The notes under the pieces were generated by a model that made no database searches, was not told the DNA's origin, and saw only the letters and a program-made list of their open reading frames with translations. This document shows positions 1 through 64,000 of a DNA stretch of 64,000 bases, one piece after another. The stretch is from positions 186,001-250,000 of the forward strand of contig NZ_JAFGYF010000004.1 of the NCBI RefSeq assembly GCF_016921195.1, given 5' to 3'. The stretch's first letter is position 1. Every line of letters starts with the position of its first letter. Source of the stretch: Cellulosimicrobium cellulans (GTDB lineage: Bacteria; Actinomycetota; Actinomycetes; Actinomycetales; Cellulomonadaceae). The translations under genes and the position numbers were made by a program.

Positions 1-437
1 GCGGCGTGGCGCAGGCGCTCGAGCACGCGCGCGGTGCTCGCGGGGTCGAGCAGCGAGCCGCCCGCCGCGACGGTGCGGACCGCGCCGACGAGGTCGGACC
101 CGTGGATCTGCTTGAGCACGTACCCCGACGCGCCGGCGAGCACCGCCTGGAACAGCGCCTCGTCGTCGGCGAACGACGTGAGCATGAGACAGCCGACCTC
201 GGGAAGCTCGGAGCGCACCTCGCGGCACACCTCGACCCCGGAGCCGTCGGGCAGGCGCACGTCGAGGATGGCGACGTCGGGACGCGTCGCCTTGATGCGC
301 GCGAGCGCGGAGGCGGCGGTGCCGGCCTCGCCGACGACGGTGATGTCACCGGCCGCCTCGAGCAGCGCGGCCACGCCACGGCGGACCACCTCGTGGTCGT
401 CGAGCAGGAACACACGGATCGGGTGGGGAGAGCCCAT
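1..437 (-). CDS. NarL/LuxR-type response regulator, receiver part (3' end outside window)
   Basis: The gene runs off the left edge; 145 codons are visible. The N-terminus reads IRVFLLDDHEVVRRGV, a classic receiver domain of the NarL/DevR type: the acidic pair DD is at residues 13-14, the phospho-acceptor Asp lies in the stretch VAILDVRLPDGSG, and the late Lys is in GYVLKQI. The C-terminal LuxR helix-turn-helix should lie beyond base 1. A phosphorylated regulator of this class controls transcription for a partner histidine kinase, not seen here. It diverges from a universal stress protein gene, an arrangement reminiscent of DevR/DosR regulons, so it may control that gene (inference). A TACGTT -10-like box ends 6 nt before the ATG, suggesting a leaderless mRNA. 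Confidence 0.9.
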   Translation of the reverse strand, partial: MGSPHPIRVFLLDDHEVVRRGVAALLEAAGDITVVGEAGTAASALARIKATRPDVAILDVRLPDGSGVEVCREVRSELPEVGCLMLTSFADDEALFQAVLAGASGYVLKQIHGSDLVGAVRTVAAGGSLLDPASTARVLERLRHA

Positions 438-651
438 GTCCTCAACGTAGCCCGTCGAGGGCGGATTCTCGCGCGCGCGAGGGTGCGACGCCGCAGGTGC
501 GGGACCTTCGTCCCGCGACCTGGAGCCGTGGGTCCCCGCATGCGGGGGCGCTCGCAGGGTGCGCTCCCCCGGTCTCGGGGAGTATCCAGGAAGTATGCAG
601 GCGGCGGGCTCGGCCCGGCCGCGAAGGGGACGAGGGACAGAGGTGGGAACC

Positions 652-1551
652 GTGAGCGGATCGACGCAGCAGGTCGTGCTGGTCGGTGTGGACGGCAGCG
701 CGACGAGCGGCAAGGCCCTGGACTGGGCCGTGCGCGAGGCGGCTCGGCGCGGCGCCCAGCTCCGCGTGCTGCACGTCGCCTACGTGCCGGTGGTCGCGAC
801 GCCGTTCGTCGGGGGCGCGTACTACCCGAGTGTCGAGGAGCTCGGGGAGATCGCCGGGCCCATCCTGTCGGCCGCCGCCAAGCGCGCCGCGCACGTCGAC
901 CCCACCGTGCCCGTGCGCACCCTGCTGCGGTCCGGCCCGCCCGCCGAGGCGCTGCTCGACGAGGCCAAGGACGCCGACCTCGTCGTGGTCGGGTCGCGCG
1001 GCCTGGGCTCGGTCGGCTCCATGTTCTTCGGCTCGGTCGGGACGCGGCTCGCCGCGCGCTCCCCCGTGCCCGTGGTCGTCGTGCCGCCCGTCGTGGACCG
1101 GAGCGAGCGGACGACCGACGTCGTCGTCGGCGTCGACGGGTCCGTGCACGGCGACGCGGCGCTGCGGTTCGCTCTCGACGAGGCGGCCCGCACCCGGTCG
1201 CGCGTCGTCGCGGTGTGCGCGTGGCGCCTGCCCACGGGTCCGCTGTGGGAGGAGAACCCGTCGTTCTACACGTCGGCCGAGCGCGACGCGCGGGCCGAGG
1301 CGTCGCGCACCGTCGATGCGGCGCTCGCGCGCGTGCGGACCGCCGCGCACGACGACGTCCTCGTCGAGACGTTCGTCGTGGACCGCGAGCCGTCCGCCGC
1401 GATCCGGGAGGCCGCGGCGGGAGCCGCGCTGACCGTCGTCGGCTCGCGCGGCCGGGGCGACCTGCGCGGCATGGTCCTGGGTTCGGTGAGCCAGCAGGTG
1501 CTGCACCACGCGACGCACCCGGTCGCCGTCGTGCACGCCGAGAAGGCGTAG
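652..1551 (+). CDS. Universal stress protein with two UspA domains
   Basis: A 299-residue cytoplasmic protein with two tandem UspA domains (about residues 5-145 and 155-297). Each begins with a VVxGVDGS strand and ends with an ATP-binding loop of the G-x2-G-x9-G-S kind (VVVGSRGLGSVGSMFFGS and VVGSRGRGDLRGMVLGS), so nucleotide binding is expected. Tandem Usp proteins are typical of actinobacterial dormancy and hypoxia regulons. The GTG at 652 was chosen over in-frame codons upstream because AGAGGTGGG lies just before it and the UspA fold starts there. The gene diverges from the response regulator and is followed by a strong hairpin. Confidence 0.93.
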   Translation: MSGSTQQVVLVGVDGSATSGKALDWAVREAARRGAQLRVLHVAYVPVVATPFVGGAYYPSVEELGEIAGPILSAAAKRAAHVDPTVPVRTLLRSGPPAEALLDEAKDADLVVVGSRGLGSVGSMFFGSVGTRLAARSPVPVVVVPPVVDRSERTTDVVVGVDGSVHGDAALRFALDEAARTRSRVVAVCAWRLPTGPLWEENPSFYTSAERDARAEASRTVDAALARVRTAAHDDVLVETFVVDREPSAAIREAAAGAALTVVGSRGRGDLRGMVLGSVSQQVLHHATHPVAVVHAEKA

Positions 1552-1568
1552 CCCGAGGTCACGCAGGT

Positions 1569-1602
1569 GGTGGTGCGCCCGCTGCCGGACGGGCACACCA
1601 CC
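1569..1602. terminator. Hairpin between convergent genes
   Basis: GGTGGTGCGCCCG at 1569-1581 pairs with CGGGCACACCACC at 1590-1602 with one mismatch and an 8-nt loop. A second GC hairpin (GGGGCGGC against GCCGCCCC) follows at about 1613-1635. It lies just after the stress protein stop and before the end of the convergent large gene, so it can serve both strands. No U-tract is evident, as is usual in GC-rich actinobacteria. Confidence 0.7.
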
Positions 1603-1703
1603 CCTGAGAAGCGGGGCGGCATCGGCCGCCGCCCCACGTGGCGCCCCGGTGACGCCGGGCGAGACGGTGTCGGACCCCCGTCTCACCCGGCGCTCGGGTC
1701 ACG

Positions 1704-4700
1704 TCAGCCGCACGAGCGCGCGGCGTACCCGGCCGTGACCGTGTCGGTGCCGCCGTCGGCGTCCGTCACGGTGACGGTCACCTCGCCGGCCTCGATCTCC
1801 GTGGCACGCGTGCTGAACGACTGGTAGGCGTTCTTGCCCGGGGCCACGTCCGTGAAGGTCTTGCTGCCGAACGGCGTCTCGATCGCGACGTTCAGCGCGG
1901 AGTCGTCCACGTTGAGCGCACGCACCGCGACGTAGACCTTGCCGGCCAGGCAGCGCGGCTCGACCGTCACGTCGGCGTCCGGAGTGTCCGCACCGGCGGG
2001 GATGCCGGTGAGGTACTCGAAGCCCTTGGCGGAGAACTCGTCGTTCGCCGGCGAGCCGTCGTACTCCATGACGAAGTACGCCACGTCGGCGTCGAGACCG
2101 GCCTGCAGGATCTCCTGCAGCGGCATGTCGCCCTCCCCGAGGTTGGTGAACGTCGGACGCCCACCCTCGTTGAGGTTCGTCGCGTCCTTGATGTGGAGGA
2201 GCTCGATGCGGTCCGCGTGCTCGTCGATCAGCGCGGGGACGTCCACACCGGCGTTCGCCGCCCAGGCCGTGTCCAGCTCGAAGGCGACGAACTCGGGGTC
2301 CGTCTCCGCCACGAGGATCTCCCACGCGGAGGTCAGCTCACCGTTGTACTCGTACTGGGTGGTGAACTCCTGGTCGTGGTTGTGACCGAACAGCTTGCCG
2401 GTGCCGTTCGCGACCGAACGCTCGCCGAGACGGTTCATCGCCTCGGCCGTGGCCAGCACGTTCTCCAGCCCGCCGGCGATGCCCGGACGGGGGAACCCGC
2501 CCGACCCGACGTACTCCTGGCCCATCGTCTTGACGAACGCGAGCGTCGAGTCGAACGTGTCCTCGTTCACGTCGTAGTGCGACGACGGGACACGGAGACC
2601 GGCGGCGTCGAACTGGGCGCGAGCCTGCTCCGCCGTGAGGCCGGAGTAGTTCGACCCGAAGGGCTCGACGTTCTCGAAGCCGATCTCGCCCAGGCGGTCG
2701 TAGACGCCCTCCCAGCCGATCTGGCGGCTCCACGAGCTGAGCGAGAACAGCTGCATCGAGACCTTGTCCACCGGGATGGTGACCGGCTCGGTCGGCTCCT
2801 CGGAGCCGCCCGCGGCCTGACCGGTGAGGTACTCGAACCCGGTCGTGGCGAAGGACTCGCCGTCGGCGGCCATGTCGTACTCCATGACGTAGTACGCGAC
2901 GCCCGCCTCCTGACCGGCGGCCAGGATCTCCTGCAGCGGCATGTCGCCGTCGCCGAGGTTGGTGAACGTCGGGCGCCCGCCGGCGTTGAGGTTGACGGCG
3001 TCCTTGATGTGCAGGAGCTCGATCCGGTCGCCGTACTGCTCGATGAGCGCCGGGACGTCGACGCCCGCGTGGGCGGCCCACGCCGTGTCCAGCTCGAACG
3101 TCACGAACTCGGGGTCCGTCTCCGCCACCAGGATCTCCCACGCCGACGTGAGCTCACCGTTGTACTCGTACTTGGTGGTGAACTCCTGGTCGTGGTTGTG
3201 GCCGAACACCTTGCCGACGCCCGCCTCCACGGAACGCTGGCCGAGGCGGTTCATCGTCTCGGCCGTGGCGAGCGTGTTCTCCAGGCTGCCGATCCCCGGG
3301 CTGGGGAAGCCGCCGGAGCCCACGTACTTCTGTCCCACCGTGGCGACGTAGTCGAGCGTGTCGTCGAAGTTCGCCTCGCCCACGTCGTAGTGCGAGGACG
3401 GGACGCTCAGGCCCGCGGAGTCCGCCTGCGCGCGGAACTGCTCGGCCGTCAGGCCGGAGTAGTTGCCACCGAAGGGCTCGATGTTCTGGAGCCCGATCTC
3501 ACCGAGGCGGTCGAGCACGGCCGACTGGCCGTCGGCGGTGACCCAGGGGATCAGCGAGAACATCTGGAGCGAGACCTGGTCGGCCGGGATGATGACGGAC
3601 TTCCCGAAGAACACGTTGTCGACGTCGACGCCGCCCGTGCTCGTCACGACGACCTTGCCCGAGCCCTCCGGCACGCTGGTGAGCGTGCGGGTGACGTCGG
3701 TCCAGCCCTCGCTGTCGAAGCGGAGCTCGGCGAGCGACTCGTCGGTCGTGCCGTCGGCGCCCTCCCAGCCCAGCGTGACGGTGCCCTCGCCGCGACCGAG
3801 GACGGTCACGCGGTTGATGGCGTCGCCCGACGGGGCGTGCTCGAAGGCCACCGGCTCGTAGGCGAACGAGTCGCCCGCGTCGAGGGAGGTGACGTAGCCA
3901 CCGGCGTCGGCGCTCTCGTCGACGACGACCTCGATGCCCTCGGCCTCGTCGTACCACTCGGCCTGCTGCTCCTCGGGCTTGAAGATGCGCGTGAGCTCAC
4001 CGGTCGTGGCCGGGACGTCGCCCTGGGCCTTGTCGGTGTAGGTCACGACGAGGGTGCCGAAGATCTTCTCGCCCTCACCGTGCTCCACGGCGTCCGCGTT
4101 GGTCGCGATGGTGATGCCGCAGCCGTCGGCCGTGGCCTTCGCCGACCCCGTGACCTCGGGGTGCGCGTGGGTGTTGTGGCCGAGGCCGAACGTGTACTTG
4201 ACGTCGCTGCAGACGACCTCGTCGCCGTCCTCGGCGTCGTGCACCGAGACCCCGAGCGAGAGCTCGTCGCCCCAGTTGAAGATCGCCCCGTCGGCGACGT
4301 CGACGCTGATCTCGGGTGCGGTGTTGCCGACCGTGATCTGCTTCGTCGAGAGCGTGAAGAGACCCTCGGGGTCCGTGACCCGCAGGATGACGTCGTACTG
4401 CCCGAGCTCGGTGTATTCGTGCGTGACCCTCACGCCGGTGGCGTCGGTCTGACCGTCACCGTCGAAGTCCCACTCGTACGTGAGCTCGGCGCCCTCGGGG
4501 TCGCTCGACCGCGAGGCGTCGAACGTGACCTCGAGCGGGGCCTCGCTGCTGGAGATCGCGCTGGCGGTGAACGACGCCTGCGGGTGCCGGTTGCCCTCGC
4601 TGTAGGACACGCGGTACAGGCCCGCGTCCGGGTTCTGGCGGAAGAAGCCGTCACCGTACTCGAGGACGTACAGGTTGCCGTCCGGACCGAACTCGAAGTC

Positions 4701-6266
4701 CATGACGTTGTCCCAGATGGGCTGTGCGGAGCTCGTGAGGTGCGCGTTCGGCAGGAACTCCTCCACGGCCGTCACCACACCGTCGCTGCTCAGCTCGTCG
4801 AGCGTGAACGCGGCGACGTAGTCCTGGGAGAACTCCGCCATGAACGGCTTGCCGTCCCAGTAGTCGGGGAACTTGCCCGGTGCGTCAGGGTAGTCGGCCG
4901 AGCGGTAGACCGGGCCGCCCATGGGGGCCTGGCCCGTGCCGCCCCACTCCGTCAGCGGGTCGAGCAGCTCGGGCTGGTCGCCGGCCTTGTCGCCGTAGTA
5001 CACCTGCGGCGCGGTCGCCGGCGGCACGACGTCCAGGCCGGTGTTCCACGTCGAGTTGTTCACGGCGCCGGCCTCGCAGTCGAAGAACTCGCCCGGCGTC
5101 GAGGTCGCGTAGTCCCACTCGTTGTAGTTCGCGTTGGGGCCGTGGCAGTAGGGCCAGCCACCGTTCATCGGCTCGGTCGTCAGCTGCCACTCGACGTAGC
5201 CCATGGGCCCGCGGTTCGGGTCCGCGGCCGCCGCGTCGGGGCCGTAGTCGCCCCACACGAGCGCCCCGGACTCGACGTCGTAGTCGATCCGGAACGGGTT
5301 GCGCACCCCCATGACGTAGGTCTCGTCGCGGACCAGGTCACGGACGTCGTCGTACTGCGGGTCGTCGAAGAGGTTGCCCTCCGGGATGGTGTACGTGCTG
5401 CCCGGACCCACCTCGGTGCCGGGCGCGAGGTTCTCGATCGGGTTGATCCGCAGGATCTTGCCGCGCAGGTCGTTGGTGCTGCCCGCACCGCGACGGTCGT
5501 CGAAACCGGGGTTCATGCCCGGGGCGTTGTTGTTCGGCGCGTACCCGGCCGCGCCCGGGGCGCTCGCCGGGGTGTTGTCACCGGTGGAGAGGAACAGGTT
5601 CCCCTCCTCGTCCCACGCCATGTCCGCACCGACGTGGCAGCACTGGCCGCGCTGCGCGTCGATCTTGAGGATCGCGCGCTCGGTGGACAGGTCGATCTCG
5701 TTCGTCGCCGGGTCCCACGTGAACCGCGACAGCTGGTTGTAGCCCAGCCACCGGTCCCAGTAGCTCTCGTCCTCGCCCGCGGGCAGCGAGTTCGGCGCGC
5801 TCCCGTTCGGCGTCGTCTCCGGGTACTCCACGCCGGAGGGCGACGTGCCCTCCATCACCCGAGGCGCGTACACCATGTACAGGTAGTGGTTCTCCTCGAA
5901 GTTCGGGTCCAGGGAGATGCCCTGGAGCCCGTCCTCCGAGTTCTTGTAGACGTCGAGCTGCGCGATCTGGCTCGTCAGACCCGTCATCGGGTCCGTGAGT
6001 CGCACGACGCCGTCGCGTGCCGTGTGCAGGACGCGCGAGTCGGGCAGGACGGCGAGGTCGATCGGCTCGCCCGTGTCCTTGCTGAGCAGCACCTTCTCGT
6101 AGTTGTCCCAGTCGAGCGCGGCGACGTCGGCGGCGACATCGCCTCCGTCCTCGTGCCCGGGGTGGGCGTACGCCCCTGCGACCGTCAGCGGTACCAGCAT
6201 CGCTGCTGAGACCGCCGCAGCGGCGTATCGGGACCACCTTCGGTGGCCTGGGGAAAATTCGTGCAC
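1704..6266 (-). CDS. Giant secreted sugar dehydrogenase-PKD protein fused to two isomerase/epimerase TIM barrels
   Basis: 1520 residues from a GTG with an ideal AAGGAGGA site 5 nt upstream (6271-6278). Residues 1-35 form a signal peptide ending near AGAYAHPG. Residues about 55-560 are a glucose/sorbosone dehydrogenase six-blade propeller (LAVLPDSRVLHTARDGVVRL, GNLFLSTGDN, MGVRNPFRIDYD), a family often PQQ-dependent. Residues 560-650 are a PKD domain (YEWDFDGDGQTD). Next come an Ig-like region and a CBM6-like beta-sandwich (about 770-890). Two sugar-phosphate isomerase/epimerase-type TIM barrels follow at about 895-1150 and 1165-1425; both carry GHNHDQEFTT, FELDTAWAA and ELLHIKDA. A final 90-residue module has two Cys. 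It probably oxidises or remodels extracellular sugars; the barrels' substrate is unknown. Monocistronic. Confidence 0.85.
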   Translation of the reverse strand: MHEFSPGHRRWSRYAAAAVSAAMLVPLTVAGAYAHPGHEDGGDVAADVAALDWDNYEKVLLSKDTGEPIDLAVLPDSRVLHTARDGVVRLTDPMTGLTSQIAQLDVYKNSEDGLQGISLDPNFEENHYLYMVYAPRVMEGTSPSGVEYPETTPNGSAPNSLPAGEDESYWDRWLGYNQLSRFTWDPATNEIDLSTERAILKIDAQRGQCCHVGADMAWDEEGNLFLSTGDNTPASAPGAAGYAPNNNAPGMNPGFDDRRGAGSTNDLRGKILRINPIENLAPGTEVGPGSTYTIPEGNLFDDPQYDDVRDLVRDETYVMGVRNPFRIDYDVESGALVWGDYGPDAAAADPNRGPMGYVEWQLTTEPMNGGWPYCHGPNANYNEWDYATSTPGEFFDCEAGAVNNSTWNTGLDVVPPATAPQVYYGDKAGDQPELLDPLTEWGGTGQAPMGGPVYRSADYPDAPGKFPDYWDGKPFMAEFSQDYVAAFTLDELSSDGVVTAVEEFLPNAHLTSSAQPIWDNVMDFEFGPDGNLYVLEYGDGFFRQNPDAGLYRVSYSEGNRHPQASFTASAISSSEAPLEVTFDASRSSDPEGAELTYEWDFDGDGQTDATGVRVTHEYTELGQYDVILRVTDPEGLFTLSTKQITVGNTAPEISVDVADGAIFNWGDELSLGVSVHDAEDGDEVVCSDVKYTFGLGHNTHAHPEVTGSAKATADGCGITIATNADAVEHGEGEKIFGTLVVTYTDKAQGDVPATTGELTRIFKPEEQQAEWYDEAEGIEVVVDESADAGGYVTSLDAGDSFAYEPVAFEHAPSGDAINRVTVLGRGEGTVTLGWEGADGTTDESLAELRFDSEGWTDVTRTLTSVPEGSGKVVVTSTGGVDVDNVFFGKSVIIPADQVSLQMFSLIPWVTADGQSAVLDRLGEIGLQNIEPFGGNYSGLTAEQFRAQADSAGLSVPSSHYDVGEANFDDTLDYVATVGQKYVGSGGFPSPGIGSLENTLATAETMNRLGQRSVEAGVGKVFGHNHDQEFTTKYEYNGELTSAWEILVAETDPEFVTFELDTAWAAHAGVDVPALIEQYGDRIELLHIKDAVNLNAGGRPTFTNLGDGDMPLQEILAAGQEAGVAYYVMEYDMAADGESFATTGFEYLTGQAAGGSEEPTEPVTIPVDKVSMQLFSLSSWSRQIGWEGVYDRLGEIGFENVEPFGSNYSGLTAEQARAQFDAAGLRVPSSHYDVNEDTFDSTLAFVKTMGQEYVGSGGFPRPGIAGGLENVLATAEAMNRLGERSVANGTGKLFGHNHDQEFTTQYEYNGELTSAWEILVAETDPEFVAFELDTAWAANAGVDVPALIDEHADRIELLHIKDATNLNEGGRPTFTNLGEGDMPLQEILQAGLDADVAYFVMEYDGSPANDEFSAKGFEYLTGIPAGADTPDADVTVEPRCLAGKVYVAVRALNVDDSALNVAIETPFGSKTFTDVAPGKNAYQSFSTRATEIEAGEVTVTVTDADGGTDTVTAGYAARSCG
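2001..3590 (-). repeat. Internal duplication encoding the two TIM barrels
   Basis: About 780 bp is present twice head to tail inside the large gene (3590-2814 and 2774-2001). The two protein copies share long identical blocks such as EYNGELTSAWEILVAETDPE, SNYSGLTAEQ/GNYSGLTAEQ and PSSHYDV. The high similarity indicates a recent intragenic duplication or ongoing gene conversion. Confidence 0.85.
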
Positions 6267-6629
6267 AACGTCCTCCTTGACGCACTCGGGGAACCAAGCA
6301 GCCTGCATCGTGAGGGCGCGGCACAGGATCTCTGGCCGCACTCCTGCGTGGCTCGCGCCGGTCGACGCATGCGAGCGCTCGACGCTGAGGCTGCACGTGC
6401 GACCGACCGAGGGTGCCCGTGTCAGCCGACGAAACCCGACCGTACCTTCGGGATCGACTTTTGTCGACGTTTAGGCGAAAGATGCCTGCCGTGGATCTTT
6501 GTTATGTCCGCTCTCTATGCACAAGTGGAGCATCCGCTGAGCGGAGGCTCCTCACGAGTGCGCGGCGCTGCGCGACGCGCTTGTCGACGGCGGACCGGCC
6601 ACGTCCGCCGCCTGCGCTGAGCTCGAGGC
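6267..6629. other. Intergenic region upstream of the giant gene
   Basis: 363 bp without a convincing gene. It holds the upstream region of the minus-strand giant gene. The stretch 6450-6530 is much more AT-rich than its surroundings (contains CTTTTGTCGACGTTTAGG), a likely promoter/operator zone. A hairpin at 6528-6550 (GAGC-a-TCCGC-tga-GCGGA-g-GCTC) may end the MarR transcript. No -35/-10 pair could be assigned with confidence. Confidence 0.45.
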
Positions 6630-7070
6630 CTACGCCCAGGGATCGGTGATCTCCCGCAGACGCGTGAGCTGACGCCGCAGGGACGCCATCCCGCGCGCAC
6701 CGAGGTGCGCGGTCCACTCCTCCTCGACCCGGGCGAGCTCCGCCGCGGCGACGCGGGACGCCGCCTCCCCCCGGGCCGTGACGCGCACGAGCCGCGCCCG
6801 GCGGTCGGCAGGGTCAGGGACGCGCTCGACGTACCCGGCGGCCTCGAGCTGGTCGACGAGGAACCCCGCGGTCTGCTTGGTGATCTCCGCCGCCTCGGCG
6901 AGCTCCGTGAGGCGCGTGCCGTGCGGCCCGATGCGCTGGAAGACCCGGAGCTGCGCCGGCGTCGCGTCGTCGAACCCCGCGTCCCGGACCGCGGCGTAGA
7001 CCCGCAGCTCGAGCGCGCGGTAGGGGATGAACAGGAGCAGCCCGGTGTTGAGCTCGTCCTGCTCGCTCAC
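6630..7070 (-). CDS. MarR-family transcriptional regulator
   Basis: 146 residues from GTG 7070, which has GGAGG 5 nt upstream; an ATG at 7103 is in frame but lacks a ribosome site. The protein is a typical winged helix: TPAQLRVFQRIGPHGTRLTELAEAAEITKQTAGFLVDQLEAAGYVERVPDPADRRARL contains the recognition helix and the wing with the conserved DPADRRARLV. MarR proteins bind as dimers to short palindromes and are released by small phenolic or oxidised ligands. The gene diverges from the mycothiol-enzyme gene at 7161, and a perfect palindrome lies between them, so it very likely represses both. The ligand is unknown. Confidence 0.92.
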   Translation of the reverse strand: MSEQDELNTGLLLFIPYRALELRVYAAVRDAGFDDATPAQLRVFQRIGPHGTRLTELAEAAEITKQTAGFLVDQLEAAGYVERVPDPADRRARLVRVTARGEAASRVAAAELARVEEEWTAHLGARGMASLRRQLTRLREITDPWA

Positions 7071-7114
7071 GCGCGCCTCCGCGGGGTGCCAGGGGTTGAC
7101 CATCGTCAGCCAGA

Positions 7115-7131
7115 CTGACTAAAGTAGTCAG
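7115..7131. promoter_or_regulatory. Probable MarR operator
   Basis: CTGACT-aaagt-AGTCAG is a perfect 6-bp inverted repeat with a 5-nt spacer, placed between the divergent MarR and mycothiol-enzyme genes. Size and symmetry fit a MarR dimer site. Binding is inferred, not shown. Confidence 0.75.
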
Positions 7132-7160
7132 ATCATCGTATCAGTTCTGGAGGCGCTCCG

Positions 7161-7850
7161 ATGAGTGCACCCGACTACTGGATGACGGAGGACGACGTGT
7201 GGGCGGCCGTCGCGACCGCCCGGGCCTCCTTCGCGGACCTGGTCGCCGGTCTCGACCCCGCCGACTGGGAGCGTCCCAGCCTGTGCGCGGGATGGCGCGT
7301 CCACGACGTCGCCGCGCACCTCACCCTCGCCCCCACCTCCTCGCGCGCGGCGCTCGCCCGCGGGCTCGTCCGGGCGCTCGTCCGGGGCCGCGCGAGCTTC
7401 GACGGGATGATGGACCTCCTCACGCGCGAGGCCGGGACACGCCCGCGCGAGGACGTCCTCGCGGCCCTGCGCGCGGCCGTCGGGTCGCGCCGCCTCGCAC
7501 CGGGGACGACGCCGCACGTCGCGCTCGTGGACGCGCTCGTCCACGCCCAGGACGTCGCCGTCGCGCTCGGGATCGACCTCCCCGCACCACCCCTCGCGTC
7601 GCGCGAGGCGGCCGAGCGCGTGTGGGCGGTGTCGTTCCCCTTCCACGCCCGACGGCGCCTCGCCGGGTTCCGTCTCGTCGCCGCCGACGCGCCGTGGCAG
7701 CGCGGCGAGGGGCAGCAGGTGACCGGGTCGATGACCGCCCTGCTCCTGCTGCTCACCGGGCGACCCGCGGCCCTCGCCCTCCTGGACGGTGACGGCGCAC
7801 GCCGCCTCGCCCGCTCGTTCGCGCCGCACGACCGGGAGGAGCTCCCATGA
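7161..7850 (+). CDS. Maleylpyruvate isomerase-family, mycothiol-dependent enzyme (DinB-like)
   Basis: 229 residues, ATG with TGGAGG about 8 nt upstream. The N-terminal half has the hallmark DWERPSLCAGWRVHDVAAHLTLAP, a DinB-like four-helix bundle in which His residues bind a metal; the helices continue through VALVDALVHAQDVAVALG with a second His. This matches the TIGR03083 family, which uses mycothiol, the actinobacterial thiol, for conjugation or isomerisation. The substrate cannot be read from sequence. It overlaps the next gene by ATGA and is probably repressed by the divergent MarR protein, which suggests a role in detoxifying the regulator's ligand. Confidence 0.85.
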   Translation: MSAPDYWMTEDDVWAAVATARASFADLVAGLDPADWERPSLCAGWRVHDVAAHLTLAPTSSRAALARGLVRALVRGRASFDGMMDLLTREAGTRPREDVLAALRAAVGSRRLAPGTTPHVALVDALVHAQDVAVALGIDLPAPPLASREAAERVWAVSFPFHARRRLAGFRLVAADAPWQRGEGQQVTGSMTALLLLLTGRPAALALLDGDGARRLARSFAPHDREELP

Positions 7851-8224
7851 GCACGATCGCCCAGGTCCTCGCCGTCGCCGCCGGCGTGCTGCACGTCGGC
7901 GTCGGGGTCGTCGAAGCCTTCTTCTTCCACCGGCCCTGGGCCCAGCAGTTCCTGCTGCGCAAGCGCTTCTCACCGCCCGAGGTCGGGCTGTGGGCGTTCA
8001 ACGTCGCGTTCTACAACATGTTCCTCGGCGCCGGGACGGTGCTCGGGGTCGTGCTCGCCGCGAACGGCCTCGTGGACGAGGGCCGGACCCTCGTCCTGTA
8101 CACCGCGGGCTTCATGACCCTCGGTGGGGTCGTGCTGTGGGTCTCCGACCATCGCCTGTGGACCGGGACCCTCGGACAGTCCGGGTTCGGGCTCGCGACG
8201 CTCGTCGTGACCCTCGCGTCCTGA
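7847..8224 (+). CDS. DUF1304 family membrane protein
   Basis: 125 residues with four predicted membrane spans (starting QVLAVAAGVLHVGVGVVEAFFF). The conserved patch FFFHRPWAQQFLLRKRF and later FNVAFYNMFLGAG are typical of DUF1304 proteins, whose function is not established. Start and upstream stop share ATGA, and GGGAGGAG lies just before the ATG, so it is translationally coupled to the mycothiol enzyme and belongs to the same MarR-controlled operon. Confidence 0.88.
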   Translation: MSTIAQVLAVAAGVLHVGVGVVEAFFFHRPWAQQFLLRKRFSPPEVGLWAFNVAFYNMFLGAGTVLGVVLAANGLVDEGRTLVLYTAGFMTLGGVVLWVSDHRLWTGTLGQSGFGLATLVVTLAS

Positions 8225-8267
8225 CCGGCGCCGCTCGACACCTTCTGGGCGTTGCTACGGTCGAGAG

Positions 8268-9320
8268 GTGAGCAGCGCCGCGCAGCCCCTGTCCCACGAC
8301 CCGTCCTGGCCCCGGGCGGGCGACTGGCCCCCGCTCGGCGGGGACGCCGACGTGGACGTCGCGATCCTGGGCGTCCCGGCCTGGCGTACCTCGCTCTCCC
8401 CCACCGGCGCGCACGCGACCCCCGCCGCCGTGCGCGACGCGCTGCGCCGGTTCAGCCCCGCCCTCGCTCCCGACCGCCCCCTGCCCGACGGCGGTCCCTC
8501 CCCCCGCGTGCAGCCCGCCGCTGCGACCGGACCCGCCGCGACGGGGGCCGTCGGGAGCGAGCGAAGAGCGTCGCCGGGCGGTGCCGGGCCCGTCGACCTC
8601 GCGAGCCTCGCGTTCGCCGACCTCGGCGACGTCGACGAGCCGGACGGCGCGGAGGGCGAGGCACGGACGCGCGCGGCGGTCCACGCCGCCCTGGAGCGCG
8701 CACGCCTGCTCGTCGCGCTCGGCGGCGACAACTCCGTAACCGTCGCGACGGCGCTCGGGGCGTGGGGCGACGACCTCGCGACCGCGGGCCTCGTCACGCT
8801 CGACGCCCACCACGACCTGCGCGACGGCGTGTCGAACGGGTCGCCCGTGCGACGGCTGGTCGAGGCCGGACTCGACCCTCGGCGGGTCGTGCAGGTCGGC
8901 ATCGCGGACTTCGCCAACTCGGCCGAGTACGCGCGCCGGGCGGTCCAGCTCGGGATCACGGTCGTGCACGTCGACGAGCTGCGCCGCCGCGGCCCCGAGG
9001 ACGTGATGCGCGCGGCGCTCGAGGTCGCCGGTGCCGCCGGCGGGCCCGTCCACCTCGACGTCGACGTCGACGTGTGCGACCGGTCCGTCGCCCCGGGCTG
9101 CCCCGCCAGCGTCCCCGGCGGCATCGCGGCGTGGGAGCTGCGCGCCCTCGTCCGCGCGGCGGCCCGTGACGACCGGCTCCGGTCCGCCGACGTCGTCGAG
9201 GTCGACGCCACCGCCGACACCCCCGACGGCCGCACCGTCCGCCTCGCCGCCCTCTGCGTCCTCGAGCTCGCGGCGGGACTCGCCCTCCGCCCGTCAGCAC
9301 CGGAGCCCGTGCGCACCTAG
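8268..9320 (+). CDS. hutG: Arginase/agmatinase-family ureohydrolase, probable formimidoylglutamase of histidine degradation
   Basis: 350 residues from GTG. The ureohydrolase fold is clear: GGDNSVTVA (residues about 152-160), TLDAHHDLRDG and HLDVDVDVCD supply most of the Mn-binding Asp/His residues. The first motif is normally GGDHS; here the His ligand position is Asn. The neighbours hutI, hutU and hutH make formimidoylglutamate hydrolysis to glutamate and formamide the likely reaction, the last step of histidine breakdown. It faces hutI convergently. A TACGGT box ends 6 nt before the GTG and no clear ribosome site is seen, suggesting a leaderless mRNA. Its TAG stop lies inside a 21-bp repeat unit. 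Confidence 0.82.
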   Translation: MSSAAQPLSHDPSWPRAGDWPPLGGDADVDVAILGVPAWRTSLSPTGAHATPAAVRDALRRFSPALAPDRPLPDGGPSPRVQPAAATGPAATGAVGSERRASPGGAGPVDLASLAFADLGDVDEPDGAEGEARTRAAVHAALERARLLVALGGDNSVTVATALGAWGDDLATAGLVTLDAHHDLRDGVSNGSPVRRLVEAGLDPRRVVQVGIADFANSAEYARRAVQLGITVVHVDELRRRGPEDVMRAALEVAGAAGGPVHLDVDVDVCDRSVAPGCPASVPGGIAAWELRALVRAAARDDRLRSADVVEVDATADTPDGRTVRLAALCVLELAAGLALRPSAPEPVRT

Positions 9321-9475
9321 AGCTGCGGTGACACAGCAGAGCCGTGGTGACGCGAGAGAGAACCCTGGTCGCGCGAGGTAGAACCGCAGTCGCGCGAGGT
9401 AGAACCGTGGTCGCGGGACCAGGGTTCTACCTCGCGCTACCGGGGTTCTACCTCGACGGTCCGGGGTTCTCCCTG
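9318..9475. repeat. 21-bp repeat array, forward then inverted, between hutG and hutI
   Basis: Forward units (TAGAACCNTGGTCGCGCGAGG type) have their AACC/AGCC cores at 9321, 9340 (both degenerate), 9361, 9382 and 9403. Inverted units follow with GGTTC cores at 9423, 9444 and 9465. The spacing is exactly 21 nt in the regular part. The two halves can fold into a long hairpin. The array starts at the hutG stop codon and runs into the 3' end of hutI. It is the same family as at 20.6-21.1 kb. Confidence 0.85.
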
Positions 9476-10829
9476 GCCGGGAGGCGGGCGCCGTCCTTCC
9501 AGGTCGCCGCGACGAGCGGGACGCCCGGGCGGTACGCGAGGTGGGTGCGGCTCGGGGCGTCGAGCAGCACGACGTCGGCCCGCGCGCCGGGGGCGAGGTG
9601 CCCGACGTCGTCGCGCCGCAGCGCGAGCGCCCCGCCCGCGGTCGCCGACCAGACGGCCTCGGCGACCGTCATCCCCGTCTCGCGGACCGCGAGCGCGACG
9701 CACAGCGGCATCGACGACGTGTAGCTCGACCCGGGGTTGCAGTCGCTCGCGAGCGCGACGACGGCGCCCGCGTCGAGGAGGCGTCGCGCGTCGGGGTAGG
9801 GCTGACGCGTCGAGAACTCCACGCCCGGGAGCAGGGTCGCGACGGTCCCGGGGACGCCCGCGGGGGACCCGCCGGCCGACCACGAGCCCGCGAGCGCCGC
9901 GACGTCGTCGTCGGTGAGGTACGTGCAGTGGTCCACGGCGGCCGCGCCCAGCTCGACGGCGAGCCGCACGCCCTCCCCCGGGCCGAGCTGGTTCGCGTGC
10001 ACGCGCACGCCGAGTCCGGCGTCGGCCCCGGCCTGGAGGACGCGGCGCGACTGCTCGGGCGTGAACGCGCCGGTCTCGCAGAACACGTCGACCCACCGCG
10101 CGTGCGGCGCGCACGCCGCGAGCATGTCGCCGCACACGAGGTCGACGTACGCGTCGTCACGACCCGCGTACTCGGCCGGCACGACGTGCGCCCCGAGGAA
10201 CGTCACCTCCGGGGTCCTCTCGCGCGCGAGGCGCACGGACCGTTCCTCGTCTGCGACCGTGAGCCCGTACCCGCTCTTCACCTCGACCGTGGTGGTGCCC
10301 TGCCGGGCCGCCTCGTCGAGGTGCCGCGCGAGGCCTGCCCGGAGGTCGTCGTCGGACGCCGCGCGCGTCGCCGCGACGGTGGACCGGATGCCGCCCGCCG
10401 CGTACGGGCGCCCGGCCATGCGCGCCTCGAACTCGGCGGCACGGTCGCCCGCGAACACGAGGTGCGTGTGCGAGTCGACGAACCCGGGGATCACCGCGCG
10501 CCCGCCCGCGTCGACGGTGACGTCGGGCTCCCGCCCGCCCAGCGCGCGCCCGACGGCGTCGCGCGCCTCCCGCGCCGGCCCCGCCCAGGCGACCCGGCCG
10601 CCGTCGAGCAGCACGACGGCGTCGGTCACCAGCCCGGTCGGGTCGCCCTCGCGCGTCCCCGGCCCGCCGGCCACGTTGGTCGTCAGCTCCCCGATCCCGC
10701 TGAGGAGCGTCGACCCACCGGCGAAAACCGCCGTCGCGCCCCACCGGGCAGGTGCCGAACCCGGGGTTATGGGCGTGCGAGCCGCCGAATCCGCCCGTAT
10801 CCCCGGGTTCGGCACCGGAGGGTGGGCCA

Positions 10830-10830
<1 letters not shown>
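9448..10830 (-). CDS. hutI: Imidazolonepropionase
   Basis: 460 residues if started at ATG 10830, which overlaps the hutU stop (TGATG). It is an amidohydrolase TIM barrel: [18 protein letters not shown] carries the HxH metal site, EVKSGYGLT and the VHANQ and VDHCTYL motifs follow, and [15 protein letters not shown] holds the late Asp. It opens imidazolonepropionate to formimidoylglutamate. The usual family start corresponds to [13 protein letters not shown], so about 40 N-terminal residues are extra and are partly encoded by a palindromic repeat; the true start may be internal. The last residues (ARENPGPSR) and the TAG stop come from the 21-bp repeat array. Confidence 0.92.
10751..10816. repeat. 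Large palindrome at the hutU-hutI junction
   Basis: GGTGCCGAACCCGGGG (10751-10766) is perfectly repeated in inverse at 10801-10816. The inner arms continue with partial pairing (ttatgggcg / cgcccgtat). The element shares GCCGAACCCGGGGTT with a palindrome at 53125-53184. It lies inside the N-terminal coding part of hutI as annotated. Confidence 0.85.
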
Positions 10831-12533
<1,703 letters not shown>

Positions 12534-12570
12534 GGTCGTCTCGCTCCTTCGGGGTCGGGCGGGCGGGAGG

Positions 12571-14271
12571 TCAGGCCAGGTGCCCGACGGCGGCGCTCGC
12601 CGCCGCGGTCACGGCACCCGTCGCGACGAGGTGGGTCACGGCCTCGATCTCGGGCGCGAGGTAGCGGTCCGGTCCGGGGCCAGCGGCGGCCGTGCGCACG
12701 AGGTCGCGCACGGCGCCGGTCCCCCGCGCGGGGTGCAGGGACCCGCCGTCGCAGCGGAGGTCGAGTGCGCGCGTCGCGGTGAGGAGCTCGATCGCGAGGA
12801 CACGGCCCAGGCCGTCGACGGCGCGCCGGAGCTTGCGCGCCCCGGCCCACCCCATGGACACGTGGTCCTCCTGCATGGCCGACGACGGGATCGAGTCGAC
12901 GCTCGACGGCACCGCGAGCCGCTTGAGCTCCGAGACGATCCCCGCCGCCGTGTACTGCGCGATCATCAGGCCGGAGTCGACGCCCGGGTCGTCGGCGAGG
13001 AACGGCGGCAGGCCCTCGTTGCGGGCCTTGTCGAGGAACCGGTCCGTGCGGCGCTCGCTCATGCTCGCGACGTCGGCCGCGGCGATCGCGAGGAAGTCGA
13101 GCACGTACGCGACCGGGGCGCCGTGGAAGTTGCCGTTCGACTCGACGCGCCCGTCCACCGTGACGACCGGGTTGTCGATCGCCGCCGCGAGCTCCCGGCG
13201 CGCGACGGCGGCCGCGTGGTCGAGCGTGTCGCGCGCGGCGCCGTGCACCTGGGGCGCGCACCGCAGCGAGTACGCGTCCTGCACCCGCGTGCACTCGGGC
13301 CGGCCGTCGGCGTCGAGCGTGCGGTGGCTCGCGACGACGGGCGAGCCGTCGAGCAGCGCGCGCAGGTTCGCGGCCGACGCCGCCTGGCCGGGGTGCGGGC
13401 GCATCCCCACGAGGTCCGCCGCGAACGGCGCGTCGGAGCCGAGCAGCGCCTCGACGCTCGCGGCGGCCGCGACGTCGGCGGTCGTGAGCAGCGCCTGGAG
13501 GTCGTGCAGCGCGAGCGCGAGCATGCCGAGCATGCCGTCCGTGCCGTTGATGAGCGCGAGGCCCTCCTTCTCGCGCAGCGCGAGCGGCGCGATCCCGGCG
13601 GCGGCGAGCGCGGCCGCGGCGGGCACGAGGGCTCCCGTCGCGTCGCGGACCTCACCCTCGCCGAGCGCCGCGAGCGCCACGTGCGCGAGCGGCGCGAGGT
13701 CGCCGGAGCAGCCGAGCGAGCCGAACTCGCGCACCACGGGCGTGATCCCGGCGTCGAGCATCGCGGCGTACGTCTGTGCGACGACGGGGCGCGCCCCGGT
13801 CCGCCCGGTCGCCAAGGTCGCGAGCCGCAGGAGCTGCAGCGCCCGCACGACCTCGCGCTCGACCTCCGGCCCCGACCCCGCGGCGTGCGACCGCACGAGG
13901 CTGAGCTGGAGCTGCGCGCGCCGCTCGACCGGGATGTGGCGGCGGGCGAGAGCGCCGAACCCGGTCGAGACGCCGTAGTGCGGCCGGTCGTCGTCCGCGA
14001 GCCCCTCGACGACCGCGCGGCTCGCGGCCATCGCGTCGACCGCCGCGTCGGCGAGCCGCACGCGCGCCCCGTGCCGTGCGACGTCGACCACGTCGTCGAT
14101 CGTCAGCGGCCCGTCGCCCACGACGACCACGCGCGCGGCGCGGGCCGGGTCGGGGGCGGAGGACGCCGTCGTGCCGGGTGCGGGGGCCGCCGTCGGGCCA
14201 TGGCGCACGGGGTCGGGTGCGCCGGCGCCGGAGCGGTCGGGGACGGACGGGGAGTGCGTCGTCGCTGCCAT
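12571..14271 (-). CDS. hutH: Histidine ammonia-lyase
   Basis: 566 residues from ATG 14271; a GTG 15 nt upstream is also in frame. The enzyme removes ammonia from histidine to give urocanate and starts the pathway. The MIO prosthetic group forms from the CSG tripeptide in [14 protein letters not shown] (residues 188-190); most bacteria have ASG, while a Cys variant is known from Streptomyces enzymes. The active-site Tyr is in HYGVSTGFG (residue 99). The N-terminal 45 residues are low-complexity and family-atypical. It is first in the operon, with a perfect 16-bp palindrome 55 bp upstream that probably controls it. Confidence 0.95.
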
Positions 14272-14325
14272 GCCCCTAGGACACACCGCGCCTCGACGCG
14301 CCGGGAGCCCGGCACGGGAGGTTCA

Positions 14326-14341
14326 GTCTGGGATCCCAGAC
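14326..14341. promoter_or_regulatory. Perfect 16-bp palindrome upstream of the hut operon
   Basis: GTCTGGGATCCCAGAC is perfectly self-complementary without a loop, so it is an operator rather than a terminator. It lies between the uvrA-like stop and hutH, about 55 bp before the hutH start. It is probably the binding site of the histidine-pathway regulator, whose identity is not clear; the IclR gene at 19867 is one candidate. Confidence 0.65.
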
Positions 14342-14362
14342 ACCTGCCGCCCGTCGGCCGCG

Positions 14363-16747
<2,385 letters not shown>

Positions 16748-16892
16748 CGTGTCTCCTCGTCGTCGAGCCTCGTCGCGCCTCCACCGGCGAGCCGGCCGAT
16801 GAAAGTCTGCCCGAGTGCCGTGCGGTCCCGCGCGGGGATTCTGGTGCGCCGCACGGCAGACCTGGCGACAGGACCGGTCGCGCGGGCGGAGC

Positions 16893-17366
16893 TCACCGCG
16901 GCGTGAGCGGCACGAGCGGGTACTGCCGCTCGGTCTTGCTCTGGTATCTGGCGATCCGCGGCTGCGCCGTCGCGACGCACTGCCACGCGCGCTCGCGGTC
17001 CGCGCCGTCCAGCTCGTGCGGCGTCGCCGGGACGGGCGCGCGCCCCGGCAGCTCGATCGCGACGTCGTCCGGGCGGGCCGCGAGGTTGGCGTGCCAGTCC
17101 GGGTTGCGGCTGCCGCCACCCGAGGCGACGACGAGGACCGCGTCCCCCTCGTCCGGCAGCCACATGAGCGGCGTCTCGCGCGGTGCCCCGCTGCGGCGGC
17201 CGACCGTGTGCAGCACGAGGACGTCCATCCCCAGGAACGTGCCCTTGCCGCCGCGGACCTTGCGTACGAGCCGCGCGTTCGAGCGGCGCTGCATCCAGCG
17301 CGAGAAGCGTCCCGGCGCGCCCGGGACGTGACCCGCGCCGTTCGTCGTCCGTCCTTCGGTGCTCAT
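16893..17366 (-). CDS. Deazaflavin (F420)-dependent nitroreductase-family protein
   Basis: 157 residues from ATG 17366, with AGGAGGAG about 6 nt upstream. The pattern LVLHTVGRRSGAPRETPLMWLPDEGDAVLVVASGGGSRNPDWHANLAARP is the signature of the Ddn/DUF385 split-barrel family, in which F420H2 reduces nitroaromatics, quinones or other substrates. The GGSRNPDWHANL segment lines the cofactor pocket. It lies 145 bp upstream of the uvrA-like gene on the same strand, so the two could be co-transcribed. The substrate is unknown. Confidence 0.88.
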   Translation of the reverse strand: MSTEGRTTNGAGHVPGAPGRFSRWMQRRSNARLVRKVRGGKGTFLGMDVLVLHTVGRRSGAPRETPLMWLPDEGDAVLVVASGGGSRNPDWHANLAARPDDVAIELPGRAPVPATPHELDGADRERAWQCVATAQPRIARYQSKTERQYPLVPLTPR

Positions 17367-17432
17367 CGTCCTGCTCCTCCTGTGTCGGTCAGCCGTGCCC
17401 TGCGTGGCCGCGTCGGTCGCGGCCGCCCGTCG

Positions 17433-17470
17433 GCGCCGTCGTCCCCGGGGGTCACCGGGGACGACGGCGC
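17433..17470. terminator. Strong perfect hairpin
   Basis: A perfect 16-bp stem (GCGCCGTCGTCCCCGG) with a 6-nt loop sits 3 nt beyond the stop of the minus-strand gene at 17474. Position and strength indicate the terminator of that gene, which separates it from the nitroreductase gene. Confidence 0.8.
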
Positions 17471-17473
17471 TGC

Positions 17474-17764
17474 TCACCGCTCGTCCAGCACCTCGCCGTC
17501 GAGCGCCTCGTGGTCGGTCGTCAGGCCGAGCGTCGCCCCGACGAGCGGGACGTCGCGCGCGGCCTGCGCCGCCGTCTGCATCGCGGCTGCCGAGTCCCAC
17601 CGCCAGATGTCGAGGTACGTCCCGTCCTCCAGCCGGACGAGCGTGGCCGCGGTGAACGCGGGGTTCGCCGCGCGCAGCCCCTGGATCAGCGCGCTGCGCT
17701 GCTCGAGCATCTGGGCCAGCCGGCCCGTCTCCACCGTGTACCGGTGCGTCCTGACGACGGCCAT
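17474..17764 (-). CDS. Small antibiotic-biosynthesis-monooxygenase-like (dimeric alpha/beta barrel) protein
   Basis: 96 residues from ATG 17764, with GAGAGGAG about 7 nt upstream. The layout MAVVRTHRYTVETGRLAQMLEQR, then LIQGLRAANPAFTAATLVRLEDGTYLDIWRWDS matches the ferredoxin-like ABM fold (quinol monooxygenases and related stress proteins). No cofactor motif can be assigned. It diverges from the LysR gene, and an inverted repeat lies between them, so it is the likely LysR target. Confidence 0.7.
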   Translation of the reverse strand: MAVVRTHRYTVETGRLAQMLEQRSALIQGLRAANPAFTAATLVRLEDGTYLDIWRWDSAAAMQTAAQAARDVPLVGATLGLTTDHEALDGEVLDER

Positions 17765-17850
17765 GGTCGTCTCCTCTCGATCCCGCCCGGCGCCTCTCGC
17801 CGTGCCCCTCCAGGCTCGGGGTGTGCGGTCGCGCGAACAACGGCCGATCC

Positions 17851-17866
17851 CGCAACGCTGGTTGCG
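17851..17866. promoter_or_regulatory. Inverted repeat, probable LysR site
   Basis: CGCAAC-gctg-GTTGCG is a perfect 6-bp dyad with a 4-nt spacer in the 132-bp space between the divergent ABM-like and LysR genes. This is the usual location of a LysR recognition site. Confidence 0.6.
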
Positions 17867-17896
17867 CCCGGAGTTAACGAACGCGACGATCGTCGG

Positions 17897-18817
17897 GTGG
17901 AGCTGCGCGACATCGAGATCTTCCTGACGCTCGCCGAGGAGCTGCACTTCGGGCGCACCGCCGAGCGCCTGCACGTGTCCCCGCCCCGGGTGAGCCAGGC
18001 GATCGCCAAGCAGGAGCGCCGGATCGGCGCGCCCCTGTTCGAGCGCACCAGCCGGCGCGTCACGCTCACGCCCCTCGGGGAGCAGCTCCGGGCCGACCTC
18101 GAGGCGGGGTACCGCCGGATCCTCGAGGGCGTCGAGTCCGCCGCGAGCACCGCACGGGCCGCGCGGGAGACCCTGACGTTCGGCGTCATGGGACCCCTGT
18201 GGCAGGAGCTCGCTCCCGTCACCGCGCTGTTCCGCGCCCGCAACCCGCACGTCGACCTGCGCATGCGCGAGGTCCGCATCGACGAGCCCTTCCGCCTCCT
18301 GCGGGAGGGCGAGGTCGACGTCGCGCTCCTGTGGCTGCCCGTCGAGGAGAGGGACCTCGCGGTCGGCCCGGTGACCTTCACCGAGCCGATCGTGCTCGCC
18401 GTCGGGCGCACGCACCCGCTGGCCACGCGCTCGTCGGTGTCCGTCGCGGAGCTGGCTGACGAGAACGTCCTCCCGTCCGGGCTGCCCGTCCCCGACTACT
18501 GGGAGGACGCCGTCAGCCCCGTCCCCCGCAGCGAGCCCGACCGCGGCGGCACCACCCCGACGCGCGAGGAGGTGCTGTGGCGCGTCATGTCCGGCGACGG
18601 CGTCGCCGTCGCGTGCGCCCAGGGCATCCGCTACCTCGAGCGCTCCGACGTCGCCTACGTGCCGCTCGACGAGCGGCCCGTGCTGCGGTGGGGACTCGTC
18701 CGGCGCGCGGGGCCGATCCCCCCGCTCGTCGCCGAGTTCTCCCAGGTCGCCGCGGAGCTCGGTCCGCTCGCCCTCGCTCTCGACCTCGAGACCGTCGGGT
18801 CGCGGGGCCGGGGCTGA
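17897..18817 (+). CDS. LysR-family transcriptional regulator
   Basis: 306 residues from GTG 17897. The N-terminus MELRDIEIFLTLAEELHFGRTAERLHVSPPRVSQAIAKQERRIGAPLFERTSRRVTLTPLG is a canonical LysR winged helix; residues about 90-300 form the periplasmic-binding-like effector domain (TFGVMGPLWQELAP..., EGEVDVALLWLP). LysR proteins activate divergent genes upon binding a small molecule. The divergent ABM-like gene is the probable target. A GACGAT box 6 nt before the GTG and the lack of a ribosome site suggest a leaderless mRNA. Confidence 0.93.
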   Translation: MELRDIEIFLTLAEELHFGRTAERLHVSPPRVSQAIAKQERRIGAPLFERTSRRVTLTPLGEQLRADLEAGYRRILEGVESAASTARAARETLTFGVMGPLWQELAPVTALFRARNPHVDLRMREVRIDEPFRLLREGEVDVALLWLPVEERDLAVGPVTFTEPIVLAVGRTHPLATRSSVSVAELADENVLPSGLPVPDYWEDAVSPVPRSEPDRGGTTPTREEVLWRVMSGDGVAVACAQGIRYLERSDVAYVPLDERPVLRWGLVRRAGPIPPLVAEFSQVAAELGPLALALDLETVGSRGRG

Positions 18818-18850
18818 CCGGGCCGACGCGGGCCGTCCGTCGCGGCGCGC

Positions 18851-19261
18851 TCAGCGGCGCTGCTGGATGCGGATCTCGTTGCCCGCGGGGTCGCGGAACG
18901 CGCAGTCGCGGACGCCGTACGGCTGGTCGATCAGCTCCTGCACGACCTCCGCGCCCGCGGCCTCGATCCGGGCGAACGTCTCGTCGACGTCCGTCGTCGC
19001 GAGGTTGACCCCGAAGTACGCGCCCTTGGCGACGATCTCCAGGAGCGCGCGCTTGTCGTCGTCGCTGAGGCCCGGCGTCGCGGCCGGCGGGTGCAGCACG
19101 ATCGCCGTGTCCGGCTGGTCGGCCGGGCCCACGGTGATCCATCGCATCCCCTCGTACCCGACGTCGTTGCGGATCTCGAAGCCGAGGACGTCGCGGTAGA
19201 ACGCGAGCGACGCGTCGGGGTCGGTCTGGGGCAGGAAGCTGGAGTTGATGGTGAGGTTCAT
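18851..19261 (-). CDS. VOC (glyoxalase/bleomycin resistance) family protein
   Basis: 136 residues. Two beta-alpha-beta-beta-beta halves are visible: NSSFLPQTDPDASLAFYRDVLGFEIRNDVG and later GVNLATTDVDETFARIEAAGAEVVQELIDQPYGVRDCAFRDPAGNEIRIQ. The last stretch with DPAGNEIRI carries the usual metal-binding Glu. Substrate and reaction are not deducible. A TAGCGT box ends 7 nt before the ATG, and it overlaps the TAG stop of the upstream AraC gene; a leaderless mRNA is likely. Confidence 0.85.
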   Translation of the reverse strand: MNLTINSSFLPQTDPDASLAFYRDVLGFEIRNDVGYEGMRWITVGPADQPDTAIVLHPPAATPGLSDDDKRALLEIVAKGAYFGVNLATTDVDETFARIEAAGAEVVQELIDQPYGVRDCAFRDPAGNEIRIQQRR

Positions 19262-19271
19262 GGGAACGACG

Positions 19272-19832
19272 CTAGGACCGTCGTCCCGCCCGCGCTTCTC
19301 GATTCCTGACCGGTCTCGTGACGCGTCGCGCGACGCACGCCGGCATCCCGTCCAGGCGCTCCGCACCGGGGTCCGTGCTGGTCCCGCCCGGACGCGCCCG
19401 CCCGGCGGCCGCCGTGCCGCCCGAGGCCGCCGCCGCGGCCGTCCGGGACTCCGCAGGCGCAGGGGACCCGGCGTCGGACGCCGTCGCGCGGCGCCGGTAC
19501 ACGCTCGGCGGCACGCCGACGAGCTCGGTGAAGCGCGTGCTGAACGTACCGAGCGACGAGCACCCCACCGCGAAGCACACCTCCGTCACGCTCAGGTCGC
19601 CGCGGCGCAGCAGCGCCTTCGCGCGCTCGATGCGCCGCGTCATGAGATACGCGTAGACCGTCTCCCCGTACGCAGCCCGGAACGCGCGGCTGAGGTGCCC
19701 TGCGGAGACGTGCACGCCGGCCGCGAGCGCCGCGACGTCGAGGGGCTGCGCGTACTCGCGGTCGATCCGGTCGCGCACGCGCCGCAGCCGCGCGAGGTCG
19801 CGCAGGCGCTGGTCGTCGGGCAGGGTCGTCAC
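19272..19832 (-). CDS. AraC-family transcriptional regulator
   Basis: 186 residues from GTG 19832. The double helix-turn-helix occupies residues about 15-110: YAQPLDVAALAAGVHVSAGHLSRAFRAAYGETVYAYLMTRRIERAKALLRRGDLSVTEVCFAVGCSSLGTFSTRFTELVGVPPSVYRR, a complete AraC DNA-binding unit. There is no N-terminal ligand domain; the C-terminal 75 residues are Ala/Arg-rich and probably disordered. Such short AraC proteins often control an adjacent VOC gene, and here the VOC gene follows 10 bp downstream on the same strand. Confidence 0.9.
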   Translation of the reverse strand: MTTLPDDQRLRDLARLRRVRDRIDREYAQPLDVAALAAGVHVSAGHLSRAFRAAYGETVYAYLMTRRIERAKALLRRGDLSVTEVCFAVGCSSLGTFSTRFTELVGVPPSVYRRRATASDAGSPAPAESRTAAAAASGGTAAAGRARPGGTSTDPGAERLDGMPACVARRVTRPVRNREARAGRRS

Positions 19833-19866
19833 GCCTCGATCGTGCCACGCGCCTACCGTGGTCTCC

Positions 19867-20691
19867 ATGCCGAGCGACGTCCCCGCCGCGCGCCAGGCCG
19901 TCCGCGTGCTCACCTACCTCGCCGCGCAGGCCGGTCCGTCGCCCGCGGCCGCCGTCGCGCAGGGCCTCGGGCTCCCCCGCTCGACCGTCTACCACCTCCT
20001 CTCCGTGCTCGTGGACGAGGGGTTCGTGACCCACCTCCCCGAGGAGCACCGGTACGGGCTCGGGACGGCGTCGCTCGCCCTCGGCTCCGCGTACGCGCGT
20101 CAGGCGCCCCTCGCCCGGCTCGCGCGGCCCGTCGTCGCGCGCCTCGTCGAGACGACCGGTGAGAGCGCGCACCTCGCCGTGCTCAACGGGCGCGAGGTCC
20201 TCTACCTCGTCGAGCAGCGCGCGCCGCGCCGCCCCACGCTCGTGACCGACGTCGACGTCCGCCTCCCCGCCCACCTCACCGCGAGCGGGCGCGCCGTCCT
20301 CGCCGGTCTGCCCGCCGCCCAGGTGCGCGCCCTCTTCCCGAACACCGCCGCGTTCGCCGACCGCACCGGCGTCGGGCCGCAGTCCCTCGGCGCCCTGCGC
20401 GACGTCCTGCGCGGCGTCCGACGGCGCGGCTGGGCCGAGGAGGACGGCGAGGTCACCCCCGGCCTCGCGTCCGTCGCCCACGCGGCCGTCGACCACACCG
20501 GCCTCCCCGTCGCCGGCATCGCCCTCACCTTCTGGGCCGACGACGCACCGCCTGCCCGCCGTGCCGAGCTCGCCGCCGCCGTCGGCCGCGCCGCGACGGA
20601 GGTCAGCCGCCGCCTCGGGGCGCGGGAGAACCCTGGTCTCGCGAGAGAGAACCCTGGTCTCGCGAGAGAGAACCCTGGTCGGCCGAGGTAG
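19867..20691 (+). CDS. IclR-family transcriptional regulator with repeat-encoded C-terminal tail
   Basis: 274 residues from ATG 19867; TACCGT ends 7 nt upstream, suggesting a leaderless mRNA. The winged helix is at residues 5-70 (AARQAVRVLTYLAAQAGPSPAAAVAQGLGLPRSTVYHLLSVLVDEGFV) and the GAF-like effector domain follows (AHLAVLNGREVLYLVEQRAP, LTASGRAVLAGLP). IclR proteins sense small organic acids. The last 23 residues read GARENPGLARENPGLARENPG and then RPR. They are encoded by the 21-bp repeat array, which also supplies the TAG stop. The regulatory target is unknown; the hut operon 5 kb away is possible. Confidence 0.92.
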   Translation: MPSDVPAARQAVRVLTYLAAQAGPSPAAAVAQGLGLPRSTVYHLLSVLVDEGFVTHLPEEHRYGLGTASLALGSAYARQAPLARLARPVVARLVETTGESAHLAVLNGREVLYLVEQRAPRRPTLVTDVDVRLPAHLTASGRAVLAGLPAAQVRALFPNTAAFADRTGVGPQSLGALRDVLRGVRRRGWAEEDGEVTPGLASVAHAAVDHTGLPVAGIALTFWADDAPPARRAELAAAVGRAATEVSRRLGARENPGLARENPGLARENPGRPR

Positions 20692-20745
20692 AGCCCCGGT
20701 TGCGCGAGATAGAGCCGTGGTTGCGCGAGGTAGAGCCGTGGTTCT
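20621..20745 (+). repeat. 21-bp tandem repeat array, forward half
   Basis: Six units with cores (AACCC or AGCCN) at 20629, 20650, 20671, 20692, 20713 and 20734, exactly 21 nt apart. Consensus is about GAGAGAACCCTGGTCTCGCGA drifting to GAGGTAGAGCCGTGGTTGCGC. The first three units lie inside the IclR reading frame and encode ARENPGL repeats; the fourth contains the IclR stop. Confidence 0.9.
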
Positions 20746-20778
20746 TGTGCTCGACGGCGTGTGGTCGCCTGGGGTGGT

Positions 20779-20872
20779 CGGGGTGGGTGGTGGTGCCGCG
20801 TCTACCATCCGCCGCTCGTTCCTCGCGGCTCCCGCCAGGCCCGACCACGACGCGGCACCACCACCCACCCCG
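20779..20872. repeat. Palindromic element with conserved core, centre of the repeat block
   Basis: A 24-bp arm at 20779-20802 is perfectly repeated in inverse at 20849-20872. The loop holds CATCCGCCGCTCGTTCCTCG and continues to GGCCCG (20806-20843). Nearly the same 38-42 bp core occurs at 37186-37227 inside the helicase gene, again between inverted arms of different sequence. No gene is apparent in 20692-21187. Confidence 0.85.
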
Positions 20873-20965
20873 CCCGGCGTCGTCTCGCCCTGGTCTCCAC
20901 TCGCCCCGGGCGACTCCTGCGTTCTCACCACGACGAACGTCCACCGCAGCCCGGCACCGGACCGA

Positions 20966-21125
20966 GGTTCCGGCTCGCGAGACACGGTTCTACCTCGTCT
21001 GACCGCGGCTCTACCTCGGCGGACCATGGCTCTACCTCGGCCGACCATGGCTCTACCTCGCGCGACCGGGGCTCTACCTCGGCCGACCACGGCTCTAGCT
21101 CGGTCGGCCAGGGTTGTTCCTCGGT
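20966..21125 (-). repeat. 21-bp tandem repeat array, inverted half
   Basis: Seven units on the minus strand with GGTTC/GGCTC cores at 20986, 21007, 21028, 21049, 21070, 21091 and 21112, exactly 21 nt apart, plus a degenerate one at 20966. Read on the minus strand the unit is CGAGGTAGAGCCATGGTCGGC, the same family as the forward half at 20621-20745, from which it is separated by about 240 bp. Confidence 0.9.
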
Positions 21126-21151
21126 GGGCCTGGCGTCCGTGGCGGTAGCCG

Positions 21152-21195
21152 TTGCGCGCGACGGTGAGGCGCACTAGATTTTTCGGCATGCCGAA
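21152..21195 (+). promoter_or_regulatory. Leaderless promoter with metalloregulator-type palindrome over the start codon
   Basis: TTGCGC (21152-21157), a 17-nt spacer and TAGATT (21175-21180) form a good sigma-70-type promoter. Transcription would begin at or next to the A of the ATG at 21188. TTCGGCATGCCGAA (21182-21195) is a perfect 14-bp palindrome covering that start. Repressor binding there would block initiation; a DtxR/MntR- or Fur-type metal sensor is the likely ligand, by context. Confidence 0.75.
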
Positions 21196-22165
21196 CTTTG
21201 TCTCCCGGAGTGCCGGAAGAGCGGTCGCTCGGGCCGCCGCCGTGGCGGTGCCGGCTGCGCTCGCGCTCGCCGGGTGCTCCGCCGGGACCGACGCGGGCGG
21301 CGAGACGCCGGTCGACGACGGCCGGCCCGTGGTGCTCACGACGTTCACCGTGCTCGCGGACATGGCGCGGAACGTGGGAGGCGACCACCTGCGCGTCGAG
21401 TCGATCACCAAGGTCGGCGCGGAGATCCACGGGTACGAGCCGACCCCGGGCGACGTCCGCAAGGCGGCGGACGCGGACCTGATCCTCGACAACGGCATGG
21501 GGCTCGAGGCGTGGTTCGGCCGGTTCGTCGACGGGCTGGACGTGCCGCACGTCGTCGTCAGCGAGGGCGTCGACCCGATCGCGCTCGGCGACGACACCGC
21601 CGAGGAGTACCAGGGCAAGGACAACCCGCACGCGTGGATGTCGCCGGTGAACGGGCAGGTCTACGTGCAGAACATGGCCGACGCGTTCGCCGAGCTCGAC
21701 CCCGCGCACGCCGACGACTACGCGGCGAACGCCGCGGCCTACTCGGCCGAGCTCGCGGCCGTGCACGACGAGCTGACCGACGCGCTCGACGCGCTACCCG
21801 AGAGCCACCGCGCGCTCGTGACGTGCGAGGGCGCGTTCTCCTACCTCGCGCGCGACGCGGGCCTCGCCGAGCAGTACCTGTGGGCGGTCAACGCGGAGCA
21901 GCAGGCGACCCCGCAGTCCGTGGTCGGCGCGATCGAGTTCGTCGAGGAGCACGACGTGCCGGCCGTGTTCTGCGAGTCCACCGTCTCGGACAAGGCGATG
22001 CGGCAGGTGGCCCACGAGTCCGGGGCGGCGTTCGGCGGCACGCTCTACGTCGACTCGCTGTCCGAGGCCGGCGGCCCGGTGCCGACGTACCTCGACCTCT
22101 TGCGGCACGACGCGGAGACCATCGCTGCGGGCCTCGCCGGGACGACGGCGGGGGGCGACGCGTGA
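21188..22165 (+). CDS. Metal ABC transporter substrate-binding lipoprotein (Mn/Zn type)
   Basis: 325 residues from ATG 21188. A lipoprotein signal peptide ends in LALAGCSAG. It is a cluster 9 metal-binding protein: VVLTTFTVLADMARNVGGDHLRVESITKVGAEIHGYEPTPGDV supplies the first His, DNPHAWMSPVNGQVYVQNMA the second, and Glu and Asp ligands lie in VFCESTVSDKAM and GTLYVDSLSEAG. The motif GAEIHGYEPTP is common in Mn-binding members. It is the first gene of a three-gene operon with overlapping stops and starts. No metal-rich His loop is present, which argues slightly for Mn or Fe over Zn. Confidence 0.92.
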   Translation: MPNFVSRSAGRAVARAAAVAVPAALALAGCSAGTDAGGETPVDDGRPVVLTTFTVLADMARNVGGDHLRVESITKVGAEIHGYEPTPGDVRKAADADLILDNGMGLEAWFGRFVDGLDVPHVVVSEGVDPIALGDDTAEEYQGKDNPHAWMSPVNGQVYVQNMADAFAELDPAHADDYAANAAAYSAELAAVHDELTDALDALPESHRALVTCEGAFSYLARDAGLAEQYLWAVNAEQQATPQSVVGAIEFVEEHDVPAVFCESTVSDKAMRQVAHESGAAFGGTLYVDSLSEAGGPVPTYLDLLRHDAETIAAGLAGTTAGGDA

Positions 22166-22926
22166 GCGCGGGCGAGCGGACGCCGTCGGCCGTGCCCGCG
22201 ATCGACGTGCGCGACCTCACCGTCCACTACGGCGACGTGCTCGCCCTCGACGGCGCGACCCTCGCCCTGGGCTCGGCGCACGGGCCGGGGACCGTGTGCG
22301 GGCTCGTCGGCATGAACGGCTCGGGCAAGTCGACGCTGTTCAAGGCGGTCATGGGCATGGTCCGTCCCGACCGCGGGACGGTCCTGGTCGACGGCGCACC
22401 CCCGGCACGCGCGCGTCGCGCCCAGGCCGTGGGGTACGTGCCGCAGAGCGAGGACGTCGACTGGGCGTTCCCGCTGAGCGTGCGCGACGTCGTCATGACC
22501 GGTCGCTACGGCTACCAGGGGTTCACGCGGCGCACCCGGCCCGCCGACCGGGAGGCGGTCGAGCACGCGCTCGCGCGCGTCGAGCTCACCGACCTCGCGG
22601 ACCGGCAGATCGGCGCGCTCTCGGGCGGTCAGCGCAAGCGCGCGTTCGTCGCGCGCGGGCTCGCGCAGGGCGCGACGATCCTCCTGCTCGACGAGCCGTT
22701 CGCGGGCGTCGACAAGCGCACGGAGGCCACGATCACCGCGCTGCTGCGCGAGCTCGCGGCCGACGGCGCGACCGTCCTCGTCTCGACCCACGACCTGCAC
22801 GCGCTGCCCGCCCTCGCGGACGAGGCGGTGCTGCTCCAGCAGCGCGTCCTGCTGCACTCGACGCCCGCCGAGGTCCTGCGGCCCGAGAACCTCGCGCTCG
22901 CGTTCGGCGTGGAGGTGGCTCCGTGA
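22162..22926 (+). CDS. Metal ABC transporter ATP-binding protein
   Basis: 254 residues from GTG 22162, overlapping the lipoprotein stop (GTGA). Walker A is GMNGSGKSTL, Q-loop VPQSEDVDWAFPLSVRDVVMTGRYG, signature LSGGQRKRAFVARGLAQ, Walker B ILLLDEPFAGVD, and H-loop STHDLH. VPQSEDVDWAFP is characteristic of SitB/MntB-type manganese or iron importers. It powers uptake with the adjacent lipoprotein and permease at the membrane's inner face. Confidence 0.94.
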   Translation: MSAGERTPSAVPAIDVRDLTVHYGDVLALDGATLALGSAHGPGTVCGLVGMNGSGKSTLFKAVMGMVRPDRGTVLVDGAPPARARRAQAVGYVPQSEDVDWAFPLSVRDVVMTGRYGYQGFTRRTRPADREAVEHALARVELTDLADRQIGALSGGQRKRAFVARGLAQGATILLLDEPFAGVDKRTEATITALLRELAADGATVLVSTHDLHALPALADEAVLLQQRVLLHSTPAEVLRPENLALAFGVEVAP

Positions 22927-23807
22927 CCGACCTCCTCTCCTTGCTCCTCGAACGGCTCCTCGAGCCGTTGTCGTTCGAGTTCCTGCGCACCGCTCTCGCG
23001 GTCACGGTCACCGCGGGGATCGTGTGCGGGGTGCTGTCGTGCTGGCTCGTGCTCGTCGGGTGGTCGCTCATGGGCGACGCCGTCTCGCACGCCGTGCTGC
23101 CCGGCGTCGTGCTCGCGTACGTGGTCGGTGCGCCGTTCGCGCTCGGGGCCCTCGTGTTCGGGCTGCTCGCCGTCCTGCTCATCGGCGCGGTCCGGGACAC
23201 GAGCCGCGCGAAGGAGGACGCGGCGATCGGGGTCGTGTTCACGACGCTCTTCGCGCTCGGCCTCGTCCTCATCTCCGTGACGCCGAGCCAGACGGACCTC
23301 AACCACATCCTGTTCGGCAACCTGCTCGGGGTGTCGCGCGCGGACCTGCTCCAGGTGTTGGCGCTGGGCGCGGTGACGCTCGCGGTCGTCGTGCTCAAGC
23401 GGCGTGACCTCACGCTCTACGCGTTCGACCCGACGCACGCCCACGCGATCGGCCTCTCGCCCCGACGGCTCGGTGCGCTGCTCCTCGGTCTGCTCGCGCT
23501 GACGGTCGTCGTCGCGCTCCAGGCGGTCGGCGTCGTGCTCGTGGTCGCGCTGCTCATCACGCCCGGCGCGACGGCCTACCTGCTCACCGACCGGTTCTCC
23601 CGCATGCTGTGGATCTCGCCGCTCGTCGCGGCGGTGTGCGGGGTCGTGGGCATCTACGTCAGCTACTACCTCGACACCGCGTCGGGCGGCACGGTCGTCG
23701 TCGCGCTGGGCGTCGCGTTCGCGCTCGCCTACCTGCTCAGCCCGCGCCACGGACTGATCGGGAGCCGCCTGGCCGCGGCCCGACGCCGCCGCCTCGTCCG
23801 TGTCTGA
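22923..23807 (+). CDS. Metal ABC transporter permease
   Basis: 294 residues from GTG 22923, overlapping the ATPase stop. Eight or nine hydrophobic spans are visible, starting RTALAVTVTAGIVCGVLSCWLVLVGWSLMGDAVSHAVLPGVVLAYVVG, the ABC-3 family hallmark; HAIGLSPRRLGALLLGLLALTVVVALQAVGVVLVVALLITPGATAYL follows. It forms the channel of the metal importer. It ends the operon. Confidence 0.94.
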   Translation: MTDLLSLLLERLLEPLSFEFLRTALAVTVTAGIVCGVLSCWLVLVGWSLMGDAVSHAVLPGVVLAYVVGAPFALGALVFGLLAVLLIGAVRDTSRAKEDAAIGVVFTTLFALGLVLISVTPSQTDLNHILFGNLLGVSRADLLQVLALGAVTLAVVVLKRRDLTLYAFDPTHAHAIGLSPRRLGALLLGLLALTVVVALQAVGVVLVVALLITPGATAYLLTDRFSRMLWISPLVAAVCGVVGIYVSYYLDTASGGTVVVALGVAFALAYLLSPRHGLIGSRLAAARRRRLVRV

Positions 23808-23931
23808 CCCACCGCCGCGCCGGTTCCGGGTGTCGGGCGACGTGACCCCCGCGTGCGCTGTGTGCGAAATCTCCATGAATTCGCCCACGATTCCCTGGCT
23901 CTTCTCAGGTTCGACCGGGAGACTGGGTGCC

Positions 23932-24432
23932 ATGTCAGCGAGGACGAGCGAGCCCACGACGCCGCAGCGCACGCGCACGTCCGCCCGGTTCGCCGCGGCG
24001 AGCCTGCTCGCGCTGTCCATGATGCTCCCGATGTGCTCGACGGCGAGCGCCGCCGAGGTCCAGCAGCTCATCGCCGACGCCCAGGTCCAGACGGAGACCA
24101 TCGGCAACGACCTCGACCGCGTGCACGCCCAGCTGCCCGCCCTGCACCCCGTGCTCCGCAACGACGTGCTCGACGCCGTGGAGTCGGTCCAGGCCGCGAC
24201 GGACGAGGCCCGCTCCGCGCTCGACCGCGCGGCCGACGACGACGAGGCCGCCGACGGCCGGGCCGCCGTCGCGCTGGCCGACGCCCAGGTCGCCCTCGAC
24301 GCGGCGTCCGCGCAGCTCCGGCACGTGACCGACCTCGCGCACGACGCGGGCGAGGGCGTCGCCGTCACGCTGGAGCGGCTGCAGGCCCACATCGACGTGC
24401 TCCGCGGCGAGACGAGCCGCGCCGGGGTCTGA
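23932..24432 (+). CDS. Small secreted helical protein of unknown function
   Basis: 166 residues from ATG 23932, with GGGAG about 9 nt upstream. It has a Sec signal peptide (SLLALSMMLPMCSTASA, cleavage likely after ASA). The mature part is Ala/Asp/Glu-rich and entirely helical in character (VQQLIADAQVQTETIGNDLDRVHAQLPALHPVLRNDVLDAVESVQAATDEARSALDRAADD), like an extracellular coiled-coil or bundle. No family recognised. It stands alone between the metal transporter and the PAP2-kinase gene. Confidence 0.6.
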   Translation: MSARTSEPTTPQRTRTSARFAAASLLALSMMLPMCSTASAAEVQQLIADAQVQTETIGNDLDRVHAQLPALHPVLRNDVLDAVESVQAATDEARSALDRAADDDEAADGRAAVALADAQVALDAASAQLRHVTDLAHDAGEGVAVTLERLQAHIDVLRGETSRAGV

Positions 24433-24571
24433 CCCGCCCCTCCGTCGTCGCACGATCGACCGGTACGGTCCCGATCGACCCTCGCTGGGTCGATCTCGTG
24501 ACGGAGAGGGCGATCTCGCGGTGCACGACCGCCGCCGCGCGGTCCGTCGCGGTGCTTCCTACGATGGCGGG

Positions 24572-26218
24572 ATGCCGCGCGTCACCGGGGTCGTCAAGCC
24601 GCACGAGGCGTTCCCCGGCGTCGCCCGGCTCGATCGTGCGGTGAACGACTGGACCAACCGTCGCACTCTGGGACCCCTCGCGGACTCCGCGCTCTCGCGC
24701 CTGTCGACCGCGGCCGACCGCAGCGTGCTGTGGGCGGGGACGGCGCTGGGCATCGCGGCGACCGGCCGGCGCGGGCGCGAGGCGGCGCTGCGCGGCTACG
24801 GCTCGCTGCTCGCGTCGAGCGTCCTCGCGAACGTCGTCGGCAAGACCGCGTTCGGCGGCGAGCGACCGTCGCTGGAGCCGCTCCCCCTGTGGCGCCGCCT
24901 GGCCGACCCGCCGACGTCGCCGTCGTTCCCGTCGGGTCACTCGGCGTCGGCGGCGGCGTTCGTCACGGGCGTCGCGATCGAATGGCCGTCGCTCGGCCTC
25001 GCGCTCGCCCCGCTCGCCGGCGCGGTGATGTACTCGCGGCTCCACACCGGCTCGCACTGGTTCTCCGACGTCGCCGCGGGCGCCGTGCTCGGGGCGGGGG
25101 TCGCGCTCGTCGGGCGTGTGCTCGTCCCCGGCCGGGCCGAGCACGGCCCCGACGTACCTGCCGGCCCGCCCGCCGTCGTCCCGGCGCTCGACGACGGCCT
25201 GGGCCTCTTCGTCGTCGTCAACCCCGCCGCCGGGTCGGGCCGCCTGCTCAAGGAGGACCCTCTCGCCGCGCTGCGCGCGAACCTGCCGCGTGCGGACGTG
25301 CACGTGCTCGGCGAGGGCGACGACCTCCGGCGACTCTTCGACGAGGCCGCCGCACGCGGCGCCCGGGCGCTCGGCATCAGCGGCGGCGACGGCACCGTCG
25401 CCACGGCTGCCGCGGCCGCCCGCGCGCACGACCTCCCGCTCGCGGTCTTCCCGGGCGGCACGCTCAACCACTTCGCGCGTGCCGCCGACCTCACGTCGAT
25501 GACCGCGACGGCCGCCGCGGTCCGCACCGGCTCGGGGGTGACGATCGACGTCGCGGACCTCGAGGTCGACGGGCACGACGGACCGCCACGGACCGTGCTC
25601 AACACGTTCTCCGCCGGGGTCTACCCGGAGCTCGTCACGGAGCGCGAGAAGCACGAGCACCGCCTCGGCAAGTGGCCGGCAGCGGTGCTCGCCGCGGCAC
25701 GCGTGCTGCGGCGGGCCCACCGCGTGCGGATGGCGGTGGAGGGCCACGAGGGCGAGTACTGGTCGCTGTTCGCCGGCGTCAACCGCTACTACCCGCAGAG
25801 CCTCGCTCCCGTCGAGCGCCACCGCCTCGACGACGGCGTGCTCGACGTCCGCACGGCGCGCGCCGAGCGGCGCGCGAGCCGGCTCCGCACGTTCCTCGAG
25901 GTGGCCGCGGGCGACACGGGGACGCGGGTGGCACGACGGGTACCCGGCGTCCGGAGCCATCTGGTCGTCGACGCGACGGTCGTCCCGACGCTCGAGCTCC
26001 GGTTCCCCGCCCGGGGCGCGGTGGTCGGGCCGGGGGCGTCCGTGCCCGACGGCGGGGACTCGGCCGGGGCCGCCGCGTCGCCGCCCGTGGTGCTCGCGCA
26101 CGACGGTGAGACGCTCGCGCTCGACGGGGCCGGGAGGGGCGGGCCGGTCACCGTCCGCCTCACGATGCGGCACGGTGCCGTGCGGTTGTACGCCCCGAAC
26201 GACCCTGCCGCGGGATAG
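24572..26218 (+). CDS. Fused PAP2 phosphatase and diacylglycerol/lipid kinase
   Basis: 548 residues. Residues about 20-190 are a PAP2 acid phosphatase with all three motifs: KTAFGGERP (KX6RP), PSGHS, and SRLHTGSHWFSDV. Residues about 205-545 are a DAGK/YegS-type lipid kinase: VVNPAAGSGR, the ATP-binding GISGGDGTV, and FPGGTLNHFARA. One protein thus pairs dephosphorylation and phosphorylation of membrane lipids or isoprenoid phosphates. This fusion is widespread in actinobacteria but its substrate is not settled. TACGAT lies 6 nt before the ATG with no ribosome site, so a leaderless mRNA is likely. Confidence 0.92.
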   Translation: MPRVTGVVKPHEAFPGVARLDRAVNDWTNRRTLGPLADSALSRLSTAADRSVLWAGTALGIAATGRRGREAALRGYGSLLASSVLANVVGKTAFGGERPSLEPLPLWRRLADPPTSPSFPSGHSASAAAFVTGVAIEWPSLGLALAPLAGAVMYSRLHTGSHWFSDVAAGAVLGAGVALVGRVLVPGRAEHGPDVPAGPPAVVPALDDGLGLFVVVNPAAGSGRLLKEDPLAALRANLPRADVHVLGEGDDLRRLFDEAAARGARALGISGGDGTVATAAAAARAHDLPLAVFPGGTLNHFARAADLTSMTATAAAVRTGSGVTIDVADLEVDGHDGPPRTVLNTFSAGVYPELVTEREKHEHRLGKWPAAVLAAARVLRRAHRVRMAVEGHEGEYWSLFAGVNRYYPQSLAPVERHRLDDGVLDVRTARAERRASRLRTFLEVAAGDTGTRVARRVPGVRSHLVVDATVVPTLELRFPARGAVVGPGASVPDGGDSAGAAASPPVVLAHDGETLALDGAGRGGPVTVRLTMRHGAVRLYAPNDPAAG

Positions 26219-26382
26219 GCCGTCTATCTCGTCCGTTTCGTCCGCTTTTCACGGACATCGGGGAGAACTCCCCCTGTTCAGACACACGCGGTATGGCCCA
26301 CAATGAGGCCCGCAGTCGCGCGGGCCCGTCCGCGCCTCCTCAGAACCCGGCCTCGACGGCCCACCCAGAAAGCAGAACAACC

Positions 26383-26685
26383 ATGGCCCAGCAGTACCCC
26401 GCCGCCCCCCAGGCCCCCGCCGGCTACGCCGCCCCGATCGAGGACCCGGGCAAGACCCTGGGCATCGTGGGCTTCGTGCTCGCGTTCGTCGTCTCGGTCG
26501 CGGGCATCGTCGTCAGCGCGATCGCTCGCAAGAAGAGCAAGGAGGCGGGCTTCGACAACCAGCTCGCCAAGTGGGGCCTCATCCTCAGCATCATCTTCAC
26601 GGTGCTCGGTGTCATCGTCGGGATCATCTACTTCGTCGCGATCGCCGCGCTCATCTCGAGCGGCGAGCTGACGTCGACCTACTGA
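26383..26685 (+). CDS. DUF4190-like small membrane protein
   Basis: 100 residues from ATG 26383. A Pro/Ala/Gln-rich N-terminus (MAQQYPAAPQAPAGYAAP) precedes two membrane spans, GIVGFVLAFVVSVAGIVVSAIA and GLILSIIFTVLGVIVGIIYFVAIAAL, joined by a charged loop RKKSKEAGFDNQLAKW. This is the DUF4190 layout; function unknown. The 164-bp upstream space is relatively AT-rich and contains a GTCCG/CGGAC dyad and a GGGGAgaacTCCCC hairpin, perhaps the end of the PAP2-kinase transcript. Confidence 0.8.
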   Translation: MAQQYPAAPQAPAGYAAPIEDPGKTLGIVGFVLAFVVSVAGIVVSAIARKKSKEAGFDNQLAKWGLILSIIFTVLGVIVGIIYFVAIAALISSGELTSTY

Positions 26686-26720
26686 CACCACCGCGCCGTC
26701 AGCCGGCGCCGCACGCCACG

Positions 26721-26746
26721 GCCGTCGCCCCGCCCGGGGCGGCGGC
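26721..26746. terminator. GC-rich hairpin
   Basis: GCCGTCGCCCCG (26721-26732) pairs with CGGGGCGGCGGC (26735-26746), with a G-T pair and a tight loop. It lies 36 bp after the DUF4190 gene and 140 bp before the oxidoreductase gene, so it likely separates the two transcripts. Confidence 0.55.
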
Positions 26747-26887
26747 CGTCGTCGTGCCCCGGCCGTGTGACGCGGCCCGGACGGGTCGCGGAAGAAGGAC
26801 CGGCCGGGCACGGTTGAGACGGCGCACGACCGCGCCGCCGGTGAGAGCACCGGTCCGCCGACGGTCGACCGACCGCAGGAGCAGACG

Positions 26888-27973
26888 ATGACCGACGACA
26901 CGACCTCCCCGACCGCACCCGAGCGCACCCCGGCCGACCCCGCCGCCGTCGAGCTCGGACTCGACACCTTCGGCGACGTGACCGCCGGCCCGGACGGCGC
27001 GCTGCTCAGCGGGGCGCGCACGATCCGTGACGTCGTCGAGGAGGCGGTCCTCGCGGACCAGGTCGGCGTCGACTTCTTCGGCGTCGGCGAGCACCACCGC
27101 GCGGACTTCGCGATCAGCGCGCCGGAGGTCGTGCTCGCCGGGATCGCGACGCGGACGTCGCGCATCCGGCTCGGGTCCGCGGTGACCGTGCTCAGCTCGG
27201 ACGACCCGGTGCGCGTGTTCGAGCGGTTCTCGACGCTCGACGCGCTGTCCGGCGGGCGCGCGGAGGTCATCCTCGGGCGCGGGTCGTTCATCGAGTCGTT
27301 CCCGCTCTTCGGGTACGACCTCGCCGACTACGAGGTGCTGTTCGAGGAGAAGCTCGACCTGTTCGTCCACCTGCTCGACGAGGGACCGGTCACGTGGTCG
27401 GGCACGACCCGCGCGGGCCTCACCGACCAGGAGGTCTGGCCCAAGACGGAGAGCGGTCGGCTCCGCACGTGGGTCGGCGTGGGCGGGTCGCCCGAGTCGG
27501 TGGTCCGGACCGCGCGGCACGGCCTCGGCCTCATGCTCGCGATCATCGGCGGCGAGCCGGAGCGCTTCCGCCCGTACGTGGACCTGTACCACCGCGCCGT
27601 CGAGGAGCTCGGCAACCCGGTGCTGCCGGTCGGCGTCCACTCGCCCGGCCACGTCGCCGACACGGACGAGCAGGCGCAGGAGGAGGTCTACGAGCACTTC
27701 GCGGCGATGAACAACCGCATCGGCCGCGAGCGCGGCTGGCCCGCGTACCACCGCGGTCGCTTCGCGCACGACGTGCGCGACGGGTCGCTCTACGTCGGCT
27801 CGCCCGAGACGGTCGCGCGCAAGATCGCCCGCACGGTGCGGCTCCTCGGGGCCGGCCGGTTCGACCTCAAGTACTCGACCGGCACGCTCCCCCACTCGGC
27901 CATGCTCCGCAGCATCGAGCTCTACGGCACGCAGGTCATCCCGCGCGTGCGCGAGCTCCTCGCGGAGGCCTGA
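26888..27973 (+). CDS. LLM-class (luciferase-like) flavin-dependent oxidoreductase
   Basis: 361 residues, ATG preceded by AGGAGC. It is a bacterial luciferase-type TIM barrel: VELGLDTFGDV, ADQVGVDFFGVGEHHRADFAISAPEVVLAGIATRTSRIRLGSAVTVLSSDDPVRVFERFSTLDALSGGRAEVILGRGSF, and the late GSPETVARKIARTVRLLGAGRFDLKY. FMN or F420 is the likely cofactor. The GEHHR-to-LGSAVTVL pattern is typical of the LLM group with unknown substrates. It converges with the epimerase-like gene 15 bp downstream. Confidence 0.9.
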   Translation: MTDDTTSPTAPERTPADPAAVELGLDTFGDVTAGPDGALLSGARTIRDVVEEAVLADQVGVDFFGVGEHHRADFAISAPEVVLAGIATRTSRIRLGSAVTVLSSDDPVRVFERFSTLDALSGGRAEVILGRGSFIESFPLFGYDLADYEVLFEEKLDLFVHLLDEGPVTWSGTTRAGLTDQEVWPKTESGRLRTWVGVGGSPESVVRTARHGLGLMLAIIGGEPERFRPYVDLYHRAVEELGNPVLPVGVHSPGHVADTDEQAQEEVYEHFAAMNNRIGRERGWPAYHRGRFAHDVRDGSLYVGSPETVARKIARTVRLLGAGRFDLKYSTGTLPHSAMLRSIELYGTQVIPRVRELLAEA

Positions 27974-27988
27974 CCGCGCCCCCTCGGT

Positions 27989-29041
27989 TCAGCGCCCGGC
28001 AGCGTGGAGCGCGGCGGCCTCGAGGTCCGGCGGGAGCCCGACGGCGGGGCGGTCCGCGCGCCGCGGCGTCGCCTCGCCCGCGGCGTCGAGCGCGCGCAAC
28101 CACGCCCAGGTGTCACGCACGGTCTCACGCACGTCCCGGGGACGGAGCCCGAGGGCTAAGGCGTGCGAGGTGTCGGAGCCGTGGAGCGCGTCGTGCAGCT
28201 CGCCCGGCGGGAGCCAGACCGGGAGCTGGCTCCACGGCTCGATCCCCGCGGCGAGCACGACCTCCGGCTCGACCCACACGAGCTCGGCGGGCGGGTTGCC
28301 GGCCGCCGCCGCGTCGTCGGCCGTCACGGAGACGCACGCCGCGAGCAGCTCGCCCATGGTCGTGTGGCCCGGGGCGCTGACCACGTCGACCGGCCCCGAC
28401 GCGCCCGCGAGCGCCGCGTCGAGCGCGAACGCCGCGAGGTCGCGCGCGTCGACGTACTGCAGCGGCAGGCCCGCCGGTCCGGGTGCGAGCACCGGCCCGC
28501 CCTGCGCGACGCGCCGGAGCCACCACGGCAGGCGGCCGACGTTCTCGCGCGGTCCGAGGATCAGCCCGGCACGCAGCAGGACGGCCCGGTCCCCGAGCGC
28601 GTCCACCGCGGCGATCTCCGCGCCCCGCTTGGCGCGCGCGTAGTCGTCGGAGGTCGTGTCGTCCGGGTCGCCGTCCACGAGCGGAGCGGACTCGTCGGCG
28701 CCGCGGGGCGTCGGGAACGGGTAGACCGAGCGCGACGACACGTAGACGTACCGGTTGTCGCCGGGGAGCCGGCCCGCGAGCGTGCGCGCCGCGTCGCGCA
28801 CCGCGACGGGTGCCCACGACCACGTGTCCACCACGACGTCCCACTTCTGCGGGACGTCGTCGGCGTGCAACGCGTCGAGGCCGTCCGGCCGGGTGCGGTC
28901 CCCGACGAGCTGCCGGACGCCGTCGGGAACGGGGGTGCTGCCCCGGTTGAGGACCGTGACGTCCCACCCACGGGCGAGGGCGTCGTCGACGACGGCGCGC
29001 CCCACGAAGTCGGAGCCGCCGAGGACCAGGAGTCGCGTCAT
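27989..29041 (-). CDS. NAD(P)-dependent epimerase/dehydratase-family (extended SDR) protein
   Basis: 350 residues, ATG 29041 with GGGGAGAG about 8 nt upstream. The Rossmann motif is LLVLGGSDFVGRAVVDDALARGWDVTVLNRG. The active-site region reads RYVYVSSRSVYPFPTP, followed by DDYARAKRGAEIAAVDALGDRAVLLRAGLILGP, so the YxxxK of classical SDRs is present as YARAK. The sequence resembles chloroplast-type CSP41/isoflavone reductase-like members. Substrate unknown. It stands alone between convergent and same-strand neighbours. Confidence 0.85.
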   Translation of the reverse strand: MTRLLVLGGSDFVGRAVVDDALARGWDVTVLNRGSTPVPDGVRQLVGDRTRPDGLDALHADDVPQKWDVVVDTWSWAPVAVRDAARTLAGRLPGDNRYVYVSSRSVYPFPTPRGADESAPLVDGDPDDTTSDDYARAKRGAEIAAVDALGDRAVLLRAGLILGPRENVGRLPWWLRRVAQGGPVLAPGPAGLPLQYVDARDLAAFALDAALAGASGPVDVVSAPGHTTMGELLAACVSVTADDAAAAGNPPAELVWVEPEVVLAAGIEPWSQLPVWLPPGELHDALHGSDTSHALALGLRPRDVRETVRDTWAWLRALDAAGEATPRRADRPAVGLPPDLEAAALHAAGR

Positions 29042-29107
29042 GGCTTCACTCTCCCCTGACGCGGGGTCACCCGCAGCCGGTTTACGCCTCCGGCAGACGA
29101 CGCGCGC

Positions 29108-30019
29108 TCAGTCGGGGTCGGTGGGATCCAGCGGCGCCTCGGGCTCGAGGTTGACGACGCCGCGACGCCAGTAGCCGCGCAGCTCGACCTGGTCCGCGCG
29201 CGCCCCGGTCCGCCGCAGGTCGCGGCGCACCTGCGCGAGGTCGGTCGCCTCGCCGGCACCGAACACGTACTCGCCGGAGTCGAGCGGGCCGAGCGCGCGC
29301 ACCGCCTCCGCGAGCTGACCCGGCCCGTCGGTGCGGTAGAGGATCTCGACCGCCGCGCGGCCGAGCTCGTCCTCGACGAACGACTCGTCCACGTCGTCGC
29401 CGATCTCGACGATCGCCGTGACCGGCACGTCCGCCCCGACGGCGTCCACCCACCGGGCGAGCGCGGGCAGACCGGCCTCGTCCCCGACGAGCAGCAGGCG
29501 GGCGACGCCGTCGGGCACTCCCCGGCTCGTCGTCGGACCGGCGAAGACGACCTCGTCGCCGGTCTCGGCGCCCACAGCCCAGGAGGACGCCGGGCCACCC
29601 TCCCCGGTGGGCGGCGCGCCCGGGTCGGAGCCGCCGTGCAGCACCCAGTCGACGTCCACCTCGGCGACCCCGTCGACGACCCGCGTCGCCCGGACCGTCA
29701 GCTCGCGCGAGATCGACACGACGCCGGTCGGGCGCTGGAGCGCGCCGTCGGCCGTGAGCGTCGGGGCGTGCAGGACGCCGGTCGCCGGGTCGGGCAGGAA
29801 GACCTTGACGTGGTCGTCCGGGCCCGGGGCGCGCAGCGTCGCGAGCGAGGTCCCGCCCGAGCCGTCGGCACCCGGCCCGGCCGCCCGCCCGTCGTCGTCC
29901 CCGACCGGGGCGGCGTCACGGAACGTGATGCGCCGCAGCGCGCCGGACGTCTCCTCGACGCGGTGCACGCGGACGCGGCGCGGGACGGGCTCGAGGCGGG
30001 TGACGGGTCGGTCGAACAC
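29108..30019 (-). CDS. Siderophore-interacting protein-like FAD/NAD(P)H reductase
   Basis: 303 residues from GTG 30019. The N-terminal beta-barrel (VFDRPVTRLEPVPRRVRVHRVEETSGALRRITF, DDHVKVFLPDP) and C-terminal NAD(P)-binding half (LLLVGDEAGLPALARWVDAVG, YVFGAGEATDLAQVRRDLRR, GYWRRGVVN) define the ViuB/SIP family, which releases iron from siderophores by reduction. The FAD-binding RxYT motif appears as RELTVR, lacking the usual Tyr, so flavin stacking may differ. Gly/Asp-rich inserts are present near residues 35-50 and 120-135. A CAGAAT box ends 6 nt before the GTG. Confidence 0.85.
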   Translation of the reverse strand: MFDRPVTRLEPVPRRVRVHRVEETSGALRRITFRDAAPVGDDDGRAAGPGADGSGGTSLATLRAPGPDDHVKVFLPDPATGVLHAPTLTADGALQRPTGVVSISRELTVRATRVVDGVAEVDVDWVLHGGSDPGAPPTGEGGPASSWAVGAETGDEVVFAGPTTSRGVPDGVARLLLVGDEAGLPALARWVDAVGADVPVTAIVEIGDDVDESFVEDELGRAAVEILYRTDGPGQLAEAVRALGPLDSGEYVFGAGEATDLAQVRRDLRRTGARADQVELRGYWRRGVVNLEPEAPLDPTDPD

Positions 30020-30038
30020 GGCCCCATTCTGCGCCGAG

Positions 30039-30085
30039 CACGACGTTGCTGTCGTCATCCGGCCGACGACGACAGCAACGTCGTG
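30039..30085. terminator. Perfect 18-bp hairpin
   Basis: CACGACGTTGCTGTCGTC (30039-30056) and its exact inverse (30068-30085) flank an 11-nt loop. It lies 40 bp beyond the stop of the epoxide-hydrolase-like gene and just upstream of the SIP gene. It is probably a terminator, or a transcript-separating repeat. Confidence 0.75.
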
Positions 30086-30124
30086 GTCGAGGACGCGTCA
30101 CCCCGGCCTCGCCGAGCGTGCGAG

Positions 30125-31243
30125 TCAGGAGAAGAACTCCCGGAGGTCGGCCACGACGTCGAGCGGGACCTCGAGCGACGCGTAGTGGCCGCCGCGCGGG
30201 AACTCGGACCAGTGCTCGATCCGGGCGTTGTCGCGCTCCGCGAAGGCGCGGATCGTCTGGAAGTCGTCGGCGAAGACGGCCACGCCGATCCGGCCCTGGC
30301 TCACGACCGGCTCGGCGCCCGCGCGCTGCTCCGCGTAGTGGTAGCGCGCCGCGGTCGCGTACGAGTTGGTCAGCCAGTAGAGCGTCGCCTGCGCGAGCAC
30401 CTGGTCGGCGCTCACGAGGCTCGTCCCGTTGCCGAAGCTCTCGAACAGCTCGTGGTAGGCGAGGACGGCGACGGGCGAGTCGGCGAGGCCGGCCGCCATC
30501 GTCTGCGGCCGGGACGCGTTCATCGTGTTGTACGCGCCGACCGACTGGAACCACTGGAGGTGACCGAGCGCCGCGAACTCCTTCTCCCCGAAGCCGTCCA
30601 TCTCGCCCGGCGCGCCGGACGGGAAGGAGAAGAGCTGGAGCACGTGGGCCCCGAGGAAGCCCTCGGGGTCGAGGATCGCGAGCTCGCGCGAGACCATCGC
30701 GCCGCCGTCGCTCCCGTGGATCCCGTAGGACGCGTAGCCGAGGTCGCGCATGAGCGTGTCGTACGCGCGGGCGACGCGCGCCATCGTCCAGTCCGTGTCG
30801 CCGACGACGGGCGTGGAGAACCCGAAGCCCGGCATGGACGGGACGACGACGTGGAACGCGTCCTCGGGCCGGCCGCCGTGCGCGACGGGATCGACGAGCG
30901 GGTCGATCATGTCGAGGAAGTCGAGGATCGACCCCGGGTAGGTGTGCGCGAGCAGGAGCGGAGTCGCGTCCTCGTGCTGCGAGCGGACGTGCAGGTAGTG
31001 GATCGGCTGGCCGTCGATCTCGGTGCGGAAGCCCGGGTAGGCGTTGACCCGGTCCTCGACCGCGCGCCAGTCGAACGACGTCCAGCGCCCGACCATGTCA
31101 CGCAGGTAGGACTCGGGCGTCCCGTAGTCCCAGGAGTCGCCGGGCGCGGCCGGCGCGAAGCGGGTCCGCTCGAGTCGCTCGCGCAGGTCGGCCTGGGGGA
31201 CGGCCACGGAGAACGGGCGGTGCTCGAGGGTCGTGCTGCTCAT
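30125..31243 (-). CDS. Epoxide hydrolase-like alpha/beta hydrolase
   Basis: 372 residues, ATG 31243 with GAGG upstream. The N-terminal helical extension before the fold (RPFSVAVPQADLRERLERTRFA...YLRDMVGRWTSFDWRAVEDRVNAYPGF) is the EHN domain of microsomal-type epoxide hydrolases. HTYPGS is the oxyanion loop, the nucleophile Asp179 sits in GIHGSDGGAMVSREL, and the base His is in FPRGGHYASLEVP near residue 353. It should open epoxides or a related ester; substrate unknown. It diverges from a WYL-type regulator that probably controls it. Confidence 0.9.
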   Translation of the reverse strand: MSSTTLEHRPFSVAVPQADLRERLERTRFAPAAPGDSWDYGTPESYLRDMVGRWTSFDWRAVEDRVNAYPGFRTEIDGQPIHYLHVRSQHEDATPLLLAHTYPGSILDFLDMIDPLVDPVAHGGRPEDAFHVVVPSMPGFGFSTPVVGDTDWTMARVARAYDTLMRDLGYASYGIHGSDGGAMVSRELAILDPEGFLGAHVLQLFSFPSGAPGEMDGFGEKEFAALGHLQWFQSVGAYNTMNASRPQTMAAGLADSPVAVLAYHELFESFGNGTSLVSADQVLAQATLYWLTNSYATAARYHYAEQRAGAEPVVSQGRIGVAVFADDFQTIRAFAERDNARIEHWSEFPRGGHYASLEVPLDVVADLREFFS

Positions 31244-31374
31244 GATGCCTCCTCGGTCGGAGCGGGCCTCGTGCCCTGCTCTGAGACCGACGTTACGGAG
31301 GGTTCAGGAACGGTTTCTTCCGCTATCCTGGCTAGGTTTCGACCTTTCTTCCGGCAATGCCTCGGAGGGACCTC

Positions 31375-32325
31375 GTGGCCTCCACCTCGGCCCGCATGCT
31401 CGCGCTCCTCGGCCTGCTCCAGTCGCGCCCGGACTGGTCTGGCGCCGAGCTCGCCGAGCGCCTGGACGTCAGCGACCGCACGGTCCGCAACGACGTCGCG
31501 CGTCTGCGCGAGCTCGGCTACCCCGTCGACGCCGTGCGCGGCCCGGGCGGACGGTACCGGCTCGGCGCAGGCGCCCGGCTGCCCCCGCTCCTGCTCGACG
31601 ACGCCGAGGCCGTCGCGGTCGCCGTCGGGCTCCAGGCGGCGACCGGGACGGCAGGGTTCGAGGAGTCCGGAGCGTCCGCGCTCGCGAAGCTGGAGCAGGT
31701 CATGCCCGACCGCCTGCGCCGTCGGCTCGCCGCGCTCCGGTCCGCGAGCGCCGCCGGCCCCGCGAACACGGACTCGAACGTCGAGGACCCGGTCGTCGAC
31801 CCGGACACGCTGACCGCACTGGCCGACGCCGTGCGCGACCACCAGGGATTGCGCTGCTTCTACCGCGACGCTCCGGTCGAGCTCGAGCCGTACCGCCTCG
31901 TGGCGTGGCAGCGCCGCTGGTTCCTCGTGGCGCGCGACCCGGCGACCGGTGCGTGGGCTCCCTACCGGGTCGACTGGCTCGTGCTGCGCGTGCCGGGCGG
32001 GCGGCGGTTCGCGCCCGTCGACTTCCCGGGCGACATGACCGAGTTCGTCGTGCGGGAGGTCGCGCGCACCGGGTGGGCCGTGCACGCCCGGATCGTCGTC
32101 GACGCGCCCGCCGAGGAGGTGCTGCGGCGCATCAACCCGACGGTCGGCACGGTCGAGCCGCTCGATGATGACCGCTGCGTCCTCGTCACCGGCGGCGACA
32201 GCGTCGAGGTCGTCGCGGTGTGGGTCGGGATGCTCGGCCTCGACTTTCACGTGACGGCGCCGCAGGCTCTCGTCGAGCACGTGCGCACCCTGGCAACCCG
32301 GTACGCCCGCGCGACCCCCGCCTGA
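31375..32325 (+). CDS. WYL-domain transcriptional regulator with HTH_11
   Basis: 316 residues from GTG 31375, chosen over ATG 31357 because GGAGG lies 6 nt before it. A DeoR-like winged helix opens the protein (ARMLALLGLLQSRPDWSGAELAERLDVSDRTVRNDVARLRELGYPVDAVRGPGGRYRL), followed by the WYL ligand domain (about residues 140-230, VELEPYRLVAWQRRWFLVARDPATGAWAPYRVDWL) and a WCX-like C-terminus. WYL regulators sense nucleotides or DNA-damage signals, or are of unknown specificity. It diverges from the epoxide-hydrolase-like gene, its likely target. Confidence 0.9.
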   Translation: MASTSARMLALLGLLQSRPDWSGAELAERLDVSDRTVRNDVARLRELGYPVDAVRGPGGRYRLGAGARLPPLLLDDAEAVAVAVGLQAATGTAGFEESGASALAKLEQVMPDRLRRRLAALRSASAAGPANTDSNVEDPVVDPDTLTALADAVRDHQGLRCFYRDAPVELEPYRLVAWQRRWFLVARDPATGAWAPYRVDWLVLRVPGGRRFAPVDFPGDMTEFVVREVARTGWAVHARIVVDAPAEEVLRRINPTVGTVEPLDDDRCVLVTGGDSVEVVAVWVGMLGLDFHVTAPQALVEHVRTLATRYARATPA

Positions 32326-32399
32326 CCCGCCTGCGCCGCCCGCACGATGCCCGACGGCGGCGCTCGCCCGCGTGGGTGGGCGCGCCTAGCGTGGGTGGG

Positions 32400-32963
32400 A
32401 TGGACGTGGAGGTGCGCTCCGCCGTCGGGCGCTTCGACGACTTCGCCACCGTGGTCGGGCCGCGGAAGGCCGGCGTGCGCGGGTGCTGGTGCATGTCCTA
32501 CCGCGACAGCCGGGTCAGCGCCGAGGAGCGCCCGGCATTCATGGCCGACCTGTGCGCGACCGACCCCGGGCCGGGCGTGCTCGCGTACGTCGACGGCGAG
32601 GTCGCGGGCTGGTGCTCGGTGGCGCCGCGCAGCACCTACCGGCGCCTGATGAACGCCCGGACCATCCCGTTCGTCGACGACCTCGACGCCTGGAGCGCGG
32701 TGTGCTTCGTGGTTCGGGCCGGGTACCGGCGTCGTGGGCTGATGCACGACCTGCTCGCGGGCGCCGTCGAGCACGCCGCCGCGCACGGCGCGCCGGCTGT
32801 CGAGGGCTACCCCGTCGACGCGGGCGGCGAACGCGTCGACGTCGTCTCCGGGTACGTCGGCACCGTCGCACTGTTCGAGAAGGCGGGGTTCGTGCGTGCG
32901 GCCCCGACCACCGGCGTGAGCGGCGGCGTGCCGCGCGTCGTGATGCGCCGCGCGCTCGGCTGA
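32400..32963 (+). CDS. GNAT-family acetyltransferase
   Basis: 187 residues from ATG 32400, which follows TAGCGT by 7 nt and lacks a ribosome site (leaderless). The GNAT core is visible: GVLAYVDGEVAGWCSVAPRSTYRRL, then the acetyl-CoA loop VCFVVRAGYRRRGLMHDLLAGAVEHAAAHGAPAVEGYPVD and the end YVGTVALFEKAGFVRAAP. The GCWCMSYR segment near residue 28 with nearby Cys is typical of a GNAT subgroup found next to resistance genes. Acceptor unknown. Confidence 0.85.
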   Translation: MDVEVRSAVGRFDDFATVVGPRKAGVRGCWCMSYRDSRVSAEERPAFMADLCATDPGPGVLAYVDGEVAGWCSVAPRSTYRRLMNARTIPFVDDLDAWSAVCFVVRAGYRRRGLMHDLLAGAVEHAAAHGAPAVEGYPVDAGGERVDVVSGYVGTVALFEKAGFVRAAPTTGVSGGVPRVVMRRALG

Positions 32964-32973
32964 GCGTGCAGGG

Positions 32974-33399
32974 TCAGGAAGACGCCGAGTCCCACGGGTC
33001 GACGACGGCCACGCCGGTGCCGACGAAATCGCGGACGTCGCGCGTCGCGAGCGTCGCGTCGTGCACGCGACAGATCGCGGCGATCTGCGCATCCGCGGTA
33101 CCGATGGGTTGCCCGGCGCGGTCTCGTCCGGCCATGACTGCGCCGAACGCGTGCGCGGCCTCCTGGTCGAACGACAGCACCTGACCGCCGAGACCGTCGA
33201 GAACGGTCTCGACGCGCACGACGAGCTCGTCGCGGCGACGACCGGCCATCAACCGGGCGATGCCGTACGACATCTCCGCGATCGTGATCGACGTGAGCCA
33301 GACGTCCAGCGGCGACAGGCCGTCGAGCCATCGCACCACCGAGCGCTCCGGGGACGTTCTCGTGAGCTCCGAGACGACGTTCGTGTCGAGGACGATCAC
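32974..33399 (-). CDS. PIN-domain ribonuclease toxin, VapC/FitB type
   Basis: 141 residues from GTG 33399. The PIN acidic residues are intact: the N-terminal MIVLDTNVVSELTR (Asp5), Glu in TIAEMSYGIARL, and the Asp pair in GTADAQIAAICRVHDATLATRDVRDF. FitB-like toxins cleave RNA, often initiator tRNA. The start overlaps the stop of the antitoxin gene (GTGA), the normal co-translated layout. The partner appears truncated, so either the toxin is silent for lack of a promoter or neutralisation works without the DNA-binding part. Confidence 0.9.
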   Translation of the reverse strand: MIVLDTNVVSELTRTSPERSVVRWLDGLSPLDVWLTSITIAEMSYGIARLMAGRRRDELVVRVETVLDGLGGQVLSFDQEAAHAFGAVMAGRDRAGQPIGTADAQIAAICRVHDATLATRDVRDFVGTGVAVVDPWDSASS

Positions 33400-33602
33400 G
33401 TCGGGTCGCTGAGGTCGACCACCCGAGGGCGATCGTCACGGCGCACGTCGAACACGTCCGCCTCGGCCCCACCGATCCCGGCGAAGGTCTCGGCGATCCA
33501 GGTCCCGAGACCGCGCTCGACCCCGCTCGGAGAGCGGACGGCAGCGGCCAGGATCTCGCGCACCTCCGCCTCCATGGACCGCCCGTGCTCGACGGCGAGC
33601 AA
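33396..33602 (-). pseudogene. FitA/VapB-type antitoxin, 5'-truncated
   Basis: The readable part HGRSMEAEVREILAAAVRSP plus the C-terminal toxin-binding tail (WIAETFAGIGG...RPRVVDLSDPT) matches FitA-like antitoxins. The family's N-terminal ribbon, normally about 22 residues with the MATLTIRNL-type strand and RVRAAE, is missing. The sequence before HGRS (SQPAATSLLAVE) does not fit, and no ATG lies in the right place. Possible starts are TTG 33602 (68 residues) or ATG 33575 (59 residues). The break lies about 20 bp from the divergent helicase gene, as if a deletion removed the antitoxin's 5' end and promoter. Confidence 0.65.
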
Positions 33603-33635
33603 TGAAGTTGCAGCGGGTTGAGAGAATGGACCGTC

Positions 33636-36600
33636 GTGAGTACCGAGCCCGCAGCGAACCAGCCTGACGCGCGCCCTCCCCAGCGGGACGGCGCCGCCGA
33701 GGGCACCCCGCGCGAGGGTCGCGGGCGCCGCGGGAACCGGCGCAGGCGAGGCGACCGCCCGACGTCGAGCACCCCGACGAACGCGGCGCCGACGCGACGC
33801 AGCCGGGGGGAGCGGACGCGGTCGGGCCCGCGCCAGGTGAGCCGCGCGCAGCTCGAGCGGGCCGCGCAGGCGCGCGAGACCGTGACGGTCCCGCCGATCA
33901 CGTACCCCGAGCAGCTCCCCGTCAGCGCGCGACGCGCGGACATCGCCGCCGCGATCCGCGACCACCAGGTCGTCATCGTCGCGGGCGAGACGGGGTCCGG
34001 GAAGACGACGCAGCTCCCCAAGATCGCGCTCGAGCTCGGCCGTGGCCGCAAGGGTCAGGTCGGGCACACGCAGCCCCGCCGCATCGCCGCGCGCACGGTC
34101 GCGGAGCGCATCGCGGAGGAGCTCGGCACGGAGCTGGGCGGCGTCGTGGGGTACCAGGTGCGGTTCACCGACACCTCCAGCGAGGACACGCTCGTCAAGG
34201 TCATGACCGACGGCATCCTGCTCGCGCAGATCCAGCGCGACCCCGAGCTGCTCGCGTACGACACGATCATCGTCGACGAGGCGCACGAGCGGTCGCTCAA
34301 CATCGACTTCCTGCTCGGCTACCTCGCGCGGCTCCTGCCGCGTCGCCCCGACCTCAAGCTCGTCATCACGTCGGCGACGATCGACTCCGAGCGGTTCGCG
34401 CAGCACTTCTCCCCCGCGCACCTCGCGTCGCTCGGCGGCGCCCCGGACTACGTGGTCGACGCGCTGCCCGACGCCGCGCCCGTCGTCGAGGTGTCCGGCC
34501 GCACCTACCCGGTCGAGATCCGGTACCGGCCGCTCTCCCCGGACGTGGACCCCGGCGCCGGCACCGGCACGAAGGCGAAGGGGCGCGCCGGTGCCGAGGA
34601 GAAGGACCTCGTGACCGGCATCGTCGACGCGTGCGACGAGCTCATGCGCGAGGGGCCGGGCGACATCCTCGTGTTCCTCTCCGGCGAGCGCGAGATCCAC
34701 GACGCCGCCGACGCGCTCACCGGTCACCTCAAGGACCGCGTCACCGACCCGAAGCACCCGCAGCGCGTCGAGATCCTGCCGCTGTACGCGCGGCTGTCGT
34801 CGGCCGAGCAGCACCGCGTGTTCCAGGCGCACTCCTCGCGGCGCATCGTTCTCGCGACGAACGTGGCCGAGACGTCGCTCACCGTGCCGGGCATCCACTA
34901 CGTCGTCGACCCGGGCACGGCCCGCATCTCGCGCTACTCCAAGGCGACCAAGGTCCAGCGCCTGCCCATCGAGCCCGTCTCGCAGGCGAGCGCGAACCAG
35001 CGCTCCGGCCGCTCCGGGCGCGTCGCCGACGGCATCGCGGTGCGCCTCTACTCCGAGGACGACTTCCTCTCCCGGCCTGAGTTCACCGAGCCGGAGATCC
35101 TGCGCACGTCGCTCGCGTCCGTGCTGCTCCAGATGATCTCCGTGGGCGTCGTCGAGACCCCCGACGAGGTCGCGCGCTTCCCGTTCGTCGAGCCCCCGGA
35201 CACGCGTGCCGTGCGCGACGGCGTCCAGCTCCTCACCGAGCTCGGCGCCCTCGCCACGTCCGACGGCGTCACGCGCCTCACCGAGGTCGGGCGCGTGCTC
35301 GCGCAGCTCCCCATGGACCCGCGCCTCGCCCGCATGATCTGGGAGGGCTCGAGGCTCGGCGTCGCGCGCGAGGTCGCGATCATCGCCGCCGTCATGTCGA
35401 TCCAGGACCCGCGCGAGCGCCCCGCCGAGGTCCGCGCGCAGGCCGACCAGGCGCACGCGCGCTTCACCGACCCGCACTCCGACTTCCTCACCTACCTCAA
35501 CGTCTGGGAGTACGTCCGCGAGCAGCAGCACGAGCTCTCCTCCTCGGCCTTCCGCCGCCTGTGCAAGGCCGAGTACCTGAACTTCCTGCGCATCCGCGAG
35601 TGGCAGGACGTCGTCGCCCAGCTCCGCGAGATGTCCAAGCCCCTCGGCATCGACATGTCGTACGCGCCGCGCGCCGGTCGATCCGGCTCCGGATCGGCGG
35701 CGGAGGGGGCGTCGGGCTCACCCGCGGCGGACCCGACCACGGCTCCCGAGAGCCAGGCGTACAAGCGCGTCTGGGACGGCGACACGATCCACAAGGCGCT
35801 GCTGTCCGGGCTGCTGTCGCAGATCGGGATGCAGGACACGGGCGACGTGAAGGCGTCGTCGGTCGCGCACCTCAAGGGCGAGGCCCGGGCCAAGGCGCTG
35901 CGGCGCGCGCAGAAGCAGGCCCGCAACGAGTACACCGGCGCGCGGGGTGCGCGGTTCGCGATCTTCCCCGGCTCGCCGCTGAGCAAGAAGCCGCCGGCGT
36001 GGATCATGGCGGGCGAGCTCGTGGAGACGTCGCGGCTGTGGGCGCGCGACGTCGCCCGGATCCAGCCCGAGTGGGCCGAGGACCTCGCGGGCGACCTCGC
36101 GCGGCGCACGTACTCCGAGCCGCACTGGTCGACCAAGCGCGGCGCGGCGATCGCGACCGAGAAGGTGCTGCTGTACGGCGTGCCGATCGTCGCCGACCGC
36201 AAGGTCCTCTACGCGAAGGTCGACCCCGAGGCCGCGCGCGAGATGTTCGTGCGCCACGCGCTCGTGCAGGGCGAGTGGACGACGCACCACCGGTTCTTCC
36301 ACGACAACCGCAAGCTCCTCGAGGAGGCCGAGGAGCTCGAGGCGCGCTCGCGCCAGCGCGGGCTCGTCGTCGACGACGACGTGCTGTTCGACTTCTACGA
36401 CGAGCGCGTGCCCGACGACGTCGTGTCCGCCGCGCACTTCGACCGCTGGTGGAAGACGGCGCGGCGCCGCGACCCCGACCTGCTCACCTTCACGCTCGAG
36501 CAGCTCGTGCCCGACGCCGAGCAGATCGACACCTCGCAGTTCCCCGAGACCTGGCCCCAGGGCGAGCTCACGCTCCCGCTCACCTACCAGTTCCAGCCCG

Positions 36601-38327
36601 GGACCGAGGCCGACGGCGTCACCGTGCACGTCCCGATCTCCGTCCTCAACCGCGTCGTCCCCGACGGGTTCGACTGGATGGTGCCGGGCCTGCTCGACGA
36701 GCTCGCCACCGCGACGATCCGCTCGCTGCCCAAGCCGGTCCGCGTCCAGCTCGTGCCCGCGCCGGACGTCGCGCGCGACGTCGTCGCCTGGCTCCGCGAG
36801 CACACGCCCGCCTGGGAGGACATGGCCCGCGCGGGGGACATGGCCGAGCCGTTCCACGTCGCGTTCACGCGCGCCGTCCGGGCGCTGCGCGACGTCGTCA
36901 TCCCCGACGACGCGTGGGGCCCCGAGCAGGAGGCGCGCCTGCCCGCGCACCTGCGCATGACGTTCCGCGTCGAGGACCCGCGCGGCCGGGGCGGGTCCGT
37001 CGTCCTCGACGAGTCGAAGGACCTCCTCGCGCTCCAGCGCCGCCTCGCCACCCAGAACCAGGCGGCGGTGCGGGCAGCGGTCAAGGGCGCGGTGGGCGCT
37101 GCTCTCCGCGAGGCGGCGTCGGGGTCGGGTGCGTCGGTCTCTGGGTCGGGTCCGGCGGCGGAGGGGGCGTCGGTGCTCGGGCTGCCATCCGCGCCGCTCG
37201 TTCCTCACGGCGCTCCCGCCAGGCCCGCCACGCCCTTCGCATCCGACGCCCCCTCCCCCGCCTCCGCGTCCGGCTCGCCGACACGCCGCGGACGGGGCAC
37301 GGCGCAGGACAGCGCAGGGTCGCCCTCGGCGTCCGGTTCGCCACGGCGAGGCGACGCGCCGCCCGCGGACCCCACCACGGCCACGCTCGTCGGCGAACGC
37401 ACCAACCTGACCACCTGGCCCGACGACCTCACCGACGGGCGGCTACCCGCGGCGGTGTCGACGGACCTCGGAGGTGGGGTCGTCGTGCGGGGGTACCCGG
37501 CGGTCGTCGAGGAGCAGGACGCGAAGGGCGAGCCGGTCGTCGCGCTGCGCGTGCTGGCCGACGCGAACGCGCAGGCGCGCGAGCACGCGCGGGGCGTGCG
37601 GCGCCTGCTGCTGTCCGAGACGGCGCTCCAGACCGGGCGCATCACGAGCCGGTGGAACGGGACGCAGTCGCTCACGATGGCGGCCAGCCCGTACCGGAAC
37701 ACGGACGCGCTCGTCGCGGACCTCCAGCTCACCGCGGTGGTCGCGCTGACGAGCGGAGGCAGCGGGCAGTACGGCACGCAGCCGGACGTCGCGGCGATCC
37801 GCGACGCCGACGCCTACGCGGCGGCGCGGGCGTTCGTGCGGACGCACCTGGAGGACCAGGTGCACCAGGTCGTCGGGCACGTGGTCGCGGCGCTCACGGC
37901 GTCGCGGAACCTCGACGCGGAGATCCGCGCGTCGAACAGCCTCGCGCTGCTCAACACCCTCACCGACCTGCGCGACCAGGCCGCGGGCCTGATCCACGAC
38001 GGCTTCGTCTCCCAGACCCCGCCCCGACGCCTGCCGCACCTGACGCGCTACCTCCGGGCGGCGTCGTACCGGCTGGAGAAGGCGCAGGGGAACCCGAACC
38101 GCGACGCCGAGCTCGCGTGGCGCGTGCACGACGTCGAGGAGGCGTACCAGCGCGCCCGCGCCGCCTACGCCCAGGGCCCGGCCGACCCGGTCCGCGCCGC
38201 GGACCTCGCCGAGGTCAGGTGGCTGATCGAGGAGCTGCGCGTCTCGCTGTTCGCGCAGCAGCTCGGGACCGACGGGCCGGTGAGCGAGAAGCGCATCCGC
38301 AAGCTCCTCACGCCTGACGGCTGGTGA
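33636..38327 (+). CDS. hrpA: HrpA-type DEAH-box ATP-dependent RNA helicase
   Basis: 1563 residues from GTG 33636 (TTG 33618 is an alternative). An Arg-rich disordered N-terminus of about 90 residues precedes the helicase core: AGETGSGKTTQLPK (residues about 115-128), DEAH near 214, SATID, and the motif VI stretch SANQRSGRSGRVADG. The OB/ratchet domains and the long bacterial C-terminal domain (DUF3418) follow. HrpA acts on mRNA and stalled ribosomes. Two Ser/Gly/Ala/Pro-rich linkers, at about residues 682-703 and 1157-1255, contain the same peptides AAEGAS and ADPTTA; the second is enlarged by a palindromic repeat element. Confidence 0.95.
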   Translation: MSTEPAANQPDARPPQRDGAAEGTPREGRGRRGNRRRRGDRPTSSTPTNAAPTRRSRGERTRSGPRQVSRAQLERAAQARETVTVPPITYPEQLPVSARRADIAAAIRDHQVVIVAGETGSGKTTQLPKIALELGRGRKGQVGHTQPRRIAARTVAERIAEELGTELGGVVGYQVRFTDTSSEDTLVKVMTDGILLAQIQRDPELLAYDTIIVDEAHERSLNIDFLLGYLARLLPRRPDLKLVITSATIDSERFAQHFSPAHLASLGGAPDYVVDALPDAAPVVEVSGRTYPVEIRYRPLSPDVDPGAGTGTKAKGRAGAEEKDLVTGIVDACDELMREGPGDILVFLSGEREIHDAADALTGHLKDRVTDPKHPQRVEILPLYARLSSAEQHRVFQAHSSRRIVLATNVAETSLTVPGIHYVVDPGTARISRYSKATKVQRLPIEPVSQASANQRSGRSGRVADGIAVRLYSEDDFLSRPEFTEPEILRTSLASVLLQMISVGVVETPDEVARFPFVEPPDTRAVRDGVQLLTELGALATSDGVTRLTEVGRVLAQLPMDPRLARMIWEGSRLGVAREVAIIAAVMSIQDPRERPAEVRAQADQAHARFTDPHSDFLTYLNVWEYVREQQHELSSSAFRRLCKAEYLNFLRIREWQDVVAQLREMSKPLGIDMSYAPRAGRSGSGSAAEGASGSPAADPTTAPESQAYKRVWDGDTIHKALLSGLLSQIGMQDTGDVKASSVAHLKGEARAKALRRAQKQARNEYTGARGARFAIFPGSPLSKKPPAWIMAGELVETSRLWARDVARIQPEWAEDLAGDLARRTYSEPHWSTKRGAAIATEKVLLYGVPIVADRKVLYAKVDPEAAREMFVRHALVQGEWTTHHRFFHDNRKLLEEAEELEARSRQRGLVVDDDVLFDFYDERVPDDVVSAAHFDRWWKTARRRDPDLLTFTLEQLVPDAEQIDTSQFPETWPQGELTLPLTYQFQPGTEADGVTVHVPISVLNRVVPDGFDWMVPGLLDELATATIRSLPKPVRVQLVPAPDVARDVVAWLREHTPAWEDMARAGDMAEPFHVAFTRAVRALRDVVIPDDAWGPEQEARLPAHLRMTFRVEDPRGRGGSVVLDESKDLLALQRRLATQNQAAVRAAVKGAVGAALREAASGSGASVSGSGPAAEGASVLGLPSAPLVPHGAPARPATPFASDAPSPASASGSPTRRGRGTAQDSAGSPSASGSPRRGDAPPADPTTATLVGERTNLTTWPDDLTDGRLPAAVSTDLGGGVVVRGYPAVVEEQDAKGEPVVALRVLADANAQAREHARGVRRLLLSETALQTGRITSRWNGTQSLTMAASPYRNTDALVADLQLTAVVALTSGGSGQYGTQPDVAAIRDADAYAAARAFVRTHLEDQVHQVVGHVVAALTASRNLDAEIRASNSLALLNTLTDLRDQAAGLIHDGFVSQTPPRRLPHLTRYLRAASYRLEKAQGNPNRDAELAWRVHDVEEAYQRARAAYAQGPADPVRAADLAEVRWLIEELRVSLFAQQLGTDGPVSEKRIRKLLTPDGW
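37160..37256. repeat. Palindromic repeat element inside the helicase gene
   Basis: GGAGGGGGCGTCGG (37160-37173) is repeated in inverse at 37243-37256. Between them is a core from CATCCGCGCCGCTCGTTCCTC to GGCCCG (37186-37227), which matches the core at 20806-20843 apart from two 2-nt indels and one substitution. It is translated in frame as part of a disordered linker. A related left arm without the core occurs at about 35695-35714 in the first linker. Confidence 0.8.
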
Positions 38328-38331
38328 CACG

Positions 38332-38358
38332 GGGCGGCGCACGGCGTGGGCGCCGCCC
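38332..38358. terminator. Bidirectional hairpin between hrpA and the GH114 gene
   Basis: GGGCGGCGC (38332-38340) pairs perfectly with GCGCCGCCC (38350-38358) around a 9-nt loop, in the 43-bp gap between the convergent stops at 38327 and 38371. Confidence 0.7.
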
Positions 38359-38370
38359 GCCGCCCGGCGG

Positions 38371-39306
38371 TCAGCAGGTCTCGAACACGTACGAGTAGGG
38401 CTCGCCCGTCTCCTCGACGGGGTCGAACCCGCTCACGTCCGTGTCGGGCGTGACGAGGTAGAGGTCGCGCAGCACGGTCAGGGGTGCGCGGTCGCCGAGA
38501 GCGCAGACGTCGGCGAACGTGAGGCCCTCGCCCGCGAGCGGGCCGGGGTACTCGACCTGCAGCACGTGGTCCCCGTACACGTCGGTGTACGCGGAGCACT
38601 CGTCCCAGACCGCGCACTCCTCGGTCACGGCGAAGTCAAAGCCAAGGTCGTCGTGCGCCACCTGCGTGATCTCCGCGGCGTTCTTCTGGGCGATGGCGAG
38701 CCCGGCGTCGTGCGCGAGACCGACGTACGCCGTCGCGAGCGCGTGCGCGCCGGCCTCGTCGAACTGGTCGAACCGGGTCCAGGTGTCGAGGTTGTCGATC
38801 TCGACGGCGTCGAACCCGTCGTCGGCGCACCCCGTGACGACCGGGCCGAGGAGGTCGAGGATCCCGTCCCGCTGCGCGGCGGTCGAGGGGTCGAGCACGA
38901 ACTCGTCCGGCCAGTCGGGGTCGATCACGAGCTCCCCGCCCGCGTCGTGCAGCAGGAGCTCCTCGTGGTCGAGCCAGAGGTCGGCGTCGTCGGGCTGCGT
39001 CTGGAACCCGTTGACGTAGCAGACGTTGTACGCGCCCGGGAGCGGCGCTGCCGTCGCGTCGCGCACCACCACGTCGGGGGTGACCGGCCCCGATCCCGCG
39101 TCGACCTGGTCGTAGGCACCGCCGAGCTGGTAGTCGAGGATCCCGCTCGTGGGCGGCAGCTCGACCGCCCCCGCGGTCGTCGCGTCAGTCGTGGCCGTGC
39201 GCGCCGCGTCCGGGACCGGGCTCGTGCCGCCGACGGCGGGCCCGCCCGCGCACGCGGTCAGCACCAGCGCCGAGCCGAGCGCCAGGCCGGTCGTCGTTCG
39301 TCTCAT
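38371..39306 (-). CDS. GH114-like endo-alpha-1,4-polygalactosaminidase lipoprotein
   Basis: 311 residues with a lipoprotein signal (SALVLTACAGG). The catalytic domain spans residues about 55-310: GILDYQLGGAYD, NVCYVNGFQTQPDD, the acidic active-site stretch GFDAVEIDNLDTW, LAIAQKNAAEI, and FDFAVTEECAVWDECSAY. These are the conserved blocks of glycoside hydrolase family 114 (PF03537), whose characterised members cut alpha-1,4-linked galactosamine polymers such as fungal galactosaminogalactan. It follows the aldolase gene on the same strand after 82 bp, so it probably ends the GH4-aldolase transcript and works outside the membrane to release oligomers. Confidence 0.85.
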   Translation of the reverse strand: MRRTTTGLALGSALVLTACAGGPAVGGTSPVPDAARTATTDATTAGAVELPPTSGILDYQLGGAYDQVDAGSGPVTPDVVVRDATAAPLPGAYNVCYVNGFQTQPDDADLWLDHEELLLHDAGGELVIDPDWPDEFVLDPSTAAQRDGILDLLGPVVTGCADDGFDAVEIDNLDTWTRFDQFDEAGAHALATAYVGLAHDAGLAIAQKNAAEITQVAHDDLGFDFAVTEECAVWDECSAYTDVYGDHVLQVEYPGPLAGEGLTFADVCALGDRAPLTVLRDLYLVTPDTDVSGFDPVEETGEPYSYVFETC

Positions 39307-39388
39307 GTGCTCGTTCCTCTCGTCGTGACGCGCTGCCCGCGCGCCATGGTGGGGGTGCCGATCAGGAGATGCAGGACGGTCCGAGGTG

Positions 39389-40237
39389 TCAGGCGAACAC
39401 CTGGGTGCAGAGCCGGTCGACGGCGTCGCGCACAGCCCCTCGCGCCGGGGCGAGGTACTTGCGGGGGTCAGTAACCCCGTCGTTCGCGTCGAGGAAGTCT
39501 CGCACCTGACGCGTGTAGCCGACGTTGAGCGCGGTCCCGACGTTGATCTTCCGGATCCCGCGTGCGACGGCGTCGCGCAGCATCGCGGCAGGCACGCCGG
39601 ACGACCCGTGCAGCACGAGCGGGACGGGGACCTCGGCGGCGATCCGCTCGACGAGGTCGAGGTCGAGCTCCGCGGTCGTGCTCGTCATGGCGTGGGAGCT
39701 GCCCACGGCGACGGCGAGCCCGTCGACACCGGTCGCGGCGACGAATGACGCCGCCTCGTGCGGGTCGGTCCGCACGCCGGGTGCGTGCGCACCGTCCTTG
39801 CCGCCGATCGCGCCGAGCTCGGCCTCGACCCACAGCGTGGTGTCGTGCGCGGACAGGGTGAGGTCGCGGGTCGTGGCGACGTTGTCCGCGTAGTCGAGGT
39901 GGGCGGCGTCGACCATGATCGACGTGATCCCGAGCCGCCACGCCTGGTCGACGACCTGGCGCGCGAGGTCGACGTCCTGGACGTGGTCGAGGTGCAGCGA
40001 GACCGGGACCCGTGCCGCGACGGCGATCTCCCGGCACGCGGCGACCAGCGCCGTCATGCGCCCCTCGTGGTAGCGGACGGCGTTCTCGCTGATCTGCAGG
40101 ATGCCGGGAGCCCCGGAGTCCTCGAGGCCGGCGACGACGCCCTCGGCGTGCTCGAGCGTGATGACGTTGAACGCGAGCACGGCGGCGCCGTCGCGCGCTG
40201 CCGCAGCGACGAGGTTCCCCGTCGCGGCCAGGGTCAC
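39389..40237 (-). CDS. Class II ketose-bisphosphate aldolase, probably tagatose-1,6-bisphosphate specific
   Basis: 282 residues from GTG 40237, overlapping the GH4 stop (GTGA). It is a class II aldolase TIM barrel: AFNVITLEHAEGVV, the zinc/catalytic stretch VSLHLDHVQDVD, VEAELGAIGGKDG, VLHGSSGVP with the second zinc His, and RKINVGTALN for phosphate binding. The length and GSSHAMTSTTAELDLDL region fit the KbaY/GatY/FbaA group. Context (SIS isomerase, LacC-like kinase) favours tagatose-1,6-bisphosphate, cleaved to dihydroxyacetone phosphate and glyceraldehyde phosphate. Fructose bisphosphate cannot be excluded. Confidence 0.85.
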   Translation of the reverse strand: MTLAATGNLVAAAARDGAAVLAFNVITLEHAEGVVAGLEDSGAPGILQISENAVRYHEGRMTALVAACREIAVAARVPVSLHLDHVQDVDLARQVVDQAWRLGITSIMVDAAHLDYADNVATTRDLTLSAHDTTLWVEAELGAIGGKDGAHAPGVRTDPHEAASFVAATGVDGLAVAVGSSHAMTSTTAELDLDLVERIAAEVPVPLVLHGSSGVPAAMLRDAVARGIRKINVGTALNVGYTRQVRDFLDANDGVTDPRKYLAPARGAVRDAVDRLCTQVFA

Positions 40238-41550
40238 AGGGCACCCGCCGGGACGAGGGCGCGGAGCGGCTCGGGCAGCAGGTCCCCGTGTGCCGCGACG
40301 AGCTCGTCGCACAGGGCCCAGATCTGCTCCGGCGTGAGGGTCGAGGACGCGTTCGGGTCCATGAGCACGGCCTGGCGGACGAGCCGGGGGTCGCCGGTGC
40401 GCGCTGCCTCCACGGTCAGCGCCCCGACGGAGACGTACGGCTGGTTGAGCGCCGCGCACTGGACGGGCAGCAGCCCCATCGGCACAGGACGCAGCCCGTC
40501 GCCGTCGACCGCCGCCGGGACCTCGACGACCGCGCCCTGCGGCAGGTTGTCGATCAGGCCGCGGTTCGGGACGTTGACGTGCACCTCGCGCGGCGTCCCG
40601 GTGACGAGCGAGTGGATGATCTGGGGCGCGTACTCGCTCGCGCCGTCCTCGAGCGCGAGGTCCTCGCCGGCGGCGAGCGCACGCCGCGCCGCCTCGAACT
40701 CCGCGACGTTCTCCCGGCTGATGCCGACGTACTCGAGCGGCTGGAGGCGGTAGCGCTCGACCTGCTCGTCGGAGCGGAGGAACCACGGCAGGTACTCGGA
40801 GGAGTGCTCGCTCGTCTCCGTCGGGTAGTAGCCGAGGCGGCGGAAGATCTCGACCCGGACGCGACGCTCGAGCCCGGGGTCTCGGCGGATCGTCTCGCGC
40901 AGCCGGGGGTACAGCGACTCGCCCCGGTGCTCCCACTCGAGCAGCCACGCCTGGTGGTTGACGCCCGCGGCCCGGTACCGCGTCTCCTCCACCGGGACGC
41001 CCACGAGCTCCGCGAGGTCGTGCGCGGTCCAGTAGACGGAGTGGCAGAGCCCGGCGACCTTGAGGTCGGGGGCGACGCTGGAGACCCACCACACGTTCAT
41101 CGCCATCGGGTTCGTGTAGTTGAGCAGCCACGCCTGAGGGCACAGCTCGCGCATGTCGGTCGCTATTCCCTCGAGCACCGGGAAGGTGCGCAGCGCGCGG
41201 AACACGCCACCGACGCCGGTCGTGTCGCCGATGGTCTGGCGCAGGCCGTGGCGTGCGGGGATCTCGAGGTCCTTCAGCGTCGCGTCGATGCCGCCGACCT
41301 GGATCATGTTGACGACGAAGTCGGCACCGTCGAGGGCCCGGCGACGGTCGGCGTACGCCTCGACGGTGGCCGACGCCCCGAGCTGGCTGCTCACCTGACG
41401 CGCGGTGCCCTCGGCGACGCGGAGCCGCTCGGGGTCGATGTCGTGCAGCACGAGGCGGGCGTCGGCGAGCTCCGGGTAGCGCAGGATGTCGGCGACGAGC
41501 TGGCGGGTGAAGACGACGCTCCCGGCGCCGACGAACGCGATGCTGACCAT
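40234..41550 (-). CDS. GH4 family glycosidase, alpha-galactosidase (MelA)-like
   Basis: 438 residues from ATG 41550. The Rossmann start SIAFVGAGSVVFTRQLVADILRYPELADARLVLHDIDPERL binds NAD; NMIQVGGIDATLKDLEIPARHGLRQTIGDTTGVGG and LLNYTNPMAMNVWWV follow. GLCHSVYWT carries the Cys metal ligand of the MelA group and AAGVNHQAWLLE the His. GH4 enzymes cleave alpha- or beta-glycosides by NAD/Mn-assisted oxidation and elimination in the cytoplasm. Alpha-galactosides or alpha-galactosaminides imported by the nearby ABC system are the likely substrate. It leads the run to the aldolase and GH114 genes and diverges from the DeoR gene across a shared operator. Confidence 0.9.
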   Translation of the reverse strand: MVSIAFVGAGSVVFTRQLVADILRYPELADARLVLHDIDPERLRVAEGTARQVSSQLGASATVEAYADRRRALDGADFVVNMIQVGGIDATLKDLEIPARHGLRQTIGDTTGVGGVFRALRTFPVLEGIATDMRELCPQAWLLNYTNPMAMNVWWVSSVAPDLKVAGLCHSVYWTAHDLAELVGVPVEETRYRAAGVNHQAWLLEWEHRGESLYPRLRETIRRDPGLERRVRVEIFRRLGYYPTETSEHSSEYLPWFLRSDEQVERYRLQPLEYVGISRENVAEFEAARRALAAGEDLALEDGASEYAPQIIHSLVTGTPREVHVNVPNRGLIDNLPQGAVVEVPAAVDGDGLRPVPMGLLPVQCAALNQPYVSVGALTVEAARTGDPRLVRQAVLMDPNASSTLTPEQIWALCDELVAAHGDLLPEPLRALVPAGAL

Positions 41551-41613
41551 GTCGACGATCCTCGGCGCCGTCGAGCGCACTGTGCAAGAATGCGATCAGA
41601 TTTCGCTGATAAC

Positions 41614-41631
41614 ACTCACTTTGATTGAGCG
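41614..41631. promoter_or_regulatory. DeoR-type operator, copy 1
   Basis: ACTCACTTTGATTGAGCG lies between the divergent GH4 and DeoR genes. It matches the sequence at 48807-48824 at 14 of 18 positions and contains the dyad CTCA-N7-TGAG. The shared motif at both promoters of this sugar region suggests the DeoR protein's binding site. Confidence 0.7.
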
Positions 41632-41694
41632 ATTTGCCTCGTCCGGGCACCGAGAGCCTCGGGCGTCCGCCCACCCACCGCCGGAAGGAAGCGC

Positions 41695-42552
41695 ATGTCC
41701 GTCGCACCCGACGCCGCGCCCCGCGCGATCTCCCACAAGCGCAGCGACCGCATGATGCGGGCGTTGACGTACGTCAACGAGCACGGCACGGCACGCCTCA
41801 CGGAGCTGGTCCGTGAGCTCGGCGTCTCGTCGGCCACGATGCGGCGCGACCTCGCGGACATGGAGGAGCAGGGCCTCGTGCTCCGCACGCACGGCGGGGT
41901 GCGCGCCCTCGACCCCACGACGGAGGTCCCGGTGCTCCTGCGCGACTCCCGGTTCCGCGAGGCGAAGCTGCGCATCGCCCAGCACGCCGCCGGGCTGCTC
42001 CCGCCGGGGCGCTACTCCGTCGCGATCAGCGGCGGCACGACGGCGGCGGCCGTCGCGCGCGCCCTGGCGACACGACCCGACCTCGCGATCGCCACGAACG
42101 CGCTGACGACGGCGACCGAGCTCGCCGCACGCAGCAACCTGCAGGTCATCATGACCGGCGGGTTCGTCCGGTCGAGCTCGCTGGAGGCCGTCGGCGTGCT
42201 CGCCGAGCACACGTTCAACGCGATCAACGTCGGCACCGCGTTCCTGGGCACGGACGGCATCAGCGTGCGCGGCGGCGCGACGACGCACGACGAGACGGAG
42301 GCGCGCACCAACCACGCGATGGTCGCGCACGCCGAGCGCGTCGTCGTGGTCGCGGACGGGTCGAAGGTGGGGCGCGTGACGCTCGCCAAGATGGCGGACC
42401 TCGAGGAGATCGACGTGCTCGTGACGGACTCGTCCGCCGACCCGGCGGCGCTCGACGCGATCGCCGCGGCCGGCGTCGACGTCCAGGTCGTGCCCGACGA
42501 CGGTCCGGTCGCGGCCGTGCAGCCGGCCGAGAGGCCGACCGCGCAGCCCTGA
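41695..42552 (+). CDS. DeoR-family sugar regulator
   Basis: 285 residues from ATG 41695, with GGAAGGAA about 5 nt upstream. The winged helix RMMRALTYVNEHGTARLTELVRELGVSSATMRRDLADMEEQGLVLRTHGGV is followed by the DeoRC sensor domain (AISGGTTAAAVARAL, TMTGG-type IMTGGFVRSSSLEAVG, FLGTDGISVRGGATTHDETEARTNHAM). DeoR proteins of this class are repressors released by sugar phosphates such as tagatose- or fructose-phosphates. It diverges from the GH4 gene and converges with the kinase operon. It is the likely regulator of both transcripts through the shared 18-bp motif. Confidence 0.92.
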   Translation: MSVAPDAAPRAISHKRSDRMMRALTYVNEHGTARLTELVRELGVSSATMRRDLADMEEQGLVLRTHGGVRALDPTTEVPVLLRDSRFREAKLRIAQHAAGLLPPGRYSVAISGGTTAAAVARALATRPDLAIATNALTTATELAARSNLQVIMTGGFVRSSSLEAVGVLAEHTFNAINVGTAFLGTDGISVRGGATTHDETEARTNHAMVAHAERVVVVADGSKVGRVTLAKMADLEEIDVLVTDSSADPAALDAIAAAGVDVQVVPDDGPVAAVQPAERPTAQP

Positions 42553-42566
42553 CCCCCGCAGCGGGT

Positions 42567-43502
42567 CTACGGCACCGGGAGCGCCACGGTCTCGACCTCG
42601 ACCTCGCCGACGAGACGGCGGGCCAGGTCCGCGTCCAGGACGGCCGCACCGGGGACCTGGGCGTTGGCCGTGCCCGCGGCGGCACCGAGCGCCACCGCCT
42701 CGGCGAGGGACGCTCCCGCGTCGAGCGCGACGAGCATCCCGCCAAGGAACGAGTCGCCGCTCCCCACCGGGAAGCGGCCGACGTGGCCCTCGAGCCGCAC
42801 GCGCAGGACGCTCGTGCCGTCGCTCGCCCACGCCCCCTCCGCGCCGTCCGTGACGACCACGAGGCCGCCCGATCGGTCGCGGAGCCCGGTGACGAGCCCC
42901 GGCCCCCGCGTGTCCACGGGGACGCCCAGCAGCTCCGCCGCCTCGGCCCGGTTCACCTTGACCAGGTCCGGACCCTCGCCCACGGCACCTGCGAGCGCCG
43001 GCCCGTGGCTGTCCACGGCGACGCTGGCACCCGCCGCCCGCAGCCGGCCGACGACGGTGCCGACCACGCTCGGCGCGATCGTGCCGGGGAGGCCGCCGGA
43101 CAGCAGCCACCACCCGCTGTCTCGCGCGGCGAGGTCGAGCGCGAGCCCCACGGCGCGGTCGAGCGTGTCCGGCTCCACGGGGACGGCACTCTCGTAGATC
43201 TCGGTGAGCGCACCGGTCTCTGCGGCAAGGACGGAGACGCACGTGCGGGTCGGGTGGGTTCCTGGCACGACGTGCAGGTCCACGCCGTCGGCCCTCGCCC
43301 CGGCCGCGACGTCCTCGCCCGACCCCCCGGCGAGGACCGCCACCGCCGCCGTACGGGCGCCGAGCGTCGCGGCGGCACGAGCCGCGTTGAGCGCCTTGCC
43401 TCCGCCGACGCGACGGACCTCGCGCGGGCGCTGGATCCCCTCGAGCGCGTCGACGACGTACGTGACGTCGAGCGACGGGCTGAGGGCGAGCGCGGAGATC
43501 AT
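42567..43502 (-). CDS. PfkB kinase of the LacC/FruK type (probable tagatose-6-phosphate kinase)
   Basis: 311 residues, ATG 43502 overlapping the previous stop (ATGA). Features are ALALSPSLDVTYVVDAL, the substrate loop GGGKALNAARAAATLGA, and the anion-hole/base motif PVGSGDSFLGGMLVALDAG. The opening and the GGGKALN loop place it with LacC tagatose-6-phosphate and FruK 1-phosphofructokinases rather than ribokinases. In this context it should make tagatose-1,6-bisphosphate for the aldolase at 39389. It is the last gene of the six-gene operon. Confidence 0.83.
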   Translation of the reverse strand: MISALALSPSLDVTYVVDALEGIQRPREVRRVGGGKALNAARAAATLGARTAAVAVLAGGSGEDVAAGARADGVDLHVVPGTHPTRTCVSVLAAETGALTEIYESAVPVEPDTLDRAVGLALDLAARDSGWWLLSGGLPGTIAPSVVGTVVGRLRAAGASVAVDSHGPALAGAVGEGPDLVKVNRAEAAELLGVPVDTRGPGLVTGLRDRSGGLVVVTDGAEGAWASDGTSVLRVRLEGHVGRFPVGSGDSFLGGMLVALDAGASLAEAVALGAAAGTANAQVPGAAVLDADLARRLVGEVEVETVALPVP

Positions 43503-44509
43503 GCGAGCGCGGCCCGCAGCGCGGCGAACGTGGCCTGCGCTCCGGTGCCGCCCGGGCCGAGCGTCGACAACGAGCCGGCGCAGGCCGCCCAGCGCACGCG
43601 CTCGGTCTCGTCCTCGATCCCGTGCGCGAGCGCCGCCAGGTATCCGGCGTCGAAGCTGTCACCGGCCCCGGTCGTGTCGACCACCTCCACAGCGAGCCCG
43701 GGGGCCCGCACGACGGCCCCGGCCGGTCCCACGGACCACCCACCGCGCGCACCGTCCTTGACCACGACGCGGGGGCCGCGCGCAGCGACCGCCCGGGCGA
43801 GCGCGACGTCGCGGTCACCGGTGTGCGCCGCGTCCTGAGGACCTGGGCCGAGCGCGCCCGCGACGGCGCGCAGCTCGTTGCGGTTCGGCAGCAGCACGTC
43901 CACGTGGGGCAGCAGGTCCGCGAGCCCGGTCCAGCGCTCGGCGGGGTCCCAGTTCGTGTCGAGGCTCGTCGTCCACCCCCGCTCGCGTGCGGACGCGAGG
44001 ACGGCGGGCAGGTCCGCGGCGAGTCGCGGCTGGAGGAAGTACGACGCGACGTGGACGACGCCGGGCGGCCCGTGCCAGCCGTCGAGCACGGCGAGCGCGT
44101 GCGAGCCCGTGAGGGTCGGGATCGTGCCCGGGACCGTGAGGATCGCCCGGTCGTCCGGCGTGGAGAGGATGACCGAAAGCCCCGTCGCCTCGCGGCGGGC
44201 GACGTCGACGGCGGACACGTCCACCCCGGCGGCGCGCAGCGCGTCGAGGGTGAAGGTGCCGAACGTGTCCGCGCCGACGCGCGCGACGAGCGTCGTCGGC
44301 ACCCCGAGGCGCGCGACGCCGGCGGCCGCGATGCTCGCCGAGCCGCCGAGGACGAGGTCACCGGAGTCCGCGAGCTGCTCGGCCTGGCCGAAGCGCGGGA
44401 CGACGTCACCACGCAGCACGAGGTCGACGTTCGCGTCCCCGACTACGACGACGGGTCGTGGGGCGGCGGTCCGGTCGGGTGCTGCGGGAACGGTGGGGGG
44501 CGTGGTCAT
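43499..44509 (-). CDS. PfkB-family carbohydrate kinase (ribokinase type)
   Basis: 336 residues, ATG 44509 overlapping the permease stop. PVVVVGDANVDLVLRGDVVPRFGQ and VLGGSASIAAAGVARLGVPTTLVARVGAD form the substrate side, and EVVDTTGAGDSFDAGYLAAL contains the catalytic Asp. It is of the ribokinase type and differs from the following LacC-like kinase. Because the operon imports free sugars through an ABC transporter, a first phosphorylation step is needed; this enzyme could phosphorylate galactosamine, N-acetylgalactosamine or galactose at C6 (inference). Confidence 0.82.
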   Translation of the reverse strand: MTTPPTVPAAPDRTAAPRPVVVVGDANVDLVLRGDVVPRFGQAEQLADSGDLVLGGSASIAAAGVARLGVPTTLVARVGADTFGTFTLDALRAAGVDVSAVDVARREATGLSVILSTPDDRAILTVPGTIPTLTGSHALAVLDGWHGPPGVVHVASYFLQPRLAADLPAVLASARERGWTTSLDTNWDPAERWTGLADLLPHVDVLLPNRNELRAVAGALGPGPQDAAHTGDRDVALARAVAARGPRVVVKDGARGGWSVGPAGAVVRAPGLAVEVVDTTGAGDSFDAGYLAALAHGIEDETERVRWAACAGSLSTLGPGGTGAQATFAALRAALA

Positions 44510-45447
44510 CCCTTGACTCCGGTGAAGGTCATGGTGGCGATGAACTGGCGCTGGGCGAACAGGAAGAACAGCACCAGCGGCAGGGTCGCGACGACGTTGC
44601 TCGCCATGAGCAGCGACCAGTCGGTCCGGCGCGCGCCCTGGAAGTTCGTGATCCCGAGCTGGAGCGTGAACGACGACGGGTCGTTGATCGCGATGAGCGG
44701 CCAGACGAGGTCGTTCCACGAGCCGAGCAGCGTGAAGATCGCGAGCGTCGCGAGCGCGGGCCGCGCGAGCGGGAGGATGATCCGCCAGAACGTGGAGAGC
44801 CGTGAGCACCCGTCGAGGACGGCCGCCTCCTCGAGCTCGGGCGGGAGCGACAGGAAGAACTGGCGCATGAGGAAGATCCCGAACGCCGACGCGAGCCACG
44901 GGACCATCGCGGCGGCGAGCGTGTCGATGATGCCGATGCGCGCGAAGAGGACGTACGTCGGGACCATGAGGAGCTGGGTCGGGATCATGATCGTCGCCAT
45001 GATCGCGAGGAATCCGAACGTGCGGCCCGGGAACTTGAGCCGCGCGAACCCGTACCCGGCGAGCGAGCAGAGCACGATGTGGGACGCGACGGCGACGACC
45101 GAGACGAGGACGGTGTTCGTCGTCCAGCGCAGCACGTCCGTCTCGGTGAAGAGCTTGACGTAGCCGTCGAGCGTGAGCTGCGAGGGCCAGAACCGCGGAG
45201 GGAACCGGTTGATCTCCGCCTCGGGTGTGAGCGACGTGAGGAACATCTGCACGAACGGCGTCGCGAACAGCACCGCGACGGGCACGAGCAGCAGGTGCCA
45301 GAGCCAGGTGCGTCGCCGCCGACGCCGCGGCGCTGCGGTGGCGGTGGTGGATGCCGGGGGCGGGCCGTCCGGGGCGCCGGGCGGCGCCGCCTGCGGTCCG
45401 CCGGGCGCCGCGGCGTACGCGGCGGGTCCGGGAACGGTCGTCGGCAT
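44506..45447 (-). CDS. Carbohydrate ABC transporter permease (MalG type)
   Basis: 313 residues from ATG 45447. A Pro/Ala-rich cytoplasmic head of about 50 residues is followed by six membrane spans beginning LWHLLLVPVAVLFATPFVQMFLTSL. The EAA loop EEAAVLDGCSRLSTFWRIILPLARPAL contacts the ATPase. The ending FIATMTFTGVKG is typical of the CUT1 second permease. Both ends overlap neighbours (TGATG and ATGA), so translation is coupled through the operon. Confidence 0.93.
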   Translation of the reverse strand: MPTTVPGPAAYAAAPGGPQAAPPGAPDGPPPASTTATAAPRRRRRRTWLWHLLLVPVAVLFATPFVQMFLTSLTPEAEINRFPPRFWPSQLTLDGYVKLFTETDVLRWTTNTVLVSVVAVASHIVLCSLAGYGFARLKFPGRTFGFLAIMATIMIPTQLLMVPTYVLFARIGIIDTLAAAMVPWLASAFGIFLMRQFFLSLPPELEEAAVLDGCSRLSTFWRIILPLARPALATLAIFTLLGSWNDLVWPLIAINDPSSFTLQLGITNFQGARRTDWSLLMASNVVATLPLVLFFLFAQRQFIATMTFTGVKG

Positions 45448-46367
45448 CAGAGTCCACCAACCTTCGTGCGGCGGGAGTAGAGCGTCACGGCGATGGTGAT
45501 GAGCAAGGTCACGGCGAACAGCCCGTACGCCACGGCTGATGCGTACCCGAACTCGAGCTCCTTGAACGCCGCCTTCCACAGGTAGTACACGACCGTCTCG
45601 GTCGACCCGAGCGGGCCGCCGCGCGTCGTCGTGTAGACGAGGTCGAAGAGCTGGATCGCCTGGATCGTCTGCCAGATCGCGACGAACACCGTGACCGGGG
45701 CGAGCTGGGGGAACGTCACGTGCCAGAAGGACTGCCACCGGTTCGCGCCGTCCACGCGGGCCGCCTCCGCGAGCTCGACCGGGATGTCCTGGAGCGCGGC
45801 GAGATAGATGACGGTCGTGAACGCGGCCTGGCCCCACAGCGACATGATCGTGATGACGACCATCGCCTGCGACGGGTCCTCGAGCCAGCCCTGCTGCGGG
45901 AGGCCGAGGACGCGCAGCACGTTGTTCACGAACCCGAACTGCGGGTTGAACAGGTAGGTCGTGAGGATGCCGGTGGCCGCCGCGGAGACCACGAACGGCA
46001 GGAACACGAGGGTGCGGTAGACCCCGACCAGGACGAGCCGGCGGTTGAGCGCGACTGCGAGGCCGAGCCCGAGGAAGAGCGAGGCCGGGACGAACAACGC
46101 GGTGTACAGGAGCGTGTGCCCCACCGCGGCGCCCAGCTCGGTGTCCGTCAGCATGCGCCGGTAGTTGTCCGCGCCCACCGGCTCCGGGGTGGAGAAGCCG
46201 TTCCAGTCCTGCAACGACAGCAGGAACGCCCAGACCGCGGGGAAGATCGACAGCCCGACGACGAGGAGCGTCGCGGGGGTGACGAAGCCCCACCCGGCGA
46301 GCGCCTCCCCCGTCCGGCGGCGCCGCGGGGCGCGCCGGGCGGGGGTGGGCGCAAGCGTCGTCGTCAC
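45447..46367 (-). CDS. Carbohydrate ABC transporter permease (MalF type)
   Basis: 306 residues from GTG 46367, overlapping the lipoprotein stop (GTGA). Six spans start at WGFVTPATLLVVGLSIFPAVWAFLLSLQDWNGFS. The EAA loop is ELAEAARVDGANRWQSFWHVTFPQLAPV. It pairs with the next permease to form the CUT1 channel. No ATP-binding subunit is encoded nearby; actinobacteria commonly share one MsiK-type ATPase among such systems. Confidence 0.93.
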   Translation of the reverse strand: MTTTLAPTPARRAPRRRRTGEALAGWGFVTPATLLVVGLSIFPAVWAFLLSLQDWNGFSTPEPVGADNYRRMLTDTELGAAVGHTLLYTALFVPASLFLGLGLAVALNRRLVLVGVYRTLVFLPFVVSAAATGILTTYLFNPQFGFVNNVLRVLGLPQQGWLEDPSQAMVVITIMSLWGQAAFTTVIYLAALQDIPVELAEAARVDGANRWQSFWHVTFPQLAPVTVFVAIWQTIQAIQLFDLVYTTTRGGPLGSTETVVYYLWKAAFKELEFGYASAVAYGLFAVTLLITIAVTLYSRRTKVGGL

Positions 46368-47707
46368 TGGTCCGCCAGCGCGTCGTTCGACGCGGCGGCG
46401 GCACGCTCGAGCGCCTCGCGCGGCTCGCCCTTGCCCTGGAGGACCTCCGAGACGGCCGTGCCGACCGCCTCGGAGAGGTTCACGTACCCCGGCACGGTCG
46501 GGCGCGGGATCGTGGCGTTCTCGCTGTTCTGGGCCATCACGTCCAGGCCGGGCATCGCCGCGACCTGCGCCTGGAACTCCGGCGAGTCGATCTCGCTCTC
46601 GCGCAGCGGGAGGTTGCCGTAGACGACGTTCCAGCGCACGTCCTGCTCGGGGTCGGTCAGCCACCTCGTGAACTCGTAGGCCCAGTGCTCGCGGTTCGCG
46701 TCCTGGTGGTCGAACAGGACCCACAGGTCGGCGCCGGAGATCGTCGTGTGCTCGCCGTCGTAGGCGGGCAGAGGGACGACGCCGTACTGCGTGCCCGCGA
46801 CCTGGAGGTCGTACAGCGTCCACGGACCCGACGTGACCATGCCGATCTGGTCGCTCGCGAAGATCTGCGTGAACTTGGTGTCCGTCTGGTCGAGGTAGAC
46901 CGACCCGTCCTCGACGGCCATGTCGCGCAGGAACGTCAGCGCGTCCACGCCCGCGTCGGAGTCGAACGTCGCCGTGGTGCCGGACTCGTCGAGGATCTCG
47001 CCGCCCCGCTGCCACAGGTGCGGCCAGAACTGCCAGGTCGTCTCCTCGGAGCCGGAGACGCCGTACGCGTAGCCGTAGGTGCTCGTCGCGGGGTCCGTGA
47101 GCTCTTTCGCCGCGGCACGGAAGTCGTCCCAGGTCCAGTCCTCGGTCGGGTAGTCCACGCCGGCGGCGTCGAACACCGTCTTGTTGTACAGGAGGGAGAG
47201 GTTGTCGACGACCGCAGGGAAGCCGATCGTCGTCTCGCCGTCCGGCTGCGCGGTGGCGCGAGCGGCCCCGGAGAACTCGTCCCAGCCGACGTCGGGGTCG
47301 CTCACCTGGTCGGTGATGTCGAGCGTGCGCTCCGACTCGGCGAGCTCGCTCGCCCAGGAGCCGAACGCGTAGGAGATGTCCGGGTAGGTGCCGCCCGCGA
47401 ACGAGGACGACAGCTTCTGCAGCAGGTCCTCCGTCGACGGCGCGCCCGAGGACACCTCGATCGTCACGTTGGGGTGGAGCTCCTCGAACTCCTCGGCGAG
47501 GCCCGTGAGGATGGTCTGGGCCTGGTCGGCCTGGCCGGTCCACCACGTGAGGGTGACGTCGGCCTCGGGGTCGAGGGTCGTGGCGCCCGGCGTCCCGGAC
47601 GAGCACGCCGCGAGCAGCAGCGCGCCGGAGACGACGACCGCTCCGGCGGCTCCCCGGGCCGCGGTGAGAGGACGGTCGGGACGGCGGCGGGTGGGATGAC
47701 GGAACAT
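46364..47707 (-). CDS. Carbohydrate ABC transporter substrate-binding lipoprotein
   Basis: 447 residues from ATG 47707. The lipobox is GALLLAACSSG. The mature protein is a family 1 solute-binding protein (VTLTWWTGQADQAQTILTGLAEEFEELHPNVTIEV, YPDISYAFGSWASELAESE, GFPAVVDNLSLLYNKTVFDAAG, FASDQIGMVTSGPW). It captures an oligosaccharide at the cell surface for the two permeases downstream. Its specificity cannot be read directly; context suggests galactosamine- or galactose-containing oligomers. Confidence 0.92.
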   Translation of the reverse strand: MFRHPTRRRPDRPLTAARGAAGAVVVSGALLLAACSSGTPGATTLDPEADVTLTWWTGQADQAQTILTGLAEEFEELHPNVTIEVSSGAPSTEDLLQKLSSSFAGGTYPDISYAFGSWASELAESERTLDITDQVSDPDVGWDEFSGAARATAQPDGETTIGFPAVVDNLSLLYNKTVFDAAGVDYPTEDWTWDDFRAAAKELTDPATSTYGYAYGVSGSEETTWQFWPHLWQRGGEILDESGTTATFDSDAGVDALTFLRDMAVEDGSVYLDQTDTKFTQIFASDQIGMVTSGPWTLYDLQVAGTQYGVVPLPAYDGEHTTISGADLWVLFDHQDANREHWAYEFTRWLTDPEQDVRWNVVYGNLPLRESEIDSPEFQAQVAAMPGLDVMAQNSENATIPRPTVPGYVNLSEAVGTAVSEVLQGKGEPREALERAAAASNDALADQ

Positions 47708-47791
47708 TGTCGGCCTTGTCTCTTGGGCGGTCTCTTCGTCGAGTGTCCGGGTACTGCGTCCCCGTCGGTGACGGGCTGTCGCGGGTCGTCC

Positions 47792-48679
47792 TCAGCCGAG
47801 GACGACGGAGCGGGTGAGGTGGCGCGGCGCGTCGGCGTCGAGGCCGCGGTCGGTCGCGAGGGCGACGGCGAGGCGCTGGCACTGCACGAGCTGGACCAGC
47901 GGGTCCCCGGCGAGGTGCACGACGGTCGCGCCGGTGCGCCGCACGTCCTCGGCGAGCGCCGGGTCGTCGTCGCCCAGCAGGATGACGAGCGTCGCGTCGG
48001 TCGCGACGGCGACCGGCCCGTGCCGGTAGTCGAGCGCCGGGTAGGACTCGGACCACGCCTGCGCCGCCTCGCGGACCTTCAGCGCCGCCTCCTGCGCGAG
48101 GCCGTAGGCCCACGAGCGGCCGAGGAACACGAAGTGCTCGAACGCGCCCGGCTCGACGGGCAGCGGCGCCGCGAGCGCCCGCTCGGCCTGCTCGACGAGG
48201 TCGGAGAGGTTCTCCCCGAACGTCTGGCGGGCGACGGCGAGCACGGTGGTCGGGAACCGCGTCTGGACGACCGACTCCTCGTCCGCGAGATCGAGCACGA
48301 GGACCTCGTCCGCCGCGAGAGCGACGGGCGTCCCGGCGACCCCGACGACCGCGGCGGTGCGCGTGCCCGCGGGGACGGCCGCGAGCGCCTCGAGGCACTC
48401 GCTCGTGGTCCCGGAACGGCTGATGACGACCACGCGGTCGTAGGGCCGCGTCGGGTGCCACTCCGACGCGTACGCGGCGTCGGTCTCGCCGAGGCCCGCG
48501 TCCTCACGGAGGACCGCGATCGCCTCGGCGACGAACGCGCTCGTCCCGCACCCGAGCACGAGGACGCGCTCGCCGGGCGCGCCGAGCACGGAACCGGTGG
48601 CGGGTCCGCCCGCGAGGGCCCTGGCCCACACCTCGGGCTGGCTGTGGATCTCTCGCTCGGTGACGGCGCTCGGGCTCAC
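47792..48679 (-). CDS. SIS-domain sugar-phosphate isomerase/deaminase, AgaS-like
   Basis: 295 residues from GTG 48679, with AGGA about 8 nt upstream; codons further upstream would run into the operator. Two SIS modules are seen: VLVLGCGTSAFVAEAIAVL with SRSGTTSECLEALAAVP, and VFLGRSWAYGLAQEAALKVREAAQAWSESYPALDYRHGPVAV. The last stretch resembles the isomerase half of glucosamine-6-phosphate synthase. AgaS proteins convert galactosamine-6-phosphate to tagatose-6-phosphate with release of ammonia. It is the first gene of the operon, 84 bp before the lipoprotein gene, and is divergent from the amidohydrolase. Confidence 0.8.
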   Translation of the reverse strand: MSPSAVTEREIHSQPEVWARALAGGPATGSVLGAPGERVLVLGCGTSAFVAEAIAVLREDAGLGETDAAYASEWHPTRPYDRVVVISRSGTTSECLEALAAVPAGTRTAAVVGVAGTPVALAADEVLVLDLADEESVVQTRFPTTVLAVARQTFGENLSDLVEQAERALAAPLPVEPGAFEHFVFLGRSWAYGLAQEAALKVREAAQAWSESYPALDYRHGPVAVATDATLVILLGDDDPALAEDVRRTGATVVHLAGDPLVQLVQCQRLAVALATDRGLDADAPRHLTRSVVLG

Positions 48680-48806
48680 GTGCTTGTCCTGTCGTCGGCG
48701 GGGCGGTGACCCCGGGTCCTGCGGTGGGTGGGTGCCGCGCGGCGCGGACCCGATGCCCACGATCCTGCTCATGATCTGCGCGATAGTCACGCAGAATGGC
48801 ACATTC

Positions 48807-48824
48807 ACTCACTCTAGATGAGCG
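48807..48824. promoter_or_regulatory. DeoR-type operator, copy 2
   Basis: ACTCACTCTAGATGAGCG lies between the divergent AgaS-like and amidohydrolase genes. It agrees with the motif at 41614-41631 at 14 of 18 positions, with the CTCA and TGAG half-sites conserved. It would let one regulator control the operon and the amidohydrolase together. Confidence 0.7.
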
Positions 48825-48874
48825 GTTCGCGTAACATCCGTGAAATCTGTGCGCGCAGGACCGATGCTCGGGAC

Positions 48875-49969
48875 GTGACCGATCCTCTCCACCACACCGC
48901 CCCGCCCCCGGCGCCGCCCGCACCCGACCTGCGGCTCGCCGACTGGGAGCCGCGTGCCCGCGTGCAGCTCCCCCGGACCGACGTCCCCCGGGCCGCGGTG
49001 CCCGCCGTCGACGTCCACAACCACCTGGGCCGCTGGCTCACCACCGACTGGTGCGCGCCCGACGTCCCGGCGCTGCTCGACCTGCTGGACCGCACGAACG
49101 TGCGCACGGTCGTCAACCTCGACGGCCTGTGGGGCGACGAGCTCGAGGCCAACCTCGACCGGTACGACCGCGCGCACCCGGGCCGGTTCCTCACCTTCTG
49201 CCAGGTCGACTGGACGGTGCTCGCCCACGCGGGCGGCGAGCGCGCGGTGCAGCGCCAGCTCCGCGACGCCGCGGCGCGCGGCGCCCGCGGGCTCAAGGTG
49301 TGGAAGAACCTCGGCCTGACCGTCACCGGCCCGGACGGCGCGCTCGTCGCGCCCGACGACCCGCGCGTCGTCGAGACGCTCGCGCTCGCGGGCGAGCTCG
49401 GGCTGCCCGTCCTGATCCACGTCGCCGACCCGAAGGCGTTCTTCGACCCGCTGGACCGGTACAACGAGCGCATCGACGAGCTCGCCGCGCAGCCGTCGTG
49501 GTCGTTCGCCGACCGGTCCCGCTTCCCGTCGTTCGAGCACCTGCTCGACGCGTTCGAGCAGCTGCTCGTCGCGACGCCGGGGACCACCTACGTCGGCGCG
49601 CACGTCGGCTGCGTCGCGGAGGACCTCGACCACGTCTCCCGGCTCCTGCGGGCCGCGCCGAACCTCGTCGTCGACATCGCGGGCCGGCTGGGCGAGCTCG
49701 GGCGTCAGCCACGGCGCTTCCGTCGGCTCGTCGAGGACTTCCCCGACCGGGTCCTGTTCGGCACCGACGCGTTCCCGTTGTCCCGCGCACAGCTCGAGAC
49801 GCACTTCCGGTTCCTCGAGACGGCCGACGAGCACTTCTCCTACGCCCCCGACGACCCCGTCCCGCCGCAGGGCCGGTGGGCCATCTCGGGAGCGGACCTC
49901 CCGGCGCACCTCCTGCCGGCTCTCTACGCGGACAACGCACGCCGCGTGCTCGGCCTCGACGGGGCCTGA
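48875..49969 (+). CDS. Amidohydrolase-2-family TIM-barrel metal hydrolase
   Basis: 364 residues from GTG 48875; ATG 48818 is in frame but overlaps the operator. Metal-binding residues are clear: AVDVHNHLGRW (HxH), RGLKVWKNLGL (Lys), LIHVADPKAFF (His), TYVGAHVG (His) and VLFGTDAFPLS (Asp). PF04909 enzymes act as decarboxylases, lactonases or hydrolases. Co-regulation with the sugar operon suggests a role on a sugar derivative, for example a lactone or N-acyl group, but this is not a NagA-type deacetylase by sequence. A GATGCT box ends 6 nt before the GTG. Confidence 0.8.
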   Translation: MTDPLHHTAPPPAPPAPDLRLADWEPRARVQLPRTDVPRAAVPAVDVHNHLGRWLTTDWCAPDVPALLDLLDRTNVRTVVNLDGLWGDELEANLDRYDRAHPGRFLTFCQVDWTVLAHAGGERAVQRQLRDAAARGARGLKVWKNLGLTVTGPDGALVAPDDPRVVETLALAGELGLPVLIHVADPKAFFDPLDRYNERIDELAAQPSWSFADRSRFPSFEHLLDAFEQLLVATPGTTYVGAHVGCVAEDLDHVSRLLRAAPNLVVDIAGRLGELGRQPRRFRRLVEDFPDRVLFGTDAFPLSRAQLETHFRFLETADEHFSYAPDDPVPPQGRWAISGADLPAHLLPALYADNARRVLGLDGA

Positions 49970-49979
49970 CCCGCCGGGG

Positions 49980-50723
49980 TCAGGACAGTGCCACCTCTCG
50001 CGGCGGGTGCACCGACGCGTCGAGCACGACGCGGTCGCCGAGGGGCTCGTCGAGCTCGACGACGAACGGTGTCGGCGGGTTCGACGGGCAGTTCGCCTCG
50101 CCCGTGCGCGGCTCGACGCCGACCGTCACCGCGACGGCGTCGTCACGCACGGCGAGCGCTGACAGCCGCACCCGGCCCTCGGCGTCCTCCCCGTTGTTGC
50201 ACGCCATCTCGGTGACGAGGAGGTGCAGCTCGCGTGCGTCGGGCACCGGCGGTTTCTCCGGGTCCAGGGTGAGCGTCGCGGCGGCGAGCTCGCCGAGGTC
50301 GGCGCGCAGGGCGCAGGTCTGTGCGGCGGTGAGGACCCACGTCGGCCTGGGGTCCACCTCCGTGGCGTCGGTCAGCTCGACCACCAGCATCTCGTGCGTG
50401 CGCACGTCGCCCGCACCCAGGTCCTCGGGGTCGTCGAGCTCGCGCAGGAGGGCGACCCGCTCGGCGCCGTCCTCGACGACGGTCCACTCGGCAGGGTCGA
50501 TCGGCGGTACCTCGAGGCCGTCGATCGCGGCCCGCCCGTCCCCGCTGAGGTGGTCGGCCGTCACGCCCGACTCCAGCACGTCGTCGGGGACCACCGTCTC
50601 CCAGCACCGGTACGACTCCTCGCCGCCGGCACCGTCCGCCGTCGCGCAGCCCGCGAGCCCCAGCACGGCGGCCGCCACCGCACCGACCGCCCCCGCTGCA
50701 CGACCCACGTGGCGCTCCTCCAT
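49980..50723 (-). CDS. Putative lipoprotein of unknown function
   Basis: 247 residues from ATG 50723. The lipobox is VLGLAGCATADG. The mature part has paired Cys residues (YRCWETVV, QTCALRAD, EMACNNGED, EANCPSNPP) that could form disulfides, and a mixed beta character (PTWVLTAAQTCALRADLGELAAATLTLDPE). No family recognised. It ends 10 bp from the convergent amidohydrolase stop and is preceded by a 200-bp divergent region shared with the ketosynthase gene. Confidence 0.7.
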   Translation of the reverse strand: MEERHVGRAAGAVGAVAAAVLGLAGCATADGAGGEESYRCWETVVPDDVLESGVTADHLSGDGRAAIDGLEVPPIDPAEWTVVEDGAERVALLRELDDPEDLGAGDVRTHEMLVVELTDATEVDPRPTWVLTAAQTCALRADLGELAAATLTLDPEKPPVPDARELHLLVTEMACNNGEDAEGRVRLSALAVRDDAVAVTVGVEPRTGEANCPSNPPTPFVVELDEPLGDRVVLDASVHPPREVALS

Positions 50724-50835
50724 GTCCCGTCTGTGTGCCGACCGTACGCGACCTTGCGAGCCCGCCGCGCTCGGATCGCCGGCCCGCCGCTTCACTCGTG
50801 GTGAGCGACAGCGTGCGCACCGTCACACTGTCGGA

Positions 50836-50862
50836 CAAGACAAAACCCGTGCGGATGTCTTG
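50836..50862. promoter_or_regulatory. Inverted repeat upstream of the ketosynthase gene
   Basis: CAAGACA (50836-50842) and TGTCTTG (50856-50862) form a perfect 7-bp dyad with a 13-nt spacer. It lies in a locally AT-richer stretch 62 bp before the ketosynthase start, and is a probable regulator site of unknown partner. Confidence 0.5.
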
Positions 50863-50923
50863 AAATGGGACCCATCGACCACAACCGTCGCCGCAGAGGC
50901 GGCGCCCGCAGTAGGGGGACACC

Positions 50924-52132
50924 ATGACACGAGCCGTCGTCACCGGCTTCGGGGCGGTGACCCCCGTGGGGCTCACCGCGCAGGACACCTGGGACGCGCT
51001 GCTGCGCGGAGAGCCCGGCGTGCGGGCCATCAAGGAGGACTGGGCCGCCGACCTGCCCGTGCGCATCGCGGCACGGGTGGACGACGCCTTCGCGGAGGGG
51101 CTCGCCGTGCGCGAGGCCCGCCGCACCGACCGGGCCGAGCAGCTCACGCTCGTCGCGGGCCGGGAGGCCTGGGCCTCGGCCGGGTCGCCCGACGTCGACC
51201 CGACGCGCCTGGCCGTCGTCGTCGGGTCCGCGAACGGCGGCATCGCGACGACGCTCGACCAGTCGCGCGTGCTCGACGAGCAGGGACCCCGGCGGGTCTC
51301 GCCGCACACCGTGACCATGCTCATGGCCAACGGGCCCGCTGCCTGGCTCTCGATCGACCTGGGGGCCAAGGCGGGCGCGCGGGCGCCGATCAGCGCGTGC
51401 GCCGCGGGGTCGGAGGCGATCACGATGGGGCGGGAGATGATCCTCGCCGGGTCTGCGGACGTCGTCGTGTGCGGCGGCGTGGAGGCGGGCGTCCGGCCGT
51501 TCTCCCTCGCGGCCTTCGCCGCGGCGCGGGCCATGTCGACCCGCAACGACGAGCCCGAGCTCGCGTCGCGACCGTTCGACGCGCACCGCGACGGCTTCGT
51601 CATGGGCGAGGGCGCGACGCTCGTCGTCCTCGAGAGCGAGGAGCACGCGCGGGCTCGCGGCGCCGCGGTGCACGGTGTCGTCTCCGGCGCCGCCCTGACC
51701 TCCGACGCGTTCGACATCGTCGGCGGCGACCCCGAGAACCAGGCCCGGACGATCGGGATGGCCCTGCGCGCGGCGGACCTCTCCCCCGGCGACGTCGGCC
51801 TCGTCCACGCGCACGCGACGTCGACCCCCGTGGGCGACGTGAACGAGTCCGACGCCCTGCACGCCGCGCTCGGCGCGCCCCCGCCCGTCACGAGCACCAA
51901 GGGCGCGACGGGCCACCTGCTCGGCGCCTCCGGTGCACTGGGCATCCTCGTCGCGCTGCTCGCCGTGCGCGACGGCCGTGTGCCGCCGACGCTCAACCTC
52001 GACACGCTCGACCCGGCGATCGACCTCGACGTCGTGCGCGGCGCGGCGCGCGACACCTCCGCCCGGCACGCGCTGGTCAACGCGTTCGGCTTCGGCGGCC
52101 ACAGCGCGAGCGTCGTCGTCTCGCGCGACTGA
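50924..52132 (+). CDS. Stand-alone beta-ketoacyl-ACP synthase II-like enzyme
   Basis: 402 residues, ATG preceded by AGGGGG. It is a FabF-type thiolase fold: [29 protein letters not shown], nucleophile Cys159 in [10 protein letters not shown], His in [35 protein letters not shown] with the second His, and [13 protein letters not shown]. It condenses acyl thioesters with malonyl-ACP. No acyl carrier protein, FabD or FabH gene is adjacent, unlike the housekeeping fatty-acid cluster, so it is probably a second ketosynthase for specialised lipids or is controlled separately. Confidence 0.92.
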
Positions 52133-52235
52133 CCTTCCCGCGCCGAGAACGAGGTTCCCGTCACCCTCGGCGTCAGGACGCCGTCAGGCCCGTGCTCGAC
52201 GGCGAGCAACCCGGTGCCCGCGTGAGGATGGGGGC

Positions 52236-52772
52236 ATGGACCTCGACGCACGGCTCGCCGACATCACGACGCTCACGGTCGACGCGATCGTCAACGCCGC
52301 CAACTCGTCGCTCCTCGGCGGCGGTGGCGTGGACGGCGCGATCCACGCCGCCGCCGGGCCGGGGCTCCTGGAGGAGTGCCGTCGGCTCCGACGCACGACC
52401 CTCCCCGACGGCCTGCCCGTCGGCGACGCCGTCGCGACCGGCGGCTACGACCTCCCCGCCCGCTGGGTCGTCCACACGGTCGGGCCGAACCGCCATCGGG
52501 GGCAGACCGACCCCGCGCTCCTCGCGTCGTGCTTCAACCGCTCGCTCGACGTCGCCGCCGACATCGGCGCCGCCACCGTCGCCTTCCCCGCCGTGAGCGC
52601 GGGCGTCTACGGCTGGGACGTCGACGACGTCGCGCGGGTCGCGGTGGAGGCCGTGCGCGGGTGGTCCGCCGCCCGTCCGGCCGCCGACCCGGGCGCCGGC
52701 GTCACGGCGGTGACGTTCGCGCTCGCGTCGCCCCGCGCTTTGGCCGCGTTCGAGGCCGCACTCGGGAACTGA
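52236..52772 (+). CDS. Macrodomain protein (O-acetyl-ADP-ribose deacetylase type)
   Basis: 178 residues from ATG 52236. The whole protein is one MacroD-like domain: [34 protein letters not shown] with the Asn and the GGGVDGAIH phosphate loop, [15 protein letters not shown], and [24 protein letters not shown]. Such proteins hydrolyse O-acetyl-ADP-ribose or remove ADP-ribose from proteins. It stands alone; no sirtuin or ART partner is nearby. Confidence 0.93.
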
Positions 52773-52882
52773 GCCGGGCTCCCGGAGCTGAGCCCGGGGT
52801 CAGGGTCGGCGTCGGGAGGATCAGGGTCGGTTCGGGGGACTTCCCGATACCGCCGCGACGAGCGTGCTCCTACCGTCGAGGT

Positions 52883-53100
52883 ATGAGCACCTCAGACGCC
52901 TCCGCAGCCTCGTACCGGCCGACCCTGTCGCGGCCGCGCCACGGCCGGATGATCGCGGGCGTGTGCGCTGGGATCGCCCGTCGGTCGGGTGGGACCCGAC
53001 CGTCGTGCGCATCGTCGCCGCGGTCTCGATCCTGCTCCCCGGCCCGCAGGTCATCGCCTACCTCATCCTCTGGGCCCTCATGCCCAACGACCGCGACTGA
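52883..53100 (+). pseudogene. PspC-domain protein with a single-base frameshift
   Basis: From ATG 52883 the protein starts normally (MSTSDASAASYRPTLSRPR, then HGRMIAGVCAGIARR), but the frame then breaks. The rest of the PspC domain, VGWDPTVVRIVAAVSILLPG and PQVIAYLILWALMPNDRD, continues in the neighbouring frame to 53100. Inserting one base near 52985 (turning CGG-TCG-GG into CGG-TTC-GGG) restores the family's usual RRFGWDP and gives a 72-residue protein. It is either a real inactivation or a sequencing error. TACCGT lies 6 nt before the ATG (leaderless type). Confidence 0.85.
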
Positions 53101-53124
53101 CCCAGTCGCGGGGGTACCCGGTCC

Positions 53125-53184
53125 GCCGAACCCGGGGTTGCGGCCGGTCTCGGGCTCGAGACCGGCCACAACCCCGGGTTCGGC
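53125..53184. repeat. Long palindrome between convergent genes
   Basis: GCCGAACCCGGGGTTG (53125-53140) and its inverse (53169-53184) enclose a second perfect 11-bp stem (53142-53152 with 53157-53167) and a 4-nt loop, so almost 60 nt fold into one hairpin with one mismatch. It shares GCCGAACCCGGGGTT with the palindrome at 10751-10816. It can terminate both neighbours. Confidence 0.85.
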
Positions 53185-53198
53185 GTCGTGCTGAGCCG

Positions 53199-56100
53199 TC
53201 AGCCGGGGAGGCCGCGCATGCGACGGCGGGCGACGACGATCGTCGCGCCGCCCGCGATCAGCACGATCGCCAGGCCCACGAGGGCGCCGACGTGCGCACC
53301 GGTCGTGGCGAGCCCGTCCGGTCGGCTCGACCCCTCGCCGTCGGACCCGCCGGGCGTGCCGTCCGCCGCCAGCACCTCGAGCTCCGTCCACAGGACGCGG
53401 CCGTCCACCTGCCCGACGAGCGCGAACCGGTGCTCGCCCGCCGCGACGTCGACCGGGACGGTCACGGTCGCGGTGAGCGTGCCCGACGCGTCGGCGCGGT
53501 ACATCCCGAGGTCCGTCGGGGTCGAGAAGAGGGTCGCGGAGACCCACTCGCCGGGCGCGAAGCCCTCGGCCATCACGGTGACCCGCTCGCCCGCGCGGAC
53601 CCGCGCCGGGGAGAGCGTGACGCCGCCGTGGTTCGCGTCGGTGAGGTCGTCGGCGTCGACCGTGTGGAGCGGGGTCGACGGCGGCTGCTCGCCCGCGCCG
53701 GGCGTCTCGCCGGGCTCACCCGGTCCGCCCGGGTTCTCGCCGTCGAGGTGACCCTCGAACACGTCCGACGCCGCGCCGAGGCGCAGGAGCACGGTCTCGC
53801 CGGTGGCGTCGTCGAGGCCGTCGTTGTCGGTGATCGCCCAGACCGTGCCGTCGCCGCCGACCGTGAGGCCTTCGAGCTTCTCCTGCGTCCAGCCGTTCGT
53901 GGCGCGCAGGTCGGGCAGGACGTCGTGCGCGAGCGCCTTCTCGACCGCCACGGGGGTCGTGCTCGCCGCGCCGACCGCAGTCTCGGGGACGTCGACGGCG
54001 TACACGCGCTTCACCGCGGCCGCGGGGCCGTTGAGCTTGTCTCGCTCGATGACGGCGAGGGTGTCGTGGTCGACGACGGTCACCTCGCTGAGCCCCATCC
54101 AGTCGCCCTCGGTCGTGGTCTGCTCGAGCGGGTACGCGAACCAGTCCCACGTGCCCGACGCGACGTCGTAGCGACCGAGGCGCGCGGTGCCCGCCGTGCC
54201 GCCCTCGTCCGTGGTCAGGCCGCGCTGGAGCGCGACCCACACCTGCTCGCCCGCACCCGCGCCCGCCGTCGAGACCGCCGGGGCGACCGCGACGCCCTCG
54301 ATGCCCTGCTTGCCGAGGCCCGCGGCGACCGCCTCGGGCAGCGCGACGGACTCGACGACCGCGCCCGCGGCGTCGACGCGCACGATCGCGTTCTCGGCAC
54401 CGGTCGCGCCCTCGACGCCGAGCCAGAACCCGCCGTCGGCACGGGCCGCGACGCCCTCGACGTCGAGGCCCACCGGGGCGCCGTCGCGCGTGAGGGTCAC
54501 GGTCCGGTCGATGACGGCCGGGGAGCCGGCGCCGTAGCCGCTCACGTCGAGCGACAGGAGCTGCGTCGTGGAGTACGCGGCGTCGGTCGCCGTCCACAGG
54601 CGCTGGGGATCGCTCGGGTCGGCAGTCAGCGCACCGAGCGCGCCCCAGCCGATCGGAGTCCCGGCCTGCGGGCCCTCGGTCGTGTCCGCCGAGACGACGC
54701 TGGGGAACTGCGGCGACCCGGCGCCGTCGGCCCACTGCGCCCCCAGCCCGAACACGGTGACGGCCGACCGCACGCCCGCCCCGGCGTCGTCCTCCTCGCT
54801 CGACACGACGAGCAGGTCGCGCTCCGGCACGGCGAGCAGGCCCTCGGGGCCGTTCGTCGTCGCGAGCACCTGGACGAAACGCGGGGCGGTCGCATCGGTC
54901 ACGTCGTAGACCGCGACGAAGTTCGAGCGCTCGGAGCCGACGAACGCGTAGCGCGTCCCGCCGAGCGTCGCGACGGTCAGCCCCTCGGGCTCGACGCCCT
55001 TCTTGGCCGCGCGGTCCTCGGTGTGCAGGCCGACGCGGACGGCGAGGCGCTCGAGCTCTGCGCCCGCGTCCCACACGACCTCGCCCGAGGTCGCGTCGAA
55101 CACCGACCAGCCGCGCGAGCCGCCCTTCCAGTCGCCCTCGTTCGCGGTCGCGACGTGCGCGTCGTCGAGCCAACCGATCGCGTCGGGCTCGCGCGGCGTC
55201 GCGGGGATCGACCCGGTCTGGTCGATCACGCCGTCCTTCTTCACGTCGATCCCGGACACGGCGACCGCACCCGCCGAGAAGACGGTCTCGACCTCGCCCG
55301 AGGCGACGTCGACGACGGCGACGCCGTTGTTCTCCTGGAGCGTCACCGCGACCTTCGTGCCGGCCGGGTTGACGGCGACGTACTCGGGCTCGGGGTCCTG
55401 CGGGGTGTCCAGGCCGGCCGCCTCGACGACCGGGAGCGGCACGCCGCCCTCGTCGAGGAAGGAGACGGCGCGGGTCGACCAGGCCGCCGGGTCGTGGCCG
55501 GGCAGGTCGAGGATCTGGAGGAAACCGGCGGGGAGCTGCGGAAGGTCGCCCTCGTCACCACCCTCGGGCGCCGCCTCCTCGTCGCGCTGGTTCTCGATCG
55601 CGACGACGGCGTGCGTGCCGTCGGGCGTGACGGCGATCGAGTCGGGCTGTCCGCCGAGGTCGAGCGACCGGACGCGCTCGCGCGTCGCGAGGTCGACGAC
55701 GTCGAGGCGCCCGCTCGGCTCGGTGAAGCTCACCGACGTGTCCACCACGACGAGGACGTACCCGCCGACGATCGCGACCGACGTCGGCTCGTCGTGCTCG
55801 GAGCCGAGCTCGGCGAGGCTGAGCGTGCCCAGGCCCTTCGGCGCGCTCGGGTCGGTGATGTCCAGGAACCCGATGCGGCGCGCGGCGGCGTCGGTGTGGA
55901 CGACCGTCTTCCCGTCCTCGCTGACCGCCGAGATCTCGGCGACCGTCTCGGCCGCGGCGTCCTCGCCGGCCGGGCGGTTCTGGAACACGGGGTACGTGGC
56001 GAGGCGGTGGAACGTCTGGTCCACGGCGGGCGTCGTCCAGGCGTCCGCCACCGCGCGGGCCGTCCAGGTCGACGGCGCGGCGTCCGCCGGGTGCGTGGGA

Positions 56101-56249
56101 GCCGCGGCGAGCGCGGGCAGCGCGCCCAGGCCCAGGGTGAGCGTCGCGCCCGTGGCGACGAGCGCCGCGAGGCGTGTGCGGCGGGCCGGGACGCGCTCGA
56201 CGGTGCGCCGCGAGGTCCGCTCCGGGGCCCGCTCAGGGATGGCTGACAT
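53199..56249 (-). CDS. Cell-wall-anchored beta-propeller protein with phytase-like esterase domain
   Basis: 1016 residues from ATG 56249, with GAAGGAGAG 3-5 nt upstream. A signal peptide (LAALVATGATLTLGLGALPALAAAP) precedes an LVIVD/choice-of-anchor-I type propeller (about 60-470; GRLDVVDLATRERVRSLDLGGQPDSIAVTPDGTHAVVAIENQRD). The esterase-like-activity-of-phytase domain follows (about 540-850; GLDVEGVAARADGGFWLGVEG, EKLEGLTVGGDGTVWAITDNDG), then a Gly/Pro-rich linker and an Ig-like domain. The C-terminus is a sortase signal, LATTG at 980-984, a membrane span and RRRMR. It probably acts on phosphorylated or ester substrates at the cell surface. Confidence 0.87.
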   Translation of the reverse strand: MSAIPERAPERTSRRTVERVPARRTRLAALVATGATLTLGLGALPALAAAPTHPADAAPSTWTARAVADAWTTPAVDQTFHRLATYPVFQNRPAGEDAAAETVAEISAVSEDGKTVVHTDAAARRIGFLDITDPSAPKGLGTLSLAELGSEHDEPTSVAIVGGYVLVVVDTSVSFTEPSGRLDVVDLATRERVRSLDLGGQPDSIAVTPDGTHAVVAIENQRDEEAAPEGGDEGDLPQLPAGFLQILDLPGHDPAAWSTRAVSFLDEGGVPLPVVEAAGLDTPQDPEPEYVAVNPAGTKVAVTLQENNGVAVVDVASGEVETVFSAGAVAVSGIDVKKDGVIDQTGSIPATPREPDAIGWLDDAHVATANEGDWKGGSRGWSVFDATSGEVVWDAGAELERLAVRVGLHTEDRAAKKGVEPEGLTVATLGGTRYAFVGSERSNFVAVYDVTDATAPRFVQVLATTNGPEGLLAVPERDLLVVSSEEDDAGAGVRSAVTVFGLGAQWADGAGSPQFPSVVSADTTEGPQAGTPIGWGALGALTADPSDPQRLWTATDAAYSTTQLLSLDVSGYGAGSPAVIDRTVTLTRDGAPVGLDVEGVAARADGGFWLGVEGATGAENAIVRVDAAGAVVESVALPEAVAAGLGKQGIEGVAVAPAVSTAGAGAGEQVWVALQRGLTTDEGGTAGTARLGRYDVASGTWDWFAYPLEQTTTEGDWMGLSEVTVVDHDTLAVIERDKLNGPAAAVKRVYAVDVPETAVGAASTTPVAVEKALAHDVLPDLRATNGWTQEKLEGLTVGGDGTVWAITDNDGLDDATGETVLLRLGAASDVFEGHLDGENPGGPGEPGETPGAGEQPPSTPLHTVDADDLTDANHGGVTLSPARVRAGERVTVMAEGFAPGEWVSATLFSTPTDLGMYRADASGTLTATVTVPVDVAAGEHRFALVGQVDGRVLWTELEVLAADGTPGGSDGEGSSRPDGLATTGAHVGALVGLAIVLIAGGATIVVARRRMRGLPG

Positions 56250-56681
56250 GTCTCTCCTTCGACGAGGGTCGAGCAGAGGGTGGTGTCCCGCGGTGGCGGG
56301 ACGGCGACCGGATCCGGACCGACGGGTGGCCGTCCGGTGAACAGTGCGCGGCAAGGCCCCTGACGGCCCCGGGGAGGTCCGGCGACGGCGCCACTTGCCC
56401 GGAGCGACGGGTTCTGGAGCGGAGTACCTGATACTTCGGCCTCGTGACCGAATCGTGACGGCAGAAGTACCTAGTACTCGCTGTCCGACCTGTCCCGGCG
56501 GTTGCTAGCGTCGTTCGAGATTTACCTGCTACTCCACGTCCCGCCAACGATGGTGGTCGTGGTCCCGGCCACTCCTGCGGCGGGCACCCCCGTGTCCCGC
56601 CTCTCCGCCCTCTCCCCCGCTTGTCTCCTCCCCTACTGCCGACCGCCCCGCGACGACGCCGGGCGCGAGGAAGGACGACAG
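56250..56681. promoter_or_regulatory. Divergent control region with three TACCT-NN-TACT motifs
   Basis: 432 bp without a gene between two surface-protein genes. Three direct copies of one motif occur: TACCTGATACTTC (56425-56437), TACCTAGTACTCG (56468-56480, within the palindrome AGTAC-CTA-GTACT) and TACCTGCTACTCC (56523-56535), spaced 43 and 55 bp. They are likely binding sites of one regulator acting on both genes. The regulator is unknown. Confidence 0.6.
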
Positions 56682-58709
56682 ATGACGCAGCACGCCTCTC
56701 CCCGACCGTCGCGCACCCACACGGTCCTCACGTCCGTCGCGCTCGCCGTGCTCGCCCTCGCGGCGGCCGGCCTCATCGCGTTCCTGCTGGTGTACAACGG
56801 CAAGGTCGCCGACGGCGCGACGCGCCTCGACGACGGGGCCGCACAGCTCTCCGTCGGCGCTGCGACGCTCGCCGACGGGACCGCCGAGGCCCAGGCCGGT
56901 GCCCAGCGCCTCGCCGACGGGGCCGGCGACCTGGAGGACGGCGCGGGCGACCTCGTCGCCGGGGCGCAGAAGGCGTCCGACGGCGCGGCCCAGCTCGCCA
57001 CGGGCGGCACCACCGCGCTCACCGGGGCGACCGAGCTCGCCGTCGGCGCGGACGAGCTCAACGCCGGCGCGGCGCGGCTCGCCGCGGGCACAGGTGACGC
57101 CGCGAGCGGCGCGGCGCGCCTCGCCGCGGGCAGCAAGGACCTCGACGCCGGGGCCGCTCGCCTCGCCGCCGGGACCGCGCGCGCCGCCGACGGTGCGTCG
57201 CAGCTCGCCGCGGGCGCGGGCGACCTCGAGTCCGGAGCGGGCGCGCTGAGCGCGGGAGCCGCGCGCGCCGCGAACGGCTCCGCCGGCCTCGCGGCCGGCG
57301 CCGAACGGCTCGCGACCGGGGCCGGCACCCTCGCCGCCGGGACGACCGCGCTCCGGGCGGGCGTGCGCGAGAGCCTCGGCGGAGGCGTCCAGGCGCTCGA
57401 CCAGGGCCAGGCCCAGCTCTCCGAGGGGGCGGCGCGCCTCGCCGACGGGGTCGCCGCGGCAGGAGCGGGCGTCGACACGATCCAGGCAGGAGTCGACGCG
57501 CTGCGGGGCGGGGCGACCCAGGTGCGCAGCGGCACGGCCGCCCTCGGCGGGGGTGCCGACCAGCTGCAGGGTTCCGCGGGCGAGCTCCAGCGCTCGGCCG
57601 TGACCGTCGGGACCAACCTGGACGGCCTCGCGGCACAGCTGGACAAGATCGCGCGCGGAGAGGTCGAGGCGTCGCCGGAGGCTCTGGGGACGATCGCCGC
57701 GAACATCCGCGCGCTGGGCAACGGCACCGACGCGGCGCCCGGCGCCTCCGCGCGGCTCGCCGTCGGCGCCGGGAAGCTGGCGTCGGGCGCGGGCCAGCTC
57801 TCCGTGGGGGCGGGCGACGTCACGGCGGGAATCGACCGGCTCTCGGCCGGCCTCGGGACCGGCACCGCGGAACAGCCCGGGCTCACCGCGGGGCTCGCGC
57901 AGCTTCGCGCAGGCCTCGGTGAGGGCACCCCCGCACAACCGGGACTCGCCGCCGGGGTCCAGCAGCTCCGCACGGGCATCGACGTCCAGCTCGCGGGCGG
58001 CATCGACGCGCTGGCCGCCGGCGCCACGACGCTGGACGGCGCGATCGGTGAGCTCGAGGACGGCGCCACGACGCTCCATGGGAAGGTCGGCGAGCTCGGC
58101 GCCGGAGCGACGCAGGTCGCACAGGGCAACGCCGACCTCGCCGCGGGTGCCGCTCGTGTGAGCGGCGGCAGCGCGCTCCTGGCGACGAAGACCTCCGAGC
58201 TCGCCACGGGCACGTCGGCGCTCGCCACGGGTGCCGCCGACCTCAAGGCGGGAACCGCCAGGGCCACGACCGGCGCCGCGGACCTCTCCGCCGGCACGGT
58301 GCGGCTCCGCACGGGCGCGGGCGACCTGTTCACCGGGACGACGCTCCTCGAGGACGGGACGCTGCGCCTGCAGAACGGGCTCACGACGCTGTCCACCGGC
58401 GCGACGACCCTGGCGGCGGGGAACGCCGCGCTCGCCGAGGGCTCGACGACGCTGCACGGCGGGACGACGACGCTCGCCGACGGTGCGTCGGACCTGCGCG
58501 ACGGGAGCACGCGGATCGCGGACGGCGCCGCCGAGCTGTCCGACGGCACGGGAACCCTCGCCGACGGCACGGCGGAGCTCAAGGACAGCGTCGAGGGCAG
58601 CCCCGTCGGACGGGTGTCGCTCGGCATGTCGGCGCTCGTCGGCGGGACCGTGCTCGCGGGCGTCGCGGGCGTCGGGCTCGGGCTGCGCCGCCGGCTCGCG
58701 GCGGTCTGA
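56682..58709 (+). CDS. Membrane-anchored heptad-repeat (YhgE/Pip-like) surface protein
   Basis: 675 residues from ATG 56682, with AGGAAGGA about 6 nt upstream. One membrane span near the N-terminus (LTSVALAVLALAAAGLIAFLLVY) and one at the C-terminus (MSALVGGTVLAGVAGVGLGL, then RRR) bracket about 600 residues of Gly/Ala/Leu/Thr-rich heptads of the pattern L-x-x-G-A-x-x (for example GAARLAAGTGDAASGAARLA). The composition and frame are those of the repetitive central region of YhgE/Pip proteins, phage-receptor-like membrane proteins. The rod should lie outside the cell. Function unknown; the shared control region suggests co-regulation with the sortase-anchored protein. Confidence 0.8.
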   Translation: MTQHASPRPSRTHTVLTSVALAVLALAAAGLIAFLLVYNGKVADGATRLDDGAAQLSVGAATLADGTAEAQAGAQRLADGAGDLEDGAGDLVAGAQKASDGAAQLATGGTTALTGATELAVGADELNAGAARLAAGTGDAASGAARLAAGSKDLDAGAARLAAGTARAADGASQLAAGAGDLESGAGALSAGAARAANGSAGLAAGAERLATGAGTLAAGTTALRAGVRESLGGGVQALDQGQAQLSEGAARLADGVAAAGAGVDTIQAGVDALRGGATQVRSGTAALGGGADQLQGSAGELQRSAVTVGTNLDGLAAQLDKIARGEVEASPEALGTIAANIRALGNGTDAAPGASARLAVGAGKLASGAGQLSVGAGDVTAGIDRLSAGLGTGTAEQPGLTAGLAQLRAGLGEGTPAQPGLAAGVQQLRTGIDVQLAGGIDALAAGATTLDGAIGELEDGATTLHGKVGELGAGATQVAQGNADLAAGAARVSGGSALLATKTSELATGTSALATGAADLKAGTARATTGAADLSAGTVRLRTGAGDLFTGTTLLEDGTLRLQNGLTTLSTGATTLAAGNAALAEGSTTLHGGTTTLADGASDLRDGSTRIADGAAELSDGTGTLADGTAELKDSVEGSPVGRVSLGMSALVGGTVLAGVAGVGLGLRRRLAAV

Positions 58710-58751
58710 CCGACCGCCGCGCACGGCCGGGCGGAGCCTCCTCGCCGCCCG

Positions 58752-58833
58752 GCCCCCGACTCGGGGGCGGCCTCACGTCGACGGTGTCGCCCCCGCGGGC
58801 GGCGGTCCCGGTGGACAGGACTCCGGGACCGCC
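58752..58833. terminator. Two hairpins after the heptad-repeat gene
   Basis: GCCCCCGA-c-TCGGGGGC lies at 58752-58768. A perfect 11-bp stem GGCGGTCCCGG (58801-58811) with its inverse (58823-58833) and an 11-nt loop follows. Both lie in the 187-bp gap before a convergent gene and probably end both transcripts. Confidence 0.65.
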
Positions 58834-58896
58834 GCCCCTCTTCGTGCGCGGCGGCGCGCCGGCTGCCGCGAGCGACGCCGCGCCCGGAGGTCCCGG

Positions 58897-59568
58897 TCAG
58901 GCGTGGCCGTGGCGGCGCGCGGCAGCGTAGCCGGGAGCGCGCAGCGCGTCCTCCCACGCGTAGGTGCCCAGACGGTGCGGAGCGTGCCGGGTGGGCTCGA
59001 ACCGGAGGCCCGGGTCGTCGCCGTCGGGCGTGGCGCCCGCGACGGGGCCGTGCAGCTCGATCGCGCCGAACCGCCGCCACGGCCCGAGCGGTGAGGCCTC
59101 GAGCACCTCGAGCGTCGGCGTCCCCGAGGCCTTGGTCGCGTCCCGGTCCGGGCGCACCGCGAGGAGGACGGGGCCGTGCGGCGAGCGCAGGGGCATGAGC
59201 GTCGAGAACCAGCCGCCGAGCAGCCCGCGCCGGGGCACGAGGACGTAGCGCGTGCCGCGCCCGTGCCCGGTGGACGCGAGCAGGAGGTCCTGCGCGGCGC
59301 CGTCGTCGGTCCAGCGCACCGCGATCCCGACGACGTCCGGCCAGCCCCGCGGCAGGCCCGCGCCGAGCGACACGCGCACGGTCGCAGGCGTGCGGCCCTG
59401 CGGCACGCTGGCCGCACCCGCCTCGTCCTCGGCCACCACGAGCGTCGCACGCAGGACGACGCCGCGCGCGTGCATCGGCCGGCCGCTCCGTACGCGCGCG
59501 ACCGTCCCGGTCACGGCGGCGAGCGCCGCGCCCACCGGCCGCGCGAACGTCTCCAGGAGTCCTGTCAC
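58897..59568 (-). CDS. Hypothetical protein, possibly of catalase-like fold
   Basis: 223 residues from GTG 59568. The order MHARGVVLRATLVV, then ATVRVSLGAGLPRGWPDVVGIAVRWTDDGAAQDLLLASTG echoes the HAKGxxAxG and VRFSxxxGxxxxPDxxGFAVRF patterns of the catalase barrel, but the heme-binding Tyr region is absent and the protein is far too short for a catalase. Similar actinobacterial proteins lack an assigned function. It converges with the heptad-repeat gene and abuts a decayed TetR gene upstream. Low certainty about the fold. Confidence 0.55.
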   Translation of the reverse strand: MTGLLETFARPVGAALAAVTGTVARVRSGRPMHARGVVLRATLVVAEDEAGAASVPQGRTPATVRVSLGAGLPRGWPDVVGIAVRWTDDGAAQDLLLASTGHGRGTRYVLVPRRGLLGGWFSTLMPLRSPHGPVLLAVRPDRDATKASGTPTLEVLEASPLGPWRRFGAIELHGPVAGATPDGDDPGLRFEPTRHAPHRLGTYAWEDALRAPGYAAARRHGHA

Positions 59569-59631
59569 GCCGCCACCGTCGCACCGCCCCGGCTCACCCG
59601 CACGGCCGCGCGTGCTCCACGGTGGCACCAG

Positions 59632-59934
59632 GTGCGGCGCGTCGCCGTCGACCTCGCCGGCGCCGCGGGCCTTCCCGAGGCGTCCATGGCGCGTCGCCGA
59701 GTCGCTCGGGTGCTCGTCGACGGCGCTCTACCGCTACGTCGAGAGCAAGGACCAGCTCCTCGTCCTCATGGCCGACGCCGCCGCGGACGTGCTCGAGGTG
59801 GCCCCCGTACGACGAGGGTGACTGGCGCGCCGGGCTCGCGGCATGGACGCGCGCGCAGATCGACGGCGTCCTCACGCCGCACGTGCTCGGCGAGGGGCGC
59901 GTGCAGGTCGAGACCCGGCGCGCGCGGTGCCGGG
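59632..59934 (+). pseudogene. Decayed TetR-family regulator
   Basis: Pieces of one TetR protein appear in three successive frames: VRRVAVDLAGAAGLPEASM (from 59632), RVAESLGCSSTALYRYVESK and DQLLVLMADAAADVLEVAP (about 59680-59805), and YDEGDWRAGLAAWTRAQIDGVLT (about 59805-59875). Frameshifts near 59688 and at the C-run near 59803 join them. No start codon fits the first part, and the sequence loses similarity before running into the neighbouring gene's 3' end. The gene has lost its 5' end, its frame and its ligand domain. Confidence 0.8.
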
Positions 59935-61644
59935 TCAGGGGGTCGGCTGGACGGGGGCGTCGGGAACCTGGACCTCGGGCAGGTCCGGCAGGTCGAGCGT
60001 CGGGACGTCGATGCTCGGGATGTCGATGTCCTCCATCCGGTCGCGGAGCTCCTCCTGCCGGATGCGGTTGTTCTCCTGGATGCAGGAGAGACGGGTCACG
60101 GGCCGGCCGCCGCACTCCTGGACGTCGGAGTCGTGGTCGCGCGGTGCCTCCCGCTCCTGGACGTAACGCCCGTCGGCGTCGTGCTCGCCCGGGCTCACGG
60201 GCAGCGCGGCGAGCGCCGCCACGCCGCCGAGCGCCAGGAGCGCCGTCGTGACGAGGAGGACCGCTGCGCCCAGCCCGGCGCGCACGGCCGCTCCGGCGCT
60301 GACGGCGGGGCGCTCGTCGGACGCGGCGCGCTGCTGGGCGGCCACGCGCCAGGCGACCCACAGGCCGACCGTCACCGGCAGCACGAACGCGACGGCGGCG
60401 AGCGCCGCGACGGGCCGGGCGTCCCCGCGCGCGAACCCGCCCGGCCCGATCGCGGCGACCACGGTCGCGACGAGGCCCATGACCACCGCGCGGCGCACGA
60501 CGGCGCCGCGCAGCCCCGACCGCAGCCCGGCGATGCGGGCCGCCCCCCTCGGACCGGGCGGGAGGTACCCGAGGTCGCGCGTCTGGGTGAGCATGGTCGC
60601 GTGCAGGACCGCCGACGTCACGGCCGTGATCGCGAGCACGACGCCCAGGCCGACGAGGAACCAGCGGACGACGACGGCGTCGCGCACGACGTAGAGCAGG
60701 GCGAGCCCCGCGAGCACGCCCGCCCAGCCCACGACCACCGCGGCGACGGTCCCCCCGCGGAACGGAGTCAGGCGCAGCGTGCGTCGCAGCAGCCCGCGCG
60801 GCACCTGGAGGAGGACGGGCAGCACGCGCAGGACGGTGATCCCGGTCCACAGCAGGACCACGATCCCCCAGACCGGGATGCTGCCGACGTGCGAGTCGCT
60901 CATCGAGAAGGCGACGACCAGGGCGACGGCGCCGACGAGCAGGACCGGCGTCTCGACGAGACGCAGGATCTGCTGCCACACGCTGAGGTGCAGCAGGTAG
61001 CCGGCCTCGGCGTGCTCGGGGTTCATCGCGAGGACGCCGCTGTATCCCTGGGCGCTGCGGCCGGCGTCGAGCGCGAGCGCGGCGTCGAGGTAGAGCAGGT
61101 CCTCGTGCTCCGGTGCGACGGCGAGGCCCTGGCGCACGAGCGTGCGCGCCCGGTCGTCGTCCCCGAGGCGCGACCAGAGCCGCGCGGCCTGCGCGAGCCG
61201 GTCCGGGTTCTCGGGCGCGAGCTCGAGCGCGGACGCGATGCGCTCGCGCGCGAGCCTCCGGTCGGCGCCGCGCACGCGACCCGACAGGTGCGTGTCGGCG
61301 AGCTGGAGGTGGTACCGCGCGTCGTCCGGGTCGAGCTCGAGCGCCGTGGCCGCGGCGTCGCGCGCCCCGGCCACGTCGCCGGTGTTCTGGCGCGCGATCG
61401 AGAGCAGGTACAGCGCGCCGTCGGCCGCGGGCTGCGCGCCGACGACCTGCTCCAGGAGCGGCAGCGCCTCCGTCGAGCGCTGGAGGCGCAGCCGCACCCA
61501 GGCGGCGGTGAGGAGCAGGCGCGGGTCGTCGGGCAGGCTCGCGAGCGCGTCGTCGACCTCGTCGAGCGCGCGCTCGGGACGCCCCATCTGGACGAGCAGC
61601 TCCGCGCGCGAGGCGACGGCGCGCGGGTCGGTCGTGGTGCCCAC
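59935..61644 (-). CDS. TPR-containing multi-pass membrane protein
   Basis: 569 residues from GTG 61644, 14 bp after the AAA+ ATPase stop. The N-terminal 225 residues are about six TPR motifs (ASRAELLVQMGRPERALDEVDDALASLPDDPRLLLTAAWVRLRL...). Six to eight membrane spans follow (VLLVGAVALVVAFSM, GIVVLLWTGITVLRVLPVLL, FLVGLGVVLAITAVTSAVL, GAAVLLVTTALLALGGVAALAALP). The C-terminus is an external tail ending in Pro/Asp repeats (IDVPTLDLPDLPEVQVPDAP). No family name is known. Coupling to the ATPase suggests a joint membrane complex. Confidence 0.8.
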   Translation of the reverse strand: MGTTTDPRAVASRAELLVQMGRPERALDEVDDALASLPDDPRLLLTAAWVRLRLQRSTEALPLLEQVVGAQPAADGALYLLSIARQNTGDVAGARDAAATALELDPDDARYHLQLADTHLSGRVRGADRRLARERIASALELAPENPDRLAQAARLWSRLGDDDRARTLVRQGLAVAPEHEDLLYLDAALALDAGRSAQGYSGVLAMNPEHAEAGYLLHLSVWQQILRLVETPVLLVGAVALVVAFSMSDSHVGSIPVWGIVVLLWTGITVLRVLPVLLQVPRGLLRRTLRLTPFRGGTVAAVVVGWAGVLAGLALLYVVRDAVVVRWFLVGLGVVLAITAVTSAVLHATMLTQTRDLGYLPPGPRGAARIAGLRSGLRGAVVRRAVVMGLVATVVAAIGPGGFARGDARPVAALAAVAFVLPVTVGLWVAWRVAAQQRAASDERPAVSAGAAVRAGLGAAVLLVTTALLALGGVAALAALPVSPGEHDADGRYVQEREAPRDHDSDVQECGGRPVTRLSCIQENNRIRQEELRDRMEDIDIPSIDVPTLDLPDLPEVQVPDAPVQPTP

Positions 61645-61658
61645 GGTCCGGGCCCGGC

Positions 61659-63191
61659 TCAGAGCATGCGCCGCGCACGCAGGTACGCGGCGAGGTCGTC
61701 GTAGCGGCCGTCGTTGTTCGCGAACGTGACGACGTTGCGCGCGGACTGGAGCCACGCCGTCGTCGAGGGCCGCACGTCGGCGAGCGCGGCGTCCAGGTCC
61801 GCCATGGTGATCGGGCGCACCTGCCCCGACGCGATCGAGTCCATCATCGCCTTCTCGGCCGCCGTCGCCGCGAGGTGCTCGAGGTCGGCACCGGAGAACC
61901 CGTCGGTGCGCTGCACGATCGCGCGCAGGTCGATCCCCGCGACCGGGCGGCCGGCGAGGTGGTGGCGCAGGATCGCCTCGCGCGCGGGCTCGTCGGGCGG
62001 CAGCACGAGCACGACGCGGTCGAACCGCCCGGGCCGCAGGAGCGCGGTGTCGACGTCCCACGGGTGGTTCGTCGCCCCGAGGACGAACAGCCCGTCGTTG
62101 TCGGAGCCGATGCCGTCCATCTCCTGGAGGAGCTGGTTGACGACGGTCCGCATGCCGGACGAGCCGGAGTACTGCGCGCGCTTGCCGCCGATCGCGTCGA
62201 CCTCGTCGAGGAACAGCACGGCGGGTGCGAGCCGGCGCGCCTTCTGGAACAGCGCGTGCAGGTTCTGCTCGCTCTCCCCGATGTACTTGTCGAGGATGTC
62301 CGCGAGCGTCACCGTGAGGAACCGCGCGCCGAGCTCGCCCGCCACGGCACGCGCCATGTACGTCTTGCCGGTCCCGGGCGGGCCGTAGAGCAGGAGCCCC
62401 CCGCGCAACGACTTGCCGAACGCCTTCGCGATCGCCTGGTGGCGCATCGGCTCGAGGAACGCCTCGCGGATGCGCTGCTTCACCGGCTCCAGGCCCCCGA
62501 CGTCCGCGAGCGTCACCGTCTCGCGCGAGACCTCGAGCAGCCCGGACCCGTCGTCGGGGACGTCGTCGCGCGCGGGCACGAGGAACGGCTGCCCGCCCGG
62601 GGAGGACGCCGCGCCGGCGTCGTCCCGGCCGGGCGCCACGCCCGGTCCGGGCGGCGGGGCGACGGGCGGCTCGGCGGCCCGGTCGACCGGCGGCGCGTCG
62701 ACGAACGGCGGCGGGACCCGCACGCCCACCTCGTGCTCCAGCCGGTCCCAGTCGATGCCCGACGGCGCCGCGGTGCCGGGCGCGGGAGGGACCGCGGGAG
62801 CCCCGGCCCCGGGCGGCGCGCCGGGGTTCGTGGTGCCGGGCGGCGGCGTGGCCGGTGCGCGCGGGATCGTCGCGTCCGACGGCACGCCCGTGATGAGACC
62901 GTCGTCGAGGCCCCCCGGCGCGGAGGTCGGCACGTGCAGGCCCGCGCCCGAGTGCGCGGCGTCCGGGTCGATCGCCGGCCGGGCTCCCGTCGCCGCCGCG
63001 GCGGCCGACTCCTGGACGAGGCGGAGCGCCTCGCCGTCCGCCGGGTCGATCCGCAGCGCGGCGCTCGCCTGCTCGAGCGCCTCGACCGGGTGTCCGGCGG
63101 CGAGCAGGAGGCTCGCGTAGTGCACGCGCAACGGTGCGCTCGACGGCGCTGCCGCGACGGCGGCGGCGAGCGCGGCCAGGGCGTCGGACAT
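61659..63191 (-). CDS. AAA+ ATPase with N-terminal TPR and Pro-rich linker
   Basis: 510 residues from ATG 63191, with GAGGAG 5 nt upstream. Residues 1-60 are a short TPR unit (LRVHYASLLLAAGHPVEALEQASAALRIDPADGEAL), and 60-225 are Pro/Ala/Gly-rich. A SpoVK/FtsH-class AAA module follows: Walker A GPPGTGKT near 270, Walker B AVLFLDEVDAIGGKR, the arginine-finger region GATNHPWDVDTALLRPGRFDRVV, and sensor 2 (TDGFSGADLEHLAATAAEKAM). No protease or other effector domain is attached, so it may remodel or unfold partners. It is co-transcribed with the TPR membrane protein. Confidence 0.88.
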   Translation of the reverse strand: MSDALAALAAAVAAAPSSAPLRVHYASLLLAAGHPVEALEQASAALRIDPADGEALRLVQESAAAAATGARPAIDPDAAHSGAGLHVPTSAPGGLDDGLITGVPSDATIPRAPATPPPGTTNPGAPPGAGAPAVPPAPGTAAPSGIDWDRLEHEVGVRVPPPFVDAPPVDRAAEPPVAPPPGPGVAPGRDDAGAASSPGGQPFLVPARDDVPDDGSGLLEVSRETVTLADVGGLEPVKQRIREAFLEPMRHQAIAKAFGKSLRGGLLLYGPPGTGKTYMARAVAGELGARFLTVTLADILDKYIGESEQNLHALFQKARRLAPAVLFLDEVDAIGGKRAQYSGSSGMRTVVNQLLQEMDGIGSDNDGLFVLGATNHPWDVDTALLRPGRFDRVVLVLPPDEPAREAILRHHLAGRPVAGIDLRAIVQRTDGFSGADLEHLAATAAEKAMMDSIASGQVRPITMADLDAALADVRPSTTAWLQSARNVVTFANNDGRYDDLAAYLRARRML

Positions 63192-63308
63192 GGCTGCTCC
63201 TCGGGGAGACGATGGTCGGGACGACGGCGTCGTCGCGCCGGGTGCGCCCGGCCGGGACCCAGTGTGCCCTGGACGGCTGACGCCCGGCCATCGGCAGAAC
63301 TCCCCGCG

Positions 63309-63320
63309 GCAACTAGTTGC
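63309..63320. promoter_or_regulatory. 12-bp palindrome upstream of the last gene pair
   Basis: GCAACTAGTTGC is perfectly symmetric and lies 33 bp before the start at 63353, between divergent genes. It is probably the operator of the winged-helix regulator encoded in the operon it precedes. Confidence 0.55.
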
Positions 63321-63352
63321 CAGATTGGAAAGTGGATGCTTGGATGGCATCC

Positions 63353-63814
63353 ATGAGCACCGACGACACGACCTCCCGCACCGCGCCCAGCCCCGCCGAG
63401 GCTTCCTCAGCGCTGGCGGACGCGTCGCGGCTCGCCGCCTCCACCCGCGCCAGGGGCTGGCGATGGGTCCGCCTCTACCTCACGGGCTGGGCTGCGGCGA
63501 GCGTCGGCCTCGTGCTCGCGCTCGGCCTCGGTGGCCGGGTCGGCTTCGTGGTCGGCATGAGCGCCTGGGCGCTGCTCGTGACCGCGGGCGTCACCTGGGC
63601 CGCGCGCCAGGGCGCCATGGTCGCCGGCGCGCGCCCGCGACTGGCCCTTGGTGCCGGTGCCTGGGCCGTCGTCTACGGCGCGACCCTCTTCGTCGGTCTC
63701 GACCGGTTCGCCGGCGACGTCGCGTTCTGGGTCCCCGCGGCGCTCGCCAGCGCCGTCCCGCTGCTCCTCGCGGCGTGGATCCCCGCGCCACGAGAGACGG
63801 CGGTGACGGCGTGA
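63353..63814 (+). CDS. Small membrane protein paired with a regulator
   Basis: 153 residues from ATG 63353 (ATG 63344 is also in frame). A polar N-terminus (MSTDDTTSRTAPSPAEASSA) precedes a helix and four membrane spans (LTGWAAASVGLVLALGLGGRVGFVVGMSAWALLVTAGVTWAA, AWAVVYGATLFVGL, FWVPAALASAVPLLLAAWIP). No function recognised. Its stop overlaps the start of the following regulator (GTGA), an arrangement common for sensor-like membrane proteins encoded with a winged-helix repressor. Confidence 0.8.
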   Translation: MSTDDTTSRTAPSPAEASSALADASRLAASTRARGWRWVRLYLTGWAAASVGLVLALGLGGRVGFVVGMSAWALLVTAGVTWAARQGAMVAGARPRLALGAGAWAVVYGATLFVGLDRFAGDVAFWVPAALASAVPLLLAAWIPAPRETAVTA

Positions 63815-64000
63815 CGACCGAGCCCGCCGGGTCGTCGACGGGCGACGCCACCGAGCACCACCCACGCCACACGCTCGACGAGGTGATCCACTCCCCCGTG
63901 CGCCTCTCGGTGGTCGCGGCGCTGTCCGGCGTCGAGAAGGCCGACTTCAAGACGCTGCGCGACACCATCGAGCTCTCCGACCCGACGCTGTCCAAGCAGC
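63811..64000 (+). CDS. Winged-helix transcriptional regulator (3' end outside window)
   Basis: The first 63 residues are visible from GTG 63811. HTLDEVIHSPVRLSVVAALSGVEKADFKTLRDTIELSDPTLSKQ is the start of the PF13601 (HTH_34) winged helix, a PadR/MarR-related class of small DNA-binding proteins. It overlaps the membrane protein stop by 4 bp and probably controls its own operon through the palindrome at 63309. Confidence 0.88.
   Translation, partial: MTTEPAGSSTGDATEHHPRHTLDEVIHSPVRLSVVAALSGVEKADFKTLRDTIELSDPTLSKQ

Follow-up and report, generated by a model that had tools for sequence, protein, structure and literature searches.

What does a bacterium gain from a GH114 glycosidase encoded amid genes for sugar uptake and breakdown, as in the 64,000-nucleotide stretch of Cellulosimicrobium cellulans DNA analyzed here (the window)? 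Among the adhesive polysaccharides of mould and Pseudomonas biofilms are galactosaminogalactan and Pel, whose cleaving enzymes attract interest as anti-biofilm agents. A physiological role for the bacterial GH114 would follow from a conserved locus that links it to sugar import and catabolism. As far as its available text goes, a 2025 study of the GH114 and GH191 families leaves as a question why bacteria keep four such families, and found none of its selected bacterial GH114 enzymes usable in soluble form (PMC12054363). We consider it probable that the genes form a self-contained system, under DeoR control, for the use of alpha-linked galactosaminides, with the substrate and individual enzymatic steps predicted as set out below.

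Gene content and organization

Pfam profiles and ORF coordinates recovered intact genes at 38371-49969 for every family named in a preliminary description of this DNA (GH114, aldolase, MelA-like GH4, DeoR, two PfkB kinases, an ABC importer and a SIS-domain enzyme), along with an eleventh gene, coding for an amidohydrolase, that it had missed (Table 1).

Table 1. Genes and candidate operators of the locus (window coordinates)
Feature	Position	Strand	Evidence
GH114 (PF03537) surface lipoprotein, putative endo-alpha-1,4-galactosaminidase	38371..39306	-	lipobox LTAC; catalytic Asp171/Glu229
Class II aldolase, GatY/KbaY/FBA type, putative tagatose-1,6-bisphosphate aldolase	39389..40237	-	PF01116 261 bits
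GH4 NAD-dependent glycosidase, MelA-type subfamily, putative exo alpha-galactosaminidase	40234..41580	-	NF011657 574 bits
Candidate DeoR operator CACTCACTTTGATTGAGCG, deoR-GH4 gap	41613..41631	.	YRMTCA-N7-TGAKCR match
DeoR-family regulator, divergent from GH4	41695..42552	+	DeoRC 153 bits; HTH_DeoR
PfkB kinase a, LacC/1-PFK type, putative tagatose-6-phosphate kinase	42567..43502	-	PF00294 97.6 bits
PfkB kinase b, ribokinase/tagatose kinase type, putative galactosamine 6-kinase	43499..44509	-	PF00294 146.7 bits
ABC sugar permease 2	44506..45447	-	PF00528 (BPD_transp_1) 68 bits
ABC sugar permease 1	45447..46367	-	PF00528 (BPD_transp_1) 75 bits
ABC solute-binding lipoprotein (SBP)	46364..47707	-	SBP_bac_8 135 bits
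SIS-domain sugar isomerase/deaminase, putative galactosamine-6-phosphate deaminase/isomerase	47792..48679	-	PF01380
Candidate DeoR operator CACTCACTCTAGATGAGCG, SIS-amidohydrolase gap	48806..48824	.	second YRMTCA-N7-TGAKCR match
Amidohydrolase_2, metal-dependent TIM barrel	48818..49969	+	PF04909 58.7 bits

Neighboring genes overlap by 4, 4, 4, 4 and 1 bp (the aldolase start overlaps the GH4 stop by 4 bp), and the SIS-SBP and aldolase-GH114 spacings are only 84 and 82 bp; hence, we predict two leftward transcription units, GH4-aldolase-GH114 and SIS-SBP-permease-permease-PfkB-PfkB. The former is paired with the divergent deoR gene and the latter with the divergent amidohydrolase gene. A scan for sigma-70 promoters and terminators, giving none and one, respectively (0.1 and 1.6 expected), carries no weight here.

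The palindrome YRMTCA-N7-TGAKCR has just two matches in the whole 4.58 Mb genome, both at the promoters of the locus, which points to a local regulon under DeoR control; the reversed pattern gave no match in the same genome. This DeoR protein presumably binds these operators and represses from them. Across 80 related GH4 loci (1.57 Mb) there are 60 plus-strand sites, all but one (59/60) flanked by locus genes, including 28 in the DeoR-GH4 gap and 16 in the amidohydrolase-SIS gap, as against two sites in 1.82 Mb of GH114 regions. In Cellulomonas massiliensis, all three sites of the genome are at the locus; one of them precedes the gene of a distantly related GH114 by approximately 170 bp. The sites are less exclusive to the locus in some relatives, and 3 of 18 genomes have none at the GH4 gene. 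Since the listed ATG of the amidohydrolase sits within an operator, its true start is probably downstream; a longer in-frame SIS start, at 48808, would likewise reach into the operator. The GH4 start may be at residue 11, from which many relatives align.

A GH114 lipoprotein with an intact catalytic pair

The GH114 protein matches PF03537 with 140 bits (cut-off 27), a profile that also spans GH191 and hence is insufficient by itself for GH114 membership, according to the accessible part of PMC12054363. Its catalytic Asp171 and Glu229 occupy the Ega3 positions with a spacing of 58, and the pair is invariant in all 11 aligned GH114 copies from GH4 loci. The structural model has fungal endo-galactosaminidases as its nearest neighbors, with a fold closer to GH114 than to GH191 or GH166. 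Thus, the modeled fold and the Asp171/Glu229 pair match Ega3, making the protein a putative endo-galactosaminidase. It shares 22-24% identity in structural alignment with Ega3 of Aspergillus fumigatus and FsGH114, and differs from both in being a bacterial lipoprotein encoded inside a catabolic gene cluster, where its role would be nutritional.

GH4, SIS and the sugar-phosphate enzymes

The GH4 protein has both the N- and C-terminal GH4 domains (191 and 184 bits in Pfam), and its earlier designation as MelA-like holds, as it passes the cut-off of the MelA-type alpha-galactosidase subfamily model NF011657 (574 vs. 486) and shares 40% identity and the common motifs with E. coli MelA. It differs from MelA-type enzymes in its clade-specific residues beside the shared motifs (W184, Q210, W212 and S260) and in its neighborhood of SIS, aldolase and kinase genes. 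This context argues for an alpha-galactosaminide enzyme; since the subfamily cut-off is passed, alpha-galactosides are also possible substrates.

With TIGR02815, the model for the AgaS family, the SIS protein reaches only 39.9 bits (cut-off 529.2) and so falls outside that family by score; the label AgaS-like given to it earlier can apply at most to its class of function. Its nearest proteins are of the GlmS/GlmD/NagB-II type, and the best-scoring solved structures are GlmS or glucosamine-6-phosphate deaminase types, while 3 of 26 solved relatives carry the depositor name putative tagatose-6-phosphate ketose/aldose isomerase. The SIS enzyme, the aldolase, both kinases and the regulator each score below the cut-off of their best NCBIfam model. 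For the aldolase, the best models are those of GatY/tagatose-bisphosphate aldolases, in line with the KbaY/GatY type first proposed, but these too are below cut-off (218 vs. 383), and PfkB kinase a reaches 162.8 bits against the hexose kinase model TIGR03168 (cut-off 216). What is observed, then, is a SIS enzyme, PfkB kinase a and a class II aldolase encoded together, each under the cut-offs of its best models.

These GH4 and SIS affinities bear on the reading of the locus as one for alpha-galactosides (melibiose, raffinose or galactan), in which GH4 would be an alpha-galactosidase, PfkB kinase b would phosphorylate galactose at position 6 and the SIS enzyme would be a simple Gal-6-P/Tag-6-P isomerase leading to the tagatose route, with GH114 an accidental neighbor. 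The GH4 subfamily score, the likeness to MelA and the names of the three solved SIS relatives favor it, as does the alpha-1,4-galactose content of galactosaminogalactan reported in the accessible text of PMC3213105, whereby both activities could serve; further, most relatives lack GH114. Against it are the GlmS and deaminase affinities of the SIS enzyme, the GH4 clade residues that differ from MelA, the AgaS-like and NagK-like replacement genes and the repeated joining of GH114 far above chance (see below). We regard the alpha-galactoside reading as improbable.

Conservation of the locus and the recurrent association with GH114

Largely the same gene set, with or without GH114, recurs in many actinobacterial genera, so the grouping is above chance. 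Of the 80 related loci, 64 have a SIS gene no more than 10 kb from GH4, being of the present type in 53 and AgaS-like in 11. Some loci display an AgaS-like gene together with a BadF (NagK-like) kinase and/or KbaZ as non-orthologous replacements, with the BadF kinase found in certain loci lacking PfkB kinase b; the AgaS-like proteins of loci L174 and L137 (471 and 461 bits) also fall under the TIGR02815 cut-off. As these replacements suit the same steps, they favor an amino sugar substrate. An unclassified protein (L208:19502-21178) is also found repeatedly at related loci.

GH114 is present in 13 of the 80 loci, from 8 genera (0.14 expected), at varying places within them, with one copy behind its own operator site. 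In the sampled genomes, the two genes are at most 10 kb apart in 12/36, often co-directionally; besides the genome of the window, this holds for 4/15 GH4 genomes in the order sample and for 7/20 further ones in the class sample (0.03 expected in each case). All of these expectations rest on assumed mean genome sizes (4 and 6 Mb) and, in the class sample, on an assumed total of roughly 150 GH114 hits, and the named loci and sampled genomes partly overlap (G060 and L167, G033 and L227, G147 and L206, G292 and L201). None of the 23 control SIS operons without GH4 has GH114 nearby. At the genome level, GH114 is found in 14/16 GH4 genomes of the order sample (one a partial hit) vs. 79/281 others (p 2.8e-6, kinship ignored), with no significant co-occurrence in the class sample (10/20 vs. 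116/362; p 0.14, kinship ignored); hence, we dropped this argument in favor of co-location.

The converse survey in the order gave 106 GH114 hits beyond that of the window, of which 100 regions were used; the other six are G121 C1, G065 C19 (covered within L144), G065 C45, G040, G033 and G246. GH4 hits of any kind occur in just 5 regions, and the GH4-DeoR-ABC set in 2, while at E 1e-10 aldolase homologs appear in 2 (L058 and L060) and a SIS homolog in 1 (L130). Accordingly, the general pairing of GH114 with AgaS/KbaY homologs that had been put forward for checking does not hold; by gene neighborhood, GH114 is tied to the GH4 cluster.

GH114 is absent (within the up to 10 kb covered on either side) from 67 of the 80 loci, including an entire 41-row group of the GH4 tree (support 88). 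The trees are quick IQ-TREE searches with long branches flagged, and the GH114 tree omits three duplicate loci as well as any row shorter than 150 residues. Synteny without GH114, which the preliminary description held would count against it, is thus partly what we see, yet GH114 joins recurrently. The gene set thus resembles a general module for alpha-galactosaminides, to which GH114, an optional but real partner, would add a polymer-cutting front end.

Galactosamine or N-acetylgalactosamine

The eleven genes of the locus include no AgaA/NagA deacetylase. The amidohydrolase was considered for this part and set aside, as a sequence search of solved structures at E 0.01 gave no match and its fold relatives are generic amidohydrolase_2 proteins. 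Though conserved, it plays no part in the scheme proposed below. The NagA model has a single match in the genome, on another contig and below cut-off (210.6 vs. 225.65 bits), so GalNAc is a possible substrate. The corresponding alternative is that N-acetylgalactosamine oligosaccharides (acetylated galactosaminogalactan, O-glycans or teichoic acid side chains) are used, with this NagA-like protein deacetylating them and GH114 acting on partly acetylated polymer. A second GH4 cluster type (L201, L206 and L213), in which NagA accompanies AgaS-like and KbaZ genes, is in keeping with it, as is the ability of NagA to replace AgaA in E. coli (accessible text of PMC12118421). Conversely, agaA is treated as crucial for GalNAc use in the available portion of PMC4694137, and NagA is near just 3 of 49 related loci having a SIS protein of at least 55% identity; this point is blunted by the control SIS operons, 15/20 of which also lack NagA (5/20 have it), and we do not use the absence of NagA as proof of GalN. 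The GH114 family is also expected to select deacetylated stretches, per the consulted part of PMC12054363. On balance, we deem the GalNAc alternative unlikely; the preference for GalN, like the GH4 specificity, is what we infer from these contexts.

A predicted galactosaminide pathway

In the galactosaminide pathway, the lipid-anchored GH114 would cut an extracellular alpha-1,4-galactosamine polymer, such as fungal galactosaminogalactan or a bacterial Pel-like slime, and the oligomers would enter via the ABC importer. In the cytoplasm, the NAD-dependent GH4 would free galactosamine, to be converted by PfkB kinase b to galactosamine-6-phosphate, by the SIS enzyme to tagatose-6-phosphate (deamination and isomerization) and by PfkB kinase a to tagatose-1,6-bisphosphate, which the aldolase would split. 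The outline proposed at the outset is sustained by the widespread SIS gene, the replacements, the shared operator and the recurrent GH114; it is amended in that GH114 is optional, and GalN and the GH4 specificity stay predictions. We tentatively go further, with somewhat less than even confidence, and posit a dedicated ABC-dependent actinobacterial pathway for cationic alpha-1,4-galactosamine exopolysaccharides, with this GH4 clade as NAD-dependent exo-alpha-galactosaminidases, PfkB kinase b as a galactosamine 6-kinase and GH114 in a nutritional role against galactosaminogalactan or Pel. To our knowledge, such an exo-activity would be new for GH4. The locus also supplies candidate GH114 proteins with intact catalytic residues and makes the role of bacterial GH114 testable in soil strains.

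Comparison with known systems

Among the matches listed from open-licence PMC literature (titles and abstract beginnings), we found no paper on an ABC-type route for galactosamine that includes a GH114 gene. The GalNAc route of Shewanella, in the accessible text of PMC12118421, comprises the AgaP permease, the AgaK kinase and a deacetylation step. It resembles the present locus in non-PTS uptake and a separate kinase, and differs in having a permease rather than an ABC oligosaccharide importer and in using GalNAc with deacetylation. We know of no part played by GH4 or GH114 in that route. The aga/gam systems of E. coli and streptococci (AgaS, LacC or AgaZ/KbaZ, AgaY/KbaY and AgaR) share the proposed intermediates, from GalN-6-P via Tag-6-P and Tag-1,6-P2 to trioses. 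The aga pathway is described in the available part of PMC4694137 as having a DeoR-type regulator with palindromic sites, as we propose here; as in an AgaR-type regulon, the palindrome stands at both pathway promoters, with AgaR being the best NCBIfam model of the regulator, albeit below cut-off (180 vs. 260 bits). The locus has no PTS genes and instead combines an ABC importer with a separate PfkB sugar kinase; further, its SIS enzyme is outside the AgaS family by score and it lacks AgaA/NagA. We therefore call it a variant of the known aga pathway, in which GH4 and GH114 would supply polymer-derived oligomers.

Locus organization and a shared operator

The locus comprises eleven genes in a genome of 4.58 Mb, whose nearest named relatives are strains of Cellulosimicrobium cellulans (the GH4 of L152, one of the 80 named GH4 loci L152-L231 sampled here, is 98% identical to that of the window). 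Adjacent genes either share 1-4 bp or stand a short distance apart, implying two leftward transcription units (see table), with the DeoR and amidohydrolase genes running opposite to them, each from one shared promoter region. Pfam and NCBIfam searches bore out the gene families named in the preliminary description; the SIS protein, the putative GalN-6-P deaminase/isomerase that it called AgaS-like, falls outside the AgaS family by score (39.9 bits versus a family cut-off of 529). The best of this protein's 26 matches to solved structures are of the GlmS or glucosamine-6-phosphate deaminase types, and three of the 26 carry the name putative tagatose-6-phosphate isomerase. The amidohydrolase_2 protein keeps the His/Asp/Lys positions typical of its fold, and some of the loci with its homologues are without SIS and aldolase.

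Both promoter gaps have in common one 19-bp palindrome, YRMTCA-N7-TGAKCR, the predicted DeoR operator; a whole-genome pattern search finds only these two sites in the host, where a reversed control pattern has no matches. On the plus strand of the 80 GH4 loci (1.57 Mb) there are 60 sites, lying in the DeoR-GH4 gap (28), the amidohydrolase-SIS gap (16), elsewhere before SIS (11) or in other places (5); a single one, in L229, is without locus genes on both flanks and lies 3 kb away from them. One hundred GH114 regions (1.82 Mb) hold two sites, one of them in the copy of the window locus in the surveyed genome G120. All 18 genomes searched have sites, and their exclusiveness to the locus differs: Actinomyces culturomici has one, upstream of GH4-GH114; Cellulomonas massiliensis has three, every one at the locus, the third ~170 bp upstream of a GH114 gene (product 24% identical to that of the window); G304 has at least 18 forward matches; in G302 and G303 reversed-control matches are about as many as forward ones; and none lies at the GH4 gene of G147, G292 or G197. 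The two promoters of the locus are predicted to be one regulon.

Features of the locus, the window and related loci
Feature	Position	Strand	Content
Locus	window 38371-49969		Eleven genes
Leftward unit 1			GH4, aldolase, GH114 (82 bp between aldolase and GH114)
Leftward unit 2			SIS, solute-binding lipoprotein (SBP), permease 1, permease 2, PfkB b, PfkB a
Operator site	window 41613-41631		YRMTCA-N7-TGAKCR
Operator site	window 48806-48824		YRMTCA-N7-TGAKCR
Amidohydrolase_2 gene	window 48818-49969		
Melibiase-related protein	L195:7455-8993	-	PF02065
Unclassified protein	L208:19502-21178	+	550-600 aa, secretion-type N-terminus
Gene group	window 8268-14286		Arginase-family, amidohydrolase and aromatic amino acid lyase genes
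1545-aa protein	window 1704-6341		Glucose/sorbosone dehydrogenase, PKD, weak CBM6, two xylose-isomerase-like barrel matches
1051-aa protein	window 53199-56354		Phytase-like esterase and choice-of-anchor I domains

Elsewhere in the window, the arginase-family gene group is perhaps a histidine-utilisation cluster.

GH114 as an optional module

By HMM search, GH114 is found in 13 of the 80 GH4 loci, across eight genera (four in Cellulosimicrobium, three in Microbacterium and one each in Frigoribacterium, Cellulomonas, Amorphoplanes, Nonomuraea, Streptomyces and Actinomyces), against a chance expectation of 0.14 at the order-survey density (106 GH114 matches in 297 genomes, assumed to be 4 Mb each); control SIS-aldolase loci without a GH4 match have it in 0 of 23. 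Two further samples were not picked for GH114-GH4 linkage. The order survey (297 genomes) has GH114 in 93 and window-type GH4 in 16 (E 1e-100), with the two within 10 kb in four of the 15 besides the host (G120, G065, G107, G064); the class survey (384 genomes) has GH4 in 22 and GH114 in 127, the two lying within 5 kb in seven of the 20 GH4 genomes not counted before (~0.03 expected). Together with the host, this makes 12 of 36. Gene order varies. Cellulosimicrobium, Microbacterium, Frigoribacterium and Actinomyces have GH4-(aldolase)-GH114, and Amorphoplanes has GH114-PfkB a-aldolase; the arrangement is GH114-SBP-permease-permease-(PfkB b)-GH4 in three genomes of one genus as well as in Streptomyces varsoviensis, and GH114-PfkB b-GH4 in one further genus. 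Residence in the locus requires eight changes on the GH114 tree (six forced by starred branches), and GH114 presence nine on the GH4 tree (eight forced), gain and loss being inseparable in both. GH114 is absent from 67 of the 80 loci, including a whole 41-row GH4 tree group (support 88). The majority of GH114 genes are found outside such loci: five of the 100 GH114 regions have any GH4 match, and two have the GH4-DeoR-ABC set. In this distribution GH114 is a recurrent, optional module of the locus.

Six related GH4 loci encode an unclassified protein (L208, L205, L221, L226, L227, the same as locus L142, and L263) with no Pfam match at 0.001 and no solved relative at E 1. The five named loci are without GH114 and L263 has it; the protein could be another, undescribed surface glycosidase.

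Replacement of pathway genes and the sugar processed

In the 80 loci, several shortened by contig ends, tblastn (which includes weak homologues) finds DeoR-like proteins and permeases in 74 each, SBP in 72, PfkB b-like kinases in 54, the amidohydrolase in 53, the aldolase in 43 and PfkB a-like kinases in 35. Window-type SIS is present in 53 and an AgaS-like SIS in 11 others (64 in total); six of the 16 without either are stretches shorter than 15 kb. Curtobacterium, Amnibacterium and others combine the DeoR-GH4-ABC core with an AgaS-like gene and a BadF-family kinase, or with a KbaZ homologue. The AgaS-like replacements best match TIGR02815 (representatives at 461-471 bits, under the 529 cut-off), the kinase is nearest to NagK (74 bits, far under 370), and the KbaZ representative from L206 exceeds the TIGR02810 cut-off. 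Were plain galactose the sugar, the fitting of such different proteins to identical steps would be hard to explain.

The window GH4 itself passes the MelA-type alpha-galactosidase cut-off (574 versus 486) and shares 40% identity with the E. coli MelA protein. Its clade has 145 columns conserved at 95% or more; 103 of them match MelA, among them those of the glycine-rich, CHS and NH motifs, and the 42 that are unlike MelA include several abutting these shared motifs (W184, Q210, W212, S260), which would suit an altered specificity and do not prove it. Melibiase-related PF02065 proteins are encoded close to GH4 in Curtobacterium and others (L195, with homologues in L155, L163, L172, L182 and L190).

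The putative amino-sugar pathway of the preliminary description is the best-supported reading of these sequences: operator, synteny and replacement evidence favor it. GH114, its proposed surface enzyme, is a recurrent optional module. Cellulosimicrobium lyses fungal walls with zymolyase-type enzymes, and a fungal polymer as substrate would fit this habit.

A second GH4 cluster type, in L201, L206 and L213 (10.0-20.5 kb), unites GH4, a Gfo/Idh/MocA protein, KbaZ, an AgaS-like SIS and NagA, to which L213 adds one protein of DUF4832/DUF4874 type and one that is luciferase-like; it looks like a GalNAc version. The window locus has no deacetylase gene, and the single NagA-like gene of the host lies outside it, slightly under the model cut-off. 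A nearby NagA was rejected as a discriminator of GalN from GalNAc (three of 49 related loci versus five of 20 control operons). The preference for deacetylated polymer that is expected of GH114 (PMC12054363) leans to GalN. The published GalN/GalNAc route (PMC4694137, PMC12118421) passes through the intermediates proposed here; its uptake step is a PTS or, for Shewanella, a permease together with a kinase.
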